From: an uncultured bacterium
GTDB taxonomy: Bacteria > Calescibacteriota > Calescibacteriia > Calescibacteriales > Calescibacteriaceae
Length of the DNA: 64,000 nt
Direction: 5' to 3'
Assembly: GCA_938036315.1 (NCBI GenBank)
Contig: CALHPK010000001.1
Location: forward strand, 62,001 to 126,000
Position 1 is the first letter of the stretch. The number at the start of each line of letters is the position of its first letter. The translations under genes were made by a program, and so were the position numbers. This document shows, piece after piece, positions 1 to 64,000 of this stretch. Below the pieces are notes generated by a model, which saw nothing but the letters and a program-made list of their open reading frames with translations, did no database searches and was not told where the DNA came from.

Positions 1-2
1 AA

Positions 3-953
3 AAGCTACGCAGTTTTGAGTCAATCTTTAACTCTCAAAGTAACGAGAAGAAAATATTTATTTTGGAAAATGAGAACAATGGTTTTGCTTCAGGATGCAA
101 TAAAGGGATAAAGTTTGCAAAAGAAGAACTCAAATCTGAATTCATATGGCTTCTAAATCCTGACACTGTGATTCAAAGTGATACACCTTTAGAACTTCTA
201 AGGACAATGCTTTATACAGATGTTCCGGTTGTAACTTGCAAAATGAAAATATATGGTGGAGATCTAGTTCAGTACAATGGTATAGTTGTGAGCGAAGCTT
301 CTTTAGAAGATAGAGAAGTGGGCATACTTTACATCCAAAAACTTTCGGGAGCTAATATATTCCTCAGAGCCGATGTATTTGACAAGGTAGGATATCTTAG
401 TGAGAATTTTTTTCTTTACTTTGAAGACGATGAATTTTTCGACAGACTCAAGGCAAAAGGAATTTTCCCAGTATATACTCCATATACATTTATATATCAT
501 AAAATAAAGGAAGGGCATGGACTTTTAGGGAGTTCACTACACCTTTACTATTTTGTAAAGAATCTTTTGTTTTTTTTCCACCAGAAAGATAAAGAAGCAC
601 TTTTTTATATTCTAGATAAAATCAGCGATTATTATATCTATGCATTTAATCAGGGCTTAGAAAAAAGTGCAAAAGCAATAATCCTTGGAATATATGATTT
701 TATCCAACAGAAAAGGGGGAAACAGGACATAAGTGAAATTGAGAAAAATAAGGAGGAATGGCTACTTGAACTTTCAAAAATTGATCTAGGGAAGCCAGGA
801 GAAAGAATGCCCGTTATAGATTTTATGAATCTTCTCAAAATTAATCTTATGGCAAATCCTTATAATCCTCAGATGTTTGAAAGATATATACAAGGACTTT
901 CCCTGCTATTATTTGAAGAAATATCAGGTAAAGATATATACATGCTTATTTGA
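3..953 (+). CDS. GT2-family glycosyltransferase, 5' end outside window
   Basis: The reading frame is open from base 3 through a possible TTG start at 63 to the stop at 953, so the N-terminus lies before the window. Just after position 63 the protein reads ENNGFASGCNKGI and then FIWLLNPD. This is the pattern of rhamnosyltransferase-like family 2 glycosyltransferases, where the LNPD-type motif occupies the nucleotide-sugar and metal site. A later stretch with FLYFEDDEFFDRLKAKG fits the acceptor-side acidic motif of the same family. About 130 further residues after the catalytic fold are unassigned. A role in LPS or surface-polysaccharide synthesis is inferred from the family; the sugar and acceptor cannot be told. 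TTG 63 is unlikely to be the real start because it lies inside the fold. Confidence 0.8.
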   Translation, partial: KLRSFESIFNSQSNEKKIFILENENNGFASGCNKGIKFAKEELKSEFIWLLNPDTVIQSDTPLELLRTMLYTDVPVVTCKMKIYGGDLVQYNGIVVSEASLEDREVGILYIQKLSGANIFLRADVFDKVGYLSENFFLYFEDDEFFDRLKAKGIFPVYTPYTFIYHKIKEGHGLLGSSLHLYYFVKNLLFFFHQKDKEALFYILDKISDYYIYAFNQGLEKSAKAIILGIYDFIQQKRGKQDISEIEKNKEEWLLELSKIDLGKPGERMPVIDFMNLLKINLMANPYNPQMFERYIQGLSLLLFEEISGKDIYMLI

Positions 954-1001
954 ATTTTATTTATTTTTTATTAAAGTAACCGAATACGCATAGAAAACAC
1001 C

Positions 1002-1868
1002 TTATTTTTTTGATTTTTTAGTTCTTTGTGTTTTCAGTGTTTTTTCCTTCTTTTGTTCTGCCCCGGATATCTTTTGCCTTCCCGGTTTTTTAGTTTTAAC
1101 AAGTTTTTTGTCTTGTTTCTTTTTTATTCTGCTATCCTTTTGCTTTTTTGAAACTCTCTTTTCCCGAGTTTTTCGAGCCCGAGGTCTTAAACCACTCTCA
1201 CCTTCATACTCCTCTTCAACCGATATATCTCCCTTCCCCTCTTCCAGAATCTCCTTCTCTATCTCCTCTTCTATTTTTTCTGTTATCTCCTCTGGAATAG
1301 GTTGATCAATATCAAGGTCTCCTTCTTCTACCTCTTCTATTTCTTCCACTTCCTCGCTCTCCTCACTTCTTCCTTCATATTTTTCAAAACCTTCTTCATC
1401 TATCTCATTTTCCTCCTTTTCTTCTTCTTCCTCCTCTACCTCCATTTCTTCTTCGCTTTCGCCCATAACTGCGGATTCAGGGGAAACATAACCAACCTCG
1501 TATTTATTCAAAAAAAGTCTAGAACTTCTCTCCTCAAACTCTACCTTCTGCTGACAGTCGATACAGTACTTCACATAAGGTATTTCCTCTAACCTTTCTT
1601 TATCTATCTGTACTCCACAAAGTTCACACACACCGTATCTTCCGCTTTCGATTTTATCCAGAGCTCTCTCTATAAGTTTCAATGTTTCTATATCGATTGA
1701 AGATGCAATACCATATATACTTTTTATCTTTTCAATGGATGTCAGGTCCATAATATCTAGTTTTTCCTCCTCCTGCTGAACGGGTAAAGATGAATACTCT
1801 CGCATCCCACTTATAATCAACTTCTTTAAATTCTCAAGCTTTCTTTTCATTCTTTCCTCAAAAGTCAT
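1002..1868 (-). CDS. DksA/TraR-type zinc-finger protein with acidic-then-basic C-terminal tail
   Basis: Residues 1-115 look like a DksA/TraR protein: a helical N-terminus followed by CELC (C81, C84) and, 17 residues later, CIDC (C102, C105), the four-Cys zinc site of the family. DksA proteins bind the RNA polymerase secondary channel and adjust transcription, often with ppGpp. Typical members have 110-150 residues; this one has 288. Residues about 138-222 are almost all Glu/Asp, and about 228-288 are dominated by Lys/Arg (KKSKK at the end). The tail is low complexity and probably disordered. The family is fairly secure from the zinc site. The DksA-like regulatory role and any DNA- or protein-binding role of the tail are inferences. 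The gene lies about 100 bp downstream of lpxK on the same strand. Confidence 0.8.
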   Translation of the reverse strand: MTFEERMKRKLENLKKLIISGMREYSSLPVQQEEEKLDIMDLTSIEKIKSIYGIASSIDIETLKLIERALDKIESGRYGVCELCGVQIDKERLEEIPYVKYCIDCQQKVEFEERSSRLFLNKYEVGYVSPESAVMGESEEEMEVEEEEEEKEENEIDEEGFEKYEGRSEESEEVEEIEEVEEGDLDIDQPIPEEITEKIEEEIEKEILEEGKGDISVEEEYEGESGLRPRARKTREKRVSKKQKDSRIKKKQDKKLVKTKKPGRQKISGAEQKKEKTLKTQRTKKSKK

Positions 1869-1969
1869 AGTCGACTCTTATGTTAATCTCTTCCGGCAAC
1901 AAAATAGTAATTTAGCAAAATATTTTTCTTTATCTTACTTTACCTTATGTTATATCAAGAATAAATCTG

Positions 1970-3001
1970 TTAACTTAGGCTACATTTTACAATTTTATTA
2001 ATTAGTTCTTTCTCTATGCTGAAATCTACAACGACGCCCGCGATAGGAAAATCTACTTTTCCATAACTTACGATTTTCCAGAAATCTTTTTCTGGAGTAA
2101 TAACTATGTCTGCTCTTCTTTCTTTTATTTTCTGCCCGATATCTCTTATCACAGCTTCAGATATGCGACAATGATCTCTGAAAATATAATGTTCATAAAC
2201 CTGAACAGCTTGCTTTCTTACGATACTTGCAAATCTTTCAGGAATAGCCACGGCTGAAACTAAGATAGCCTTTGCTCCCTGAAATTGCGAAATCGGAATA
2301 AAGTTTATTTCAGATCTATTTCCCTGCCACAGAATAGCTCCGCTTACACAAGTGCGGAAGTAGAAAATTTTCTTGGTAAGATATTTCTCAAGCTTTCTCC
2401 TGATATTTTCAGGGAAGTTATACTCAATCAATACATAGTCAACACAGGCAAGAGAAATAAGAGGCTCTCTGAGAGGTCCGAAAGGCTGAATCAATCCGTT
2501 TCCTAAGCTCTCTCTGGTAAAAACAATAACCTGAAGACTTGGCTGGATAAGTGAGGAGAAGAAGTCATCAAATAAGACACAATCGGAAATGTCCCTTATC
2601 ATTTCAAAAGCTTTAAACTTGTTTTTGAAAACAGCAGTTGGAAATCCTCTTTTGAGGTATAACATCACCTCATCTGAGATTCTGCTTTCTATACCTTCGG
2701 ATGTAAAAAATACTCCTTCCATATTTCCCCCGTAGCCAGAATGAATAATTCCAACTCTCTTTCCCCTTTCCTTTATGATTTCTGCAAGTTTCAGAGTGAC
2801 GGTGGTTTTCCCAGCTCCTCCCATCGCAAGACTACCTATTCCAATAGATGGATATCTGATGACCTTCTTTTTTGCTCCTATCCTCCTTGCCAACATAAGT
2901 ACTCCTAAAAACCATGATGGACCCCTCAGAAAATTATTCACAATATGAGAACTATACCAGAATCTTGGAGCTTTAAAACCGCATGGACTAAAACCCATCA
3001 T
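1970..3001 (-). CDS. lpxK: Tetraacyldisaccharide 4'-kinase (lipid A kinase) LpxK
   Basis: LpxK phosphorylates the 4' position of the tetraacyldisaccharide 1-phosphate precursor of lipid A at the inner face of the cytoplasmic membrane. The protein has the P-loop GGAGKTT at residues 61-67 (the family usually has GGTGKTP), a DE pair at 110-111, a DD pair at 145-146 and a C-terminal RDHCRIS/TPEKDFWK block, matching the conserved DH and EKD motifs. Its 343 residues are usual for the family, with a hydrophobic N-terminal stretch before the P-loop. It follows the giant cysteine-rich gene by 23 bp on the same strand, so the two may be cotranscribed. The sequence is divergent (HSGYGG instead of SRGYG; FDDFF instead of DDGFQ), but every catalytic block is present. 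This is the clearest marker of an LPS outer membrane in the window. Confidence 0.85.
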   Translation of the reverse strand: MMGFSPCGFKAPRFWYSSHIVNNFLRGPSWFLGVLMLARRIGAKKKVIRYPSIGIGSLAMGGAGKTTVTLKLAEIIKERGKRVGIIHSGYGGNMEGVFFTSEGIESRISDEVMLYLKRGFPTAVFKNKFKAFEMIRDISDCVLFDDFFSSLIQPSLQVIVFTRESLGNGLIQPFGPLREPLISLACVDYVLIEYNFPENIRRKLEKYLTKKIFYFRTCVSGAILWQGNRSEINFIPISQFQGAKAILVSAVAIPERFASIVRKQAVQVYEHYIFRDHCRISEAVIRDIGQKIKERRADIVITPEKDFWKIVSYGKVDFPIAGVVVDFSIEKELINKIVKCSLS

Positions 3002-3024
3002 TCTTTCTCATCTCCCTGTTTCAA

Positions 3025-6000
3025 TTATTTGCTCCCGTTTCTTTTTCTATTTCCATTGATCTTAACATACTTCATAATGTAAAAGGCACCGAAGACCACG
3101 CTTACAGGTATCAGAGAGTTTATAATGGAAAAAACAATCTTAACATCGGATTCTGTTACAGAGCCTATAACTGGACAACCACCTACAACCTCATCTCCCT
3201 TGACGTAGATTACTTCTCCCCACACCCCCTCATTACCGGATTTATCCACTCCTTTGAGCTCCAATTTATAAACTCCTCTTTTAAGATTAAGATCTAATCT
3301 TCTCACTCCTTTTCCTAACTCATTCCATTCTCCGCCATCCACTCTCCAGTAAATTAGTATATCCTCAGGTTTATCTACGTTGTCATAAATCTTCAGGATC
3401 AGAGGCTGGATTTTGTCTGAATGGAATACTCTCATCTTTAGTTTCTCATCGTATTCTCCTCCGGATTCTATTCCGACAAATGGTTCAACCCTATCTAATT
3501 TGAATTTGATTTTGGCTATATCAGGCCATCCAAAGCCCTTGTTATCAAAAGCGAAAAAGGAGATTTCATTTTCTCCGTCGGCAAATGCCCCAACCCAAAG
3601 TTCTCTTGTTCCAGAATAACCATCTAATACCTGAGGGATTCTCCAGATTCCTTGATTTCTCCTCCATGAAAACTTCCTAAGATCGGAATACCTTATAAAA
3701 ACTCTGTTATTTATATCACCAAAGAGCTTTTTAGCTTCGTCTCCTTCTATGTAGCATTCATCGTTACATCTTTTGTCACCTATTATGACTTCGAAATCGG
3801 GTTTTTGTATTGAGATTTTTAATCCGTTATCACCATTGGATTTCATCGGAGGAGCTAAAAACCCACCTCCGAACAGACTCAGAATTGCATCTATGGTCAG
3901 GGTACCCATTATTGAGTAATCCCTGCATTCAGTTATTGGGTCTACGACTCCGTTCTGATTAAAGTCAACACACCCTATATATGCGGCTACATAGTCTGGC
4001 ATTGTCACAACCCAGGGGAAGCGTGTCCTTATCGCCGCCCAGCCTGTTCCTTGAGGAAACTCCTCCACGGTAACATCCGGACCCTCAGGTCTTATATACC
4101 TTATCAAAGGATGTAAAAATTCTGTTACGCTAAGCGGGAAAGAAACTCTCGTTCTCATCATTCCCTGCAGGTATCCTGAAAGAATATCGCCTAAAATATC
4201 GGATATTCCTCCTATTCTTCCGCTCATAGGAACAGCCGAGTTCCATACAATATCTGATATCTGGGGCTTGACATCAATGAATAAAGCAAGAACTTGTGTG
4301 ACCCTTGAAGGTGGATTTGATGGCCAGCCGGGGTGTGATTCCTGGACAAAATATTCAGCATCAAGTGCTAAGAACCAATCACCATATCCTGCAAACAGCC
4401 TCCGAGGTGTAGCTCCAACTATACCATCTTTGATAAATTGAGAGATGTTATTCTGCCTGCACCAAAACTCCGCAGCGTAGCTCGGCAGAAGAAAGGTCAT
4501 ATCAGGATAAGGCTGTACCGGGAACTGCCCTGGTGGGAAGGCATTTGATGCGTTAGGGTCTGTAAGTAAAGATGGCCAGCCTGTTCCTGTTCTTGCTGAT
4601 GCGGTTGCTCCCTGCGTGTACTGGGGTTCAGCTCCGCTCCCACCCGGGATAAGCCTTATTTCTGCCTGCCCATCCGGGTCACACAAATATCTAACCGAAT
4701 CGAAAAAATACTGCAAATTCTCAACGTCTCTGATATTGAAAGGTAGAAATCCGGAGACATCCATAAACTTATCTGCGTTGGTCGTAAGGACACCTCCTGG
4801 ATTGGAAGCTAAACATAAAAGCCCTGAGGAGTAAAGCATATGAGCCGCATCTGAAAGGAGGTCCTGTGAGATCCCAACTCCCAGAAAATACAGAAATGGA
4901 CCCGAATATCTCATAACCACTCCTGTCCCATCCGGAGGAAGAAAACCGTATTGACCTCTTGTCCCACCAAGGTTTTCAACACCGATAGTTCTTGGGAATG
5001 AGGTAGCTCTTGCAGCTTGGGGTTGCTGAGCGGGAGGAACACCCGGTATCGGAGCCCAGAATCTATCATAGTAAAACACTATATCATAATTTGAACCTGG
5101 GTTGAACCCAGTTCCTACGTTGTAAAGAAGAGCATACATATCCATACAAATTGCATTCCCTTTGACATGCCAGTTCCTCCATCTTATGACCCTGCAGGAG
5201 CGATTGGGAGAGACCCCGGGGTTGAGAGTGTCTGGACAATCTGTTCTGGAGCCTATTTGCATCGCTGCAGGACCACATACACTTCCTGCTATCCCAACTC
5301 TCATAAACCTATAAGTTACATTTGGTGTTGGGGTAGGAACCTCTACTCCATATTGTCCGTTATAATCTTCTATGCCTACCCGGTGCTGTCGTGCATTAAA
5401 ACCCCCGACGGATACATTTGTGTTGGTCCACATCTGTAAGTTAATGTCAATAGTTCCATCTGAAAACAGGACAATCTGGAATGTGTTATCATTGGCACAT
5501 CTACCTGCTCCGTATTCTGGCTCAGGGGTGAGCACTCCCGCTTGCCTTAACCTGCATAAAGCCCTATTATCATCTCTGCATCCTCCGCACTGCGAGCAGG
5601 CTCCACCTGAGCACACCCAGTCTGAACAACAATCCTCCGCAGTTCCAGGGCAATCAGCACTATCGTTATTATTACTATCATTTATATGATCGTAGTCGGT
5701 TATTTTGTACCAGGTGATAACAATGGCGTTGCAGTTTGCAGCAGCTGAGTCATCATCATAGTAATTCCCGTTGCCATTATCATCAAAGACTCCGTCCGCA
5801 ATATCCTGTGATGGACAGTCCACAAGATCCGGAACTCCGTCCTGATTCATATCAAGCTGCCCCACAAGGACATAACCCTTCCCCAGAACTCTAAACTGTC
5901 TCTGGGGTGGCTCTGGATCAAAAATATTACAATCATCTTCACAACCACCCTGGCAAGTTTGGGAGGTGCCACAAGCGCACTCCCACCCACCATTTCTCCA

Positions 6001-9000
6001 AACACAGCACCTATTTTGAGCATAACACCCTCCAGCCCCACCAGTTGAATCACACCTCAGATCACAGCTAGTGCAAACCCCCAATATGCACGAACCATGG
6101 CAGTGCTGGGTTCTCGGACTGCAATTACACGTATCATCTGTACATGGACCTATTCTACAGTTGGCATCATAACTTGGTCTACATCCCGGCACTGCATAGC
6201 AAGTCCCAGTACAGTTGTTATTTGCATCGCAAGAAGCAGAACAATCTTGTCCAGCTGGGCAGCAGTCGGCATTGTCAACGCTATCATAATCCAGACACCA
6301 GCGTTGTGTTCCACAGTTTGTGCATCCGTTGGGACAGTACGTAGCATTGCACCTTACAGTCTGTTCAGAATGGCAGAACCAAGATATACCGTCACTTGTT
6401 GTACAAGAAGCATTTATACACCCATCTTCACATTCTGGGCAGGGGCCACCACAATCGTTGCAGCCAGCATCTTGATACTGTCCCCCGTGTGCTGGGTCAA
6501 GGTCCTTCCACAAAGCCGCTATAAAACCATTCGGAGAAGCTGAATTAGGTATCGGAGCTGAGGTCGGACTTGATCCTGGACAGGTCTGCGCGGTAGTCCT
6601 TGGGTAAAGTATTCCATTTGAGTCTATACATAGCCTTCGATTAGTTGTCTGGGTATAAAATGGAAAATCCCAGTTGATGTCAAACTGACGGACAAAATTA
6701 TCAAAATTTGTGGCATTGTTACACACATTCCCTTCTGTAGTGTTAACCTGCATATTGTAGTAGTTGGGTTCTCCTGACCAGCCTATTGCAACACAGGGAC
6801 GATTGTTTGCTGGACAGTTTGTCGGCGGATGTGTCTGCCTATCTCTTGGGACAAATAAAGGTGGTAGAGTTATCCTATAGTATAAAAATTCATTGTCATC
6901 CCCAGAAAGGTCTGCCCACATCGGTGCTACATAATTGTTAGGAGTCGCTGCAAAAGGAATGGGATCAGGGGTTGGATCAATACAACCGGCTCCAGTCGAT
7001 GGAAATATAGCATACCCATTTGTGGAAATGCACATATCGGAGTAGCCATTCCCGAAGAACCAGAACGTAAATCCTATACCTTGAGTAGAACTGCCCTCAT
7101 CACGGTTAGCCGGAGTTATATTAGTAAGCCCTGGAGCGACTGTATTATTAATCCAGCTAGATAATATGTTATTATTAGGGAATGGGTATGGTGCGTAGTT
7201 ATCTGTTCCAAAAGCTGGGCGAGGGAAGAATCCAGATGTATTGGTAAATGAAAGTGTAGCGGATCTTGGGAATGTTCCGGCGACACAGGAGTTGCTCAGA
7301 TCTTTCGGTCTTATCCCAACATCAAAGGAAACAGAGCAGCCGGTCCCAAGCAGGAGTAGCCTATGTGGATACGTATAGCATCCTATGTCGTAAGTACCAC
7401 CTGAGCAACCAAGAGTTCCATACCAGGGATTTTTTGGCTTTCCGATCAGAGCAACGGGACCCGGGTAACACTTTGTTGGGTCCTCGTGAGCGTGTCCCCG
7501 AGGAGGATCTTGTGCAGTAGTCTGTCTCCCGCAATACTGCGATATAGAAAAAGCTCTTCCAGTCACGAAAAATTCATTAAGATCTATAGGAAATAAAGCA
7601 TGCCTGCACCCTCCACCTCCACTTGCCCAGGGGTTATTGCATACTATACTAATTGTTCCATCATTGTTCCAGCACCAGCAACATCCCCAGTTCCCCCCAG
7701 AAGGAGTGGGATTCAAAGCACAGCTAGAAGGATTACACTGTGGAATATCTTGGCTACATCTTGACCCTGGGGTTACTGCAAATGAGAACTTTGAAGGTTT
7801 TTTGGGACACAAACTCAGATCACTATCTTTATAACTGGTGCCTGGGATTGGGCAATTACCATGCAAAAGCCCTTCAATAGCACTTGCGATCTGGGGAGTA
7901 ACCAAATTCTCTATCATATCTTCACCAACGCAATCTGCCAGACATCCCAATTGTGGGTGGTCTATATCTGAACCCAGTATATCAAGGTCAACATTGGAAA
8001 CACACACATCGACAATCGATCCCTGAATTATCGGTTGTAATCTTATCCTAAGCAAAAGTCCCTCCGTGTACATCCTCAGACCTCTGTTGTTGTGACAGTA
8101 GCCTAGAAAACATATGTACGCAGGGCCATCCAGACATGTTCTTGCTTCTGCACAGACTTCTGATGTCGGTCGGGGCCTACTACTGTCGATGGTGTTATGA
8201 GCTGGAATCAGTGGTTGAGGGAAAGCATCATATCCTGGGTTGGGGTCCTGCTCCGCCCATACAGCAATTATGGCAGTAAGATAACCAGCAATAGGGTCAG
8301 GAAAAACCTGAACTATTATCTTATTAAAGTAGAGAACATAATTGTCGTTAGGAGATGGACAGGTTGAACATACATCTCTGTAGCAGGAGTAACTCCCACC
8401 ATCTGTTCCGCCATTGTCAATGAACGCCAGGCACATTGTTGCTCCCATCTGTTGAGCGCAGGCTGCGTTACCGTAGAGCAGATTTTGAATCACCTGTATA
8501 AATGAAGGTTGCGATAATTGCTTTTCAATCTGCTCCGCAAGCCACTGGAAAAGACCATAAAATTCTCCCTGACCGGTGTTCAATCCTGGTCCAAAACCAC
8601 AGTTAGGCTGAGCATAACAACAGGAACCGGAGCATCCTCCTCCTGATGGTAACCCACGCAGGTCAGGTGAATTCCATTGTTGAGTAGCCCATGCTCCTGT
8701 TCCCTTCCAAAATGCTTCCCATGCAAACTCTGCCGCAAAATTTGATTCAGTAATAAGATTCCCATTTGTAAGTCCACAGCCAATACCCTCAACTGCTAAC
8801 TTCTGAGTTGATGGGACCTCCTTCTCAAAAATTTTCGGAGCCATAAGCCAGTCTCTATTCTTGAGCTCCTTATCTGAAAGCATAGCTAACACAGGAAGAA
8901 GAACTAACTGCTTTCTGAACTCTTCATAACAAGCTTTTTCATCAAGCCCAGGTCTTATCCCACATATGAAAGTTGAGGTTTGAGGTTCTGAAAATCTCCT

Positions 9001-9408
9001 CAGAAACTCCGAATTCCACCCAACTATCCTTAAGAATTCTTTGAGAATTTTTTCTATACAGTCTTCAAATGATGTGGAATCATATCCTGGGCAACCGTTA
9101 TCGTAATAATATTTTTTGAGTATGGAAAGGACTTCTGGAGAGATGTTCTGTATTACATCTTGAGCTGTCAGGTTCTCAAAGCCTTTCTGCTTCCCGAGTT
9201 CAAAAAGTTTTTTGTTCAGGTCTTCAATTTCCTGGCGTACTTTATTTTGTTGCTCTGCCGGTAAAATTAAGACCTCAGCAAAGTTGGCAAAAATTTTGCG
9301 AAAATTCAAGTATGGGGACAGAAATAAAAGAAAGACAATAGATGATAATAATAGGGATGTTGATAAAATTAATTTAGCTAACCTATTTTTCAGACGGAAA
9401 AATTTCAT
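3025..9408 (-). CDS. Giant cysteine-rich secreted surface protein with C-terminal membrane anchor (2127 aa)
   Basis: I do not recognise this protein as a whole. An N-terminal hydrophobic segment (about residues 11-32) acts as a signal or anchor and is followed by a short helical region. Two segments, about 740-840 and 910-1000, share a pattern with NIDO-like or anchor-domain proteins (FTFWFFGNGY, ISTNGY, APMWADL; then IDSNG, AALWKDL). Residues about 983-1160 hold 36 cysteines. Calcium-loop-like motifs DMNQDGVPD (about 1186) and DFNQNGVVD (about 1816) follow. The last 350 residues look like Ig/FnIII-type beta domains, and the C-terminus has GGC, a hydrophobic helix and RKRNGSK, like a tripartite sorting signal. 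The dense cysteines imply export to an oxidising place. Adhesion or envelope function is inference only. lpxK follows 23 bp downstream. Confidence 0.75.
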   Translation of the reverse strand: MKFFRLKNRLAKLILSTSLLLSSIVFLLFLSPYLNFRKIFANFAEVLILPAEQQNKVRQEIEDLNKKLFELGKQKGFENLTAQDVIQNISPEVLSILKKYYYDNGCPGYDSTSFEDCIEKILKEFLRIVGWNSEFLRRFSEPQTSTFICGIRPGLDEKACYEEFRKQLVLLPVLAMLSDKELKNRDWLMAPKIFEKEVPSTQKLAVEGIGCGLTNGNLITESNFAAEFAWEAFWKGTGAWATQQWNSPDLRGLPSGGGCSGSCCYAQPNCGFGPGLNTGQGEFYGLFQWLAEQIEKQLSQPSFIQVIQNLLYGNAACAQQMGATMCLAFIDNGGTDGGSYSCYRDVCSTCPSPNDNYVLYFNKIIVQVFPDPIAGYLTAIIAVWAEQDPNPGYDAFPQPLIPAHNTIDSSRPRPTSEVCAEARTCLDGPAYICFLGYCHNNRGLRMYTEGLLLRIRLQPIIQGSIVDVCVSNVDLDILGSDIDHPQLGCLADCVGEDMIENLVTPQIASAIEGLLHGNCPIPGTSYKDSDLSLCPKKPSKFSFAVTPGSRCSQDIPQCNPSSCALNPTPSGGNWGCCWCWNNDGTISIVCNNPWASGGGGCRHALFPIDLNEFFVTGRAFSISQYCGRQTTAQDPPRGHAHEDPTKCYPGPVALIGKPKNPWYGTLGCSGGTYDIGCYTYPHRLLLLGTGCSVSFDVGIRPKDLSNSCVAGTFPRSATLSFTNTSGFFPRPAFGTDNYAPYPFPNNNILSSWINNTVAPGLTNITPANRDEGSSTQGIGFTFWFFGNGYSDMCISTNGYAIFPSTGAGCIDPTPDPIPFAATPNNYVAPMWADLSGDDNEFLYYRITLPPLFVPRDRQTHPPTNCPANNRPCVAIGWSGEPNYYNMQVNTTEGNVCNNATNFDNFVRQFDINWDFPFYTQTTNRRLCIDSNGILYPRTTAQTCPGSSPTSAPIPNSASPNGFIAALWKDLDPAHGGQYQDAGCNDCGGPCPECEDGCINASCTTSDGISWFCHSEQTVRCNATYCPNGCTNCGTQRWCLDYDSVDNADCCPAGQDCSASCDANNNCTGTCYAVPGCRPSYDANCRIGPCTDDTCNCSPRTQHCHGSCILGVCTSCDLRCDSTGGAGGCYAQNRCCVWRNGGWECACGTSQTCQGGCEDDCNIFDPEPPQRQFRVLGKGYVLVGQLDMNQDGVPDLVDCPSQDIADGVFDDNGNGNYYDDDSAAANCNAIVITWYKITDYDHINDSNNNDSADCPGTAEDCCSDWVCSGGACSQCGGCRDDNRALCRLRQAGVLTPEPEYGAGRCANDNTFQIVLFSDGTIDINLQMWTNTNVSVGGFNARQHRVGIEDYNGQYGVEVPTPTPNVTYRFMRVGIAGSVCGPAAMQIGSRTDCPDTLNPGVSPNRSCRVIRWRNWHVKGNAICMDMYALLYNVGTGFNPGSNYDIVFYYDRFWAPIPGVPPAQQPQAARATSFPRTIGVENLGGTRGQYGFLPPDGTGVVMRYSGPFLYFLGVGISQDLLSDAAHMLYSSGLLCLASNPGGVLTTNADKFMDVSGFLPFNIRDVENLQYFFDSVRYLCDPDGQAEIRLIPGGSGAEPQYTQGATASARTGTGWPSLLTDPNASNAFPPGQFPVQPYPDMTFLLPSYAAEFWCRQNNISQFIKDGIVGATPRRLFAGYGDWFLALDAEYFVQESHPGWPSNPPSRVTQVLALFIDVKPQISDIVWNSAVPMSGRIGGISDILGDILSGYLQGMMRTRVSFPLSVTEFLHPLIRYIRPEGPDVTVEEFPQGTGWAAIRTRFPWVVTMPDYVAAYIGCVDFNQNGVVDPITECRDYSIMGTLTIDAILSLFGGGFLAPPMKSNGDNGLKISIQKPDFEVIIGDKRCNDECYIEGDEAKKLFGDINNRVFIRYSDLRKFSWRRNQGIWRIPQVLDGYSGTRELWVGAFADGENEISFFAFDNKGFGWPDIAKIKFKLDRVEPFVGIESGGEYDEKLKMRVFHSDKIQPLILKIYDNVDKPEDILIYWRVDGGEWNELGKGVRRLDLNLKRGVYKLELKGVDKSGNEGVWGEVIYVKGDEVVGGCPVIGSVTESDVKIVFSIINSLIPVSVVFGAFYIMKYVKINGNRKRNGSK

Positions 9409-9421
9409 AAAATAAATTGTA

Positions 9422-9441
9422 ATGAGTTTTTATGAGTTTTT
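9422..9441. repeat. Tandem 10-bp duplication
   Basis: ATGAGTTTTT occurs twice in a row just upstream of the giant cysteine-rich gene, whose start codon is at 9408 on the minus strand. This could influence its 5' leader; no function is shown. Confidence 0.85.
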
Positions 9442-9467
9442 CAAAAAAATAGCGATTTTTGAGTATA

Positions 9468-9509
9468 GGGAATTGAGAGCTGGAAATTGAGAACTGGAAA
9501 TTGAGAGCT
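9468..9509. repeat. Three tandem 14-bp units
   Basis: Three consecutive 14-bp units of the type GGAAATTGAGARCT (9468-9481, 9482-9495, 9496-9509) differ at one or two bases. They lie in the 181-bp space between the divergent giant gene and rpsO, so they could fall in a promoter or leader of either. Nothing else is recognisable in that gap. Confidence 0.85.
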
Positions 9510-9589
9510 TCATAATCTGCCGAAATGGAGCTGAAGTTTTCTGCTTTTCACAACTTTCTGTATCACATATTTATTTTATTTTTGTTTCT

Positions 9590-9859
9590 ATGCTTTTATC
9601 TGAAGACAAAAAGGTAATTATAGAAGAATTCGGAAGACATCGAAAAGATGTCGGTTCTCCGGAAGTTCAAATTGCCATCCTTACCAAAAGAATTAAAATT
9701 CTTGAGGAACACCTCAAAGTTCACAAAAAAGATTTTTCTGTCAAAAGATCTCTTTACAAGATGATATCGAAAAGGAAAAAACTCCTGGAATATCTTTCCA
9801 GAGAAAATCCAGAAAGGTACAATTACGTTGTGCAAAAGCTGGGATTAAGAACAAAGTAA
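9590..9859 (+). CDS. rpsO: 30S ribosomal protein S15
   Basis: S15 is a primary 16S rRNA-binding protein of the small subunit platform. The 89-residue length is exactly typical, and the sequence has the family landmarks GSPEVQIAILTKRI, the helix with LEEHLKVHKKDF, and SRENPERYNYVVQKLGLR at the C-terminus. The ATG at 9590 gives the standard N-terminus (MLLSEDKK). In many bacteria rpsO is followed by pnp; here the next gene is a giant surface lipoprotein 278 bp downstream. No S15-binding leader structure was identified in the short upstream gap, which instead holds short tandem repeats. Confidence 0.97.
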   Translation: MLLSEDKKVIIEEFGRHRKDVGSPEVQIAILTKRIKILEEHLKVHKKDFSVKRSLYKMISKRKKLLEYLSRENPERYNYVVQKLGLRTK

Positions 9860-9879
9860 AAGGGATAGTTCTGAAATTT

Positions 9880-9915
9880 ACATAGAAATTTACATTCACA
9901 TAGAAATTTACCCTG
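9880..9915. repeat. Two 18-bp tandem units downstream of rpsO
   Basis: ACATAGAAATTTAC occurs at 9880 and again at 9898, an 18-bp period whose last bases differ. It lies in the 278-bp gap between rpsO and the subtilase-like lipoprotein gene. A second repeat pair follows at 9941. Confidence 0.8.
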
Positions 9916-9940
9916 AAATCACTTTCTAAGACTATAGATA

Positions 9941-9970
9941 AAAGTTAACTCAAAAAAAGTTAACTCAGCT
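9941..9970. repeat. Two 15-bp tandem units
   Basis: AAAGTTAACTCA is repeated with a 15-bp period (9941-9955 and 9956-9970). GTTAAC is palindromic, so each unit carries a small dyad. Further downstream ACGAGCA occurs twice in tandem at 10077-10090. The gap shows no gene and no clear promoter apart from the AGGAG ribosome-binding site near 10126-10130. Confidence 0.8.
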
Positions 9971-10137
9971 TACAGAACATTCAGAAAAATCTCCCTACCA
10001 AAACCAAAAAATGTTCAAAATTTCACAAAACTTTGCAAAAATAATTAAATTTATGTTGATGATCGAGGAATTTACAACGAGCAACGAGCAACGGGGCAAC
10101 AAGGCAAAAGCTATAAAGAAAAAAGGAGAAACATTAT

Positions 10138-13100
10138 ATGCAAAAAAATAACAAAAACAGAAAATCGGCAGTACTAATAAAAGTACTTGCAGCAGGAATT
10201 ATCACCGCAACATCCATCTTTATCTCCTCGGCAGGATGTAAATCAAAAATAGAATCAGAAAGAAAAAAAGAGTTGCTATTTGATATACAAAGGCAGTTTG
10301 TCCAACCTCAAGAATTTGTAACAACAAGAACAGGCGTACCAATCGCAAAAGGTGAGTTCCTCACTCTGGTCAAAGCAAACTCAAAAGAAGAAATAGAGAA
10401 AAAACTCGGCGAGCTTGAAAATTATGTACTGCAAGCAGGTGGGCAGATTGGTGGTGTTATTGATTTCGGTGGAAAAAACTTTGCAAAACTTGTTCAGATT
10501 ATCATCCCCTCCGCTGACTCTCCTGAAAAGATAGAAAACGAAATCCAAAAAGTTTTGGATCTCCAGCTTGTTAACTCTGCTTTCCCAAACACCACTATGA
10601 GTGGAAACATTCTCACAAAAGGAATAGTTCCCATCGATCCACTTTTTGACTCCTGGGATGATTCCCCAGACGGTAACAATTGGCACTTTGAATTTATGAA
10701 ATTTCCTCGGGCGTGGGAGATAAAGTCCAAAGGTGAGATAAAAGTCGGAGTCATTGAATTTGGGATTGAACCACATGAGGATTTACCTGCGGATGCGATA
10801 GAAGGTTTAACAAGTTACGGTGCAGATTGGGCGCGCAAACACGGTGTGAGCGTTGTAGGAACCTTAGGCGCCAAAGGCTTCAATGGTAAAGGAATAGCAG
10901 GAGCTGTCTGGAGATGGTCAGAGTCAGAAGATAAAAAAATTCTGCTAGAACTGACAAATGGGGGACTCGGTGACTTTGTCCAAAAGTTGCTCTCACTTAT
11001 CCAAAAGGGAGCAAAGGTTATCCTATTTGCAGGAGGTCTACAATGGGAAAGCCCTCCCTCAGATGAAGATCCTTCAGCTTCGGCAATTTTGAACTACCAC
11101 AGAGAACTATTCTCAATAGTTTTCCAGTATGTCAGATATTACGACGTTCTGTTTGTGCAGTCAGCAGGAAATGAGGGATGGGATGCAAAATGGGCTGGAG
11201 TTGGAGCAGTGGTGAAAGATTTGTTCCCAGGAAATATTCTGATAGTTGGTTCAATAAACAAAGATGGTTTTGTATCAAGTTTTTCAAATTGGGGAAGAGT
11301 TGTGGATGTATATGCTCCGGGGGAAGGGATCTTCACATTGTGTGAAGGTAATTTATACTGTTTAGTCTCTGGGACATCATATTCAGCAGCACTGGTTGGG
11401 GGGCTTGCAGTACTGATAAGGAGTTTGAGACCTGATTTGAGCGCTGGAAGAGTCAAAGAAGCTATAATGAAATCAAAGATGGAACAGCTGAGGATAGCAG
11501 AAAAAGGAATTATAGTTCCGGATGCATTCTTAAGTATGGAGATAGCAAGAGGAATGGAGGCAGGATGGGAGATAGAGGAGGTACCTGAGCCACAGCCATT
11601 TGTCCCTTCTGATATCGTAGGAGGAGGGAGATTGGGACCGAAGGCTATCCAATGCGCAGTGTTTGATAACACAGACCAAGACGGGGATAGAGCATTTAAT
11701 GCGCCAAAGTGCCCCCTAAACTCAGAAGCATGCTCATCCTGTGGACTCCTTTCTGGAAGGAATAATGCTAACGGGACCAACACAGGGAGAGAACTGAATC
11801 AGCCGAATGTTATATCTACCTGCACTGGAGCAGATTCAGGAGGAAACACTGATGGTCATATAGAGTCAATTCAGGTTGAGGCAATGGCTGAATCAGGATT
11901 TTTTGAAGCTGCAAGATCAATACAACAAGCAGTAAAAGTGACAATAAGAGCTTACTGCAGAGCTGCCAATGACTTTATCGACATACTCTATACAGAGAAT
12001 GCAGATCAAGTCAACCCGACTTGGACACACTTCGGTTCCGCAAGATGCAACCAGGACCCAGGTCAATTTTATGGAGAAAATTTTTACTGCACTACTACCA
12101 ATGGAGGCTGGAAGACCTGTACAGCAAGAATTTTACTTTCTCCGAATTTACCAGCTGGAAGGTCAGTAGCAGTAAGAGCAAGATATCAGAACTCAAACTC
12201 AGGCCAGACCGGAGCTTGTTACACCGGTTCAACTGTACGAGATCATGATGATTTAGTTTTCAAGATTCAGAGTTTACCTTCTTCTTTTCAGACGGCGGTA
12301 TATCATTCTGTATTCAGGGCTCCGATTTGTACTGATACTCAGAGAGGCTGGTGTGGAACAAATGGGATTGCAAGATGCAGAAACACCACTGTAATAAGCG
12401 GTGAGAATGTACCTGGCTTTATGAACTGCGGAGCTGGAACCGCTACCAACCCTTCAGAGCCAAACACCCCCAATACAATCTACAATAGCTGTTCAGATAC
12501 AAATCAAGATGATGGTAATTCAAAGGATGAGGAGGTGAGGCGTGTAAATGTAAAAAGCTTGGCAGCCTCAGGCAAATTTGAAGGTGGAGAATTAGTTGAG
12601 GTATCCGCACTGGTATTCTGCTTTCCTTCAGCTGACCAGATAATTTTCTTGTATGCATCAGGAGTTACAACTGATACAACAAATGTTAACTGGCGACACA
12701 TCAATACAGCTTTCTGCCCAGCAGGCGGTAACTTTAGAGAACCTTTCATTTTGAATACAACCTTGACCTTGGATAACGCTGAAGGTTGGCACGCAGTAAG
12801 AACTGTTGTTATTTGGGCTTCCGGTGCTCCTCCTCAAACATCTGCATGTCCCAATTACTCCTACCGTGATGCAGATGATTTGATTTTTTATGTCAAAGCG
12901 GTTCCGCCTTCTCAACTCCCAGTCTGCGCATCATATGATAACACAACTTCAGATGGTGATCCAGCATACAACACACCAAAGTGTCCAGCAGGAGCGTCTC
13001 AGTGCTCAACTTGCGATCTTGTAAAATCCCGTGATAATATATCAACTCCGGAACAAAATCAACCAAATACTTTATCAACCACCACGCCGTGTTCAGATCA

Positions 13101-16100
13101 AACAACAGCAGGAACTTATCTTCAAACAGAAAGCTTAGAGCGTATAGAGATCAAAAGCTATACTGGAACATTTCAGCCCGGTGCAACAGCGGAGATCAGA
13201 GTCCTTGTCAACTGCACCCCAGCATATCCAACCTACTTTGATGACAGATTAAGAATCCTTTACGCACAAGATGCTAATAACCCTTCATGGCAAGTAATTG
13301 AAGATAATCTATCAGTATGCTCCGGTCCGGGGTATCAGCTTTTCACAAAAATTATCACCTTGGGTAATACCGCAGGCAATCATGTTATACGAGCTATGTT
13401 CCAGCGCGGGGATTTTTCTCCTGGTCAGGTCTGTGCTACAGGAACAGCAGGAGATACAGATGATCTTGTTTTTACAGTCGGCATACCTCAGGCACCACAG
13501 AATTTCAAAGCAGAAGGAGTCTCACCAGATAGCATAACCCTATCTTGGATAGATGTTCAGGGAGAAACTTACTATGAACTTCGCTGGACCAACACTTATA
13601 ACCCCAACTACTCCAGCTGGTACATACATTCAGCTTCGCCTCTGCCAGCTGATAGCTGGTATTATGTTGATAGACCCTTGCCAGAGGGAACATACCGCTG
13701 TTACGCCCTGAGAGCCTGTAACGCAAACGGATGCTCTTCTTATGTCTGGGACTGCGCAACCGTTCCTTCATTGAGTGCAAATTGCGCAACCTATGATTCA
13801 TCATGGAAAGTCCCTGTCTGCCCCGGAGGTGTTAACAACTGTTCAACTTGTGACCTTGTCTTGTCAAGAGATAGCATTTCACCAAGAGCTGAGCAAAATA
13901 CTCCAAATACATGGCTTAACTCCTGTGCCGATCAAGGTGGAGGAACGTATTTCGGAACAGGAAACTCCATAGAAAAGATAATTTTGACAACTACTGCAGG
14001 TTCATTTCAACCTGTGTATCCGATAAATATAACAGCACGGGTGTACTGTGCCACAGCTGGAACTCCAATCATGGCATACTACTCCGCTGGGACAAGTCCT
14101 GTTTCATTCACATTGATCTCATCCACAACATGTGCTGCGTCCGGGGCAGTTGAGGACAAAAACTTCTCATTCACACCCGGAACATCTAATTGGTACGTGA
14201 TAAGGGTGACAATGGGAGGAACAACAGTAGGGACTTGCTCAACAGGTAATCAGTTTGAAGCAGATGATGTCGCAGTGAGAATTGGAGGAGTTCCCCCGGT
14301 TCCCCAAGGCTTTGATGTCTTCTTTGTAAATCCAGATATAGCTCGAGTTGTATGGCAAGATGTTGACGGAGAAACTTACTACAGGCTTGTATCAGCTCCA
14401 ACTCCTTTAGATACGTTCACTGAAGTTACGCCTCCTTTACCTGCAGACACAACTTCATATAATCACTCAGGACTTGCAGAAGGACAAAGTATATGTTTCA
14501 AACTTCAAGCTTGTAATGGTATAGGATGCTCCGCATTCACATCTGTAAAGTGCACTACGAGATCTCCCACTCCTCCATCTAATCTTAGTATACAAGCGTA
14601 CTCAGATGAAGTTTCGACTCAGGCTACATTCACCGTTATATTCAATGATAACTCAACCAACGAAGATGGCTTTGTTATAGATAGAACTACAAATGGAACA
14701 AGCTGGACAAGATTAGAATGGTGGTCGAGCTCAGCGACAAAAACTGGAACAGGTCAAAGACAAGTCCAGCTCTCTTTGAACATGGAGATAAATACTTGCT
14801 TTAGAGTTGCAAGCTTCAAACAAGTTCCCGGCTCAGGAACTCTTTCTCTCTCATCCTGGGCAGATAACTCTACTCAGTGTGTCGTAGCAGTCAGAGCACC
14901 ATCGTCTTTACAGGTATACTCAACATTGATCCCAAAAACACTTGATCTATTCTGGGTTGACCGATCCAATTTTGAAGCAGGGTATTACATCGACTATAGA
15001 TTATCTTCGTCTCAAAACTGGAGTTCAGTATCTATTTCAAGTAATTCATCTTACTATAGATTAAGTTTCAATTCTGAGGATGTTTACTATTTGCGTGTGA
15101 CTAACTACTATGTTTCTGGAACCCCACTTGGTAGGAACTTCTCACGAGGTTACTCATCTGAGGTCCTCAAACTTGCGATGGCAAAACCTTCACCCCTTTA
15201 CACAGAAGCTTCAGGAAATAACTCTATTTACCTTGAATGGCAAGACAATGCGATCTCTGAAACAGCATACCAAATTCAGGTGAGCGATGGTACATCCTGG
15301 AGCAATCTTGCCAATACATCCCCAGATACCATAACATATGTTCACTCAGGAGTTTCAGGAAGGCTGTGTTACCGCGTCAGAGGTGTAAAGGGTTCTTATT
15401 ACACAGACTGGACTGAGGTAAGTTGCAGTTCCCCTGGTGTGGTTGGAGCTTGCTCCTCATCTGTTAATGCTGGAGTAGGCAGTAGTGAGCTGAGGGTCGC
15501 GGTAAAATCAGGAGAGCTTGCTATTGGCTATACATCCACCACATTGTATGGGATAAGAAGTTATAGCGGAACTGTTGCATGGTCTTTGCCAATAGATAAT
15601 ATTTCAGCAGTGTGCAATATCTCACCATCAACAATATTTGTTGGAAATACAGCAGGTACAGGTACAGCCTATGTAATCGATACAAACACTGGTACAGTGC
15701 TAAAATCAACCGGTGGTTTCGGGAGCTTCAGAGGGTGTGCAGTATCTTCAGATGGCTTCATATTTGCGACAGTGTCAGGAGGAACAGTTTACAAACTAAA
15801 TCCATCTTTAGTTGTTGTCGGCTCTGCAAATGCTGGAGGAACTATAGGGACAGCACCAGCTATTGATAAGAAAAGGTCATATGTGTTTGTAGTAAGACAA
15901 GATGGAGCTGTTAGAATATACAACTTGAACCTTTCTCTTGTAGGGAGCACATCTCCAATTGCAGGAGTCACATCAACATCGTCTCCAGCAATAGGACCTC
16001 AGGGCGAGATTTACTTTGGAGCATCAGATGGACGTCTCTACAAAGTTCTGAACTCATCTGGAGTATGGACTACTACCTCTGTATCTATAGGAAGTGGATT

Positions 16101-17760
16101 AGTTTCATCACCTGTGGTGTATGCAAACGGAACATCAACTATTGTTCTTGCTGGTGCTGGGACATCAGGGCAATTTTCTGCTGTGAACGGAAGAACCATG
16201 GGGATACTGTGGAGCCAGACCTTAGCTTCGGGAATTCAGTACTCAGCTGGGTTGGGGGAAGACACAGTATTTCTTGCCAGCGGGAATACAGTTTATGGCA
16301 GGAGAATTGCAGATGGTCAGCTTGTATGTAGTTACACTGTACCTGGATCTGGGAACATTTCCTCAAATATTATCATAAGTGGGCAGGATGTGATATTTTC
16401 AGATACAAGTGGAAGATTTTATGTTCTGAATGCTGGTGTCGGTGAAGCTGCGTTCTCATGGATAGACTTTGGAGGTGGAAATGGTAGAAGAGAAGGTGGC
16501 CAGCATGGGATGAAAACATATCTTACTCACGAAAGGAGCTACTGTCCTGTTTCTGGTGGGAGGATTTATGGAACAACAGTCGCAGATGTGGATGGTGATG
16601 GAACCTTAGACATAGTCGGAGTATGGGTAGATGGAGGCAGAATATATGCTATAAGAGGTGATACAGGACAAATACTATGGTCTGCACAGGTTAATGAGAC
16701 AATCCTCTGGAGTATCCCTGCAGTCGGAGACACAAATGCTGATGGGGTCCCAGATGTCGTTATAGGTACAGAATCAAATAATATATATATATTCAATGGA
16801 GGAACTGGGGCCCAGATCTCCTCCGCTAGTGGTTTGTGTGGTAAAATAAGAGCAATATCTCTTGCAAACTTAGATAACGATTCTTCACTGGAGATCATAG
16901 CAGTTGCAACTAACTGCAACAGTGTGTATGTTCTTGATTGGAATGGATTTAATTATGATATTGAGCGATTTAATTTGGGGAGTGGGAACAACAATTCATT
17001 TGCAGTAGCGGTTAACTCTGGCTCTACAAGATATATTTTTGTAACAGATTTTTCAGGGAGATTGCACAGGATAGATTATACGACAAAGACAACTTCTACG
17101 GTAACTGTATCTGGAGGTGCAAAACTGTTCTCTCCTACTGTTGCGGATATTGATGGTGACGGGCAGTTGGAGGTAGTGTTTGCTTCAAATGGCATAACAG
17201 TGTACGCATATACAATAGATATGACCCAAAAGTGGGCAGTAAACCTTGGTATTAACGATTCTATTGAAAGATGCCCAAGGGGTGCTGCACTTTCCCCAAG
17301 AGCCGGAGGAGGCTACGACTTGATCTTCACAATACCTTCATGTCAAACAACAAGCTCGTACTCATACTTGGCAAAGGTGACAGGGAGTGGAAATTCAGGA
17401 TACGTCAATTTTGTGAAAACCATTAATTCAAATGCATTGTCTGTTCCTGGGATAGTTGATATAGATGGAGATGGTAAAGATGAATATGTGGTACTAACAG
17501 ATGGAGGATACTTGTACGGATACAGGTCAGACGGAAGTATAATGTTTGCAGCACCGTACTACATCACAAATACATCCTTAGGAGCACGTGGTGCTGTGAA
17601 TTTGGCTGATGTAGATGGAGATGGGAATTTAGAGTTGGTATTTGGTAATTATTGGGGGAGCTGTATTGTGGTGTTTGAGGCAGGGGGCAGTCCCGGTGCT
17701 ACTGATAGAGTAAGATGGAGTCACTTCAGAGGGAATAAAGAGCAAAACGCTCTTAGATAG
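10138..17760 (+). CDS. Giant subtilase-like lipoprotein with Cys-rich modules, FnIII, propeller and FG-GAP repeats (2540 aa)
   Basis: The N-terminus has a basic stretch, a hydrophobic core and SSAGC with C34 as a plausible lipidation site. Residues about 60-150 resemble a subtilase propeptide. Residues about 195-450 form an S8 fold: VIEFG with E207 where the family has the catalytic Asp, HG (H235), AGNEG (N345) and GTSYSAA (S414). Four Cys-rich modules of 160-210 residues follow (about 506-711, 731-922, 930-1115, 1216-1381), with FnIII-like domains after the third (about 1118-1205) and from 1385 to about 1760. A PQQ/WD-type beta-propeller spans about 1770-2105, and FG-GAP/VCBS calcium loops (DVDGDG, DIDGDG and similar) fill 2142-2540. 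AGGAG precedes the ATG. It is probably anchored to the envelope and displayed outside; protease activity is doubtful because of E207. bioB begins 52 bp downstream. Confidence 0.8.
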   Translation: MQKNNKNRKSAVLIKVLAAGIITATSIFISSAGCKSKIESERKKELLFDIQRQFVQPQEFVTTRTGVPIAKGEFLTLVKANSKEEIEKKLGELENYVLQAGGQIGGVIDFGGKNFAKLVQIIIPSADSPEKIENEIQKVLDLQLVNSAFPNTTMSGNILTKGIVPIDPLFDSWDDSPDGNNWHFEFMKFPRAWEIKSKGEIKVGVIEFGIEPHEDLPADAIEGLTSYGADWARKHGVSVVGTLGAKGFNGKGIAGAVWRWSESEDKKILLELTNGGLGDFVQKLLSLIQKGAKVILFAGGLQWESPPSDEDPSASAILNYHRELFSIVFQYVRYYDVLFVQSAGNEGWDAKWAGVGAVVKDLFPGNILIVGSINKDGFVSSFSNWGRVVDVYAPGEGIFTLCEGNLYCLVSGTSYSAALVGGLAVLIRSLRPDLSAGRVKEAIMKSKMEQLRIAEKGIIVPDAFLSMEIARGMEAGWEIEEVPEPQPFVPSDIVGGGRLGPKAIQCAVFDNTDQDGDRAFNAPKCPLNSEACSSCGLLSGRNNANGTNTGRELNQPNVISTCTGADSGGNTDGHIESIQVEAMAESGFFEAARSIQQAVKVTIRAYCRAANDFIDILYTENADQVNPTWTHFGSARCNQDPGQFYGENFYCTTTNGGWKTCTARILLSPNLPAGRSVAVRARYQNSNSGQTGACYTGSTVRDHDDLVFKIQSLPSSFQTAVYHSVFRAPICTDTQRGWCGTNGIARCRNTTVISGENVPGFMNCGAGTATNPSEPNTPNTIYNSCSDTNQDDGNSKDEEVRRVNVKSLAASGKFEGGELVEVSALVFCFPSADQIIFLYASGVTTDTTNVNWRHINTAFCPAGGNFREPFILNTTLTLDNAEGWHAVRTVVIWASGAPPQTSACPNYSYRDADDLIFYVKAVPPSQLPVCASYDNTTSDGDPAYNTPKCPAGASQCSTCDLVKSRDNISTPEQNQPNTLSTTTPCSDQTTAGTYLQTESLERIEIKSYTGTFQPGATAEIRVLVNCTPAYPTYFDDRLRILYAQDANNPSWQVIEDNLSVCSGPGYQLFTKIITLGNTAGNHVIRAMFQRGDFSPGQVCATGTAGDTDDLVFTVGIPQAPQNFKAEGVSPDSITLSWIDVQGETYYELRWTNTYNPNYSSWYIHSASPLPADSWYYVDRPLPEGTYRCYALRACNANGCSSYVWDCATVPSLSANCATYDSSWKVPVCPGGVNNCSTCDLVLSRDSISPRAEQNTPNTWLNSCADQGGGTYFGTGNSIEKIILTTTAGSFQPVYPINITARVYCATAGTPIMAYYSAGTSPVSFTLISSTTCAASGAVEDKNFSFTPGTSNWYVIRVTMGGTTVGTCSTGNQFEADDVAVRIGGVPPVPQGFDVFFVNPDIARVVWQDVDGETYYRLVSAPTPLDTFTEVTPPLPADTTSYNHSGLAEGQSICFKLQACNGIGCSAFTSVKCTTRSPTPPSNLSIQAYSDEVSTQATFTVIFNDNSTNEDGFVIDRTTNGTSWTRLEWWSSSATKTGTGQRQVQLSLNMEINTCFRVASFKQVPGSGTLSLSSWADNSTQCVVAVRAPSSLQVYSTLIPKTLDLFWVDRSNFEAGYYIDYRLSSSQNWSSVSISSNSSYYRLSFNSEDVYYLRVTNYYVSGTPLGRNFSRGYSSEVLKLAMAKPSPLYTEASGNNSIYLEWQDNAISETAYQIQVSDGTSWSNLANTSPDTITYVHSGVSGRLCYRVRGVKGSYYTDWTEVSCSSPGVVGACSSSVNAGVGSSELRVAVKSGELAIGYTSTTLYGIRSYSGTVAWSLPIDNISAVCNISPSTIFVGNTAGTGTAYVIDTNTGTVLKSTGGFGSFRGCAVSSDGFIFATVSGGTVYKLNPSLVVVGSANAGGTIGTAPAIDKKRSYVFVVRQDGAVRIYNLNLSLVGSTSPIAGVTSTSSPAIGPQGEIYFGASDGRLYKVLNSSGVWTTTSVSIGSGLVSSPVVYANGTSTIVLAGAGTSGQFSAVNGRTMGILWSQTLASGIQYSAGLGEDTVFLASGNTVYGRRIADGQLVCSYTVPGSGNISSNIIISGQDVIFSDTSGRFYVLNAGVGEAAFSWIDFGGGNGRREGGQHGMKTYLTHERSYCPVSGGRIYGTTVADVDGDGTLDIVGVWVDGGRIYAIRGDTGQILWSAQVNETILWSIPAVGDTNADGVPDVVIGTESNNIYIFNGGTGAQISSASGLCGKIRAISLANLDNDSSLEIIAVATNCNSVYVLDWNGFNYDIERFNLGSGNNNSFAVAVNSGSTRYIFVTDFSGRLHRIDYTTKTTSTVTVSGGAKLFSPTVADIDGDGQLEVVFASNGITVYAYTIDMTQKWAVNLGINDSIERCPRGAALSPRAGGGYDLIFTIPSCQTTSSYSYLAKVTGSGNSGYVNFVKTINSNALSVPGIVDIDGDGKDEYVVLTDGGYLYGYRSDGSIMFAAPYYITNTSLGARGAVNLADVDGDGNLELVFGNYWGSCIVVFEAGGSPGATDRVRWSHFRGNKEQNALR

Positions 17761-17812
17761 AAAGTTTCCTGCAAAATTCTCAAGGTTTACATTTGACAGA
17801 ACAATAGAATTT

Positions 17813-18877
17813 ATGCCAATAGCAGTTTCCACAAAGGAGAACTACTCTGCAAAACTTGAAGAAATGACCAGAAAAATACTGAATGGTGATGAAATTTCCT
17901 GGGAAGAAGCCTTTTTTGTTCTGACCATCCCAGATTCGTATCTTGAGATGCTATTTGAAAAAGCCACAATAGTTCGCGAGAAATTCAGAGGGAACAAAAT
18001 AGATTTCTGCGCTATCATAAACGCCAAAAGCGGATTATGTCCCGAAGATTGTAAATTCTGCTCTCAGTCCCTAAGATGGAAAACAAATGTACCGCGATAT
18101 CCACTCCTGCCAGCTGAGACGGTAATCAAAGAAGCTGAAAAGGCGTACAAAATGGGAGCAACCAAATTCGGGATAGTAACCTCAGGACGAGGTCCCACTG
18201 ACGGAGAAGTAGACAAGATATGCGAAATGATAGAGGGGATTCGGAGAAAAGTTCCGGGGATAGCTCCCGATGCAACATTGGGGGAACTGACTCCAAAACA
18301 GGCGGAAAAACTTAAATTAGCCGGGGTTGAAAACTCAAATCACAACATAGAAACATCTCCTAGATACTTTAACAAGATCTGCACAACGCACACTTATGAA
18401 GATAGATTGAAAACAATAAAAATTCTTAAGGAGGCTGGAATTGGGGTATGTTCAGGATGCATCTTCGGAATGGGAGAAAGTTATGAAGACAGAGTTGAAA
18501 TAGCCTTTGAACTCAAAAGGATAGATCCAAAGATAATACCGATAAACTTCTTGAACCCCAGACCATCCACTCCATTGGAAAATACGCAGATAATCTCTCC
18601 CGAAGAAGCTGCAAAGTGTATAGCTATGATGAGGTTTGTAAACCCCAAAAAGCAGATCAAAGTCGCTGGGGGCAGAGAGGTAGTATTCGGAGACAAACAG
18701 GATTGGGTCATAAAAGCAGGAGCAGACGACCTTATGGTTGGAAACTATCTGACAACCCCCGGTCAAGATTTCAGAAAAGATTGGGAACTCGTAAAATCTC
18801 TCGGATTAGAACTTCCGGATCATATAAATATGAATAATAATAATAAAAATCAAAAAATAAACCATAGCGGAATTTAA
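17813..18877 (+). CDS. bioB: Biotin synthase
   Basis: BioB is a radical SAM enzyme that inserts sulfur into dethiobiotin, the last step of biotin synthesis. The 4Fe-4S cluster motif CPEDCKFC is at C76, C80 and C83, followed by the family's SQS. Further family landmarks are NIETSPRYF and a CSGCIFGMGE block whose first Cys aligns with a 2Fe-2S ligand. The blocks FLNPRPSTPLE and GGREVVFGDKQDW are also typical. The length of 354 is normal. The tail after about residue 338 is Asn/Lys-rich and comes from an AAT trinucleotide run, which looks like a drifting C-terminus. No other biotin gene is in the window. Confidence 0.96.
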   Translation: MPIAVSTKENYSAKLEEMTRKILNGDEISWEEAFFVLTIPDSYLEMLFEKATIVREKFRGNKIDFCAIINAKSGLCPEDCKFCSQSLRWKTNVPRYPLLPAETVIKEAEKAYKMGATKFGIVTSGRGPTDGEVDKICEMIEGIRRKVPGIAPDATLGELTPKQAEKLKLAGVENSNHNIETSPRYFNKICTTHTYEDRLKTIKILKEAGIGVCSGCIFGMGESYEDRVEIAFELKRIDPKIIPINFLNPRPSTPLENTQIISPEEAAKCIAMMRFVNPKKQIKVAGGREVVFGDKQDWVIKAGADDLMVGNYLTTPGQDFRKDWELVKSLGLELPDHINMNNNNKNQKINHSGI

Positions 18878-18896
18878 AATGTAAAATATCAATCTT

Positions 18897-19319
18897 ATGA
18901 AATTTGAACAATTCAGAAAAATAGCTAGGATTTATGCGATCTCCCATTTTATAGCTGGGTCACTGTACATACCATTGCACAAAGTGATACCCGAGATCAT
19001 AAACGCTGTATCAGATATTCTAAACCTTCCGTTTGATTTCCTTCCTTTACCCTCCGAAAAGTTCTGGTTCACTTTATCTATATCTATGATGTATATGATT
19101 GCCTTCTGTTCGTTTTATGCATCCTTATCTGAAAAGAACGTTCCAGCGTGGCCAGCAGTTATAATCTCAAAGGGAGTTTCTACATTCTTTTTTATCGTCT
19201 TCTTTTTTTATGATGTTATGGCTTTGGCCTACATAGTTGGAGTTATCGTTGATGGACCACTATTCCTGATCGCTACCTTAGCTTGGACAAAATATAAAAG
19301 AACTAATCTTGCAAAATAA
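18897..19319 (+). CDS. Small integral membrane protein, family not recognised
   Basis: This 140-residue protein appears to have four transmembrane segments (about residues 12-30, 55-80, 84-105 and 108-130) and a basic end, KYKRTNLAK. I do not recognise a family. The overall look resembles small multi-pass membrane proteins annotated as DUFs. It starts 19 bp after bioB on the same strand, so cotranscription is possible, but nothing in the sequence ties it to biotin. Its 3' end overlaps the 3' end of the convergent TauE/SafE gene by 17 bp. Confidence 0.65.
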   Translation: MKFEQFRKIARIYAISHFIAGSLYIPLHKVIPEIINAVSDILNLPFDFLPLPSEKFWFTLSISMMYMIAFCSFYASLSEKNVPAWPAVIISKGVSTFFFIVFFFYDVMALAYIVGVIVDGPLFLIATLAWTKYKRTNLAK

Positions 19320-20082
19320 CCGAGATTATCCTGAAAACTCCTATTGATGCTATAACCACAGCAAAGATTCTTTGGATAACCGATTTTGTTAGTTTTTTAG
19401 CTCCCAAATTTGATCCAGCAAAAGCGCCCATAATAACTGGCAATGAGAAGTAAAATACGAATTTCAGGTTGAGATGTGATTTTGTTATATGTCCGCCGAG
19501 TCCACTTATTGAGTTGACGAGGATAAAGAAAGAACTCAGAGCGGCGGTTTCCTTTTCATCTGTCACTTTAAGAAGGTAAGAGATTGGTCCGATAAATACT
19601 CCACATCCAATCCCCACAATACCCCCGATCAGTCCAAAAACTCCCGAGAGAATAAGGAGTAAGGTATAGTTTGTGAAGCTCGGTCTTTCTTCCGCCACTG
19701 TTTCATTTCTTTTTTCTGTTCTTTTTTCTGTCGCATCTTCTCTTATCGGGAGTAACATTATAAGGCTGGTGATGATAAGGATCGTTCCGACCAGAATGTC
19801 AAACAGATTTTGGGTTATTTTCAACGTTCCTCCCAGGAATGCAGTTGGAGCAGATACTATAACAACGGGGATCATTTTCTTTCTGAAGTATCCACTTTTT
19901 ATCCAGTTTATCACAGATGTAAATGAAGATAAAATACTCAGTGTCAGGGCTGTTGGTGGTATAGCTTTATAATCAATATTCATAAGAGTGAGGTATGCAA
20001 GGTATGCTGAAGCTCCTCCCATTCCCACAGATGAGTAGAGCAAAGCGGTGATGAAAAAAATCGCCTGCCATACAAAAATCAT
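19303..20082 (-). CDS. TauE/SafE-family membrane transporter
   Basis: The TauE/SafE (DUF81) family consists of integral membrane permeases proposed to export sulfite or sulfoacetate, or to move other small anions. The 259-residue protein has two hydrophobic halves separated by a charged loop (about residues 118-135, EDATEKRTEKRNE). Each half carries the family's Gly-rich re-entrant motif: GMGGASAYLAY in the first, and GLIGGIVGIGCGVFIGP in the second. About eight transmembrane helices are likely. The ATG at 20082 gives a start directly in the first helix, as is usual. The substrate cannot be predicted. The gene is alone on its strand here, convergent with the small membrane-protein gene. Confidence 0.85.
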   Translation of the reverse strand: MIFVWQAIFFITALLYSSVGMGGASAYLAYLTLMNIDYKAIPPTALTLSILSSFTSVINWIKSGYFRKKMIPVVIVSAPTAFLGGTLKITQNLFDILVGTILIITSLIMLLPIREDATEKRTEKRNETVAEERPSFTNYTLLLILSGVFGLIGGIVGIGCGVFIGPISYLLKVTDEKETAALSSFFILVNSISGLGGHITKSHLNLKFVFYFSLPVIMGAFAGSNLGAKKLTKSVIQRIFAVVIASIGVFRIISVILQD

Positions 20083-20179
20083 ATTTCAATGATATAAAGC
20101 TTGTATCACTTATTCAAAAGATATGAATTCCAGCAAAAAACTTCATCAGCGTGAAGAAAAATAATTTATACCTCAAGGT

Positions 20180-21694
20180 ATGCTTGAATGGATCACAAGG
20201 TACAAAAGCGAAAGAATGATAAAGCTTTGGAGTGATGAAGAAAAATACAAAATATGGAAGGAGATAGAAGTCGCAGTTTTAGATGGGTGGGCAAAATTAG
20301 GTGTTGTGCCTTACGAGGCTGTAGAGGAGCTCAAAAAGGTTCAAATCAAACCCGAAGAGGTCAAAAATGAAGAGATCAAAACTCGACACGAAGTAACAGC
20401 GTTTGTGAAAGTTCTGGAAAACAAAATACCTAAAAAGTACGCAAAATTTGTTCACCTTGGAATTACATCCTCTGATATAATGGATACAGCCTTTTCAATC
20501 CAGATCAAAAGGGCTTGCAGAATTATAAGAGAAGGAACGCAAGCTGTAGAAAAAGTTCTTTTAGATCTGGCTGAGAAATACAAAAATCTTCAGGCAGTAG
20601 GTAGAACTCACGGCATACAGGCTGAGCCGATGCCATTTGGACTCAAATTCTTATCACACTACGCTGAGTTCAGAAGAGTAACCAGAAAACTTATCTTAGC
20701 GGAGGAAGAAGTAAGCTACGGGAAAATATCTGGAGCTGTTGGAATCTACAATACAATTCCTCCAGAAATAGAGGAATATGTCCTTTCGAAACTTGGACTG
20801 AATCCCGAACCTATAGCTACTCAGGTTGTTCCTCGCGACAGGTATGCTTTTTTCATCTTGGTTCTATCTTTACTTGCATCGGCAATAGAAAGAATGGCTC
20901 TGAACCTCAGGCTATACCAGATATCAGAAATTGATGAAGTAAGGGAACCCTTTGGTGAGGGTCAAACTGGTTCATCAATTATGCCACACAAAAAAAATCC
21001 GGTTTTATCTGAAAACCTCTGTGGGATAGCAAGGGTTATAAGATCTACAGCTACTGTAGCTTTAGAGAATATAGCATTATTTATGGAAAGAGATATTTCC
21101 CACTCATCCGCCGAGAGGATCACCTTCCCACAAGTTTGCATTCTTTCAGACTTTGCTCTTATGAGATTAAAACTGCTTCTTGAAGGGCTATTCATAAACG
21201 AAGAAAAAATAAAGGAAAATTTTGAAAATTCAAAGGGGCTAATTCTTTCATCGAAAATTCTCCTTGAACTTGTATTGCAAGGAATGGACAGAGAAGAGGC
21301 TTACAAAATAATTCAAGAAGCATCATTTCAGGTTATAGATAAAAAATTTCCAGATCTCAAAACTGCAATTTACTCAATCTTACAAAAACAAGATAGAAAA
21401 CTTGCTGAAAACATAAAGAGCAAATTCGAAGAATTTACGTACTCACCTTACATCAAAAATATATACGAAAGGGTATCCACACCTATAGTTGAGTTGAAGG
21501 TTAGAAAGAAAAGAGAAGTTTTTGACCCAGAGGGCAAGGCTATAGCCGACAGACTGCGCAAACTCGGGTATGATGTAAAAGATGTAAGAGTTGGAAAAAC
21601 CTACAAAGTATACACTAAAGCAGACTACGAATCTTTCAAAGATATATTTTTCAACCCCTTAATAGAGGAGGTATCAATACAACTGGAAGGCTAA
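20180..21694 (+). CDS. purB: Adenylosuccinate lyase fused to a C-terminal PurS domain
   Basis: Residues 1 to about 430 are adenylosuccinate lyase, which releases fumarate at two steps of purine synthesis. They include TRYKSERM at the N-terminus, GITSSDIMDTA, a VGRTHGIQAEPMPFG block and the superfamily signature GSSIMPHKKNP at 264-274. Ordinary PurB proteins end near 430; this one has 504 residues. From about 436 the sequence (VELKVRKKREVFDPEGKAI, then LGYDVKDVRVGKTY, FFNPLIEEVSIQ) matches the whole of PurS, the roughly 80-residue subunit of the PurL/PurQ/PurS FGAM synthetase. No stop or start codon separates the two parts. purQ and purL are not in the window. A PurS function for the tail is inferred from motif similarity. 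Confidence 0.92.
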   Translation: MLEWITRYKSERMIKLWSDEEKYKIWKEIEVAVLDGWAKLGVVPYEAVEELKKVQIKPEEVKNEEIKTRHEVTAFVKVLENKIPKKYAKFVHLGITSSDIMDTAFSIQIKRACRIIREGTQAVEKVLLDLAEKYKNLQAVGRTHGIQAEPMPFGLKFLSHYAEFRRVTRKLILAEEEVSYGKISGAVGIYNTIPPEIEEYVLSKLGLNPEPIATQVVPRDRYAFFILVLSLLASAIERMALNLRLYQISEIDEVREPFGEGQTGSSIMPHKKNPVLSENLCGIARVIRSTATVALENIALFMERDISHSSAERITFPQVCILSDFALMRLKLLLEGLFINEEKIKENFENSKGLILSSKILLELVLQGMDREEAYKIIQEASFQVIDKKFPDLKTAIYSILQKQDRKLAENIKSKFEEFTYSPYIKNIYERVSTPIVELKVRKKREVFDPEGKAIADRLRKLGYDVKDVRVGKTYKVYTKADYESFKDIFFNPLIEEVSIQLEG

Positions 21695-21704
21695 AGCTAA
21701 AGAA

Positions 21705-21740
21705 ATGGTTAAAATTATATCAATGGTTAAAATTATATCA
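21705..21740 (+). repeat. 18-bp perfect tandem duplication at a gene start
   Basis: ATGGTTAAAATTATATCA occurs twice (21705-21722, 21723-21740) and is followed by a third ATG at 21741. Because the unit is six codons long and begins with ATG, it creates two extra in-frame start codons and the repeated peptide MVKIIS in front of the pilin-like leader. Confidence 0.95.
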
Positions 21741-22112
21741 ATGAAAGTAAAGTCACTGACACTAATTGAGGTTTTGGTCGCCATATGGATACTTGGTGTG
21801 ACACTTGTTGCAATAGTTGGAATAAACATAAACAATCTAAAGTTTGCAAGGAGCATAGACGAACAAACTCAAGCAATATTTATAGCACTCAATCAATCTT
21901 CAGAAGGATACATAATGAAAAAATACAATGTTGATATTCCCAGAACCGAGATTTCTCAGAATTTTAGGGTTGAGTTTAATGTTTTTGACCTGCAATCTGT
22001 TCCCTTAATATCTGCTCTTTTATCGGAGATAAAATTTCCTGCTATTCCTCTTATAACAGTATATACCCCTTCGGAAAAGAAGGTTGAAGTTTTTGGTAAG
22101 CCAAATCCGTAA
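21705..22112 (+). CDS. Type II secretion/type IV pilus minor pseudopilin (GspI-like)
   Basis: The N-terminal region reads MKVKSLTLIEVLVAIWILG, a class III prepilin signal. It is a short basic leader, then LTLIEVLVA with the conserved Glu at mature position 5, then a hydrophobic helix. The residue before the cleavage point is Ser instead of the usual Gly. Such proteins are processed by PilD-type peptidase and form the tip or shaft of type II secretion or type IV pilus pseudopili; TLIEVLVA is most like GspI. The true start may be the ATG at 21741, giving a normal five-residue leader, because the two earlier ATGs lie in a tandem duplication. None of the three has a strong ribosome-binding site. 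It begins 10 bp after purB-purS, and no other secretion gene is nearby. Confidence 0.7.
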   Translation: MVKIISMVKIISMKVKSLTLIEVLVAIWILGVTLVAIVGININNLKFARSIDEQTQAIFIALNQSSEGYIMKKYNVDIPRTEISQNFRVEFNVFDLQSVPLISALLSEIKFPAIPLITVYTPSEKKVEVFGKPNP

Positions 22113-22213
22113 AATTAAAATTATAACGGTTAAGCAAATAACAAATAAAACGGCTAAATAACCGGTAAATATAAATAAATAAATAAACAAACAATTTGTA
22201 CCGTAAGTAACCG

Positions 22214-23188
22214 ATGAAGGTTATGGTTACAGGCTGTGCTGGTTTCATAGGCTCTTTTGTCGCAAAGAGACTATGCGAACAAGGTTTCTCCGTCCTGGGA
22301 GTAGATGACCTCAATGATTACTATGACGTGAAACTAAAAATGTGGAGACTGGACATTCTCAAACAATATAAAAACTTCTCATTTCACCTTTGCGACATAT
22401 CCAAAGACCAGATCAGAAGTGACTTGAAGGGAGAAAAGTTCTCAGTAATATATAATCTTGGAGCCAGAGCGGGGGTCAGGGCAAGCATAAAAAATCCAAA
22501 AGCATATATAGACACAAATATAATCGGAACCCTGAATCTTCTTGACCTGTGCATTACAGAGGGAATAGAAAAATTTGTTCTAGCATCTACATCAAGCGTG
22601 TACGCAGGATGCAGACCTCCTTTCTCAGAAGATTCAAACACAGATTTTGTACTCTCTCCTTACGCAGCATCAAAAAAAGGAGCAGAAATCCTAGCTCACT
22701 CCTACCACCGCCTATACAAAATAGATGTTACCATTCTAAGATATTTCACAGTCTACGGTCCATATGGAAGACCAGATATGAGCATATTCAGATTTGTGAA
22801 AAACATAATGGAAGGTAAGCCAATTGAAATCTTTGGAACTGGAAAACAAAAGAGGGACTTCACATATATAGATGATATAGTGGAGGGGACAATAAGAGCG
22901 TCAAAAAAGTTAGGCTTTGAAATAATAAACCTTGGAAACAACAGACCAGTAGAGCTTATGTATGTCGTCTCACTTATTGAAAATTATCTTGGGAGAAAAG
23001 CTGAAATAATATTCAGAGAGGAAAACCCAGCTGATCTCCCAGAAACACATGCAGAAATATCAAAGGCTCAAAGAATCCTTGGCTGGAGACCTAAAATATC
23101 AATTGAAGAAGGCATAAAGAAAACCTGCGAATGGTTTCTGGAAAACAAAAAAATGATAGAAACAATAAGCACACAAGAGAAAATATAA
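22214..23188 (+). CDS. NAD-dependent nucleotide-sugar epimerase, UDP-glucuronate 4-epimerase-like
   Basis: This is an extended short-chain dehydrogenase/reductase. It has the NAD-binding TGCAGFIGSFVAKRL at residues 6-20, then VDDLNDYYDVKLK, ARAGVRASIKNP and the catalytic PYAASKKGAE with Tyr-x-x-x-Lys. GPYGRPDMS and RDFTYIDDIVEG follow. The NDYYDVKLK and AGVR-S motifs are typical of UDP-glucuronate 4-epimerases (CapI/GAE type), which make UDP-galacturonate for surface polysaccharides. dTDP-glucose dehydratase or a UDP-GlcNAc epimerase is less likely. The length of 324 residues is normal. It sits 16 bp ahead of rsmD. Confidence 0.85.
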   Translation: MKVMVTGCAGFIGSFVAKRLCEQGFSVLGVDDLNDYYDVKLKMWRLDILKQYKNFSFHLCDISKDQIRSDLKGEKFSVIYNLGARAGVRASIKNPKAYIDTNIIGTLNLLDLCITEGIEKFVLASTSSVYAGCRPPFSEDSNTDFVLSPYAASKKGAEILAHSYHRLYKIDVTILRYFTVYGPYGRPDMSIFRFVKNIMEGKPIEIFGTGKQKRDFTYIDDIVEGTIRASKKLGFEIINLGNNRPVELMYVVSLIENYLGRKAEIIFREENPADLPETHAEISKAQRILGWRPKISIEEGIKKTCEWFLENKKMIETISTQEKI

Positions 23189-23203
23189 AGGCGGTACACT
23201 GAA

Positions 23204-23764
23204 GTGGGATTTCTCAGAATTGAAGGCGGAACACTCAAAGGGAGATTTATCAAATTTGATGATACAGGATCCGTCAGACCACTCACATCACTCATAAGAA
23301 AAGCTATATTCGATACAATAAACATCCAGAACTTAACCGTAGTGGATCTATTTGCTGGAACGGGTATATTTGGTTTCGAGGCGTTATCACGAGGTGCAAA
23401 ATTCGTCCTGTTTATCGAAAAGCAAAAATCTCTTTGCAAAAATATAAGAGAAAATCTCAAAAATTTAGGACTCGAAAACTCAGCAGATATAATATGTTCC
23501 GAATCTGAAAGTGCTCTGAAAAAATTATCCCAACAAAGATTCGATCTAGTATTTTTAGACCCTCCGTTCAACTACGAAATAACCCAAAAATTAGCCAACA
23601 GTGTACTTGAAATATCAACATGGCTCACAATATTAAGAAGAAGGAAAGGGGAAGATGAGAATTACTACTGTAGCCTGTTCAACGCAAAAAGTGTAAAAAT
23701 AAAACATTATGCAGATTCCACTATATTTTTCTTCTTCACACAAAAAACACAGTCACCGCTGTAG
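23204..23764 (+). CDS. rsmD: 16S rRNA (guanine966-N2)-methyltransferase RsmD
   Basis: RsmD methylates G966 of 16S rRNA in the assembled small subunit. The protein opens with LRIEGGTLKGR, then VRPLTSLIRKAIFD, the SAM-binding motif VVDLFAGTGIFGFEALSRGA and the catalytic LDPPF (family DPPY/F). At 186 residues it has the usual length. The start is GTG at 23204, fixed by the short gap to the preceding gene and by the family N-terminus. The C-terminal third, where homologues carry a short beta region, is less conserved. An imperfectly supported hairpin (CGCTGT, four-base loop, ACAGCG at 23757-23772) spans the stop codon but has no T-run after it. Confidence 0.93.
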   Translation: MGFLRIEGGTLKGRFIKFDDTGSVRPLTSLIRKAIFDTINIQNLTVVDLFAGTGIFGFEALSRGAKFVLFIEKQKSLCKNIRENLKNLGLENSADIICSESESALKKLSQQRFDLVFLDPPFNYEITQKLANSVLEISTWLTILRRRKGEDENYYCSLFNAKSVKIKHYADSTIFFFFTQKTQSPL

Positions 23765-23851
23765 TCACAGCGTACAACTACAAAATCCTACAAAACAAAG
23801 TAAGATAGCTGGAAATTGCACTTTTGCAGTTAAAAATTGGTAACTTAGAAC

Positions 23852-25981
23852 GTGGAAATTATCACAGTCAGGGAATCAAAAGATCTGAGTAAACTTCCAC
23901 CCCCTGGGAAAAACTATCTGTTCTTTGAGAAAAGCTTATATCTCAAACAGCATGAGGATAACCCCACAATGTGGCATCCTTGGTGTAAAGAAGCATTTGA
24001 AAAGGCAAAGTATGAAAACAAGCTGATATTCGTATCAATAGGATACTCAACTTGTCACTGGTGCCATGTGATGGAAAGGGAAAGCTTCTCAAATAGAGAA
24101 ATTGCAGAGCTTATAAATAGGCATTTCATACCCATAAAGATAGATAGAGAAGAAAGACCAGATCTTGATAGGATATTTATGTCAATCTGTGAGGTAACTA
24201 TAAGAAATTGCGGATGGCCACTTAATGTAATTCTCACCCCCGATGGTTTCCCAATCTTTGTCGCAACATATATCCCACCTGAATCAAGAGGGAATATAAT
24301 GGGTATGAAGGAGCTCATCCCTAAAATAGTTGAGGTCTGGGAAAAAGAAAAAGAAAAAGCCTACAATGTTGGCAGAAAAATAATAGATGCTATAAAAGAG
24401 TTAAAAGAGCATGTCAGAAAATCATCAGTGTTTCCCTCCCCATATCCAGATATCCTTGAATATGCGTTCTCTAACATAAAAGAATATTTCGATCCAGAGT
24501 ATGGCGGATTCGGATTTGGCATGAAGTTCCCCAACGCCACAACACTGCTTTTTCTTATGTCCTACTACAAAAGGAGGAAAAACCCAGAGGCTCTCTATAT
24601 GGTCGAGAAAACCCTGCAAAATATGTGCGAAGGAGGAATATATGACCACATAGGAGGAGGCTTCCACAGATATACCGTCGATAGAAGATGGTTCCAGCCA
24701 CACTTTGAGAAAATGCTGTATGATCAGGCAATGATGATATGGGTACTGAGCTCAGCATATCAGCTCACAAAAAATCCTATATTCAAAGACAAAACTTACG
24801 GAACAGTAAACTACATACTTGAGAACCTACATGATAAAACTACCGGTGGATTTTTCACATCGCAAGACGCAGAAAGTAACGGAGAAGAAGGTAAATATTA
24901 CCTATGGACACATGAAGAGATTAAGAACATTATCAAAGACGATTTAGAAACCGAGATATTTGAAAGATATTTTGGAATATCTCCATATGGTAACTGTCCA
25001 GAACCAGGATTTAGCCAGAAGAATATAATTCATATAGCATCAAAAATTGAAAAATTAGAAAAGGCATTTGGGTTAAGCAAGGAAAAGATACAGGAGATAA
25101 TCAGAACTGGGATCTCAAAACTGAAAGCAGAAAGAGATAAAAGAATCCCCCCGCATATAGACACGAAGATACTGACCGATACAAATTCTCTGATGGTTAT
25201 CGCGCTAAGCCGAGCTTGTGGAGCTTTCAAAGACCAAAAACTAAAGAACATTGCTAAAAGATGCATAGACTTTATATTACAAAGTACTGTAAAAGATGGG
25301 GAAGTTTTCCACGCATTTTATGATGGGGAGATAAAGGTTCTCGGAACACTTGAAGATTACGCATCTGTTGCCCTCGCCCTCTTTGAAATATACTTTACAA
25401 CATTTGAAGAAAAATATCTAGAAAAAGCTATGGAACTTAGCAATAAGATGATCGAGAAATTCTGGGGAGAAAATGGGTTTTCTTTGCAACAGAAAAATTC
25501 TGATTTTGTTTTTATAAAAATAAAAGATTTATTTGATTCAGCAGTCCCATCAGCAGTTTCATCAGCAATATTAGCTTTACTTTATGCTTGGAAAATCTCA
25601 GGAGAAAAAAGGTTCAAAGAAATTGCAGAAGAAGAAATCAAATTCGATCTTGAAAAAGCTCTGTCGTTCCCAGTAAACTACGCGTTCTTCTTCTACGCAG
25701 TAGATTTCTATTTAGGTCCAACTTATGAAATAGTATTTACCGCCAATTCAAAGGAAGAAGCATTCCCACTCATTGAAGAACTATTATCAAGATATGTTCC
25801 ACAGAAAATTATCTTACTCATCGATAAGGAATCAAAAGATAAAATTTCAAAAATATCTCCATTTGTAAAAGAGTTCGAGATAAAAGATGAAAGCCCCAAA
25901 GTTTTTGTATGTCAAGAAGGTATGTGTAAAACCCCAGCCACCGATAAAATTGAGATGCTGAAAAACATCGGAGAAATGTAG
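23852..25981 (+). CDS. DUF255 thioredoxin-domain protein (YyaL/SPATA20 family)
   Basis: The N-terminal thioredoxin-like domain is unmistakable: [17 protein letters not shown], then [18 protein letters not shown] with C68 and C71, [10 protein letters not shown], and [12 protein letters not shown]. The rest of the 709 residues resembles an alpha/alpha-toroid of the six-hairpin glycosidase type ([42 protein letters not shown]). The family is widespread in bacteria, archaea and animals; its biochemical role is not settled. The start is GTG at 23852, which places the conserved N-terminal motif about 30 residues in, as in homologues. It lies 87 bp after rsmD in a gap with no clear signal. Confidence 0.92.
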
Positions 25982-26022
25982 AATAATTTAACATAGGCTC
26001 TGATATAAAAGCAATATAAGCG

Positions 26023-26781
26023 TTACCTTATCTTAAATTTTCCTCTTCTGTAATCTGACATTTTTTCCCCGTCGTAATACCATACACGCCAAAAATAAAC
26101 ACCTGAAATTGGCTTTATACTCACCCGACTTGGTAAGAATCTATTCTCGGACACCTCGGCAAATAAGACAGGATTCTGGAAATTTTCATCTAAAGCTATC
26201 TCAACAAAATACTTTTTAGCAGATTCAACCGAAAGCCAGGAAAAATAAAATGTTGAAAATTCATCGCTATCCCGTGGAAACACAACTGAAGGAGCAGATG
26301 GCAATGTATAAATCCCTTTCTCATTTACTCCGGTCAGCTTTGTCAGAGTTTTTCCTTTATAGCTTCCTCCCCCTTCAAGTATTTCCACACCAGCTGATGT
26401 AAATCGCACAACAGCTTGGGTCGTCGTAGTAGAGAAAAAACCAAATTCAACTATACAGTTTACAGAAGTGAATTCTACAATACCCAAAACACCGCCCACC
26501 TTCACCCAGAAAGGATTGTTATATCCTCTTTTAGCCTCAATTATGCTAATACTTGAGCCTGGGTAAACTTTAAGTCTGCATACTTGATCAGGTTCTGCAA
26601 ATATAGATATAAAGGTGAAATCCTTTGATGAGATAGAAAGCGGTAATCTTTTCACATTCCATTCTTCCACCCCATCATACACTTGTAAATCAAAGGGCAA
26701 CTTAGGTGCAATAAAGCACCCCATCATAGATAATAGAAAAATGATAAAACTGGCCAAAAACTTCCATTTCAAAATCTTCAT
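26023..26781 (-). CDS. FecR-like lipoprotein with C-terminal beta domain
   Basis: The ATG at 26781 gives a lipoprotein-like signal, MKILKWK, a hydrophobic core and SMMGC with Cys at position 22. A TTG at 26805 is possible but would overlap the preceding gene by 17 bp. The middle carries a FecR-like pattern (SRRG-type beta strands, AGVEILEGGGSYKGKTLTKLTG). A C-terminal segment (FYFSWLSVESAKKYFVEIALDENF, then GVYFWRVWYYDG) is the fibronectin-like domain that often follows FecR in envelope proteins of delta-proteobacteria and spirochaetes. Function is unknown. It directly follows the HYDIN/OmpA gene, so the pair probably forms a transcription unit and may act together at the envelope. Confidence 0.7.
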   Translation of the reverse strand: MKILKWKFLASFIIFLLSMMGCFIAPKLPFDLQVYDGVEEWNVKRLPLSISSKDFTFISIFAEPDQVCRLKVYPGSSISIIEAKRGYNNPFWVKVGGVLGIVEFTSVNCIVEFGFFSTTTTQAVVRFTSAGVEILEGGGSYKGKTLTKLTGVNEKGIYTLPSAPSVVFPRDSDEFSTFYFSWLSVESAKKYFVEIALDENFQNPVLFAEVSENRFLPSRVSIKPISGVYFWRVWYYDGEKMSDYRRGKFKIR

Positions 26782-26788
26782 CAAACAA

Positions 26789-29700
26789 TCATTTTTCACG
26801 AGCAAAAACCTTTATTTCTATTCTTCTACTTTCTGACCAATCTTTCTCTAACCTTGCCTTAGCGGAACCATAACCTATAATCCTTATGGGAATCCTCACT
26901 CCCTTCTTCAGGAGATATTTTCTCACCTCAAGCGCTCTCATATATGAAAGAATTATGTTGAAATCCTCGTCTCCGGTAGGATCTGCATGTCCTTCTATCT
27001 CTATGCTTGCTATTTTATCTGAATTAGAAATTATAATCTCGGCTGCTCTATCTAAAAGAGTAAATGCACCGCGAGGTATCTCCCATCTGCCGACTTCAAA
27101 TTGTGAAGCCGCTGCTTCAATCAGAGGCAATATTCTCTTTTCTATCTCAGTTTCCCTTTTTACTTCCCTTTCTCTAAGCTCCACTAATGACTTCTCTCTT
27201 TCCTTAATTACCTGCTCCAGCAACTTTACTACATAATCATCACCTTCCTCCTCCTTTTCTTTTTCCTTCTTTGTTTTCACCGCCTCTTTCCCTTCTTTCT
27301 TTCCGGCTTCATCTCTGCTTTTTTTCCGATCTTCTGTGGTGCTCTCACTCTTTTTATCTTCACCGTGTGGTTTGCCCCCTTCTCCAGTTATTTCTTTAGC
27401 AATCGCTTCTATCTCCTCAAACGGAACCTTCAGGTTAACCCATACAATTTCATCTGGTTGGAAAGAAATTTCCTTCTCTCTACCATCGACCTGAATTATA
27501 TGAATTCCAGGAACACTGACTACCACTCTCTCCGAAATCAACATTCGGGCTTCATTTGGGGACTTCACTAATATTTTTTTCGATGTTGGAATTCCAGAGC
27601 GATCAAAAAGTGAAATATACGCCTTTGAGGAGCCTCTTTCGAGAGTTATTTCAAGTTTCCTGGTACTGGCAGTAATTGCGAACTTCTCTTCCTTAACAAG
27701 GTAGCCGGGTGAGACCGCTCTGAAGGTCCACTCCCCCTCCGGTAGATTAACTTCGAATTTTCCAGCACTCACCCTTGAGTAAATGCCAATCTCCGGTATG
27801 TATATATACCCTGAATCTACTGGATTACTATCAGAATCAATAACTGAGCCAGAAATTCTTATACGCTTTTCCAGATCAGGACCAATATTATAAGTCAGGA
27901 TACTAAATACACGAAATTTTGGGGTTCCTATCCCTTCGGTTAACCCGAATCCAGCACCACTTCGAATATATAACAGTGGTAGTATCTTATACCCAATTGA
28001 TACTACCGATTCAACAGGAGTGTTTTCTTTTCTTATATTCTCAAAGGGTATTGAAGATAAAGCTTCAAAAGATAGAGAAAAGTCTGAAAAACTGTAAGAA
28101 ACTCCTCCTGAGATTAACCCAGAAGATGACATAGATACATCTCCGATTTGTGTTGGTGAAATATACATCATTCCCAATCCACCCGAGATCATAAGTTCGC
28201 CTCCCATCAGCAAGCTTTTGTACGTTGAGAGGATTGAAACACGAGGAGATACAACGCCATAGCTTGAGAACTCACCGCCAACAGGAATATTTACCACAGG
28301 ATTTATTGCCAGAAAGAACTTTTTCTCAAGGTCTAAAATTTTCCATCGAGCTTCCACTATAGGATCTGCAAACTCAAATTCCTTTTGATTTGCTATTTTC
28401 ATAAGTTGGAAATACAAATTCAACTCAAGATCTTGTAATGTAACATATCCAAGTGATATTCCTCCTGATATAACATACGGTATCATGACTCTGGAATCCA
28501 CTGTTTTAGTACCTTTTAGAACTTTGAGCTTCAAGGGGGTATCAGAGAAATTGAAGAATAAAACCGAGCTGAAAAATCTCTTAGGTCTGAGCTCTGCAGT
28601 TCTTATCACTGAAAAATATCTTACATCCTGAGATAATTTGAAAGCTTGAATATCTACCCCACCAATATCTGCACTAGCTAAATAAGGGGATAGTATTTTC
28701 TTCAGAACCACAGCGACTACAATGATACGAAATAAGTTAGACCTCAATTTTATAACAATGAAGGTAATAACAAACTGAAGTAGAAAACTAAGCATTGCTT
28801 CTGGCGATGACGCTGAGCAAGAGCATCCTCCACCAACTGGAAGAACCTTGAACCTATTCACAGTTCCACTAAGCTTAACTTGAATCTCAGGCTGCCTTGG
28901 ATCATCTGTTATAAACTTTACCACATCTTCAAATCTGCCAAATTTACCCTGGGGAGAAAGGACAAAGCGCAATGAATAAGATGCTCCCGCAGGAATAACA
29001 ATATAGGTTGCCTCAACCGAAAACACCGGCACAGATGGAGGAGTTACCAGAATCTCCACAGGTGCAGAACCAATGTTACTTATAGGGAGAATATATTCAG
29101 TAACTTCATCAATATATATCTGCCCAAAGTCTATTTCGGTTCTCTCAATATAAAGTACTGGAGATCCTCCTATACCACTCAACCCAACTTTTACGATACC
29201 TCTTGTGAGATCACTTGAATAGATAGTAATTTCACCTCGATACTCTTCAAGCCTTGTTGGTAGAAAATATATAGGGACCGCAATCTCTGATTTCTCCTGA
29301 AGCTCAAATTCTTTCTTCTCAATATCCAGTGAGAAAGCTTCTCCAACAATTTCTATCCCTTTGATCTGAAGTGGTAAATTACCTGTGTTTTTCATAATGA
29401 GGGACTTTACAACTTTCTTACCTACGCGCACCCTTCCAAAATCAATTTCGTCATCAACATAAATATGTGAATTAGCTCCTTCTCCTCTTATCTGAACAAC
29501 CACCATAGGAGTGTCCACAGAATTTGATATTATTACCATTGAAGATGTAATCACATCTTCTCTTTGGGGATAGAACTCTACGGATACCGTAATCTGATCA
29601 AAGTAGTTGACAATGGCGGGCAGAGATGGTAGGCGAACATACAGATCTTCATAACTACTTAGTGAAATGGAAGCTACATAAAGCGGATCTACACCAATAT

Positions 29701-32700
29701 TCCTTATGCTGATCCTTTCTTCCACTTTCTCACCAAGTCTTACTTTTCCAAAATCTACTGCTTGAGGTTCAACCTGAATTTTCGGATAAGGAGCTAAAGT
29801 CTCTTTACTTATCCCTCTACCTCTTAACACCACAGTAACAGGATTCCTATACCATACGTTTGAGTATATGTATAAGATTTTTTCAAACGTTCCAAGAGCA
29901 TTCGGAGTAAAGTATATATCAATTTTAGATGAAGATTGAGGAGAGACCAAAAACGGAGTAGTAGCTCCCGGGTTGAAAGGTTTTTCTACTTGGATGTACG
30001 TTACAAGCAGAGTATAATCTCCAGTATTGGAAATTCCTAACGGCATAGATTTGAACCCTCCAACGACTACATCACCAAAGTCAAGTTCAGAAGGCACAAC
30101 TACTATACCCGGTACCTCCTCACCTTCCCCAGGTACCCTACCTCTACCAATCAATTGAACAGTAATAGGATTTTTATATATAACATTAGAATAAAGCTGG
30201 AGAATGTCTGAGAATATCCCCACAGTTGTAGGTGCAAAATAAACCTTTACACCAGTCGAAGACTGAGGGAGAACTACAAAAGGTAATACCGATTCATACA
30301 AAAATGGCGGATTTACTTTAATTTGTGTTACAACAAGGTTGTAAGTTCCTGGGTTTGATATAGTAACCGTCACCGATCTAAATCCGCCTATGGGTACTTC
30401 TCCGAAATTGATATTAGATGGATCCACAGATATGTCGGCAGAAACTCCCCTTACATAAGCATTGACATATATTGGGAAGATTATTCCTTCAGTTGGATTT
30501 GATGCGACAAATGAAAGTGTACGCAAGAACTCCCCATTTTCCGGAGGCTCAGTGTAAACAGGATACCCAATCCAAGTTCCTGGCTCTAAGAACTGAGTCA
30601 TAGGTGAGATCAGGAACGGTTGGAAATTTCCTCCGTTAGCTGGATATATATTCAATGAAAGGAAATTCGATCTATTTACAAGTGTTACCTCTCTGGTAGC
30701 CCTTTCTCCTACTACAACGTCCTCAAAATTTAAAAATGGCGGGATCACTCCCACTACACTATTTCGGTCTATAACTTCGCCAACCAATAAAATTGAGAAA
30801 ATCTCTGAAATGGAATTGGAATAAATATTTAGCAGAGATAGAAAGAGTCCCTCCTGAGATGAACCGAACGCAACCGTTATGTCGGCAGTATTTCCTGGAG
30901 CAACAGTAAAGTTTGTAGGTGAAGGAGATGAAAATGCTCCACTTTCCCCCGAAGCTTGATTATATACTTTGACATCTTTTATAATAAGGTTCACACGTCC
31001 GGCGTTTTTGATCTTGACAATACATTGCTTTGTGTGATTTTTCAGAACAACCCCGCAATTTACAGATGTTTCCGCCTCTATCACAGGAGCTATACCTTTC
31101 CCTACAAGCTTTACAGTAAAGAGACCTTCATCATGGTCATCGCTCAAAACACGTATATAATTTACAAATGTGCGCTCCCCCTGAGTTATTCGCCATGGAG
31201 AAAATCTAACCCACAGAGGAAATGAACCACCCAAAGGAATAAGAAACGCTGGGATCTCTCCCCCATCCCCAGGTTGAGGTGCTGTAACCCGAAATGGAGA
31301 ATCAGTGCCAGCAGGAGTTAGAATCATTGTAACTCTAATTGGATAATCACCAATACACAACTGCCCGGGCAAATCTATATTCTGATCTTTCATATTATTC
31401 AGGTAAATTACTACCGAGGTTGTTTCCCAAACCGCAACCTCACCAAAATCAACCGTACAAGTAAGAGAATTCCCATAACCCTGACAACCTGCTGGTGTTA
31501 CTGGTGCGGGAGAAGTAATTCCGATATCCGGATAAAGTGATACCCCCGTTATTGGAACAGAAAAAATACCAGTTGTTTGAGATATTGGCTCGTGCCAACT
31601 AAAACTCACACTTGTAGTAAAAACTCCTTCAGAAAGTGTCTGAAAAGAAACACTCATTTTGAAATCCTTATTCCCGGCATCCCATACCTCCCACTTATCA
31701 TCATTGCATGAAAGATTATCATTTCCTTCATAATCAGGTGAACGCAGTACCTGGAAGAAAAAGCCAGGAGGTTGAAATGAAGTACATGAACCAAAATAAT
31801 TAATAAATAAAGGTGAAGTAATTTTTACAGATACAGGAGTTCCTTTGTTCGTGATAGTAAGTTCCTCAACTTTTGCTTCTTTAGGTTTTGCGCAAAGAAC
31901 AATAGGAGTTGGATTTACTTCCACCCCCGTAGCCGGAAACGGCCAAACCTTAATTTCAAACTTCTTACATGCTGTTTTTGATACTGGAGATGAAAAATCA
32001 TGAATAAAAGGAGATGAAAAATCATGAATAAAAGCGGAAAATGTATAAGGGCATGGATATTCTCCGTTACATGGAGAAAGTGCATTATCAGAAATTACCC
32101 CTGTTACTTTTCCTGATATTTCAAGGGTTAGTCCTTCGGGCATAGTTCCCCACACAGGGTACCACCTATACGTTCCGCTCCCCCCTGTAGCTCCAAGCTG
32201 GAATCCACCAGACGAAGGGAAAGGATAACCTGCTCCTGACACCGCATAAGGAAGCTCGTACTGTGTAGTTATACTAATATTATTAAAAGCATCAAAAGTT
32301 ACTGCAGATAAGTAATTTGAATACTTCACAAGTACAACACCGGTCGAGATATCAGCATATGTAGTTCCAGCCACATAAAGGTATTGAACTCCCCAAAGTT
32401 CTGCAGATTTACCAACTTCATCAGTTGCACATCGCTCATAGTATGAAGGATACCATGAAGTTGGCTGAACATACCTAGGTGTGATCTCAATGGGTACAGG
32501 AACTTCTTCCCTCAGTACCATTACTTTTGCTTTGTCTATTCCATTTTCATTTATTCCATAGAGCAAAGCTATATCTTCAGTTAATTTGCTCACATAAAAA
32601 ATCATATTGGGGTTATAAAATGTCACAAATTTAGGGAAGTGAGTCTGTCCAGTTGAAGCATTTACCTCTTGATAACATATCTGAGTTGAACCAGGCTCTT

Positions 32701-33514
32701 GAACCCCCAAACAGTAAAGTGGATTAATATAAAAAATAAGAAATTTATTACCTTTGTAAAAAACAGCATTCGGTTTGAGCTCTTGATAATCTGGGACAAA
32801 AGATGCTGCCGTGTTTCCCCCTACCGGTGTTCCCGAAGAACTTATAACTTGAAAATATATATCCCAGTTTGACGCTCGGTAATCTTCCCAGGCGACAAGA
32901 TAGACTCCGTTACCGTATGCAGCTGATGGATTACGCTTAGGTGCTGGATCAACAGCTATTGCTACAGGAGTAAGAGGTTGAGCAGATAAATCAAAAATAA
33001 CTCCGCTTATTCCCCCGTTATACTCAAAAGCTAAAAAGACCTGTCCCAAATCTTCGTTAAACGCTAAAGTAGGATTCACCCCTGTAACACCTGCATATGA
33101 GTGTTCAACTGCAGCATTGTCACTTCTGAGGATTGAAAGAGTTATATATTCTCCGTACTGATATGCAACAGCATAACTACACCCTGATGCATAACAACCA
33201 AATGAAATAGCTGGGTCTGTACCTGAAGCGGTAAAATTTGCGTAGTCAACGTTTCCGTCTGACAGACTTAAAAACTTTGAGCTCAATTGATTATCTTTTT
33301 CATACACTATAAGCCATCTTTTATTCACCCAATCAAAAGCTGAAACTGCTTTCCCTATATTCCCAGAATCTATTTTTATAAATCCTTGATTTACAAGTCC
33401 ACCACCTAAAAAGAATCCAAGTGCGGTGGCTAATAATAAAAGTAGAACAATAAACAAAAATTTTCTTGACTTAAAAATATCCCTCATAGCCACAGAACAG
33501 AAAATATATTTCAT
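26789..33514 (-). CDS. Giant HYDIN/ASH-repeat protein fused to an OmpA-family outer-membrane protein (2241 aa)
   Basis: Residues 14-34 form an N-terminal membrane segment or signal. Residues about 40-400 look like a beta-propeller (LAWEDYRASNWDIYFQVI is typical). A putative-Ig domain spans about 420-515. From about 650 to 1560 there are roughly eight ASPM/SPD-2/Hydin-type beta domains, recognised by INFGEVPIG, LDFGDVVVG, VDFGKVRLG, IDFGRVRVG and similar, spaced about 110-120 residues apart. GGGCSCS followed by a hydrophobic helix and basic residues lies near 1560-1590. A second signal-like hydrophobic stretch ending SPYLASA follows, then a beta-rich barrel-like part, a carboxypeptidase-regulatory-like domain (about 1883-1965), a Lys/Glu-rich linker and an OmpA domain (GHADPTG, RALEVRKYL, SRRIEI). 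The OmpA end should bind peptidoglycan. The role is unknown. Confidence 0.8.
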   Translation of the reverse strand: MKYIFCSVAMRDIFKSRKFLFIVLLLLLATALGFFLGGGLVNQGFIKIDSGNIGKAVSAFDWVNKRWLIVYEKDNQLSSKFLSLSDGNVDYANFTASGTDPAISFGCYASGCSYAVAYQYGEYITLSILRSDNAAVEHSYAGVTGVNPTLAFNEDLGQVFLAFEYNGGISGVIFDLSAQPLTPVAIAVDPAPKRNPSAAYGNGVYLVAWEDYRASNWDIYFQVISSSGTPVGGNTAASFVPDYQELKPNAVFYKGNKFLIFYINPLYCLGVQEPGSTQICYQEVNASTGQTHFPKFVTFYNPNMIFYVSKLTEDIALLYGINENGIDKAKVMVLREEVPVPIEITPRYVQPTSWYPSYYERCATDEVGKSAELWGVQYLYVAGTTYADISTGVVLVKYSNYLSAVTFDAFNNISITTQYELPYAVSGAGYPFPSSGGFQLGATGGSGTYRWYPVWGTMPEGLTLEISGKVTGVISDNALSPCNGEYPCPYTFSAFIHDFSSPFIHDFSSPVSKTACKKFEIKVWPFPATGVEVNPTPIVLCAKPKEAKVEELTITNKGTPVSVKITSPLFINYFGSCTSFQPPGFFFQVLRSPDYEGNDNLSCNDDKWEVWDAGNKDFKMSVSFQTLSEGVFTTSVSFSWHEPISQTTGIFSVPITGVSLYPDIGITSPAPVTPAGCQGYGNSLTCTVDFGEVAVWETTSVVIYLNNMKDQNIDLPGQLCIGDYPIRVTMILTPAGTDSPFRVTAPQPGDGGEIPAFLIPLGGSFPLWVRFSPWRITQGERTFVNYIRVLSDDHDEGLFTVKLVGKGIAPVIEAETSVNCGVVLKNHTKQCIVKIKNAGRVNLIIKDVKVYNQASGESGAFSSPSPTNFTVAPGNTADITVAFGSSQEGLFLSLLNIYSNSISEIFSILLVGEVIDRNSVVGVIPPFLNFEDVVVGERATREVTLVNRSNFLSLNIYPANGGNFQPFLISPMTQFLEPGTWIGYPVYTEPPENGEFLRTLSFVASNPTEGIIFPIYVNAYVRGVSADISVDPSNINFGEVPIGGFRSVTVTISNPGTYNLVVTQIKVNPPFLYESVLPFVVLPQSSTGVKVYFAPTTVGIFSDILQLYSNVIYKNPITVQLIGRGRVPGEGEEVPGIVVVPSELDFGDVVVGGFKSMPLGISNTGDYTLLVTYIQVEKPFNPGATTPFLVSPQSSSKIDIYFTPNALGTFEKILYIYSNVWYRNPVTVVLRGRGISKETLAPYPKIQVEPQAVDFGKVRLGEKVEERISIRNIGVDPLYVASISLSSYEDLYVRLPSLPAIVNYFDQITVSVEFYPQREDVITSSMVIISNSVDTPMVVVQIRGEGANSHIYVDDEIDFGRVRVGKKVVKSLIMKNTGNLPLQIKGIEIVGEAFSLDIEKKEFELQEKSEIAVPIYFLPTRLEEYRGEITIYSSDLTRGIVKVGLSGIGGSPVLYIERTEIDFGQIYIDEVTEYILPISNIGSAPVEILVTPPSVPVFSVEATYIVIPAGASYSLRFVLSPQGKFGRFEDVVKFITDDPRQPEIQVKLSGTVNRFKVLPVGGGCSCSASSPEAMLSFLLQFVITFIVIKLRSNLFRIIVVAVVLKKILSPYLASADIGGVDIQAFKLSQDVRYFSVIRTAELRPKRFFSSVLFFNFSDTPLKLKVLKGTKTVDSRVMIPYVISGGISLGYVTLQDLELNLYFQLMKIANQKEFEFADPIVEARWKILDLEKKFFLAINPVVNIPVGGEFSSYGVVSPRVSILSTYKSLLMGGELMISGGLGMMYISPTQIGDVSMSSSGLISGGVSYSFSDFSLSFEALSSIPFENIRKENTPVESVVSIGYKILPLLYIRSGAGFGLTEGIGTPKFRVFSILTYNIGPDLEKRIRISGSVIDSDSNPVDSGYIYIPEIGIYSRVSAGKFEVNLPEGEWTFRAVSPGYLVKEEKFAITASTRKLEITLERGSSKAYISLFDRSGIPTSKKILVKSPNEARMLISERVVVSVPGIHIIQVDGREKEISFQPDEIVWVNLKVPFEEIEAIAKEITGEGGKPHGEDKKSESTTEDRKKSRDEAGKKEGKEAVKTKKEKEKEEEGDDYVVKLLEQVIKEREKSLVELREREVKRETEIEKRILPLIEAAASQFEVGRWEIPRGAFTLLDRAAEIIISNSDKIASIEIEGHADPTGDEDFNIILSYMRALEVRKYLLKKGVRIPIRIIGYGSAKARLEKDWSESRRIEIKVFAREK
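31986..32033 (-). repeat. 24-bp perfect tandem duplication inside the HYDIN/OmpA gene
   Basis: Two identical 24-bp units lie head to tail and add eight codons in frame, giving FIHDFSSP twice in the putative-Ig domain. Identical copies suggest a recent duplication. Confidence 0.95.
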
Positions 33515-33835
33515 CCATATATAATTTAAGGCTCTTTATAATCTTAAATAGATAAATATAAGAAAATAGTGATAGATCAAAGACTGCAAAGTTCCCTACT
33601 CTCTCTTTCTCTTTTTTGTTCTTATAGAAATATAATATAAAGTGAAAGATGATTTTTGAAAATCAATAACTTAGTGTTAGTTTCATCAAAAGTTTTATCA
33701 AAAGTTTCATCAGAAGTTCTATCAAAAGTTCCATCAAAAGTTTTATCGGAAGTTTTATCAAAAGTTTTATCAAAAAGCAGATGCTAAAAAGTCGGAACAA
33801 TATATTATACTCAATAAATTGTAAAATTTTCTACG
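33515..33835. other. 321-bp gene-poor spacer between divergent HYDIN/OmpA and vanZ-like genes
   Basis: This space should contain promoters for both flanking genes, which run away from each other. Apart from the 12-bp repeat array at 33680-33775 I see only AT-rich sequence and a TATAAT-like stretch near 33631. I cannot assign a promoter with confidence. Confidence 0.5.
33680..33775 (+). repeat. Eight-unit 12-bp tandem array
   Basis: Eight head-to-tail 12-bp units of consensus GTTTTATCAAAA cover 96 bp without an indel; units differ at one to three positions. Read on the plus strand the array is open and gives V-x-S-K/E repeated, from a GTG at 33674 to a TAA at 33785-33787 (37 residues). No ribosome-binding site was seen and no protein is claimed. 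It lies about 60 bp upstream of the vanZ-like gene, so a leader or promoter role is equally possible. It is far too short-period to be CRISPR. Confidence 0.95.
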
Positions 33836-34186
33836 ATGTTTCATAGGATACTGTTTTTTGGGTGGGCGATTTTAGTCGTATGGAATGCGAGCAGAATTGT
33901 TACGATCCCCTTTCAGGAAATTCCTCACATTGATAAGCTTCTTCACATGATCTTTTACATCCCCGGAGGATACACGGCATTTTTGTTCATCAGAAGCTTC
34001 GGAGTAAAATCTTACTCACTTGCCTTTTTAATTTCTAGCTGTATAGCTGTTTTAGATGAATTCATTCAATCGCTAACACCTCACAGGGACCCAAATATAT
34101 TTGATATTTTTGCCGACCTTATAGGAATAATTTTAGGTCTTTTTCTTGTGCGTCTGAAAGAAAATTTATCAGTTACACGAAAATAA
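33836..34186 (+). CDS. VanZ-like membrane protein
   Basis: The 116-residue protein has about four hydrophobic segments and the VanZ-family landmarks: HIDKLLHMIFYIPGG in the first half and DEFIQSLTPHRDPNIFDIFADLIG in the second. In Enterococcus VanZ confers low-level teicoplanin resistance, but most VanZ-like proteins in other bacteria have no known role. Resistance should not be inferred here. It stands alone upstream of speD, separated by about 150 bp that include an A/T-only hairpin. Confidence 0.8.
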   Translation: MFHRILFFGWAILVVWNASRIVTIPFQEIPHIDKLLHMIFYIPGGYTAFLFIRSFGVKSYSLAFLISSCIAVLDEFIQSLTPHRDPNIFDIFADLIGIILGLFLVRLKENLSVTRK

Positions 34187-34195
34187 AATCAACAA

Positions 34196-34233
34196 AAAAA
34201 AACAAAAACTCCGGAAAATTTTTTTGTTTTTTT
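34196..34233 (+). terminator. Possible A/T-rich hairpin after the vanZ-like gene
   Basis: AAAAAAACAAAAA (34196-34208) pairs with TTTTTGTTTTTTT (34221-34233) around a 12-base loop, giving a 13-bp stem with a single G-C pair. It lies just after the vanZ-like stop and before speD. The stem is weak and the T-run is part of it, so termination is uncertain. Confidence 0.3.
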
Positions 34234-34287
34234 CATCAAAAAAGAATTCAAAATTTATAATGGAAAATAAATATTTTTTTAAAAAAA

Positions 34288-34297
34288 AGAGGAGGTA
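34288..34297 (+). promoter_or_regulatory. Strong Shine-Dalgarno in front of a short ORF overlapping speD
   Basis: AAGAGGAGGT ends six bases before the ATG at 34304. It is the best ribosome-binding site in the region, yet it serves a 32-codon frame and not speD. A second AAAGGAGGTG at 34316-34325 lies inside that short frame, about 9 bases before the likely speD ATG at 34335. Confidence 0.6.
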
Positions 34298-34303
34298 ACA
34301 GAT

Positions 34304-34402
34304 ATGAAAAAAGGGAAAGGAGGTGGGGGAGGAAATGGAAAAGAAGTCGCTGGGGATCCACATCATAGCAGAGTTATATGGTTGCAACCCGGCTCTACTT
34401 GA
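34304..34402 (+). CDS. Short ORF (32 aa) overlapping the speD start, possible leader peptide
   Basis: ATG at 34304 has an excellent Shine-Dalgarno and opens a Gly/Lys-rich 32-codon frame, MKKGKGGGGGNGK and so on, that ends at TGA 34402, about 65 bp inside speD in another frame. It resembles nothing I know. It might be a leader peptide coupled to speD translation, or the relic of a frameshift in the G-rich stretch that once joined this start to speD. Coding is unproven. Confidence 0.3.
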   Translation: MKKGKGGGGGNGKEVAGDPHHSRVIWLQPGST

Positions 34403-34835
34403 TGATGAAAAATTCATAACCGACACTCTTGTAAAATCAGCTAAAAAGACAAAAGTCACTGTAATAGATCACATCTCACAAAAATTCGAACCTCAGGGCG
34501 TCTCAGCAGTAATTATCATATCGGAGTCTCACCTTGCAATTCATACCTGGCCAGAATTCTCATATGCAGCTCTGGACTTTTACACCTGCGGACAAGAAGA
34601 TCCAGAACCCGCAGTCAGAGAAATAGCAGAATCCCTTGGAGCCCGAGATATCACCATATTCAGAACAGAAAGGGGTAATATTGAAAAAATCAAACTCTTC
34701 ACCAGAAAGAGACGAGAAAGCAAAAAATCTAAAAAAGAAGACACCACTAATAATAATAAAGAAGGAATCATAATTACAGGAGAGAATGGAGAAAGTGAAA
34801 AAACCAGAACTACAGAAATACAAGTTCTACTTTGA
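34335..34835 (+). CDS. speD: S-adenosylmethionine decarboxylase proenzyme
   Basis: SpeD makes decarboxylated SAM, the aminopropyl donor for spermidine. Counting from the ATG at 34335, the self-cleaving serine that becomes the pyruvoyl group is S65 in ISESHLAIHTWPE; H70 and C85 (DFYTCG) match the processing and catalytic residues of the prokaryotic class 1b enzymes. A GTG at 34323 is a possible alternative start. The core ends near residue 120; the remaining 45 or so residues are hydrophilic, Lys-rich then Asn/Glu-rich, and partly encoded across the start of speE (50-bp overlap). speE follows, so the two form a spermidine operon. Confidence 0.92.
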   Translation: MEKKSLGIHIIAELYGCNPALLDDEKFITDTLVKSAKKTKVTVIDHISQKFEPQGVSAVIIISESHLAIHTWPEFSYAALDFYTCGQEDPEPAVREIAESLGARDITIFRTERGNIEKIKLFTRKRRESKKSKKEDTTNNNKEGIIITGENGESEKTRTTEIQVLL

Positions 34836-35709
34836 TTGGACTGACAACTCCTCGGGGATCTTCTATACTATAGAGGAAATAATAGCAAGCCGAAAAACTA
34901 AATTCCAGCAAGTTGACATATTGAAACTAGGAGAAATTGGACTTTCTCTTGTAATAGATGGTAAAATTCAAATCGCTGAACTTGATGAATTTGTATATCA
35001 CGAAGTTATAGTTCATATACCAGCAATAACATTCGGTAATCCAGAAAGGTTCCTGATAATCGGTGGTGGTGATGGCTGTGCCCTCAGAGAAGCCCTAAAG
35101 TACAAATCTGTAAAAGAAGTAACTTTGGTAGATATAGATAGGGAAGTGGTTGAAATGTGCAAAGAATATCTTTCCCATATAAATATGGGAGCATTTTTCG
35201 ACCCTCGCTCACGCGTGCTGTATGAAGACGGAAGAAAATTCATAGAAACAACTAATGAAAAATTCGATATAATAATAATGGATACTGTAGACCCACTTGA
35301 ATTCGGACCCGCATATATGCTCTTCACAAAAGAATTTATGGAAAAAATAAAAGACAGATTGACCGAAAACGGAATAGTTATAATTCAATCCAACACCATA
35401 TACCCAGGAGGTAGTAGATTTCTCCACGCTATGTACAGAACCATAGAAGCCACATTCCCAAAAGTGTCATTTGCATCAGCATATTTGAGATCTTTTATGC
35501 TCAACTGGGCATTCATCATAGGTTCAAAAAGAAGAATCCCCGAAGAACTAAGCTATGATGAGATTAAAGCCTCACTATCTACAATTGAAACAAAATATCT
35601 CACCCCAGATATATTTAAGGCATGTATAGCAAAACCCAAATTCTTCATCGAAGATATCAGAAAATCAAATGAAATAATCACAGATAAATCACCAATATTT
35701 GCAATCTGA
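34786..35709 (+). CDS. speE: Spermidine synthase (polyamine aminopropyltransferase)
   Basis: SpeE transfers the aminopropyl group of decarboxylated SAM to putrescine or a related diamine. Landmarks are VIDGKIQIAELDEFVYHE, the SAM-site motif LIIGGGDGCALREALKY, VDIDREVVEMCKEYL and the catalytic-loop IIMDTVDPLEFGPA. The length of 307 residues is slightly above the usual 280-300. The ATG at 34786 is preceded by AGGAGAG and lies 50 bp inside speD, so translation is likely coupled. Exact amine specificity, such as putrescine, agmatine or cadaverine, cannot be read from the sequence. Confidence 0.93.
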   Translation: MEKVKKPELQKYKFYFDWTDNSSGIFYTIEEIIASRKTKFQQVDILKLGEIGLSLVIDGKIQIAELDEFVYHEVIVHIPAITFGNPERFLIIGGGDGCALREALKYKSVKEVTLVDIDREVVEMCKEYLSHINMGAFFDPRSRVLYEDGRKFIETTNEKFDIIIMDTVDPLEFGPAYMLFTKEFMEKIKDRLTENGIVIIQSNTIYPGGSRFLHAMYRTIEATFPKVSFASAYLRSFMLNWAFIIGSKRRIPEELSYDEIKASLSTIETKYLTPDIFKACIAKPKFFIEDIRKSNEIITDKSPIFAI

Positions 35710-35893
35710 ATGATTTTTATCAAATAAGTTATCACATCTATATATAAAAACCAACAATCCGGCCTGCCACAGGTAAACCAAGATTTCATACCCTACATCC
35801 CTACAAAAGCAAACTGAACTCTGAGCAAATTTATTGCAAATTATTATACATAAACTCAAAGTTTACACAATTATCTAAGATAGATCGCAATTT

Positions 35894-36717
35894 ATGAATA
35901 TATCTGACATACTCAAGCTTACAAAAATAAGGATATCCTTAGCTAACTGTCTATCTGCAATTAGTGGATTCGCCATAGCTGGGGGAGAAGTTATATCTAT
36001 CAGATCAGCAATTTTATTTTTAGGGATTTTTTTTTAGCAGGCGGAGCAAGCGCCTTTAACGAAATATTAGAAAAAGAACAAGATAAAATTATGCTCAGAA
36101 CTATGTCCAGACCTATCCCAGCTAAAAGTATGTCACTAACACAAGCGTATATTATCACTGCAGTATATACAATTTTGGGGATTGTTCTGTGCTACCAGAT
36201 TGGGATATTGACTGCAATCACTGCTGTTTTAGCACTAGTATTGTATGTTTTTATCTACACTCCGCTAAAAAAAATAACATCGTTTTCTTTATTTGTAGGG
36301 GCATTGGTCGGAGCTTTACCTCCACTTTCAGGCTATGTAGCAGGAAGTAGCGGAATAATAAAAACCGAAGCGATACTTTTGGGAGCATTCCTATATTCCT
36401 ACCAGATACCACATACACTATCTTTGTTCTACATTTTCCGTGACGATTACCTCAGATCTGGATTTAAAAACTTTGCAAGCCTTGAACCAGCAAGACTCAA
36501 AAGATTAATCATCATATCGCTAATTCCCAACCTGCTTTTCGGTGTGATCCTTATGGCAAAAATAAATTTGGTATTATCTCTTATTCTATCCGGCGGTTCT
36601 GTGGTCGCATTTGTAAAAGCAAATCACAATATCAAATCATTATTTCATATACTCAATCTCTTTATGGTTTCAACTCTGGCACTGATAATTTTGGATTCAA
36701 TTTTCACAAGATATTAG
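35894..36717 (+). pseudogene. ctaB: Heme O synthase / protoheme IX farnesyltransferase, interrupted by a frameshift in a T9 run
   Basis: From ATG 35894 the frame encodes an UbiA-type start (ISDILKLTKIRISLANCLSA) and stops at a TAG right after nine T residues (36027-36035). One extra T would continue into LAGGASAFNEILEKEQDKIM, then LRTMSRPIP, the N-x3-E-x2-x-D and RT-x2-RP motifs of CtaB/CyoE. YTPLKKITSF, VGALPPLSGY and YQIPHTLSLFYIFRDDY follow, so the enzyme family is clear. CtaB farnesylates heme B for heme-copper oxidases. The break may be a sequencing error, a real mutation, or slippage on the homopolymer that restores the protein. The downstream open part begins near 36043, and its first ATG is at 36091. 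No oxidase genes are in the window. Confidence 0.8.
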
Positions 36718-36817
36718 CGGAATAAAAGTATGTATTTTTGCAATTTTGCAATACAGACAACAGTAACAAAATTATATACTTATCGTATCATTAGGGTTGA
36801 TACTGCGCAGATCGAAA

Positions 36818-37153
36818 ATGAAACTGTATTTAAAAGATCTTGTGAAATATGCTGGGGCCTCTGGGGACTTCAACGAGATACACTACAATTATGAAGTCGC
36901 AAAACAGGCTGGGTTTGAACGCCCAATAGTTCACGGGATGCTAACTATGGCACTGTGTATAAAACGCGCAACAAAAGAAAAGAAAATATCATATAGCCAC
37001 ATAAAAAAAGTAAAAGCCAAATTTCTGACACCAATACTTGTGGAAGAAGAAATTGAATTCAAAGTTGAAGAGAAAAATCCAAAACTCATATCCGTTTTAT
37101 GCATAAAACAAGATGGTAAAATATCAGCAGAATGCGAAATAGAGCTGAAATAA
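36818..37153 (+). CDS. MaoC-like (R)-specific enoyl-CoA hydratase/dehydratase
   Basis: The protein has the single hot-dog fold pattern of R-hydratases: YAGASGDFNEIHYNYEVAKQAGF followed by PIVHGMLTMAL. The Asp of SGDFN and the His of EIH form the catalytic dyad of the family. About 111 residues from ATG 36818 is normal; an in-frame TTG at 36797 would add seven residues and is less likely. Such enzymes hydrate 2-enoyl-CoA or act in fatty acid or polyhydroxyalkanoate metabolism. The substrate is not deducible. It ends 19 bp before the nucleoside hydrolase gene. Confidence 0.85.
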   Translation: MKLYLKDLVKYAGASGDFNEIHYNYEVAKQAGFERPIVHGMLTMALCIKRATKEKKISYSHIKKVKAKFLTPILVEEEIEFKVEEKNPKLISVLCIKQDGKISAECEIELK

Positions 37154-37172
37154 CAAAAAATAAAAGACTAAT

Positions 37173-38072
37173 ATGGGAACACTGATCTTCGATTGCGACC
37201 CAGGAATAGATGACGCAATAGCCCTCGGATTATTTTCCGGACTGCTCAAAAAATCTCAATATAGCAACTTTAACGTATATATTGTAGCAACATGGGGAAA
37301 TGTTCCTCAGGACAAAACCTTGGTAAATTCCATAATATCAAAAAGCATATTTGAAATCAATTGTAAGATTGCAAAAGGAGAAAGCAAACCCCTGAAAGCG
37401 TCCCCCGTGCATGCCAAAAAAATACACGGTGAAGATGGACTCGGAGGAGCCGCAAAAAAATATATAACCAAGACAAAAATAGAAACCGAAGAGGTTATGG
37501 ATCTGAAGGAATTAATCAAAATACTAAATGATAGCAAAGATAAAATTCATATAATAGCAACGGGTCCCCTTTCTTCAACAGCACAAATTATACAAAAACT
37601 TGGAGATCAATTAGAAAGGATAGTGTGGATGGGTGGAAGTTTCTTCCATGATGGGAATTTTACCCCCTACGCTGAATTTAACTCTTACTGTGACCCTGAC
37701 GCTGTGAAAGTTCTTTTTGAATTCGCAAAAGAAAAAAAATGTGCTGAAATCGTCCCACTTGATGCCACAGAAAAAACCCAAATGGAAACAGATAAGTTTT
37801 TAAAGCTGATAGAAGATCAAAATTATAAAGCCTTTATAGAAGATATAACAAAAAACACACGCCTTATCACCCTTCACGATCCACTGGCGGTTTTTACATT
37901 CTTTTTCCCAGAACATACAAAAAAGTTTATAACAGTATCTCATATAGATACAAAAGCGTTCAGAGGTAAAATAAGTTCAATAATAACCCCCACAGGCTTC
38001 CTAAAAGTGGTATATGACTTTGATAGGGAAAAGTTTATAGAAAGTATCAGAATCGCATTCAAAAAAGGTTAA
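37173..38072 (+). CDS. Inosine-uridine-preferring nucleoside hydrolase family protein
   Basis: The N-terminus LIFDCDPGIDDAIAL is the calcium-binding Asp cluster that defines the family. IHGEDGLGG, ATGPLSSTAQII and WMGGSFFHDGN, then AEFNSYCDPDAV, are the other conserved blocks, including the E-x-N ribose site. HDPLAV near the end supplies the last metal-site Asp. Family members hydrolyse the N-glycosidic bond of ribonucleosides for salvage. The length of 299 is usual. Which nucleoside is used cannot be stated. It follows the MaoC gene closely on the same strand. Confidence 0.92.
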   Translation: MGTLIFDCDPGIDDAIALGLFSGLLKKSQYSNFNVYIVATWGNVPQDKTLVNSIISKSIFEINCKIAKGESKPLKASPVHAKKIHGEDGLGGAAKKYITKTKIETEEVMDLKELIKILNDSKDKIHIIATGPLSSTAQIIQKLGDQLERIVWMGGSFFHDGNFTPYAEFNSYCDPDAVKVLFEFAKEKKCAEIVPLDATEKTQMETDKFLKLIEDQNYKAFIEDITKNTRLITLHDPLAVFTFFFPEHTKKFITVSHIDTKAFRGKISSIITPTGFLKVVYDFDREKFIESIRIAFKKG

Positions 38073-38075
38073 GAG

Positions 38076-38444
38076 TCACCCCCTATTTATGACACTCTCT
38101 ATTTTCTTTTTAAGAACCTCTGGAGTAAATGGCTTGACTACATATTCAGAAACCCCCAAATTTATTGCCTCTAGAACTTTTTCTTTGGACGTCTCAGCAG
38201 TCACCATTATAACACGAACACCCTTCAGATCTTGATCTTTTTTCATCTCCTTTAGGACATCAAGCCCGCTCATATTCGGCATATTCCAATCTAATAGCAC
38301 AACATCAAATTTTTTCTGTTTAAGAATTCTCAGAGCTTCGGCTCCGTCAACAGCTTCCTCAACATCATCAAAGCCGATCTTCTTCAGCACACTCTTTAAT
38401 ATCTTCCTTATAGGCTCATGATCATCTACGACAAGAATCCTCAT
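38076..38444 (-). CDS. Single-domain CheY-like response regulator
   Basis: The entire 122-residue protein is one receiver domain: acidic pair D7/D8, phospho-acceptor D52 in VVLLDWNMPNMSG, T82 in VTAE and K104 in VVKPF. There is no output domain, so it should act through protein partners, as CheY or Spo0F do. No histidine kinase, chemotaxis or flagellar gene is in the window, so the partner is unknown. The start at 38444 gives the standard MRILVVDDHEPIR beginning. It is convergent with the nucleoside hydrolase gene, with three bases between the stops. Confidence 0.93.
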   Translation of the reverse strand: MRILVVDDHEPIRKILKSVLKKIGFDDVEEAVDGAEALRILKQKKFDVVLLDWNMPNMSGLDVLKEMKKDQDLKGVRVIMVTAETSKEKVLEAINLGVSEYVVKPFTPEVLKKKIESVINRG

Positions 38445-38599
38445 ATCCTCCCCTCTGAATAATACTATATCTTGTTAATTTATCAGTCGTCTCATAAAAC
38501 AAATCTATTTATTAATTTATTACTTAATCGACATTTATAAAACAAAGCAAATAAGGTTTATAGGAGACTCCAAAGGGCGGAAATTTTAAAATTTCCATA

Positions 38600-39580
38600 A
38601 TGAAAAGGTACAGAAACGAGGTCGGAGATCAGGAATTGAAAGAACTGATCGAAAGATATAAGGACATAGCGAGAAAAAACTTCAAGTCAGTCTGCGTCCT
38701 GATGGGAGGAGAATCAGAAGAAAGAGACATATCAATAAAGACAGGAAAAGCAATCTCACAAGCTCTCAAGATGAGAGGATATAAAGCTATCGAGGCTATT
38801 TACCCATCGCCGATCGAAATTATAAAAAATGCAGATGCAGTATTTATAGCATTACATGGGAGATACGGTGAAGATGGTGCATTCCAAGGACTGCTTGAGA
38901 TCCTTAAAGTCCCATACACATCTCCAGATCACATCGTTTCAGCCCTTTTTATGGATAAATCTCTTACACGCCTTATAGCACCACATATACTAAAACACCC
39001 AAGATACGAAATTTGCTTCTCCCCAGATGATGCCCTCGAAAAGTCCAAACACTTCGATATCCCCTTTGTTATAAAACCTTCCTTTTCAGGCTCGTCCTTC
39101 GGAATAAGCATTATAAAAAATAAACATGATCTAAAAGACAAAATCAAAACAGCATTCGAATACTCATCACGAGTTATAATAGAAGAATTTCTAGATGGAG
39201 CAGAACTTACAGTCGCGGTATTTGAATCCAGACCTTTGGGATGCCTTGAAATAAAACCAATACAAGACGAATTTTTTTCATTCTCGGCAAAATATCAAGG
39301 AAAAGCCGAATACATAATCCCACCGACAATCGAAGATTCAGCAGTAGAGGAAGCTCTATACACATCTCAAAAAATATGCGAAATTTTCCACATCAGGGGA
39401 GCAGTAAGAGTAGATTTTAAAATGAAAGGGGACATCATATATTTTCTTGAACTCAATACTATTCCTGGAATGACCGAACACTCACTGTATCCGAAAATAG
39501 CAAAGTGGAGAAATATTGATTTCCCCGACATGGTAGAAGCAATCTTAGGCACAGCATCACTGAAGATAAACGAAAGATAG
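38600..39580 (+). CDS. ddl: D-alanine--D-alanine ligase
   Basis: Ddl joins two D-Ala for peptidoglycan precursors. Family blocks are VLMGGESEERDISIKTG, LHGRYGEDGAFQGLLEILKVPYTSP, ALFMDKSLTR, FVIKPSFSGSSFGI, IIEEFLDGAELTVAV and the C-terminal ELNTIPGMTEHSLYPK, which holds the metal-binding E/N. At 326 residues it is slightly long, because about 25 residues (MKRYRNEVGDQELKELIERY) precede the usual start; no better start with conserved context was found. No mur genes are nearby. Confidence 0.93.
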   Translation: MKRYRNEVGDQELKELIERYKDIARKNFKSVCVLMGGESEERDISIKTGKAISQALKMRGYKAIEAIYPSPIEIIKNADAVFIALHGRYGEDGAFQGLLEILKVPYTSPDHIVSALFMDKSLTRLIAPHILKHPRYEICFSPDDALEKSKHFDIPFVIKPSFSGSSFGISIIKNKHDLKDKIKTAFEYSSRVIIEEFLDGAELTVAVFESRPLGCLEIKPIQDEFFSFSAKYQGKAEYIIPPTIEDSAVEEALYTSQKICEIFHIRGAVRVDFKMKGDIIYFLELNTIPGMTEHSLYPKIAKWRNIDFPDMVEAILGTASLKINER

Positions 39581-39596
39581 TTATTATTCAGTGGCA

Positions 39597-40508
39597 CTAA
39601 ATAGACACAAGTTTCTTTCTAAACCTATACCTTATTATTGACATAAGTGTGATAAGGATTATTGTCAGTAGAACAAGAACAACTCCAACACCTGCAGCAT
39701 TGATATGAAAATCTTTTTGAGGACGTGATACCCAATTGAACATCTGTATGGGCAAAGCAGTAAAGGGAGATAATAGCCACTCAAAGGAGATGAATGGATA
39801 ATCAGATTTAAAAGGTGATGGCGGTAGAAAGGCAATAAAAGTTAGTGCCCCGACAGTTATAAGTGGAGCAGTCTCACCTATCGCACGCGTCAGAGCCATT
39901 ATAAAACCCGTAATTATCCCACCGAAAGAATAAGGAAGTATATGATGAACCAGAGTTTCAAACTTCGTACTCCCAAGAGAAAAGGCTGCTTCCCTTATGG
40001 TATAGGGGAAAGCGCGAACAGATTCCCTCGTTGTCACAATAACAATAGGAAGAACAAGTACACCCAAAGCTAAACCACCTGTTATAATACTCTCTCCAAA
40101 TCCGAAAACCTGGGCAAAAATACCAACCGCTAAAAGTCCATAAACTATAGATGGAACCGCAGCCAAATTATTTATGTTCACCTCTATAATTTTTGTAATA
40201 ATATTCTTTTTAGCATATTCCTCAAGGTATATTCCTGCTAAAACCCCCACGATAAAAGCAAACGGGAGCCCAACAGAAAGGATAAGCAAAGTACCAACCC
40301 AGGCAGACAAAATACCCGCTTCTGAGGCTCTTCTTGACGGATACGAAAGGAAAAACTCTTTCCTAATTCGTGGAAGCCCATCCCAAAATATATCAACAAC
40401 AAGAGCAACCATAAGAGAAAAAACAACAGCAATAAGTAAAAAAGAGAGAAATATAAAAAGATTCTCCCTAAACCTGAACTTTGTTACCACTGAACTATAA
40501 TCGATCAT
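39597..40508 (-). CDS. pstA: Phosphate ABC transporter permease PstA
   Basis: PstA is one of the two membrane subunits of the high-affinity phosphate importer. The 303-residue protein has six predicted helices, with the characteristic GILSAWVGTLLIL, GVLAGIYLEEYAKKN, NINNLAAVPSIVYGLLAVG and TRESVRAFPYTIREAAFSLGSTKFETLVHHILPYS; the last is the EAA-type loop that contacts the ATPase. TRAIGETAPL is also diagnostic. It begins six bases after the rimP stop, so they are cotranscribed. pstS, pstC, pstB and phoU are not in the window; in other bacteria pstA normally lies between pstC and pstB. Confidence 0.93.
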   Translation of the reverse strand: MIDYSSVVTKFRFRENLFIFLSFLLIAVVFSLMVALVVDIFWDGLPRIRKEFFLSYPSRRASEAGILSAWVGTLLILSVGLPFAFIVGVLAGIYLEEYAKKNIITKIIEVNINNLAAVPSIVYGLLAVGIFAQVFGFGESIITGGLALGVLVLPIVIVTTRESVRAFPYTIREAAFSLGSTKFETLVHHILPYSFGGIITGFIMALTRAIGETAPLITVGALTFIAFLPPSPFKSDYPFISFEWLLSPFTALPIQMFNWVSRPQKDFHINAAGVGVVLVLLTIILITLMSIIRYRFRKKLVSI

Positions 40509-40514
40509 CTTAAC

Positions 40515-40979
40515 CTACCAAGGGCATAATTTAATCTTTCGTATATCAGTGAGTAAGAAGCCAGAAATTTTTCCGGAAACTTTACTGCCTTCATCCATAA
40601 GGAAAACTTCATCATTAACTTTTCCCATAAGTTTCCCTATAATCTTCCTTCCATCTTTTTTTGTAATCTCAACCTTCATCCCTTTGAATCTCTGGAAATC
40701 TTCGTCTGTCTTAATCTCTCTATCTGCTCCCGGAGATGACACTTCTAAGACGAAACTTTTGTGAATCATAGACTCAAGATGGGGCTCGAGATTACGAGAG
40801 ACGAATACACAATCATCAATCGATACAAATCTATCATTCCTATCTATAAAAACTCGAATAATCAACCTTTTTCCACTATCTTTGATTTGGATATCGTGGA
40901 CACTAAAACCGCAAGATAATATTTTTCTTTTTATAAAGTCTATAACTTTTGAAAAGTCTTCCATATGTAGAGGTTGCAA
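40515..40979 (-). CDS. rimP: Ribosome maturation factor RimP
   Basis: RimP assists 30S subunit maturation. Diagnostic blocks are the N-terminal alpha-beta domain with LIIRVFIDR, the CVFVSRNLEPHLE helix, and LEVSSPGADREIKTDEDFQRFKGMKVEI, followed by an Sm-like C-terminal part (IIGKLMGKVNDEVFLMD). The length of 154 is normal. A second ATG five codons in (MEDFSK) is an alternative start. rimP usually precedes nusA and infB; here pstA follows at once, so the common rimP-nusA-infB order is broken. Confidence 0.9.
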   Translation of the reverse strand: MQPLHMEDFSKVIDFIKRKILSCGFSVHDIQIKDSGKRLIIRVFIDRNDRFVSIDDCVFVSRNLEPHLESMIHKSFVLEVSSPGADREIKTDEDFQRFKGMKVEITKKDGRKIIGKLMGKVNDEVFLMDEGSKVSGKISGFLLTDIRKIKLCPW

Positions 40980-41014
40980 GACTACATTAAACTTTATCTA
41001 AACTTCAAATGCTT

Positions 41015-41764
41015 TTACATAGCGGTTTCCCCAGGATTTAGGACTATAACTCCTTTTCTGAATTTAGGTGGGAGGTATTTTTTCAGCTCATCTGGAGTTC
41101 CCGCAAGAACAGGGAACGTTCCATAGTGCATAGGTATTATGAATTTGGGATTCAGAAGTTTTATAGCTTCTGCTGCCTCCCGAGGTCCCATGGTGTAAAA
41201 TCCCCCTATACATATAAGAACAAGATCTGGAGAATAAAGTCGCCTTATCAGTGCCATATCGCCAAAAACCCCTGTGTCACCGGTATGGTAGATCTTAAAT
41301 TTATTAGGGAACTCAACAACGAACCCACAAGGATTACCACCCTCCGCCATCCCCCCACCATCTAATATCCCGGAACTGTGAACCGCTGGAACCATCGAAA
41401 CCTTTATCCCATCAATATCTACAGTCCCGGATATGTTCATACCAATCACCTGTTCCTCAGGAACACCTTTTGAAACTATGTACCTTGAAACCTCGAAGAT
41501 AGAAACAATTTTGGCTTTCGTTTTTTGAGCAATCTCAGGAGCAGAACCAACATGGTCAAAGTGCCCGTGAGTTATGAGTATCACATCTACTTTCTCTATA
41601 TTTTTAGCAGTCTCAGGAGCCTTAGGATTATCTACCCATGGGTCCACAAGCATAATCCTACCATCAGGAGACCTTATGCAGAAAAAAGAGTGACCAAACC
41701 AAGTTACCTCAATACCTTTGAATCTTTTCTTTTCTGATTTCCCAATTTTCTTCCCAGTAGCCAT
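41015..41764 (-). CDS. UPF0173-family metal-dependent hydrolase (MBL fold)
   Basis: The protein has the metallo-beta-lactamase metal motif THGHFDHVG, upstream WFGHSFFCIRS, and later KIYHTGDTGVFGDM and IPMHYGTFPVL, the further metal ligands. This order is that of UPF0173/YtkL-like hydrolases related to UlaG. The 249 residues include a short Lys-rich N-terminal extension (about 15 residues) before the usual start; an alternative internal start was not found. Substrate is unknown for the family. It is the first of several minus-strand genes with separate short gaps, so an operon is not certain. Confidence 0.88.
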   Translation of the reverse strand: MATGKKIGKSEKKRFKGIEVTWFGHSFFCIRSPDGRIMLVDPWVDNPKAPETAKNIEKVDVILITHGHFDHVGSAPEIAQKTKAKIVSIFEVSRYIVSKGVPEEQVIGMNISGTVDIDGIKVSMVPAVHSSGILDGGGMAEGGNPCGFVVEFPNKFKIYHTGDTGVFGDMALIRRLYSPDLVLICIGGFYTMGPREAAEAIKLLNPKFIIPMHYGTFPVLAGTPDELKKYLPPKFRKGVIVLNPGETAM

Positions 41765-41860
41765 AGCACATAAAATTTTAGCGTAAGAGAATAGACTTTG
41801 CCTAAATCAAAAATATTCCAGCAAGGGAAACTTAGCGCGTCTCAGATATGATAAACAAAT

Positions 41861-41898
41861 AAAATGTCTTAAAACAGTTAAAATGTCTTAAAACAGTT
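41861..41898. repeat. 19-bp perfect tandem duplication
   Basis: AAAATGTCTTAAAACAGTT occurs twice in a row, followed by a partial third copy that forms an AT-rich dyad, ATAAAACAGTTTTAT (41899-41913). It lies just downstream of the alpha/beta hydrolase stop on the minus strand. The dyad might act as a weak terminator there. Confidence 0.9.
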
Positions 41899-41922
41899 AT
41901 AAAACAGTTTTATAAAATAGTC

Positions 41923-42777
41923 TTACGACCTTAGAAATTGATCAACTTCTCGATTGAAAACTTCATACATTTCAAACATAAAAGCATGAGAACCGCCAGA
42001 AACCACCTTCAGAATAGAATTTTTTATCTTGCTAGCTATAAACTCCGACTTTGATGGAGGAACCATCTTATCTCTATCACCTGTGATAACTAAAGTCTCT
42101 GCTCTGATCTTAGGTAGATCCTCCTCGGAATTGTGCTCTATAACTGCGTTCAACTGCTTTATGAACCCCTTAACATTGAATCCATCCTTGATATAATCTC
42201 GGAAAAATTCTAAGATAACTTCAAGATTCTTCTCCGCAAACTCAGGCGTGAATATGTTTCTTGAAAGGAAATTCAAGAGCCTTTCGGGCTCTATATCGAT
42301 AAGAATATTTAGGTAACTCTTTAGAACTTCACTATCTACCCTGTCTATGTCGAGCCCTTTTGTAAATTTCAGCCCTTCCCTGATAAGCTTTTTTTCATTT
42401 TCATCAAGTTTTGCAAGAGAGCAAGCTATAACCAGCTTATCAACCATCTGAGGATACTTAGCGGCAAACTTCTGAAGTATCATTCCCCCCATTGATGCTC
42501 CGACAAAGTTTGCCCTCTCAACACCCTCTTTATACATCACTGCATAAATATCATAAGCCATATCTTGCGTCGAAAAAAAGCTGTCTGGGACTTCGCTCTT
42601 CCCAATTCCCCTGTTATCGATCAGAAAAATTTTATAACTTTCTGCAAAGTGAGGGACTTGAAAAATCCATCCCCTACTACTCATGCCAAGCCCCATGATG
42701 AGAAAAAGGGGAACTCTTCCCTTCCCTACCACCTCATAATATATCTTTACCCCATCAAAAGATACTGCGTAAGGCAT
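41923..42777 (-). CDS. Alpha/beta-fold hydrolase
   Basis: The fold is clear from VPLFLIMGLGMSSRGW, IDNRGIGKSEVP, the nucleophile elbow FVGASMGGMI with S95, VITGDRDKMVPP supplying the acid region and GGSHAFMFE supplying the His. The sequence is most like bacterial esterase/haloalkanoate-type or 3-oxoadipate enol-lactonase-like proteins, a group in which names do not predict substrates. The length of 284 is typical. It lies in a minus-strand run next to an orphan ABC ATPase with no clear functional link. Confidence 0.88.
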   Translation of the reverse strand: MPYAVSFDGVKIYYEVVGKGRVPLFLIMGLGMSSRGWIFQVPHFAESYKIFLIDNRGIGKSEVPDSFFSTQDMAYDIYAVMYKEGVERANFVGASMGGMILQKFAAKYPQMVDKLVIACSLAKLDENEKKLIREGLKFTKGLDIDRVDSEVLKSYLNILIDIEPERLLNFLSRNIFTPEFAEKNLEVILEFFRDYIKDGFNVKGFIKQLNAVIEHNSEEDLPKIRAETLVITGDRDKMVPPSKSEFIASKIKNSILKVVSGGSHAFMFEMYEVFNREVDQFLRS

Positions 42778-42943
42778 AACAAAACTATATTAATCTTAAT
42801 CTCGATAAAAAATTTTAGATGATTTTACAAATTCGCTACACTCTGATAGGATTAATCTTGCACAAGAACAAGAATCAGAAAACAGCAAAGATAAACAAAA
42901 AAAAAGATAATAACTATAAAGCAAATCAAATATGGAATTTATG

Positions 42944-44233
42944 TTACGGGATGTATATCTCACGCTCTCTCTCATTGTATTCGAAAATTTCAGCAAATCT
43001 TCCCCAGGTTATGATAGTATCAAGTTGCCTTTTTGCCTCCGATGGAGAAAAATGTTCCTTCAAAATATCGTAAAACATATCCGCCTTGATTTTCTTTTCT
43101 CTTCTGATACTGAGAATATCTATTATTTCTTTTACAATAGGAACATTTTCCATAAGTAGTTCCTTGAAGATTTCTTTTTGCCTGAGCTGATCTAATTCTG
43201 AAAAAAGTTTCCCGCGTTCGGTAAGTATAATATCTCCCTCCCTCATCTGGATAAGTTTAAGTATTTGCGCAGCTTCAAGAATCGGATAAAGATCATCAAC
43301 ATCGAGCATAAAATTTTGAGATATCTCAAAAAGATCTATTCTCTGTCTGTCATGCATGATATCTCTGAGAATATCTAAAAGACCAATAATGCTGTTTGGT
43401 GAAACATGAGGAAGCCTTATATATTTAACCTTCTTCACCTGGGGAACTTGAGCTATATTCTCAGAAATCATCGTGTGAATCTTATCGATGAGTCCCTGTA
43501 GAGATTTTAAATTTCTCGGATATGAAAGTTCTAATGGTAAATCTGAAATCACCTTTCCTCCTTTGCCCAAAATTATAATCCTATTAGCCATAAGCAGAGC
43601 CTCTTCGATATTGTGAGTTACCATAAAGCAAACCTTCACATTAATCTTTCCAGACAATAGCATTTCCAAAAAATCTCTTCTGACCGCCTCTGCTGTGAGG
43701 AAATCAAGGTTCGAAAATGGTTCATCCATAAAGAGAACTTCTGGATCCGACGCTATAGCTCTTGCTATACCGACTCTTTGCTTCATTCCTCCGGAAAGCT
43801 CCTTAGGGTAGGCACTTTCAAAGCCGTCAAGACCGACCATATCTATAACCTCAGTGGCTTTTTTTATTCTCGCATTCTCATCCAGATTTTTGTCAACCGA
43901 AAGTAGGACGTTCTCAAGTACAGAAAGCCAGGGGAGTAAAGCAAAACTCTGAAAAACGAATCCTATTTTTGGCCTTACTTCCTCGAGTTTTCTACCTTTG
44001 TAAAAGACCTCCCCAGAAGTTGGGGGTTCTAATCCGCTTAGGATTCTCAGAAGTGTTGATTTTCCAACACCCGACTGGCCAAGCATAACTGCAAAATCCC
44101 CTTGAAAAATTGCAAGATCAAGCGGAGGGATCACCTCTATGTATGATGAGTCCCTAACAAATCCCTTGGTCACCCTTTTTGCCTCTATTATAACCTCTTT
44201 CATATTCTTCATATTGTGCTCAGCACCTACCAC
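42944..44233 (-). CDS. ABC transporter ATP-binding protein, nitrate/sulfonate/taurine type with AAA-associated C-terminal domain
   Basis: Residues about 12-265 are an ABC ATPase: Walker A GQSGVGKST at 52-60, Q-loop FVFQSFALLPWLSVLENV, signature LSGGMKQRVGIARA, Walker B VLFMDEPFSNLD and the H-loop VTHNIEEAL. The LLPW Q-loop is typical of the NrtD/SsuB/TauB group. Residues about 275-429 are an additional helical domain (HVSPNSIIGLLDILRD and so on) like the AAA-associated C-terminal domain of some of these proteins, thought to be regulatory. No cognate permease or binding protein is in the window, so this is an orphan ATPase here. It starts 23 bp after the cyclodeaminase-like gene on the same strand. 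Confidence 0.88.
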   Translation of the reverse strand: MVGAEHNMKNMKEVIIEAKRVTKGFVRDSSYIEVIPPLDLAIFQGDFAVMLGQSGVGKSTLLRILSGLEPPTSGEVFYKGRKLEEVRPKIGFVFQSFALLPWLSVLENVLLSVDKNLDENARIKKATEVIDMVGLDGFESAYPKELSGGMKQRVGIARAIASDPEVLFMDEPFSNLDFLTAEAVRRDFLEMLLSGKINVKVCFMVTHNIEEALLMANRIIILGKGGKVISDLPLELSYPRNLKSLQGLIDKIHTMISENIAQVPQVKKVKYIRLPHVSPNSIIGLLDILRDIMHDRQRIDLFEISQNFMLDVDDLYPILEAAQILKLIQMREGDIILTERGKLFSELDQLRQKEIFKELLMENVPIVKEIIDILSIRREKKIKADMFYDILKEHFSPSEAKRQLDTIITWGRFAEIFEYNEREREIYIP

Positions 44234-44256
44234 AGTTCCTCAATATTCAGAAAAAA

Positions 44257-45288
44257 TTAATGAATTTTTATCTTCATTCCTATCTTCTCTTCCAAAGCTT
44301 TTTTGTATAATCCCCATCCGACGAATAGGTCTAATATAGCTATACCTGTTGAATCAAAAATAATTCTTCCGCCACTTGGAACCCTTTTTTTTCCCGCAAC
44401 TATTTCTCCAAGTTCTGCAAATATGATGCTATCATCTATAAGTCCTTCAGATAAGGGAACATTTATTTCTCCCCCGTGTTTTGCCTGCTCTGTATCATCA
44501 ACAATAACTACAGATTCCCTGATAATCTCGGGATATAACTCCTGTTTTCCCGGAGCATCTGCTCCCATAGCATTTATAAGCTTTGCGTTGGCAACATGTT
44601 CTGGTTTCAAAAATGGAGAAGTTGACGGTGTTAAAGTTATCACTACATCGCAGATGGAAAAATCCCTTAGATCTTTTGCAACGGAGAATTTGACTCTGAG
44701 CTTACTTAGAAAGTCCCCAAGACTTTTTACAGCTTCATCAGATATATCATATATCAGAATATCGGAGATGTCAGCAATATAAAGCATCATAATAATCTGT
44801 GTTCTTGCTTGAGCTCCGCATCCTATAAGTCCTAATTTCACCTTTTTTCTGGTATCCTGAAAGAGATACTTAAAAGCCACTGCACTGGCTGCTCCTGTTC
44901 TCATTGCGGTCAGAAAAGTGGCATCGCAAACAAAAGCCAGCGAGCCTGTTGCAGAATCTACCAGAACAAAAAAACCAACAACAACAGGTAATCCTATTTC
45001 CCTGTTGTTAAAATGGATACTCACGAGCTTAGCACCAGTGATAACTTCTCCGCCCAAATCAACAACTGTCGGCATCACCCTCATATCTCCATCATGGTAA
45101 GAAAAATAGATTTTCTGTGGCATCTGAACTCCCTTTTTACTCCCAGCATAATAGAAAGCTTTTTCAACACAACTGAAAGCAAGCTGTGGAGTCAAAAGTC
45201 TCTTTACATCTTCAATTGTAAGAAATAAAGTTTCCTTCTCAATGGAACCAAAATAGTCATAAACAGCCTTCAGCTCAACCTCATTCAT
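44257..45288 (-). CDS. Ornithine cyclodeaminase / mu-crystallin family dehydrogenase
   Basis: The 343-residue protein has the family blocks VQMPQKIYFSY, MRVMPTVVDLGGEVITGAKLVS, FVCDATFLTAMRTGAASAVA and the Rossmann motif LGLIGCGAQARTQI, then TLTPSTSPFL, MGADAPGKQEL, VIVDDTEQAKHGGEINVPLS and DSTGIAILD. Family members include ornithine cyclodeaminase, archaeal alanine dehydrogenase, lysine cyclodeaminase and ketimine reductases, which cannot be told apart here. It is probably cotranscribed with the ABC ATPase gene 23 bp downstream; an amino-acid-related link between the two is only a guess. Confidence 0.88.
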   Translation of the reverse strand: MNEVELKAVYDYFGSIEKETLFLTIEDVKRLLTPQLAFSCVEKAFYYAGSKKGVQMPQKIYFSYHDGDMRVMPTVVDLGGEVITGAKLVSIHFNNREIGLPVVVGFFVLVDSATGSLAFVCDATFLTAMRTGAASAVAFKYLFQDTRKKVKLGLIGCGAQARTQIIMMLYIADISDILIYDISDEAVKSLGDFLSKLRVKFSVAKDLRDFSICDVVITLTPSTSPFLKPEHVANAKLINAMGADAPGKQELYPEIIRESVVIVDDTEQAKHGGEINVPLSEGLIDDSIIFAELGEIVAGKKRVPSGGRIIFDSTGIAILDLFVGWGLYKKALEEKIGMKIKIH

Positions 45289-45399
45289 AGATTGAATTAT
45301 TACACAAAAATAACATTGAAAACATTACACAGAATTATTAAGGGCAAAATAACACCAGAATAAATCGAAAAAAGAAGAAATCCACCAAAAGTAGAACAA

Positions 45400-47031
45400 T
45401 CACATAGAAATCGATCCTTTCCTAAACTCTGTTTCACCTATTTTCACGTTCAAGAGAGCCGGTTTGCTTTCTTCTGTCATATACTGCAAAGCTCGCCCCA
45501 AAGCAGGCTTTATTTCATCAGGATACTGAACATACTCGCCATATCCACCCAATGCCTCAACAACTTTGTCGTACCGCGAAAAATCAAGAGTAGTAGCTAT
45601 GGCTCTACCATACATAGGAACTTGCGCTCTTTTTATCTGAGTCCATCCAGCGTCATTCCCAATAACTCCCAAAAACGGTACTTTGAACCTAACAGCAGTA
45701 TCATATTCAAAACCATTAAAACCAAAAGCTCCATCCCCGAACACAACAATTACTGTGTGATCTGGTTTTTCAAGCTTTGAGGCTATAGCAAATGGGACTC
45801 CAACACCCAATGTCCCAAACGGGCCAGGATCAAGCCATCCACCAATCCAGGTCGGCTTTAAAAAATATGCTGCAGACCCCACAATATCTCCGCCATCCCC
45901 TATAATTATCACCTTCTCACCTAAAGAATCAACAAATTCTGCAAGATCTTTACAGAGTCTCAACGGATTAATAGGGACTGAATTTGAACTGGCCTCATGA
46001 TAGACTTTCTCTACTCTCTGCCTCTCATGATAAGAAAGTTCTTCAACCCACTTTGAAAACTTCTCCGGACCCCAATCGCAAAGTTCCGAAACCTGTATCA
46101 AGCATGATAAAGGATCACACACCTGGGATATATCTCCCGGTTTATTTCTCTTGAGTTCCTCTGGATCTAAACCAACCCTGACCAAAAGCGCACTTTCATT
46201 AATCTGTCTTCCATAGTCGAGTCTGAAGTCAAGAGGGACTCCAGCAAGCAACACAAAATCTGCTTCCGACAAAGCTTGCTTTCTACAAAACCTGAAAAGA
46301 AGTGGGAAATCTTTGCCCAGCGCTCCTCGAGCGAGACCATTGAGGAAAACTGGAACTCCAAGCGTCTTACAAATTTGCTTCACGGTCCCCTTATACTTTG
46401 ACCATGCTATTTCACTGCCCAAAAGCAGAACGGGTTTCTTACACTCTTTTAGTTTTTCAAAAATTGAATACGCAGTAGACTTTGGACACTCAGGTCTTTT
46501 GTAGTAATACTCAAGAGGTGATAGATCATCACAGGGGGAAAAGAGGATATCCATTGGCATCTCAAGATACACCGGTCCTGGGTTACCATCCATAGCTATT
46601 GAAAAAGCTTTAGCTAGATACTCAGGTATATCTTCTGTGCGTGGGACTTGCGCAGCCCACTTTGTAATAGGTTTCATAACAGAAATGTGATCCATCTCTT
46701 GTAATGCTCCCTTTCCACGAAGAAATGTTGGGGCTTGCCCGCCTATTACTATCAACGGGGAATTCGCCCGCCATGCATTCGCAACCGAAGTAACAGCATT
46801 CATAACCCCAGGACCTGCAGTAACCGCCGCAACCCCAGGTACACCACTAACTCTTGAAGATGCATCAGCAGCAAATACGGCCGCCTGCTCATGCCTATAA
46901 TCTATAACCTTAACGCCATAATCAGCACAACCCTCATATATCTCCATTATGTGACCACCACTCAGAGTATGAAGATACCTAACACCATACTTACTCAGTA
47001 TCTTACCTACTAGTCGCCCTCCAGTCATCAT
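45400..47031 (-). CDS. Thiamine-diphosphate enzyme, acetolactate synthase/2-hydroxyacyl-CoA lyase-like
   Basis: The 543-residue protein has the three domains of the ThDP decarboxylase family. In the PYR domain the catalytic Glu is E48 in YRHEQAAVFAADASSR, followed by VTAGPGVMNAVTSVANAW. The central domain has IGGQAP and a conserved GARG-like segment (NGLARGALG). The C-terminal PP domain has the ThDP/Mg motif VFGDGAFGFNGFEYDTA to NDAGW. It is not a standard IlvB in overall feel (TLSGGHIMEIYEGC at the N-terminus) and is closer to ILVBL/2-hydroxyacyl-CoA lyase-like proteins. No IlvN-like small subunit is nearby. The reaction cannot be assigned. Confidence 0.85.
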   Translation of the reverse strand: MMTGGRLVGKILSKYGVRYLHTLSGGHIMEIYEGCADYGVKVIDYRHEQAAVFAADASSRVSGVPGVAAVTAGPGVMNAVTSVANAWRANSPLIVIGGQAPTFLRGKGALQEMDHISVMKPITKWAAQVPRTEDIPEYLAKAFSIAMDGNPGPVYLEMPMDILFSPCDDLSPLEYYYKRPECPKSTAYSIFEKLKECKKPVLLLGSEIAWSKYKGTVKQICKTLGVPVFLNGLARGALGKDFPLLFRFCRKQALSEADFVLLAGVPLDFRLDYGRQINESALLVRVGLDPEELKRNKPGDISQVCDPLSCLIQVSELCDWGPEKFSKWVEELSYHERQRVEKVYHEASSNSVPINPLRLCKDLAEFVDSLGEKVIIIGDGGDIVGSAAYFLKPTWIGGWLDPGPFGTLGVGVPFAIASKLEKPDHTVIVVFGDGAFGFNGFEYDTAVRFKVPFLGVIGNDAGWTQIKRAQVPMYGRAIATTLDFSRYDKVVEALGGYGEYVQYPDEIKPALGRALQYMTEESKPALLNVKIGETEFRKGSISM

Positions 47032-47176
47032 AAAATTTTATCAATTGCAAAAAAATAAACTTAGAATTTCACAAAACTCAGTACCACAAGTAAAGTCAAT
47101 CCTTCCCCAAAATATCTATATATTTCAAAGATAAAAACGAAAATATTTACTATTAGCTTAGGTAATAACTGAACAG

Positions 47177-48502
47177 ATGGAAGAAATCGGTGAAATATCT
47201 ATAGTAAGTTTGATTAAAGAATATCTTCCAGCAATTTTGATAATATTTGCGGTATCATTACCTTTGATTCTTCAAAAACCAATCTTCGGTATATATATTA
47301 TAACTTTCTTAATTCCTATCTCCCCATCAGTTTCAATAGGAGAAACAGCAGTAAGAGATATAACACTGAGAGCAGAAGATATAATTTTCGTAGCAACACT
47401 GATCTCGTGGGGAATCCACGGGTTCAAAATTCCAAAAAATGGAGACGGAGTAAAAATAGTTAAAGGACTTGCCCTTTTAGCTTTGTTTCATGCAATCTCA
47501 ACTTTCTTTTACCTTTCACCATATCGCATGAATGCTCAACTTCTTTTTCTTGCAAAGTATGTCCAATACTGGTCGTACTTCGTTCTTGCATTTTCCCTTA
47601 TAGAGAATAAAGAGGATATCAAGAGAGTAATCCTGGCATTTTACCTTGGAGTATCGCTTGCTCTGGTATACTGGCTCGGAGAAGTTGCAGACGGCAAAAT
47701 AGGAAATGAAATACGTTTCCCTTTCCACCGCAGATTCGCCGGCAGAGAAAATGTAGGAATATTCTGTTTTGGAGTCATGGCTATTTCTTTGCCATTTTTA
47801 CTAAACTCAAGGGGGATCAAAAAACTGTTTTTCGCTGTTTTTTTTGCATTAGCAACCGTAGTGTACTTCAGAACACTATCGAGGGCTTCATATCTGGCTG
47901 GATTAACATGGCTTATATTCTCTATTTTATTCTTGAGGAGAAAAGATATTCTCTTGACAACTTTGGCTATCACAATAGTATTCCCATTTATTGTCCCAGA
48001 TTACGTTATCAGAAGAATAAAGTATACTTTCGAAGGAGCCGGAGGTGGAGAGATACTAGATACAATATATGTGGAAAGCTCAGCATTCGTAAGACTAGGA
48101 CGGTGGGAATACTTCTTACTTGACCAACTTCCAGAAAGTCCAATAATTGGGTTTGGAATACTAGGCGTGGGACTTATGGATAACCAATACCTTAGAGTCT
48201 GGGGCGAAGCAGGAACAGCAGGGTTTATAGTCTTCTTATACATCATAAAAAAACTTTGGGAACTATTTTTCAAAACATATAAAATAGTAAAAAGTGAAAA
48301 CAGCAAAGAGGAATACACAAAGGCACTTTCTATCGGCATGATAGGCTGGTTCGTGGGGATTTTAGCTCATATGATACCTGCAAATACATTTGTTATACTT
48401 CAAACCGCCGAGATGTTCTGGCTACTTTCCGGAACCATAGCATCACTTCAAAAAATAAAAATAGAAAATGAAAAAGAAAAACTGACTAAAGCTGAAGCAT
48501 AA
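47177..48502 (+). CDS. O-antigen ligase/polymerase-like membrane protein
   Basis: This 441-residue protein has about 10-12 transmembrane helices and a large soluble loop near residues 290-350. The pattern FRTLSRASYLAGLTWLIFS and the loop FVRLGRWEYFLLDQLPESPIIGFGIL match the Wzy_C/O-antigen ligase family, which joins O-antigen to lipid A-core or acts in related polysaccharide polymerisation. Its place away from a polysaccharide cluster gives no help with specificity. The last 17 bp overlap the end of the convergent uvrB gene. The Lys/Glu-rich tail (KIENEKEKLTKAEA) may be an artefact of that overlap. Confidence 0.8.
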   Translation: MEEIGEISIVSLIKEYLPAILIIFAVSLPLILQKPIFGIYIITFLIPISPSVSIGETAVRDITLRAEDIIFVATLISWGIHGFKIPKNGDGVKIVKGLALLALFHAISTFFYLSPYRMNAQLLFLAKYVQYWSYFVLAFSLIENKEDIKRVILAFYLGVSLALVYWLGEVADGKIGNEIRFPFHRRFAGRENVGIFCFGVMAISLPFLLNSRGIKKLFFAVFFALATVVYFRTLSRASYLAGLTWLIFSILFLRRKDILLTTLAITIVFPFIVPDYVIRRIKYTFEGAGGGEILDTIYVESSAFVRLGRWEYFLLDQLPESPIIGFGILGVGLMDNQYLRVWGEAGTAGFIVFLYIIKKLWELFFKTYKIVKSENSKEEYTKALSIGMIGWFVGILAHMIPANTFVILQTAEMFWLLSGTIASLQKIKIENEKEKLTKAEA

Positions 48503-50501
48503 TTTTTCTAAGTTCCCTTATCTTATCCCTTACCTTGGCAGCTCTTTCAAACTCAAGATTCTTGGCATACTCTCTCATTTTTTTCTCAAGTTTACTTATA
48601 GTCTCTGGAATCTTAGAGGGAGGTAGATCTGTTATAGGGAACTCTCCCCAATCAATATCCTCTATAGCTTCTTTTTTATCTTTTGTTATCACAAATTCCT
48701 TTATATCTTTTTTGATACTTTGCGGAGTGATACCGTGCTTTATGTTATAATCAAGCTGAATCTTTCTCCTCCTTTCCATCTCAGCAACAGCTCTTTCAAT
48801 AGAGCTTGTTATCCTATCGGCATATAAAATGACCTTGCTCTCAATATTCCTTGCAGCTCTACCTGCTATCTGGATCACAGATCTTTCCGACCTGAGAAAA
48901 CCTTCTCTATCAGCATCAAGTATAGCAACTAAGGCAACCTCGGGGACATCTAATCCCTCTCTGAGCAAGTTTATACCAACAAGAACATCAAAAACACCAA
49001 GTCTTAGGTCTCTCAAGATATCCATCCTCTCCACAGTGTCTATTTCAGAATGTAGATAACGAGTTTTTATTCCGAGCGAATTTAAGTATTCAGACAGCTC
49101 CTCTGCTTGCCTTTTTGTTAAAGTCAAAACAAATGCTCTGTATCCATTTCTTACGACTTCCCTTATTTCTGAAACCACATCCTGAATTTGGTTCTGCGCG
49201 GGCTTTACAACAACTGGAGGATCCACAATTCCTGTAGGTCTTACTATCTGTTCAACGACATTTTCTGCAATATCTAACTCCCAATCTCCCGGCGTAGCAG
49301 ATACAAATATAACGTATCTCATAAATTTTTCGAACTCTTCGAACTTTAGAGGTCTGTTATCATAGGCTGAAGGAAGGCGCCAGCCGTAATCTATAAGGTT
49401 TTTCTTGCGGGTGAAATCACCTTTATACATACCACGAAGCTGAGGGACCGTTATATGACTTTCATCTATAAATATGAGGAAATCACCCTGAAAGTAGTCG
49501 AATATAGTATACGGAGGATCGCCAGGTGATCTGCCATCAAAATGTCTTGAATAATTCTCTATCCCTTTACAGTACCCAAAATTTTCAAGCATCTCAAGAT
49601 CGTGCTGGACTCTCCTTTTTAATCTTTCCGCTTCAACCAACTTTCCTTGCTCCAAAAACTCACTATAGACCTTTCTCAATTCTTCTTTTATTGATCTCAG
49701 GGCTTTTTCCATCTCATTGCGCGGAGCTATATAATGATTCCCAGGATAAATTTCAATCTCTTCTAATTTTCCCAAAACAGTCCCAGAAAGAGAATCAATA
49801 ACATATATTGATTCGATCTCATCTCCAAAAAATTCAAATCTTATAGCTTGTGACTCTTCATACGCCGGAAAAACATCTACTTTGTCCCCTTTTACCCTGA
49901 AGGTACTTCTTTTGAACTCAAGATCACTTCTTATGTAGCCAGCTGAGACAAGCTTTCTTAGGAATTCCAACATCGATATTTTCTGCTTGCGCTTGACAGC
50001 TACTTTCAGGCCACCGTAGTAATACGGCGAGCCGATATTGTATATTGCTGAAACCGTTGCAATAACTATAACATCTTTTCTTGTAAGAACAGATCTTGTT
50101 GCAGAGTGTCTTAGCCGATCTATCTCCTCATTTATAATAGCTTCCTTCTCTATATAGAGATCATATTCTGGCAGATACGATTCAGGCTGGTAGTAATCAT
50201 AATATGAAACAAGATATTCAACCGCATTGTTGGGGAAAAAACTTTTGAATTCAGTGTATATTTGTCCGGCGAGGGTCTTATTTGGCTCTATTATTATTGC
50301 TGGCATACCCAAAGCTGAAATAACGCAGGCCATAGTGTAGCTTTTCCCAGAACCAGTTACTCCCAGCAGGACCTGAAACCTTTTCCCCTGCCTTACTCCG
50401 TCAACTAAAGAAGATATAGCTTTCGGCTGATCTCCACGCGGAGAAAAAGGAGATTCAAGGCGGAATTTGGAATTTCCACTGGTAGTGATAATATTATTCA
50501 C
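48486..50501 (-). CDS. uvrB: Excinuclease ABC subunit B
   Basis: UvrB is the damage-verifying helicase-like subunit of nucleotide excision repair. Diagnostic blocks are FSPRGDQPKAI, Walker A GVTGSGKSYTMA, the beta-hairpin region YYDYYQPESYLPEYDLYIEK (shortened here), FIDESHITVPQLRGMYKGD, SATPGDWEL, GINLLREGLDVPEVALVAILDADREGFLRS and a C-terminal UVR motif (LEKKMREYAKNLEFERAAKVRDKI) that contacts UvrC. The length of 671 is normal. Its start overlaps the rpsG stop by four bases, so it is translated with the ribosomal genes rpsL-rpsG, an unusual partnership. It is convergent and overlapping with the O-antigen-ligase-like gene. Confidence 0.97.
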   Translation of the reverse strand: MNNIITTSGNSKFRLESPFSPRGDQPKAISSLVDGVRQGKRFQVLLGVTGSGKSYTMACVISALGMPAIIIEPNKTLAGQIYTEFKSFFPNNAVEYLVSYYDYYQPESYLPEYDLYIEKEAIINEEIDRLRHSATRSVLTRKDVIVIATVSAIYNIGSPYYYGGLKVAVKRKQKISMLEFLRKLVSAGYIRSDLEFKRSTFRVKGDKVDVFPAYEESQAIRFEFFGDEIESIYVIDSLSGTVLGKLEEIEIYPGNHYIAPRNEMEKALRSIKEELRKVYSEFLEQGKLVEAERLKRRVQHDLEMLENFGYCKGIENYSRHFDGRSPGDPPYTIFDYFQGDFLIFIDESHITVPQLRGMYKGDFTRKKNLIDYGWRLPSAYDNRPLKFEEFEKFMRYVIFVSATPGDWELDIAENVVEQIVRPTGIVDPPVVVKPAQNQIQDVVSEIREVVRNGYRAFVLTLTKRQAEELSEYLNSLGIKTRYLHSEIDTVERMDILRDLRLGVFDVLVGINLLREGLDVPEVALVAILDADREGFLRSERSVIQIAGRAARNIESKVILYADRITSSIERAVAEMERRRKIQLDYNIKHGITPQSIKKDIKEFVITKDKKEAIEDIDWGEFPITDLPPSKIPETISKLEKKMREYAKNLEFERAAKVRDKIRELRKIMLQL

Positions 50502-50971
50502 CAGCGATAATGTGCAAAAGTTTTATTAGCTTCTGCCATCTTGCGTAATTCATCTTTCATCTTTACAGCCCCGCCCTTACCTTCCGCAGCATCCAATATT
50601 TCATAAGCAAGTCGCTCCTCCATTGTTCTCTTATCCTTCCTATCTCGAGCCGCTTGAACAATAAAGCTAAGAGCAAGATGAAGTTTCCTTTTAGGAAGAC
50701 ACTCAACTGGTATCTGATAAGTTGCACCACCAACACGCCTTGATTTCACTTCCCACTCCGGTTCAGTATTTTCAATTGCCCTTTTAAAAACCTCAACCGG
50801 ATCTTTACCAGTCTTATTTTTTATAATGTCAAATGCACTGTAAACTATCCATCTTGCTAGCGATTTCTTACCATCCCACATAATCTTATTTATGAGCTTT
50901 TCAACCTCTACCGACCTATATAAAATATCCGGCTGTATCTGTCTGACCTGAACCTTACCTTTTCTTGGCAT
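50498..50971 (-). CDS. rpsG: 30S ribosomal protein S7
   Basis: S7 nucleates the 30S head. The sequence PRKGKVQVRQIQPDILYRS, then GKKSLARWIVYSAFDIIK, ENTEPEWEVKSRRVGGATYQIPVE and the C-terminal KMAEANKTFAHYRW are all standard, and 157 residues is the usual length. A duplicated ribosome-binding site precedes it, inside the end of rpsL. The next gene is uvrB, overlapping by four bases; the classic next genes fusA and tuf are not here. Confidence 0.98.
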   Translation of the reverse strand: MPRKGKVQVRQIQPDILYRSVEVEKLINKIMWDGKKSLARWIVYSAFDIIKNKTGKDPVEVFKRAIENTEPEWEVKSRRVGGATYQIPVECLPKRKLHLALSFIVQAARDRKDKRTMEERLAYEILDAAEGKGGAVKMKDELRKMAEANKTFAHYRW

Positions 50972-50980
50972 CTGTCAACT

Positions 50981-51002
50981 TACCTCCCTTTTACCTCCCT
51001 TT
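50981..51002 (-). repeat. 11-bp perfect tandem duplication containing the rpsG ribosome-binding site
   Basis: On the minus strand AAAGGGAGGTA occurs twice back to back. The proximal GGGAGG copy is correctly placed for rpsG; the distal copy encodes the last residues (KGR) and stop of rpsL. So the duplication sets both the C-terminus of S12 and a double Shine-Dalgarno for S7. Confidence 0.92.
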
Positions 51003-51383
51003 AGCTGGCCCCTCCTTCGGTCTTTTCGCTCCATATTTGGATCTTGATTTCCTTCTCCCTTCAACACCAGCCGCGTCTAAGGTACCCCTTATTATATGAT
51101 ATCTGACACCTGGCAGATCTTTCACCCTGCCGCCTCTCACAAGTACAACCGAGTGCTCCTGCAAATTATGCCCTATCCCCGGAATATAAGCTATAACTTC
51201 TCTCCCATTAGATAACCTAACTTTTGCAACCTTCCTCAGAGCAGAATTTGGCTTCTTAGGAGTAACTGTGTACACTCTTATACAAACGCCCCTCCTCTGT
51301 GGGTTCCCATCAAGAGCAGGTGATTTACTCTTCCACTCTTTCTCCCCCCTTCCGTACCTTACAAGCTGATTTATCGTCGGCAT
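50991..51383 (-). CDS. rpsL: 30S ribosomal protein S12
   Basis: S12 is at the decoding centre. The protein starts [12 protein letters not shown], includes [27 protein letters not shown], then [38 protein letters not shown], with the Lys of KKPNSALR and KDLPG where streptomycin-resistance changes occur in other species. Both positions carry the ordinary Lys. The length of 130 is slightly longer than the 123-124 of E. coli because of the C-terminal [13 protein letters not shown] tail. rpsG follows 20 bp downstream. Confidence 0.98.
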
Positions 51384-51507
51384 ATATAGTGATTATAATA
51401 AAAAATCCATCATCGGATTGCAAAAACACAAGAATTTTTCACAATATCCCAAGAACATTTTTGATTTTTTACTATCACCGCAAAAACAGTAGTAAAATTT
51501 AGCAATA

Positions 51508-52647
51508 ATGACCCCAGGTCCTTCTACAATAGAAAAGCTCAAAATCGAAACCTACAATTTCTCAAAGCACAGCATAGAGGATAGGGAAAAAATAATCTGT
51601 GGACTTAAGATATCGGAAAAACTCTCCCATCTTCATTTATCTACTATCAAAAAAAGCGGTATTGATAATGTAGTTCCACTTATAACCTGTGGTAGAGTAG
51701 AGTTTATCTATCTTGCTGATAAGTTTATAGGATTTGATGGATTTGACAGACTTGATGGATGGAATGCCTTTTCACACCTTGTAAAAGTAGCGTCAGGAAT
51801 TTCAACTTTGGTATTAGGCGAGACTCAAATCACAAATCAACTCAAAAGGGCCTTTTTCGAGGCAAGGAAAAATGGATTATGTGACGGCAGAATGATAGGA
51901 ATCCTATCAGAAGTCCTGCGAATATCAAAAATAGTAAGAACCAAAATGCAACTACACCCTGTATCTTTCTCTTCAATTGTCAAGAAAAAAGCGGAAGAAA
52001 TAATCGGAGATCTTTCAGATAAAACCCTATTTGTCATAGGTACAGGAGCAGTTGCTCATGATGTGTTCAGAGTAGCAAAAAATTTTTCAAAAATCATAAT
52101 CTACTCCCGCTCCCCACAAAAGGCAAGTCAAATAGCAAAAGAAATCGAAAAGCACCTTAAAGTTAAGACAGAATACGTGAGCTCAATTAAGGAGGGCGTA
52201 GAAAATTCCGATGTGATCGTCACTGCTACCGACCACCCCGGATATCTTATAAATAATGAACATATCGATGGTATTAGAAAAAAAATTGTCCTAATCGATC
52301 TATCCATCCCTCGAAATATATCCCCAGATATAGCAAATGACAATATCTTCCTCTTTAATGTTGATACCATGATCAGTAAAGATAAGAACCTCGAGAAATT
52401 AGAAGAGTCAGAAAAATATATAAAAGCGGAAATTGAAAAACTCAAAATAAGGTTAAACGAAAACAAGGAAGTTCAAGAAATTGCTAGCCTGAATGAGGAA
52501 TTTAGAGAGATAATCTACGAGCACTTGAAAAAATACACAGATATTGATGAAGATGAAATAGTAAAAATATCAAAGTCATTATCTAAAAAACTTCTATCCA
52601 GGTTTTTTGCAAAATTCAGAGAAAAAAGTCTATTGTCCTCCAACTGA
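51508..52647 (+). CDS. hemA: Glutamyl-tRNA reductase
   Basis: HemA reduces glutamyl-tRNA to glutamate-1-semialdehyde, the first step of C5 tetrapyrrole synthesis. The catalytic Cys is C61 in PLITCGRVEFIY; the family motif is S/T-C-N-R-x-E, so the Asn is Gly here. VASGISTLVLGETQITNQLKRAFFEARKNG is the conserved region near the catalytic domain, and FVIGTGAVAHDVF begins the NADPH domain, followed by IDLSIPRNIS. The C-terminal dimerisation helix is present. 379 residues is short for the family (about 420), with a brief N-terminus. The rest of the haem pathway is not in the window. Confidence 0.93.
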   Translation: MTPGPSTIEKLKIETYNFSKHSIEDREKIICGLKISEKLSHLHLSTIKKSGIDNVVPLITCGRVEFIYLADKFIGFDGFDRLDGWNAFSHLVKVASGISTLVLGETQITNQLKRAFFEARKNGLCDGRMIGILSEVLRISKIVRTKMQLHPVSFSSIVKKKAEEIIGDLSDKTLFVIGTGAVAHDVFRVAKNFSKIIIYSRSPQKASQIAKEIEKHLKVKTEYVSSIKEGVENSDVIVTATDHPGYLINNEHIDGIRKKIVLIDLSIPRNISPDIANDNIFLFNVDTMISKDKNLEKLEESEKYIKAEIEKLKIRLNENKEVQEIASLNEEFREIIYEHLKKYTDIDEDEIVKISKSLSKKLLSRFFAKFREKSLLSSN

Positions 52648-54162
52648 AAACTTAAATTTCTCAACGACTCCTAATTTTCCGCCCCCAGTTGCACTTTCTA
52701 ATTTTTGCTTGTAAAGCTGACATTCAGAAATGGAATCAACGGAACATCTATTACTATCACAAACAGAACTACATCCATTGCTACCGCAAAGAGAACCATT
52801 GATAATCTCTCCTGCATCGGAACAATAATATTCATATGGAATTGCACCTGCTAAATCTGGAACAAGGTAAAAACTTACAGTATAATTTCCTAACCGCTCA
52901 ACACTAAATCTGTGCTGCAATATATCAAATTTTATTCCTTTATCAATCATCTTTATATATACCTCATTGAATCCAGATATTTTTCCTTCTATGACAAAAT
53001 AGAGAGTATTTCCAAACCCCAGACCATCAAAAGCTACAAATTTTGTTGATATAGTAACCGGTGGGCTATAATTTTTTTCAGAGGGATTCTGATTATACTG
53101 ATCTTGATATGAAACATACATCAGTGGCGCAGAACTGCGCACAACAATAGGCCCCACACTTTTACTACTCCTTTTACCTTCACTATTCTCAGCAATAATG
53201 GATATATAAGTAGAAATTTCTTTTGTGTAAGAGTGTGATAATTTGAAAATATAGCTACCCTGCCCCGCTCTAATTGCACTCTCCGGCCTCAGAACATCCG
53301 CTTTGCCATCTCCCCAGTCAATATAAGCAATCTTAAGATTACTACCTAAATTATAGATTCCAACATACAGGCCAACCTCTGAAGGCAAAGTAGAAAGTAT
53401 GCTGTCACCATAAGTTTGATAGGAGTCCGCTTTCACATAGTCATAAATAACTGAGATAAAAGGAGAAGAAGCTAACTGCACCCCTGCCCCCTCAAAAACC
53501 CTTATTTTGAGACTGACAGAGTTTGAAAGAGGATAGGGAGCAAATCTATTATCATCATAGACATAAAGAGATATAACATAATCTCCAGGGGCGTTATAGA
53601 TATGTGAACCCATGCACTCCTGTAAGAATTCCTCTTGCCCATCTCCCCAATTGATAATTATAACAGAAATGCCATTTGCATCTTTACATATGGCCCTAAA
53701 ATAAACAGGAAGTCCCGGAACAAAATCAGAAGCCGGATCAGTAAAATTAGAACTCCTATAAGTCTGGGCATTAATAATCATAGGTTTGTCATTAGTAATT
53801 ATTACCGACTCAGAACGCGACGCTCCAGATTTATCTTTACCGTAAAGCCTAACATAAAAGACCCCCGGTCGCTCATAAACATGCTCGAGAATCAACTTAT
53901 CCCCCTGAAGCTTACTTCTTATATCCTCAACTTCTCCATCTCCATAATCTAAAATAAGCTCACTTATATCACCACGTGACGGAATAGCCCTCACCAAAAA
54001 GGAAACAGATAAAGGATACTCTCCATAATTCCGTGATGGAACTACTGCCAACAACGGCCCAGATGTAGCCGGAAGTTTATCTAAATTGGTACATTGTAAT
54101 AATTGTAATTGCACTAAAACTAAAAATAGTGCAAAAACCTGAATTACCCCTCTACTCTTCAT
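52630..54162 (-). CDS. Lipoprotein with PKD-like repeats and a C-terminal Cys cluster
   Basis: The N-terminus is a signal with LLQC, which would put a lipidated Cys at position 24, although Gln at -1 is unusual. Three PKD-like beta domains follow, each with a W/YGDG motif: LDYGDGEVED then HVYERPGVFYVRLY; INWGDGQEEFL then HIYNAPGDYVISLY; IDWGDGKADVL then HSYTKEISTYI. Near the C-terminus there is a Cys cluster (CSDAG, CGSNGCSSVC, CSVDSISEC). PKD domains are extracellular protein-interaction units. This is one of several large surface proteins in the window. The 3' end overlaps hemA by 18 bp convergently. Function is unknown. Confidence 0.75.
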   Translation of the reverse strand: MKSRGVIQVFALFLVLVQLQLLQCTNLDKLPATSGPLLAVVPSRNYGEYPLSVSFLVRAIPSRGDISELILDYGDGEVEDIRSKLQGDKLILEHVYERPGVFYVRLYGKDKSGASRSESVIITNDKPMIINAQTYRSSNFTDPASDFVPGLPVYFRAICKDANGISVIIINWGDGQEEFLQECMGSHIYNAPGDYVISLYVYDDNRFAPYPLSNSVSLKIRVFEGAGVQLASSPFISVIYDYVKADSYQTYGDSILSTLPSEVGLYVGIYNLGSNLKIAYIDWGDGKADVLRPESAIRAGQGSYIFKLSHSYTKEISTYISIIAENSEGKRSSKSVGPIVVRSSAPLMYVSYQDQYNQNPSEKNYSPPVTISTKFVAFDGLGFGNTLYFVIEGKISGFNEVYIKMIDKGIKFDILQHRFSVERLGNYTVSFYLVPDLAGAIPYEYYCSDAGEIINGSLCGSNGCSSVCDSNRCSVDSISECQLYKQKLESATGGGKLGVVEKFKFSVGGQ

Positions 54163-54213
54163 AGCCTTCCGTTTATTATTTATTATTAATTTTATTATTA
54201 AATTATTATTAAG

Positions 54214-54253
54214 TCTTTTAAGTTCGATTTATTTCTTTTAAGTTCAATTTATT
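54214..54253. repeat. 20-bp tandem duplication
   Basis: TCTTTTAAGTTCRATTTATT occurs twice in a row with one mismatch, preceded by a TTA-rich low-complexity stretch from about 54174. It lies in the 169-bp gap between ribH and the PKD lipoprotein gene. Confidence 0.9.
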
Positions 54254-54331
54254 CATTAGATCAATATCAATTAATTTCAGATTAATCTATAGAATTTGAT
54301 AAGCTGAGATTTTACCATCTGATAGGGATTT

Positions 54332-54760
54332 TTATTTCTGCTCTGAGGTTATTTTATGCTTTAGCATTGCCATTTCAATTGCATCCTTTGCCCATTCATA
54401 TCCTTTATTACCATATTTGCCCCCAGCTCTATCTATTGCCTGGTTCACATTCTCAACTGCAAGGACCCCAAAAATAATCGGAGTTCCTGTCTCAACAGCT
54501 ACCTTAGTAATACCTTCTGTAACTCCTTTTATAACCAAATCAAAATGGTAGGTTTCCCCTTTGATGACACACCCTAATGTTAAAACTGCATCGAACTTTT
54601 GATATATAAGTTTCGCAACAACAGGAATTTCAAAAGCTCCAGGGACATAAAAAACCTCGTATTCAACATTGCTCTCTTCAAATGCCCGCTTCGCTCCTTC
54701 AAGAAGCTTCGAAGTGATAAACTCATTAAATCTGGACACGATTATTCCAACCTTCAACAT
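54332..54760 (-). CDS. ribH: 6,7-dimethyl-8-ribityllumazine synthase
   Basis: RibH makes lumazine, the penultimate riboflavin precursor, usually as a 60-subunit capsid. Blocks are VGIIVSRFNEFITSKLLEGA, VPGAFEIPVVAKL, TLGCVIKGETYHFD with the catalytic His, ITKVAVETGTPIIFGVLAVEN and GNKGYEWAKDAIEMA. The length of 142 is normal. Other rib genes are not in the window. It is probably monocistronic. Confidence 0.97.
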   Translation of the reverse strand: MLKVGIIVSRFNEFITSKLLEGAKRAFEESNVEYEVFYVPGAFEIPVVAKLIYQKFDAVLTLGCVIKGETYHFDLVIKGVTEGITKVAVETGTPIIFGVLAVENVNQAIDRAGGKYGNKGYEWAKDAIEMAMLKHKITSEQK

Positions 54761-54894
54761 ATCAATATTTTATTTATCGTCACATATACCAAAAATTAAA
54801 TAGGAAAAGACACGCTCATCTTTGTGAGTTATCAAATACCGCTACTCAAAAATTAGTTCCACACCATTTTTGCACAAAGATTATGTTTTCAGGA

Positions 54895-55284
54895 TCAGGT
54901 TTTCTTCTTTACATGGGTTCCTCTTGATGATAGCTGATAAGCTGATCTTAGTTGGTTCTGAATGTTAGAAATTTGCTCAATCCTTTTCGAATCCGAACCC
55001 GAAATTTTCTGAAGACCAGAAATCAACTTCAGGAAAAGTTCTTCAATATTATAAAACTTTGACACAACTTCGGAAAAATCTGGGAAAGAAATCTTACCCG
55101 AATTAAGATCTCCTATAAGCTCTGACACAACTGGAACAATCTCCTTGAGAATCTCTTCAACTTCAGAAAGTATCAAGTCTAAATTCTCGGAAAAGACATC
55201 ATTTTCTACTATTTGAACCGCTTGCAAAAGTTTCGCCTCAAGCTGAAAGATTATTTCATTCACCCTCTCACTTGACCTCATCAA
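54895..55284 (-). CDS. Hypothetical helical protein
   Basis: I do not recognise this 129-residue protein. It is rich in Leu, Glu, Ser and Val in an alpha-helical pattern with heptad-like spacing (IIFQLEAKLLQAVQIVEND, LILSEVEEILKEIVPVVSELI), ends with basic HVKKKT, and has no signal or membrane segment. It may form a coiled coil or helical bundle. It lies about 130 bp upstream of ribH on the same strand, and no function is suggested by context. Confidence 0.5.
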   Translation of the reverse strand: MMRSSERVNEIIFQLEAKLLQAVQIVENDVFSENLDLILSEVEEILKEIVPVVSELIGDLNSGKISFPDFSEVVSKFYNIEELFLKLISGLQKISGSDSKRIEQISNIQNQLRSAYQLSSRGTHVKKKT

Positions 55285-55513
55285 TTACACCCTCACTAAC
55301 TATAGTAATAATAACAAAAAACATTAATAATAATAAATAAATATCACACAATACATCAGTAAACAATGCTTTAACAATAACAAAATCAACAGAATACCAT
55401 ACCTTACGCCTTACTACAAAAAACATTACTCAAGATGCGATAATTCATAAGATAAGCAATAGGATAATTATCATTAAAGTGCTGTGTATATGAAGATGAG
55501 CGGAAAACAGAGC

Positions 55514-56011
55514 ATGCCCCGGTACAGAATAGGAATTGGATTTGATATGCATCGCTTCATAAGCGAAAGTAAAGGGAAGAAGAAGTTAGTTTTAGGACAA
55601 GTAAGGTTCAATTTCAAGGGATTGGAGGGAGCCTCATCTGATGTAGATGTTCTACTCCACTCGATTTCGGATGCAATCTTGGGAGCTGCTGGAGAGCCAG
55701 ACATAGGAACTTTATTCCCCCCAGCAAAATCAAAAGGCATAAGCTCAAAAGAAATACTTATAAACGCAAAAAAACTTGTAGAGAAAAAAGGATATAGCAT
55801 AGAAAACATCGACTGTGTCATAGTGGCACAAAAACCAAAAATCGGGAATAAAATACCCCTGATGAAAAGAAAAATAAAAGAGATTATTGGGTGCAATATC
55901 AATATCAAGGTTAAAAGTCCAGAAGGAATCGGGGCTTTGGGAAAAGCAGAGGGTATATCAGCAATGTCCATAGCACTACTATGCAAGAATTCTCAGCAAA
56001 AGAATACTTGA
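55514..56011 (+). CDS. ispF: 2-C-methyl-D-erythritol 2,4-cyclodiphosphate synthase, divergent
   Basis: IspF closes the cyclodiphosphate ring in the MEP isoprenoid pathway. GIGFDMHRF carries the Asp and His zinc ligands, and DVDVLLHSISDAILGAAGEPDIG the third His. VKSPEGIGALGKAEGISAMSIALL is the C-terminal active-site block. Two residues that are usually conserved differ: GHSD is GASSD (His replaced), and DIGxHFP is DIGTLFP. ATG at 55514 gives the family-typical start just before RIGIGFD; GTG 55484 and two in-frame ATGs would extend it by up to ten residues. The enzyme may be less usual in kinetics, but zinc ligands are intact. Confidence 0.85.
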   Translation: MPRYRIGIGFDMHRFISESKGKKKLVLGQVRFNFKGLEGASSDVDVLLHSISDAILGAAGEPDIGTLFPPAKSKGISSKEILINAKKLVEKKGYSIENIDCVIVAQKPKIGNKIPLMKRKIKEIIGCNINIKVKSPEGIGALGKAEGISAMSIALLCKNSQQKNT

Positions 56012-56024
56012 GAAAACCTAACCA

Positions 56025-57629
56025 CTAAACAATCGTATCTTTCCTGAACTCTATATCATTTTTGAATGGGTAGTCTATATTATAATGTCCTCCCCTTGAT
56101 TCTTTTCTCATCATAGCGCACTGTATTATAAGCTCCGCAACAATAGCGATATTTCTCAGCTCAATAAGATCATCACTTATGTAGTATCGCCAGTAATCTT
56201 CGAAAATATCTTTTTTTATTATCTGGATCCTCTCCCAAGCTCTTCGCAACCTTTTATCAGAACGAACTACACCAACATAATTCCACATAAGACGTCTTAT
56301 CTCATCCCAAGCGTGTGATATGAGTATTTTCTCATCCTGTGGTACTGCCTTTTCCGATCTCCATACTGGTATATCCTCATGTGGTATGTGTATTTTCTTC
56401 TGGTAATTCAGGCATTTTTCAAGCGCTCTCTTTGAAAAAACTAGGCATTCCAAAAGGGAATTGGAAGCTAATCTGTTTGCTCCATGAAAGCCTGAGTAAG
56501 CAACCTCACCGATTGCAAAAAGGCGAGAAATAGAAGTTTCACCATAAGAATCTACAAGAACACCACCACACATAAAATGAGCTCCAGGGGCAACAGGGAT
56601 AGGCTCCGAAGTTATGTCAATTCCAAGACTTAAACATTTTTCGTATATCTGCGGGAACTTTTCAATTATAAAATCTCTTCCTAAGTGGGTTACATCAAGG
56701 TAAACACATTCATCTCCGGATCTTTTAAGCTCTGTATCTATTGCTCTAGATACTACGTCACGCGGAGCCAGATCACCTGCTGGATGATACTTTTTCATAA
56801 ATGGTCTCCCATCTTTTGTCCTCAATATTCCCCCTTCACCCCTCAGTGCTTCGGTTATGAGAAAGTTCTTAGCTTTGGGATGGAACAATACAGTTGGGTG
56901 AAACTGATAAAATTCCATATTGCAAATCCTTGCTCCAGCCCTTTTGGCCATAGCCACTCCGTCTCCAGTTGCAATATCTGGATTTGAAGTTACAAGATAT
57001 ACCTTCCCAGCTCCACCTGTGGCTAAGATCACGAACTTTCCGAAGATAGTTTCAACACTTTTGGATTTTTTATCGTAAATGTAAGCTCCATAGCACTCAT
57101 CTTCAACACCATCAAAAGTTCTACCAATGAACTTAAACTTAGTTATAAGATCTATAGCCATACAACTTTCGAAGACCTCAATATTTTTATTCTCAACGAT
57201 TCTTTCGTAAAGTTTTCTTTGTATCTCCGCTCCGGTTTGATCTTTCCTGTGGAGTATTCTCCGCTCAGAATGCCCGCCTTCTCTTCCGAGATGAAAATGT
57301 GTATTTTCTCTGTCAAATTCCACCCCCCAGCTTATAAGTTCATCAATAACAGCTCTTGACTCCTTTATAACGAGCTCAACAATATCTCTATTGCACAGAC
57401 CATCTCCCACCTTGAGCGTATCCTCAATATGTTTTTGGATAGAATCCGAATCAGAAAGAGGGGAAGCAGCTATCCCACCCTGAGCGTAATACGAATTTGA
57501 TTCCAAAGCATCTGACTTTGTCACAATAGCAACTCTGCCATATTTTGAAGCTCTTATAGCAAAGGAAAAACCTGCAAGCCCAGAACCAATCACAAGAAAA
57601 TCAAATACATCTATCATAGATCTATACAA
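56025..57629 (-). CDS. nadB: L-aspartate oxidase
   Basis: NadB oxidises L-aspartate to iminoaspartate in quinolinate synthesis for NAD. The FAD-binding start DFLVIGSGLAGFSFAIRA, YYAQGGIAAS, LGREGGHSERRILHRKDQTG, ITEALRGEGGILRTKDG, APRDVVSRAID, GAHFMCGGV, GLHGANRLASNSLLECL-like GFHGANRLASNSLLECLVF and the C-terminal RNIAIVAELII all match. ESRGGHYNIDYP near the end is the family's C-terminal motif. 534 residues is usual. nadA and nadC are not in the window. The gene is 38 bp downstream of carB on the same strand. Confidence 0.97.
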   Translation of the reverse strand: MYRSMIDVFDFLVIGSGLAGFSFAIRASKYGRVAIVTKSDALESNSYYAQGGIAASPLSDSDSIQKHIEDTLKVGDGLCNRDIVELVIKESRAVIDELISWGVEFDRENTHFHLGREGGHSERRILHRKDQTGAEIQRKLYERIVENKNIEVFESCMAIDLITKFKFIGRTFDGVEDECYGAYIYDKKSKSVETIFGKFVILATGGAGKVYLVTSNPDIATGDGVAMAKRAGARICNMEFYQFHPTVLFHPKAKNFLITEALRGEGGILRTKDGRPFMKKYHPAGDLAPRDVVSRAIDTELKRSGDECVYLDVTHLGRDFIIEKFPQIYEKCLSLGIDITSEPIPVAPGAHFMCGGVLVDSYGETSISRLFAIGEVAYSGFHGANRLASNSLLECLVFSKRALEKCLNYQKKIHIPHEDIPVWRSEKAVPQDEKILISHAWDEIRRLMWNYVGVVRSDKRLRRAWERIQIIKKDIFEDYWRYYISDDLIELRNIAIVAELIIQCAMMRKESRGGHYNIDYPFKNDIEFRKDTIV

Positions 57630-57667
57630 TATTATTTTCTACAATATTATTTTTTATCATATATATA

Positions 57668-60600
57668 TCATATAGCTTCATAGACCTTTTCTACAGAAAA
57701 GAGCTCCTGAAGCGAATAAACTTGCAACTTCCTTAAATCTCCTCCCAACTTTTCTCTTATCTCCTTTACTGAAAGGAGTGCCATCTCAACTGATTCTATG
57801 GTTGTGAAGTAGCAAATTCCGGAAAATATTGCAGATTTGCGTATGTATGAAGAATCTGCTATAGCTTTAGCATCGTAATCAAAGGTATTCACAAGCAAAG
57901 AAATTTTTCCGGACTGAATGAAATCTACCAAATTTGGGACTCCTTCTCCGAGCTTGAACACTTTAATGCAATTTATTCCATTTTTCACAAAGTAGTTGTA
58001 AGTGCCCTCGGTGGCGTAGATTTTGAATCCAAGTTTTTCAAATTCAGAAGCTATCTTAGAAGCCTTGGGTTTGTCTTTATCTCTGACTGTAAAGAGGACA
58101 GAACCGGACAACGGAATTTTGTTGTCTACCGCCCACTGCGCCTTGTAAAAAGCTAAAAAAGGAGAAAAATCCACTCCCATAGCCTCGCCGGTAGACCGCA
58201 TCTCAGGTCCGAGCACAGGATCGTGTCTTAGCTTAAGAAATGGCAAAACAACCTCCTTTACAGCAAAAAACTTGGATTCAACATAACCTCTAATTCCCAG
58301 CTCCTTTAATGATTTTCCGCACATAACTTGCGTTGCGACTTTAGCAAGAGGAATACCAATGACCTTTGATATAAATGGCACCGTTCTGGAAGCTCGCGGA
58401 TTCGCCTCAATAACATAGACATCGCCATTATTTATCAGAAACTGAAAATTTATCGGCCCGCAAACACCGAGCCACCTCGAAATAGTATATGAGATATCAA
58501 TTATCTCCCCCTTAATCCTCTTATCGAAACCAAACGGCGGAATCACATTTGCGGAATCCCCAGAGTGAATACCAGCTGGTTCAATATGCTTGAGTATACC
58601 ACCGAGCAGAACATCTTTTCCATCACACACAAGATCAACGTCAATTTCCACAGAATCTTCCATAAACTTATCTATAAGTATTGGCTGATCAGGGGAGACA
58701 TCGATAGCAGTTACAATATATCTTTTGAGCTCTTCCTCATTTTTCACTATAGTCATAGCCCTCCCACCAAGAACATATGAAGGTCTTATGAGAACAGGAT
58801 ACCCTATATTCTTAGCTTTTTCAACCGCCTCTTCCAATGAATATGCAATATCAGATGGAGGTTGCTTTATCCCAAGATGAGCAATAAGCTCCCTAAATTT
58901 CTCTCTATCCTCAGCAATATCGATCGATTCAACAGATGTCCCAGCAATTCTGAATCCTTCCTTTTCAATCTGTCTGGCCATATTAATCGGAGTTTGTCCT
59001 CCAAAACTTACGAAAACTAAATCAGGCTTTTCTAAATCCAATATCTCCAGAACATGCTCAAGATCTAATGGTTCAAAATATAACCTGTCAGATGTATCAT
59101 AATCTGTTGACACGGTTTCTGGATTCGAATTTATCATAATCGAGTAATATCCAATATCCCTGAGAGCAAATACTGCATGTGTTGCGCAGTAATCAAATTC
59201 AACCCCCTGTCCTATTCTATTTGGTCCTGCCCCGATTACAACCGCTTTCCTTTTCTGAACGGGATATGCCTCATTCTCGTGGTCATATGCAGAGTAGAAA
59301 TAAGGGGTGTAAGCTGGAAACTCGCCCGCGCAAGTATCAACACATTTGAAAACCGGTCTTATGTTCTTTCCCCTCCTGAGTTCTCTCACCTGTTCTTCGG
59401 TGGCATTACAAAGGTAAGCTATATATCTATCTGAAAAACCTGACGATTTGGCTTCCTCAAGTAGCTCAGGGTCAATATCTTCTATATTTCCCTTGTATTT
59501 GGATACTCTCCTTTCTAAATCTATGATATTCTCCATCTGTCTTAGGAACCACTTATCTATTTTAGTTTTTTGATGTAAGGACTCAACGCTTTTGCCTCTG
59601 CGCAACAACTCAAAGATAGCAAAAATTCTCATAGGATTTGGCATAAGATATTCCTGTAGCTCTTTGTCGGATAAATCCAATCTTACTGGAAAGTACGGTT
59701 TCTTCTCCAAAGATGCTATGGCTTTAAGAAAAGCCTCTCTGAAATTTCTACCTATTGCCATAACTTCTCCCACCGACTTCATCTGAGTTCCAAGATAAGG
59801 ATCCGCCTCGGGAAATTTTTCAAAATCAAACCTCGGTATCTTTACGACTACATAGTCTATAGATGGCTCGAACGACGCCGGAGTTTTTTGAGTTATAAAA
59901 TTTGGAATCTCATCAAGAGTATACCCTACTGCTAAAAGAGCAGCGATTTTTGCTATTGGGAATCCTGTAGCCTTTGATGCCAGAGCAGAACTTCGCGAAA
60001 CTCGTGGATTCATCTCTATAACAAGCATCCTACCAGTTTTCGGATCAACAGCAAACTGAATATTTGATCCACCTGAATCAACACCAATTTCAATCATTAT
60101 TCTTTTTGAAGCATCACGCATTGCCTGAAACTCCTTATCAGAAAGTGTCTGAGCAGGCGCAACAGTAATAGAATCCCCAGTGTGCACACCCATAGGATCA
60201 AAGTTTTCTATTGAGCATATAACGGAAAAGTTATCATTTCTATCTCGCATAACTTCAAGCTCAAACTCCTTCCAGCCATCAAGGTATTCTTCAACAAGCG
60301 CAGAATGCTTTGAACTAATTCTCAAAGCAAATTTCAGCTTATCAGCAAATTCATCTCCAGTCCACGCTATCGAACCACCTGTACCACCAAGGGTATAAGA
60401 TGGTCTTATAACAGCAGGAACACCAATATAACTCAATGCATCCTTTATTTTATCCTCGGAATCAACGAAAATTGATTTCGGAACTTCAAGACCAATCCTT
60501 TCCATAGCTCTTTTGAACTCATTCCTATCCTCGGCTTTTTTTATAGCGTAATAATTCGCACCCAAAACCTCAACCGAGTATTTCTGAAGAACTCCACTTT

Positions 60601-60910
60601 CCCATAACTCAGTGGTAAGATTTAACGCTGTCTGTCCCCCCAGTGTCGAGAGTAAAGCGTCAGGTCTCTCTTTCTCAATAATCTTCTCAAGAATCTCAGG
60701 GACAAGAGGCTCGATATAGGTTCTATCTGCAAATTCCGGATCTGTCATTATTGTTGCGGGATTTGAATTGACCAAAATAATTTGATATCCCTCTCTCTTC
60801 AGAGACTTTAATGCTTGAGTCCCAGAATAATCGAATTCACAAGCTTGACCTATGATTATAGGTCCGGAACCTATAACCAAAATTTTCTTTATGTCCCTCC
60901 TTTTCGGCAT
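57668..60910 (-). CDS. carB: Carbamoyl-phosphate synthase large subunit
   Basis: CarB makes carbamoyl phosphate from bicarbonate, ammonia and two ATP for pyrimidines and arginine. Both homologous halves are intact: [22 protein letters not shown] in the first ATP-grasp half, and [23 protein letters not shown] in the second. [21 protein letters not shown] and [12 protein letters not shown] are the grasp loops. An MGS-like C-terminal domain (about residues 935-1080) would bind allosteric effectors. The length of 1080 is normal. carA is not adjacent; nadB follows 38 bp downstream. Confidence 0.98.
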
Positions 60911-61106
60911 AACTTCATAAGATAACAGAACTACTGCATTGCAATTTATTCAAATACCAAAAATTCTCCTCATTTTTTGGAATTTTAGTTCTGTATACAG
61001 TGTTTTTTTATGATTCAAGTTTTCCAGAATTTGCCTTTCAGAGCTTCATCCGCTGGTGAATAAATTCTGTTGATCACTTTTCAGGAAAATTTTATCGCTG
61101 TAAAGT

Positions 61107-61120
61107 ATGTATGCATACAT
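61107..61120. promoter_or_regulatory. Perfect 14-bp palindrome next to the galE stop codon
   Basis: ATGTATGCATACAT is a perfect inverted repeat immediately beyond the galE stop (minus strand). The 210-bp gap between galE and carB otherwise shows only AT-rich sequence. It might be an operator or a chance dyad; no family is suggested. Confidence 0.25.
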
Positions 61121-62113
61121 TCAGAATCGCCGATTGATTTCCCAATTCCATGCAGTCTTCACAATGAACTCAATATCATCATATTTTGGAGAAAAATCCA
61201 GAACCCTTTTTATCTTTGAGTTATCAGCTAAAAGAATTTCAGGATCACCGGGTCTTCTTCCGGTTATCCTCTTTTTAATTTCTTTCCCAACTACCTTCTC
61301 GACAACTCTTACAACCTCAAACACCGAGTAACCTCTCCCGTATCCAACATTGAATATATTAGATTCTGACCCGTCAAGTAAGTACCTGAGAGCAAGGACA
61401 TGCGAATCAGCTAGATCTGACACATGGATATAATCTCTGATACATGTTCCGTCGGGGGTCGAGTAATCTACACCGTATATCTCAAGAAGCGGAAGTTCCC
61501 CCTTGGCTACTTTCAGGGCTCGCAGAATAAGATGAGTTGGGTTTGGAGATGACTGCCCAAGCTCTCCCTCAGGATCGGCTCCGGCAGCATTGAAGTACCT
61601 CAGTGAAACAAAAGAAAAGTTAGGCTCAGCATATGATAAATTGTAAAGTATCCTCTCACACGCAAGTTTAGTCTCCCCATATGGATTGGTAGGACATACC
61701 GGCGCATGCTCTGGAACTGGGACCTTATCAGGGTTTCCGTAAACCGCTGCAGTAGATGAAAATATAAACCTTACTCTTTTCCTCTTGAGCAAAGGTAGAA
61801 GCTCGGAACATATAGATATCATTCCACCAACATTATTATCCCAGTACTCAACTGGTTTTTCGACACTTTCAGGGGCAACTATCAGAGATGAAAAATGCAT
61901 AATAACATCCGGAGAAAATTCAGATAAAATTTTTCTGATAAATTCTCTGTCTCTCACATCTCCGACCACAAGTTTCCCATACAAAATAGCCTCCTTATGC
62001 CCTGTTGACAAATTATCTACCGTTAGAACTTCTGGGTTTTTGATACTTTTGGATATGGCCTTTATCACATGACTTCCAATATAGCCCGCCCCCCCTGTAA
62101 TAAGTATTCTCAT
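61121..62113 (-). CDS. galE: UDP-glucose 4-epimerase
   Basis: GalE interconverts UDP-glucose and UDP-galactose using tightly bound NAD. Blocks are ILITGGAGYIGSHV, VDNLSTGHKEAI, MHFSSLIVAPESVEKPVEYWDNN, the Ser-Tyr-Lys site with FIFSSTAAVYGNP and TNPYGETKLACERIL, and YFNAAGADPEGELG, then RDYIHVSDLADSHVLAL and NVGYGRGYSVFEVV. 330 residues is typical. It begins 9 bp after the hpnA-like gene, in the tandem duplication described at 62114, with no visible ribosome-binding site. Confidence 0.95.
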   Translation of the reverse strand: MRILITGGAGYIGSHVIKAISKSIKNPEVLTVDNLSTGHKEAILYGKLVVGDVRDREFIRKILSEFSPDVIMHFSSLIVAPESVEKPVEYWDNNVGGMISICSELLPLLKRKRVRFIFSSTAAVYGNPDKVPVPEHAPVCPTNPYGETKLACERILYNLSYAEPNFSFVSLRYFNAAGADPEGELGQSSPNPTHLILRALKVAKGELPLLEIYGVDYSTPDGTCIRDYIHVSDLADSHVLALRYLLDGSESNIFNVGYGRGYSVFEVVRVVEKVVGKEIKKRITGRRPGDPEILLADNSKIKRVLDFSPKYDDIEFIVKTAWNWEINRRF

Positions 62114-62157
62114 TGGGATTTATCAAAAATACAACTGGGACTTATCAAAAATACAAC
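62114..62157 (-). repeat. 22-bp tandem duplication spanning the hpnA-like stop and the galE start
   Basis: Two 22-bp units of TGGGAYTTATCAAAAATACAAC (plus-strand sense) lie head to tail with one mismatch. Because 22 is not a multiple of three, one copy is read as CIFDKSQ and the next as LYF and stop, so the duplication sets the last residues of the upstream protein and the distance to galE. Confidence 0.93.
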
Positions 62158-63196
62158 TTAGCCTCCTTGAAATCCCAGGCTTAACTTTGCCACTCTTTAG
62201 GAAAAATAATATTGCATCCTTTATGGCATTGTCAAGTGGAGTAATCTCATATCCAAGCTCTGTCTTTGCCTTTTCAGATGAGTAGAACAAATTAAGCATA
62301 GATGCTCTGGCCTGCGCCCTGGTTATAAGAGGAGGTCTGCCAGTTATCCATGCCCAAAGCTCCAAAATTGCTCCCACAATATAACCAATGTAACAAGATA
62401 AAAATCTTGGAAGCTTCAATGGCTTTTTCAGTCCGGTAAGCCTTGACATAATATCAAAAACTTCCGACAGAAACTTGTTGTGTCCCCCCATAATATAGAC
62501 CTGTCCGCTTTTACCTTTTTCTAGTGCAAGAATGTGCCCTCTGGCAACATCTTTCACATTCACAAAGGAAAATCCCACATCCGAATATATCGGGATCTCC
62601 CTATTTAAAAACTTCAGGATCAAAAGTCCTGTTGGTGTTGGTTTGTAATCCCCCCACCCGATCGGAGCGGAAGGGCAAACCACCACAATATCCATGCCCT
62701 CCTTCGCTCTCTTTAAGACCTCCCTCTGAGCTAAAATTTTACTCCTTGCGTAGTGATCTTTTAAATTCCAGGGATTGAAAAACCATGGCGGTGGAGATTC
62801 TAAAGCTGACTCATCAATGGGGTTTTCATCTCTTGAAAGCCCAATTGCCCCAGTGGTACTTGTGTAGACCACTCTTTCTACTCCCTTCCTTCTTGCAGCC
62901 TCCAAAACCTTTGTAGTTCCTCCAACATTTACTTCATAAAAGATGCTTGTGTCCTTTGCCCAAAACAGATACACTGCTCCAACATGAAAGACAACATTGC
63001 ATCCAGAAAGAGCCTTTTCCAAGGAATCTTCATCTCTCAGATCTCCATATCTTATCTCAACTCCCAAGTCCTTGATATTTGATATATCCCCTCCAGGTCT
63101 TACAAAAGCTACCGGTTCATATTTGTTTGACTTTATAAGCTCGTGGATCAAGTTCGATCCTACAAATCCGTTAGCTCCCGTGACAAGACACCTCAT
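62123..63196 (-). CDS. hpnA: NAD-dependent epimerase, hopanoid-associated HpnA-like
   Basis: Extended SDR of the dihydroflavonol-reductase branch: CLVTGANGFVGSNLI, VRPGGDISNIKDLGVEI, GAVYLFWAKDTSIFYEVN, VGGTTKVLEAARRKGVERVVYTS and the catalytic YARSK. SAPIGWGDYKPTPTGLLILKFLN and YIMGGHNKFLSEV are close to HpnA, whose genes often accompany hopanoid synthesis. Whether hopanoids are made here is unknown; no squalene-hopene cyclase is in the window. Other SDR sugar dehydrogenase roles remain possible. It is upstream of galE on the same strand, separated by nine bases. Confidence 0.75.
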   Translation of the reverse strand: MRCLVTGANGFVGSNLIHELIKSNKYEPVAFVRPGGDISNIKDLGVEIRYGDLRDEDSLEKALSGCNVVFHVGAVYLFWAKDTSIFYEVNVGGTTKVLEAARRKGVERVVYTSTTGAIGLSRDENPIDESALESPPPWFFNPWNLKDHYARSKILAQREVLKRAKEGMDIVVVCPSAPIGWGDYKPTPTGLLILKFLNREIPIYSDVGFSFVNVKDVARGHILALEKGKSGQVYIMGGHNKFLSEVFDIMSRLTGLKKPLKLPRFLSCYIGYIVGAILELWAWITGRPPLITRAQARASMLNLFYSSEKAKTELGYEITPLDNAIKDAILFFLKSGKVKPGISRRLSCIFDKSQLYF

Positions 63197-63232
63197 AATA
63201 AACTAATATAATAAGCAACCCAAAACTTACCT

Positions 63233-64000
63233 CTAATTTTCCAATTCTATGAAATTATATGCTGATTTCAGAATCTTCTTTGAGACTTTGAAGTATTCTA
63301 CTATTTTCTGGAATCTGTCAGGAAAACTCCTGGTGTAGTAGATTGAAATAAAAAGAGCTATTCTATCATCTGCATTATCAAGATTTTTCACTGCTTCCAA
63401 TTTTTTTTTCATATCAGATGAGAGAGGAAGTTCTGGCCTGATCGAGAAAAGGACAGAAAGTCTGTCAAGCTCCAAAATAAAATCAAAAAATGAAGTATCA
63501 TATGCTCCTAATTTTAATTCGCTAAAGAATCTATCTCCTTGGACATTATGGAAAGCTCCGATTTTTTTTGCAAGTTCAAGTGATTCTATAGTCTCCTGAG
63601 CTATCTCAAGGTTAAGCTTTTTAGAAAAGCGTACAGCCCTCAATATCCTTGTTGGGTCATCAGCTATGCTATTTCGGTGCAAAACCCTTATTTTCCTTTT
63701 CAGAATATCCTCGATTCCACCGAACGGATCTATAATCTTCAAACTAAAATCTCCTTTCTTTATATCTCCTGAGATTTCTACTGCAATACTATTTATTGTA
63801 AAGTCTCGCCGACCAAGATCCTGCTCAATGTTATCCACAAAGGTTACCTTCGGATGTTTGCCGGGAATCGGATATATTTCTTTGCGGGCTCGAGCAAGAT
63901 CTATCCTCAGCCCACCTTGAAACTCAAAACTCAAAGTCCCGAAATATTCAGAATACTTAAGGTTCTTCCCTCTGAGCTTTCTAAAAAGTTCCCTTCCCAC
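63233..64000 (-). CDS. tRNA nucleotidyltransferase/poly(A) polymerase family protein, 5' part outside window
   Basis: The N-terminal part of this gene lies beyond base 64000; the visible frame is open to the edge, so its leading GTG is not a start. The visible part has IDLARARKEIY, DLGRRDFTINSIAV, IIDPFGGIEDILKRKIRVLH and DDPTRILRAVRFSKKLNLEI, the conserved palm and neck regions of class II CCA-adding enzymes and poly(A) polymerases. The class II nucleotidyltransferases all share these blocks, so CCA-adding, A-adding or PcnB roles cannot be told apart without the missing part. It is upstream of the hpnA-like gene on the same strand. Confidence 0.85.
   Translation of the reverse strand: MGRELFRKLRGKNLKYSEYFGTLSFEFQGGLRIDLARARKEIYPIPGKHPKVTFVDNIEQDLGRRDFTINSIAVEISGDIKKGDFSLKIIDPFGGIEDILKRKIRVLHRNSIADDPTRILRAVRFSKKLNLEIAQETIESLELAKKIGAFHNVQGDRFFSELKLGAYDTSFFDFILELDRLSVLFSIRPELPLSSDMKKKLEAVKNLDNADDRIALFISIYYTRSFPDRFQKIVEYFKVSKKILKSAYNFIELEN

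Follow-up and report, generated by a model that had tools for sequence, protein, structure and literature searches.

The minus strand of the window, the 64,000-nucleotide stretch of DNA that was analysed, carries at 26789–33514 a single uninterrupted frame of 2241 codons, as read from the open reading frame list and its translation. The encoded protein, here called the type A precursor, begins with a signal peptide (residues ~1–40, 33395–33514; hydrophobic segment 13–36), after which an unassigned N-terminal region leads into HYDIN/ASH-type Ig repeats of the choice-of-anchor D kind (residues ~815–1550, 28865–31072). Six such stretches up to residue 1550 were recognised by Pfam (PF22544, E 2.4e-57; PF15780, E 1.6e-53), the repeats also match NCBIfam model NF012200 (E 4.8e-59), and the last one resembles the PapD-like domains of human HYDIN by fold. 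A near-perfect 24-base tandem duplication within the gene (31985–32032, minus strand), which places FIHDFSSP twice at residues 495–510, could be either a natural repeat or an assembly slip.

The repeats are followed by the motif GGGCSCS (residues 1561–1567, 28814–28834), a sorting-signal-like transmembrane segment detected by both hydropathy and AlphaFold2 (helix 1, residues 1574–1588, 28751–28795), a basic loop, KLRSN, that is predicted to be cytoplasmic (residues 1589–1593, 28736–28750), and a second hydrophobic stretch with the signal-peptidase-I-like end SPYLASA (helix 2, residues 1594–1615, 28670–28735). Directly after this end (residue 1615, position 28670) comes DIGGVDIQAF, and with it a predicted 12-stranded outer-membrane beta-barrel (residues 1616–1883, 27866–28669). 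Further downstream lie regulatory-like beta domains (residues 1884–2030, 27425–27865; all-beta in the model, with a sub-threshold Pfam match to PF13620 at E 0.002), a charged Lys/Glu-rich linker whose length differs among relatives (27140–27424), and an OmpA peptidoglycan-binding domain (residues 2139–2220, 26855–27100; PF00691, E 6.3e-10). By hydropathy, strong hydrophobic helices occur only at the N-terminus and at the two sites in the junction. This layout had been described in the original prediction, and Pfam, hydropathy, AlphaFold2 and nine homologues all confirmed it.

Structure prediction of the junction and barrel region likewise agreed with the expected order. The AlphaFold2 model of the junction shows an Ig domain (pLDDT >90), two helices and then beta strands, and the barrel modelled alone from 31 sequences has 12 strands (pLDDT 93.3, pTM 0.88). 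In Foldseek, the top solved structure was the COG4313 channel 4rl8 (TM-score 0.66), followed by FapF (TM-score ~0.6). These proteins have the outer-membrane barrel fold in common with the precursor, but at ~12% identity and on chains without an adhesin half. A scan of named genomes with the precursor gave matches limited to the OmpA domain.

Conservation of the junction within the family

Nine genes of this kind, falling into two paralogue types, occur across all five genomes of the family (G000–G004), and each is fused and forms one open frame. The window's own genome, G000, holds a second gene of the same layout on contig 3 (B_G000, 1226 aa); type A proteins of 2238–2673 aa are found in G001–G003, and type B proteins of 1313–1356 aa in G001–G004. 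Type B alone was seen in G004, a genome that is ~85% complete. In the alignment, Gly-x-Gly-Cys is invariant (9/9) and is followed by the helix, a basic loop without acidic residues and the second helix. A small residue (A, S or T) stands shortly ahead of the barrel. The end of helix 2 is signal-peptidase-I-like in nearly all copies, the site in B_G000 being a weak one (GYT, then F). Clearly, the order of the junction is not a matter of chance, since it recurs in all nine homologues with G-x-G-C unchanged. The reading of the junction as a sorting-signal-like motif joined to a signal-peptide-like segment was upheld: in the family the precursor is always one protein, and its Gly-Cys helix motif is conserved.

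These relatives also bear on how the long frame arose. The assembly is a draft of 32 contigs, and a sequencing or assembly error could have fused two genes, but the same join recurs in nine genes from the five family genomes and also in other phyla, and no stop or start is restored in any family relative; such an error is scarcely conceivable and was rejected. Under another explanation, translation restarts inside the junction and yields two proteins, so that the long frame has no significance of its own. An in-frame TTG does lie just ahead of helix 2 in the window and in some relatives. The internal start codons are not conserved, however: in B_G004 the stretch from tag to barrel is free of ATG, GTG and TTG, and A_G001 has a single such codon there, located inside helix 2. 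Moreover, no ribosome-binding site was seen at a shared place, and junction dN/dS values of 0.12 (type A pair) and 0.34 (type B pair) indicate purifying selection on the frame through the loop. Restart was accordingly rejected as very improbable.

The junction in other lineages

The phylum of G032, to which G000 does not belong by its kinship labels, appears to be myxobacteria-like, with genomes of up to 13 Mb and TraB in members. Matches to the barrel-OmpA profile occur in 192 of its 195 genomes. Of the best 30 loci, 29 encode in one frame a G-R/H-GC tag, then a helix and Arg, then a signal peptide whose end reads AxAQ or similar, and finally the barrel. L113, also of this phylum, stands as a gene of its own, and its upstream region has no tag. 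The myxobacteria-like orthologues carry a near-threshold MYXO-CTERM match (19.3 of 20 bits), then classic AxAQ-ending signal peptides in frame, and those inspected mostly have DxDGDG-type repeats in their N-terminal halves.

Beyond both phyla, six more families show the same in-frame order: G182, G265, G131/G267, G037, G233 and G484. Their tags vary, with GIGC in G182, GFGC in G131/G267, GLC in G037, GNGC in G233 and GDC in G484. In G265 (L083), a CFI-box C-terminal domain (NF041770, 101 bits) stands in for the Gly-Cys tag, and after it come an internal signal peptide and then the same barrel. An open frame of 8019 aa in G484 (L170) includes the GDC tag, signal peptide and barrel.

That two kinds of gene appear to have been joined, as originally proposed, is supported by genomes in which they stand apart. 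In G272 (L081), a gene ending in GGCGCS, a helix and RRR is separated by 34 bases from a gene for a signal peptide, barrel and OmpA domain. Many standalone barrel-OmpA genes also occur. The TraA and TraB genes of myxobacteria are direct neighbours, and in the four loci inspected the tag at the end of TraA adjoins the start of TraB. The proposed check for separate adjacent halves in relatives found such a pair in G272 and none within the family. On a 40-row tree of the barrels, whose fused or separate states were labelled automatically and inspected by eye (L036 and L083 fused; L085 and L164 separate), the fused state needs 8 changes, at least two of them forced by starred branches. Fusion or fission must therefore have occurred more than once overall, with gain and loss not separable on this tree. 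The seven rows of the family group together in a single supported clade, all of them fused, and the fusion is therefore older than the duplication into types A and B.

Sorting-signal-like tag, protease and known relatives

MrtX, an enzyme that has also been expressed in E. coli, has been reported to cleave MYXO-CTERM tags (Guo, Haft and Wall, PMC11980579). The window tag resembles those tags in its cysteine after glycine at the start of the signal, its transmembrane helix and its basic cluster, the last being, in the family, short and often Lys-rich instead of Arg-rich. However, it is internal, with >620 residues after it, and the TIGR03901 (MYXO-CTERM) model, with a cut-off of 20 bits, gave no match to the window precursor and 6.8 bits for A_G003. 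Membership of the tag in MYXO-CTERM was rejected on these two counts. Each of G000–G003 encodes exactly one CPBP-family protein, which is of the myxosortase type (Mrt_core, E 8.8e-25 to 5.4e-28), and G004 has one myxosortase match as well. Scores in the five genomes range from 87.9 to 98.6 bits, below the NF040914 Mrt_core cut-off of 100. The glutamic protease motifs EExxxR and HxxxN are represented by EELFFR and HTVAN, together with FMLIH, at 1192–1821 of L038, with a match to PF02517 (E 1.9e-18). A full-length GspD secretin of type II secretion (T2SS) is present in all five genomes.

Similar tags also occur at true C-termini. A HYDIN protein of G003 (X_G003) ends in CSCSS, a transmembrane helix and RGKK, and sampled stretches of G000 totalling 0.46 Mb yielded three large proteins with tails of GGC or GMC, a transmembrane helix and basic residues, one of them in the window. 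Given the myxosortase-type protease, the secretin genes and the similar C-terminal tags on other proteins, the internal tag likely serves in sorting. The window also encodes a 2127-aa protein almost without family matches (3025–9408, minus strand), whose C-terminus reads GGC, helix, NRKR; from its sequence, it is possibly a substrate that the same enzyme would recognise at a true C-terminus.

Beyond the window's family, myxosortase matches were found in G032, G409, G426, G131 and G484, with a weak one only in G267. None was found in G182, G265, G037 or G233, all of which have fused junctions, so the protease is not needed for the architecture everywhere; in those lineages, either another protease or no cleavage of the tag must be assumed. 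Such genomes would fit a single cut at the signal peptidase I site, by which the C-terminal half would reach the outer membrane and the N-terminal half would keep helix 1, staying in the inner membrane or being freed by some other protease. This would also fit the signal-peptide-like end of helix 2 and a tag that the MYXO-CTERM model does not recognise. A single cut is nevertheless unlikely: the invariance of GxGC goes unexplained if nothing acts on the tag, and both the myxosortase-type protease in 5/5 family genomes and the similar C-terminal tags on other proteins speak against it.

The closest published counterpart is MXAN_5598 of Myxococcus xanthus, described in excerpts of PMC11980579 as having an internal MYXO-CTERM between adhesin and barrel-OmpA halves, a rare configuration that was called atypical. 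Its authors likened it to TraA plus TraB and proposed processing of the N-terminal half at the internal tag (mBio 2025, PMC11980579); in those excerpts, a second signal peptide, other phyla and frequency beyond "rare" are not discussed. MXAN_5598 was also detected in vesicles (PMC4158809). Compared by published description, both proteins combine a large adhesin-like N-terminal half, an internal tag, an outer-membrane beta-barrel and OmpA in one ORF, and the precursor thus has the MXAN_5598-type architecture, with its N-terminal surface domain. The window family differs in its phylum, its HYDIN/ASH repeats, a tag below the MYXO-CTERM model and its two paralogues, and the window gene does not lie beside ftsA/ftsZ. 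Outside the phylum of MXAN_5598, the family represents a variant of the same kind of protein.

The TraA/TraB pair offers a second parallel, namely a tagged surface protein with a barrel-OmpA partner. The barrels are homologous, the precursor barrel profile aligning with that of TraB (hhalign probability 91, E 9e-7), but TraB model NF033763 gave 22 bits, over the OmpA domain only, against a 700-bit cut-off, and no TraB match was found in G000. TraA and TraB are, moreover, two edge-to-edge genes, and TraA has PA14 and Cys-rich repeats rather than HYDIN, features that a Pfam scan did not find in the precursor.

Proposed processing of the precursor

Taken together, these features suggest that the precursor is probably cut twice, yielding a surface protein held by a lipid anchor and, as its partner, an outer-membrane barrel that grips the cell wall. 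The N-terminal signal peptide would direct the HYDIN-repeat half through Sec, with helix 1 serving as a stop-transfer segment and the basic loop remaining in the cytoplasm. Helix 2 would then act as an internal signal peptide for export of the second half, and cleavage by signal peptidase I after ASA would free a barrel-OmpA protein able to insert into the outer membrane and bind peptidoglycan. The myxosortase-family protease may cut the first half beside the GxGC cysteine, which is probably lipidated, and type II secretion could carry this half to the surface. The outcome would resemble TraA and TraB made as one chain, and one gene with two cuts would thus supply equal amounts of the surface protein and its wall-gripping partner. 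A literature search for bacterial polyproteins with internal signal peptides returned mostly viral or off-topic matches. One precedent is the Bradyrhizobium fbcH precursor, from which cytochromes b and c1 are released by cleavage following export.

The original prediction had instead suggested a tether between surface and peptidoglycan. Read as a lasting covalent link, this would mean that the protein stays whole, with an inner-membrane helical hairpin or a membrane-embedded link joining the surface repeats to barrel and cell wall. One open frame in every family copy and two helices of membrane length would suit an intact chain. However, the helix pair and its basic loop would lie in the inner membrane, and one mature chain cannot combine this with a 12-strand barrel in the outer membrane; the conserved signal-peptidase-like end of helix 2, and other lineages in which each half is a protein of its own with a separate signal, also weigh against an intact chain. 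A tether is decidedly improbable, and a chain cut into two products is more plausible.

On balance, a slightly favoured generalisation is that bacteria of several phyla produce a surface receptor together with its partner, an outer-membrane protein that binds the cell wall, as a single polyprotein in which an internal sorting tag and then an internal signal peptide mark the join; that the arrangement was gained or lost several times; and that, outside myxobacteria, its tags and proteases are missed by current models. A layout known from a single case called atypical and rare is standard in another phylum and common in a myxobacteria-like one. This makes two ideas directly testable, namely that bacterial polyproteins are processed twice and that surface receptors are paired with wall-gripping barrels. 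The family would also add a lineage to those with myxosortase-type sorting, and its tag escapes current models.

Two other genes of the window deserve mention. On the plus strand, 10138–17760 encodes a 2540-aa protein with subtilase, beta-propeller and FG-GAP matches and a lipoprotein-signal-like N-terminus. On the minus strand, a lipoprotein-like gene without a Pfam match (26023–26805) overlaps the 3′ end of the precursor gene. No homologue of it was found by tblastn in L027 and L032; one adjoins or follows seven of the nine family copies, and the gene is probably a partner of the precursor.
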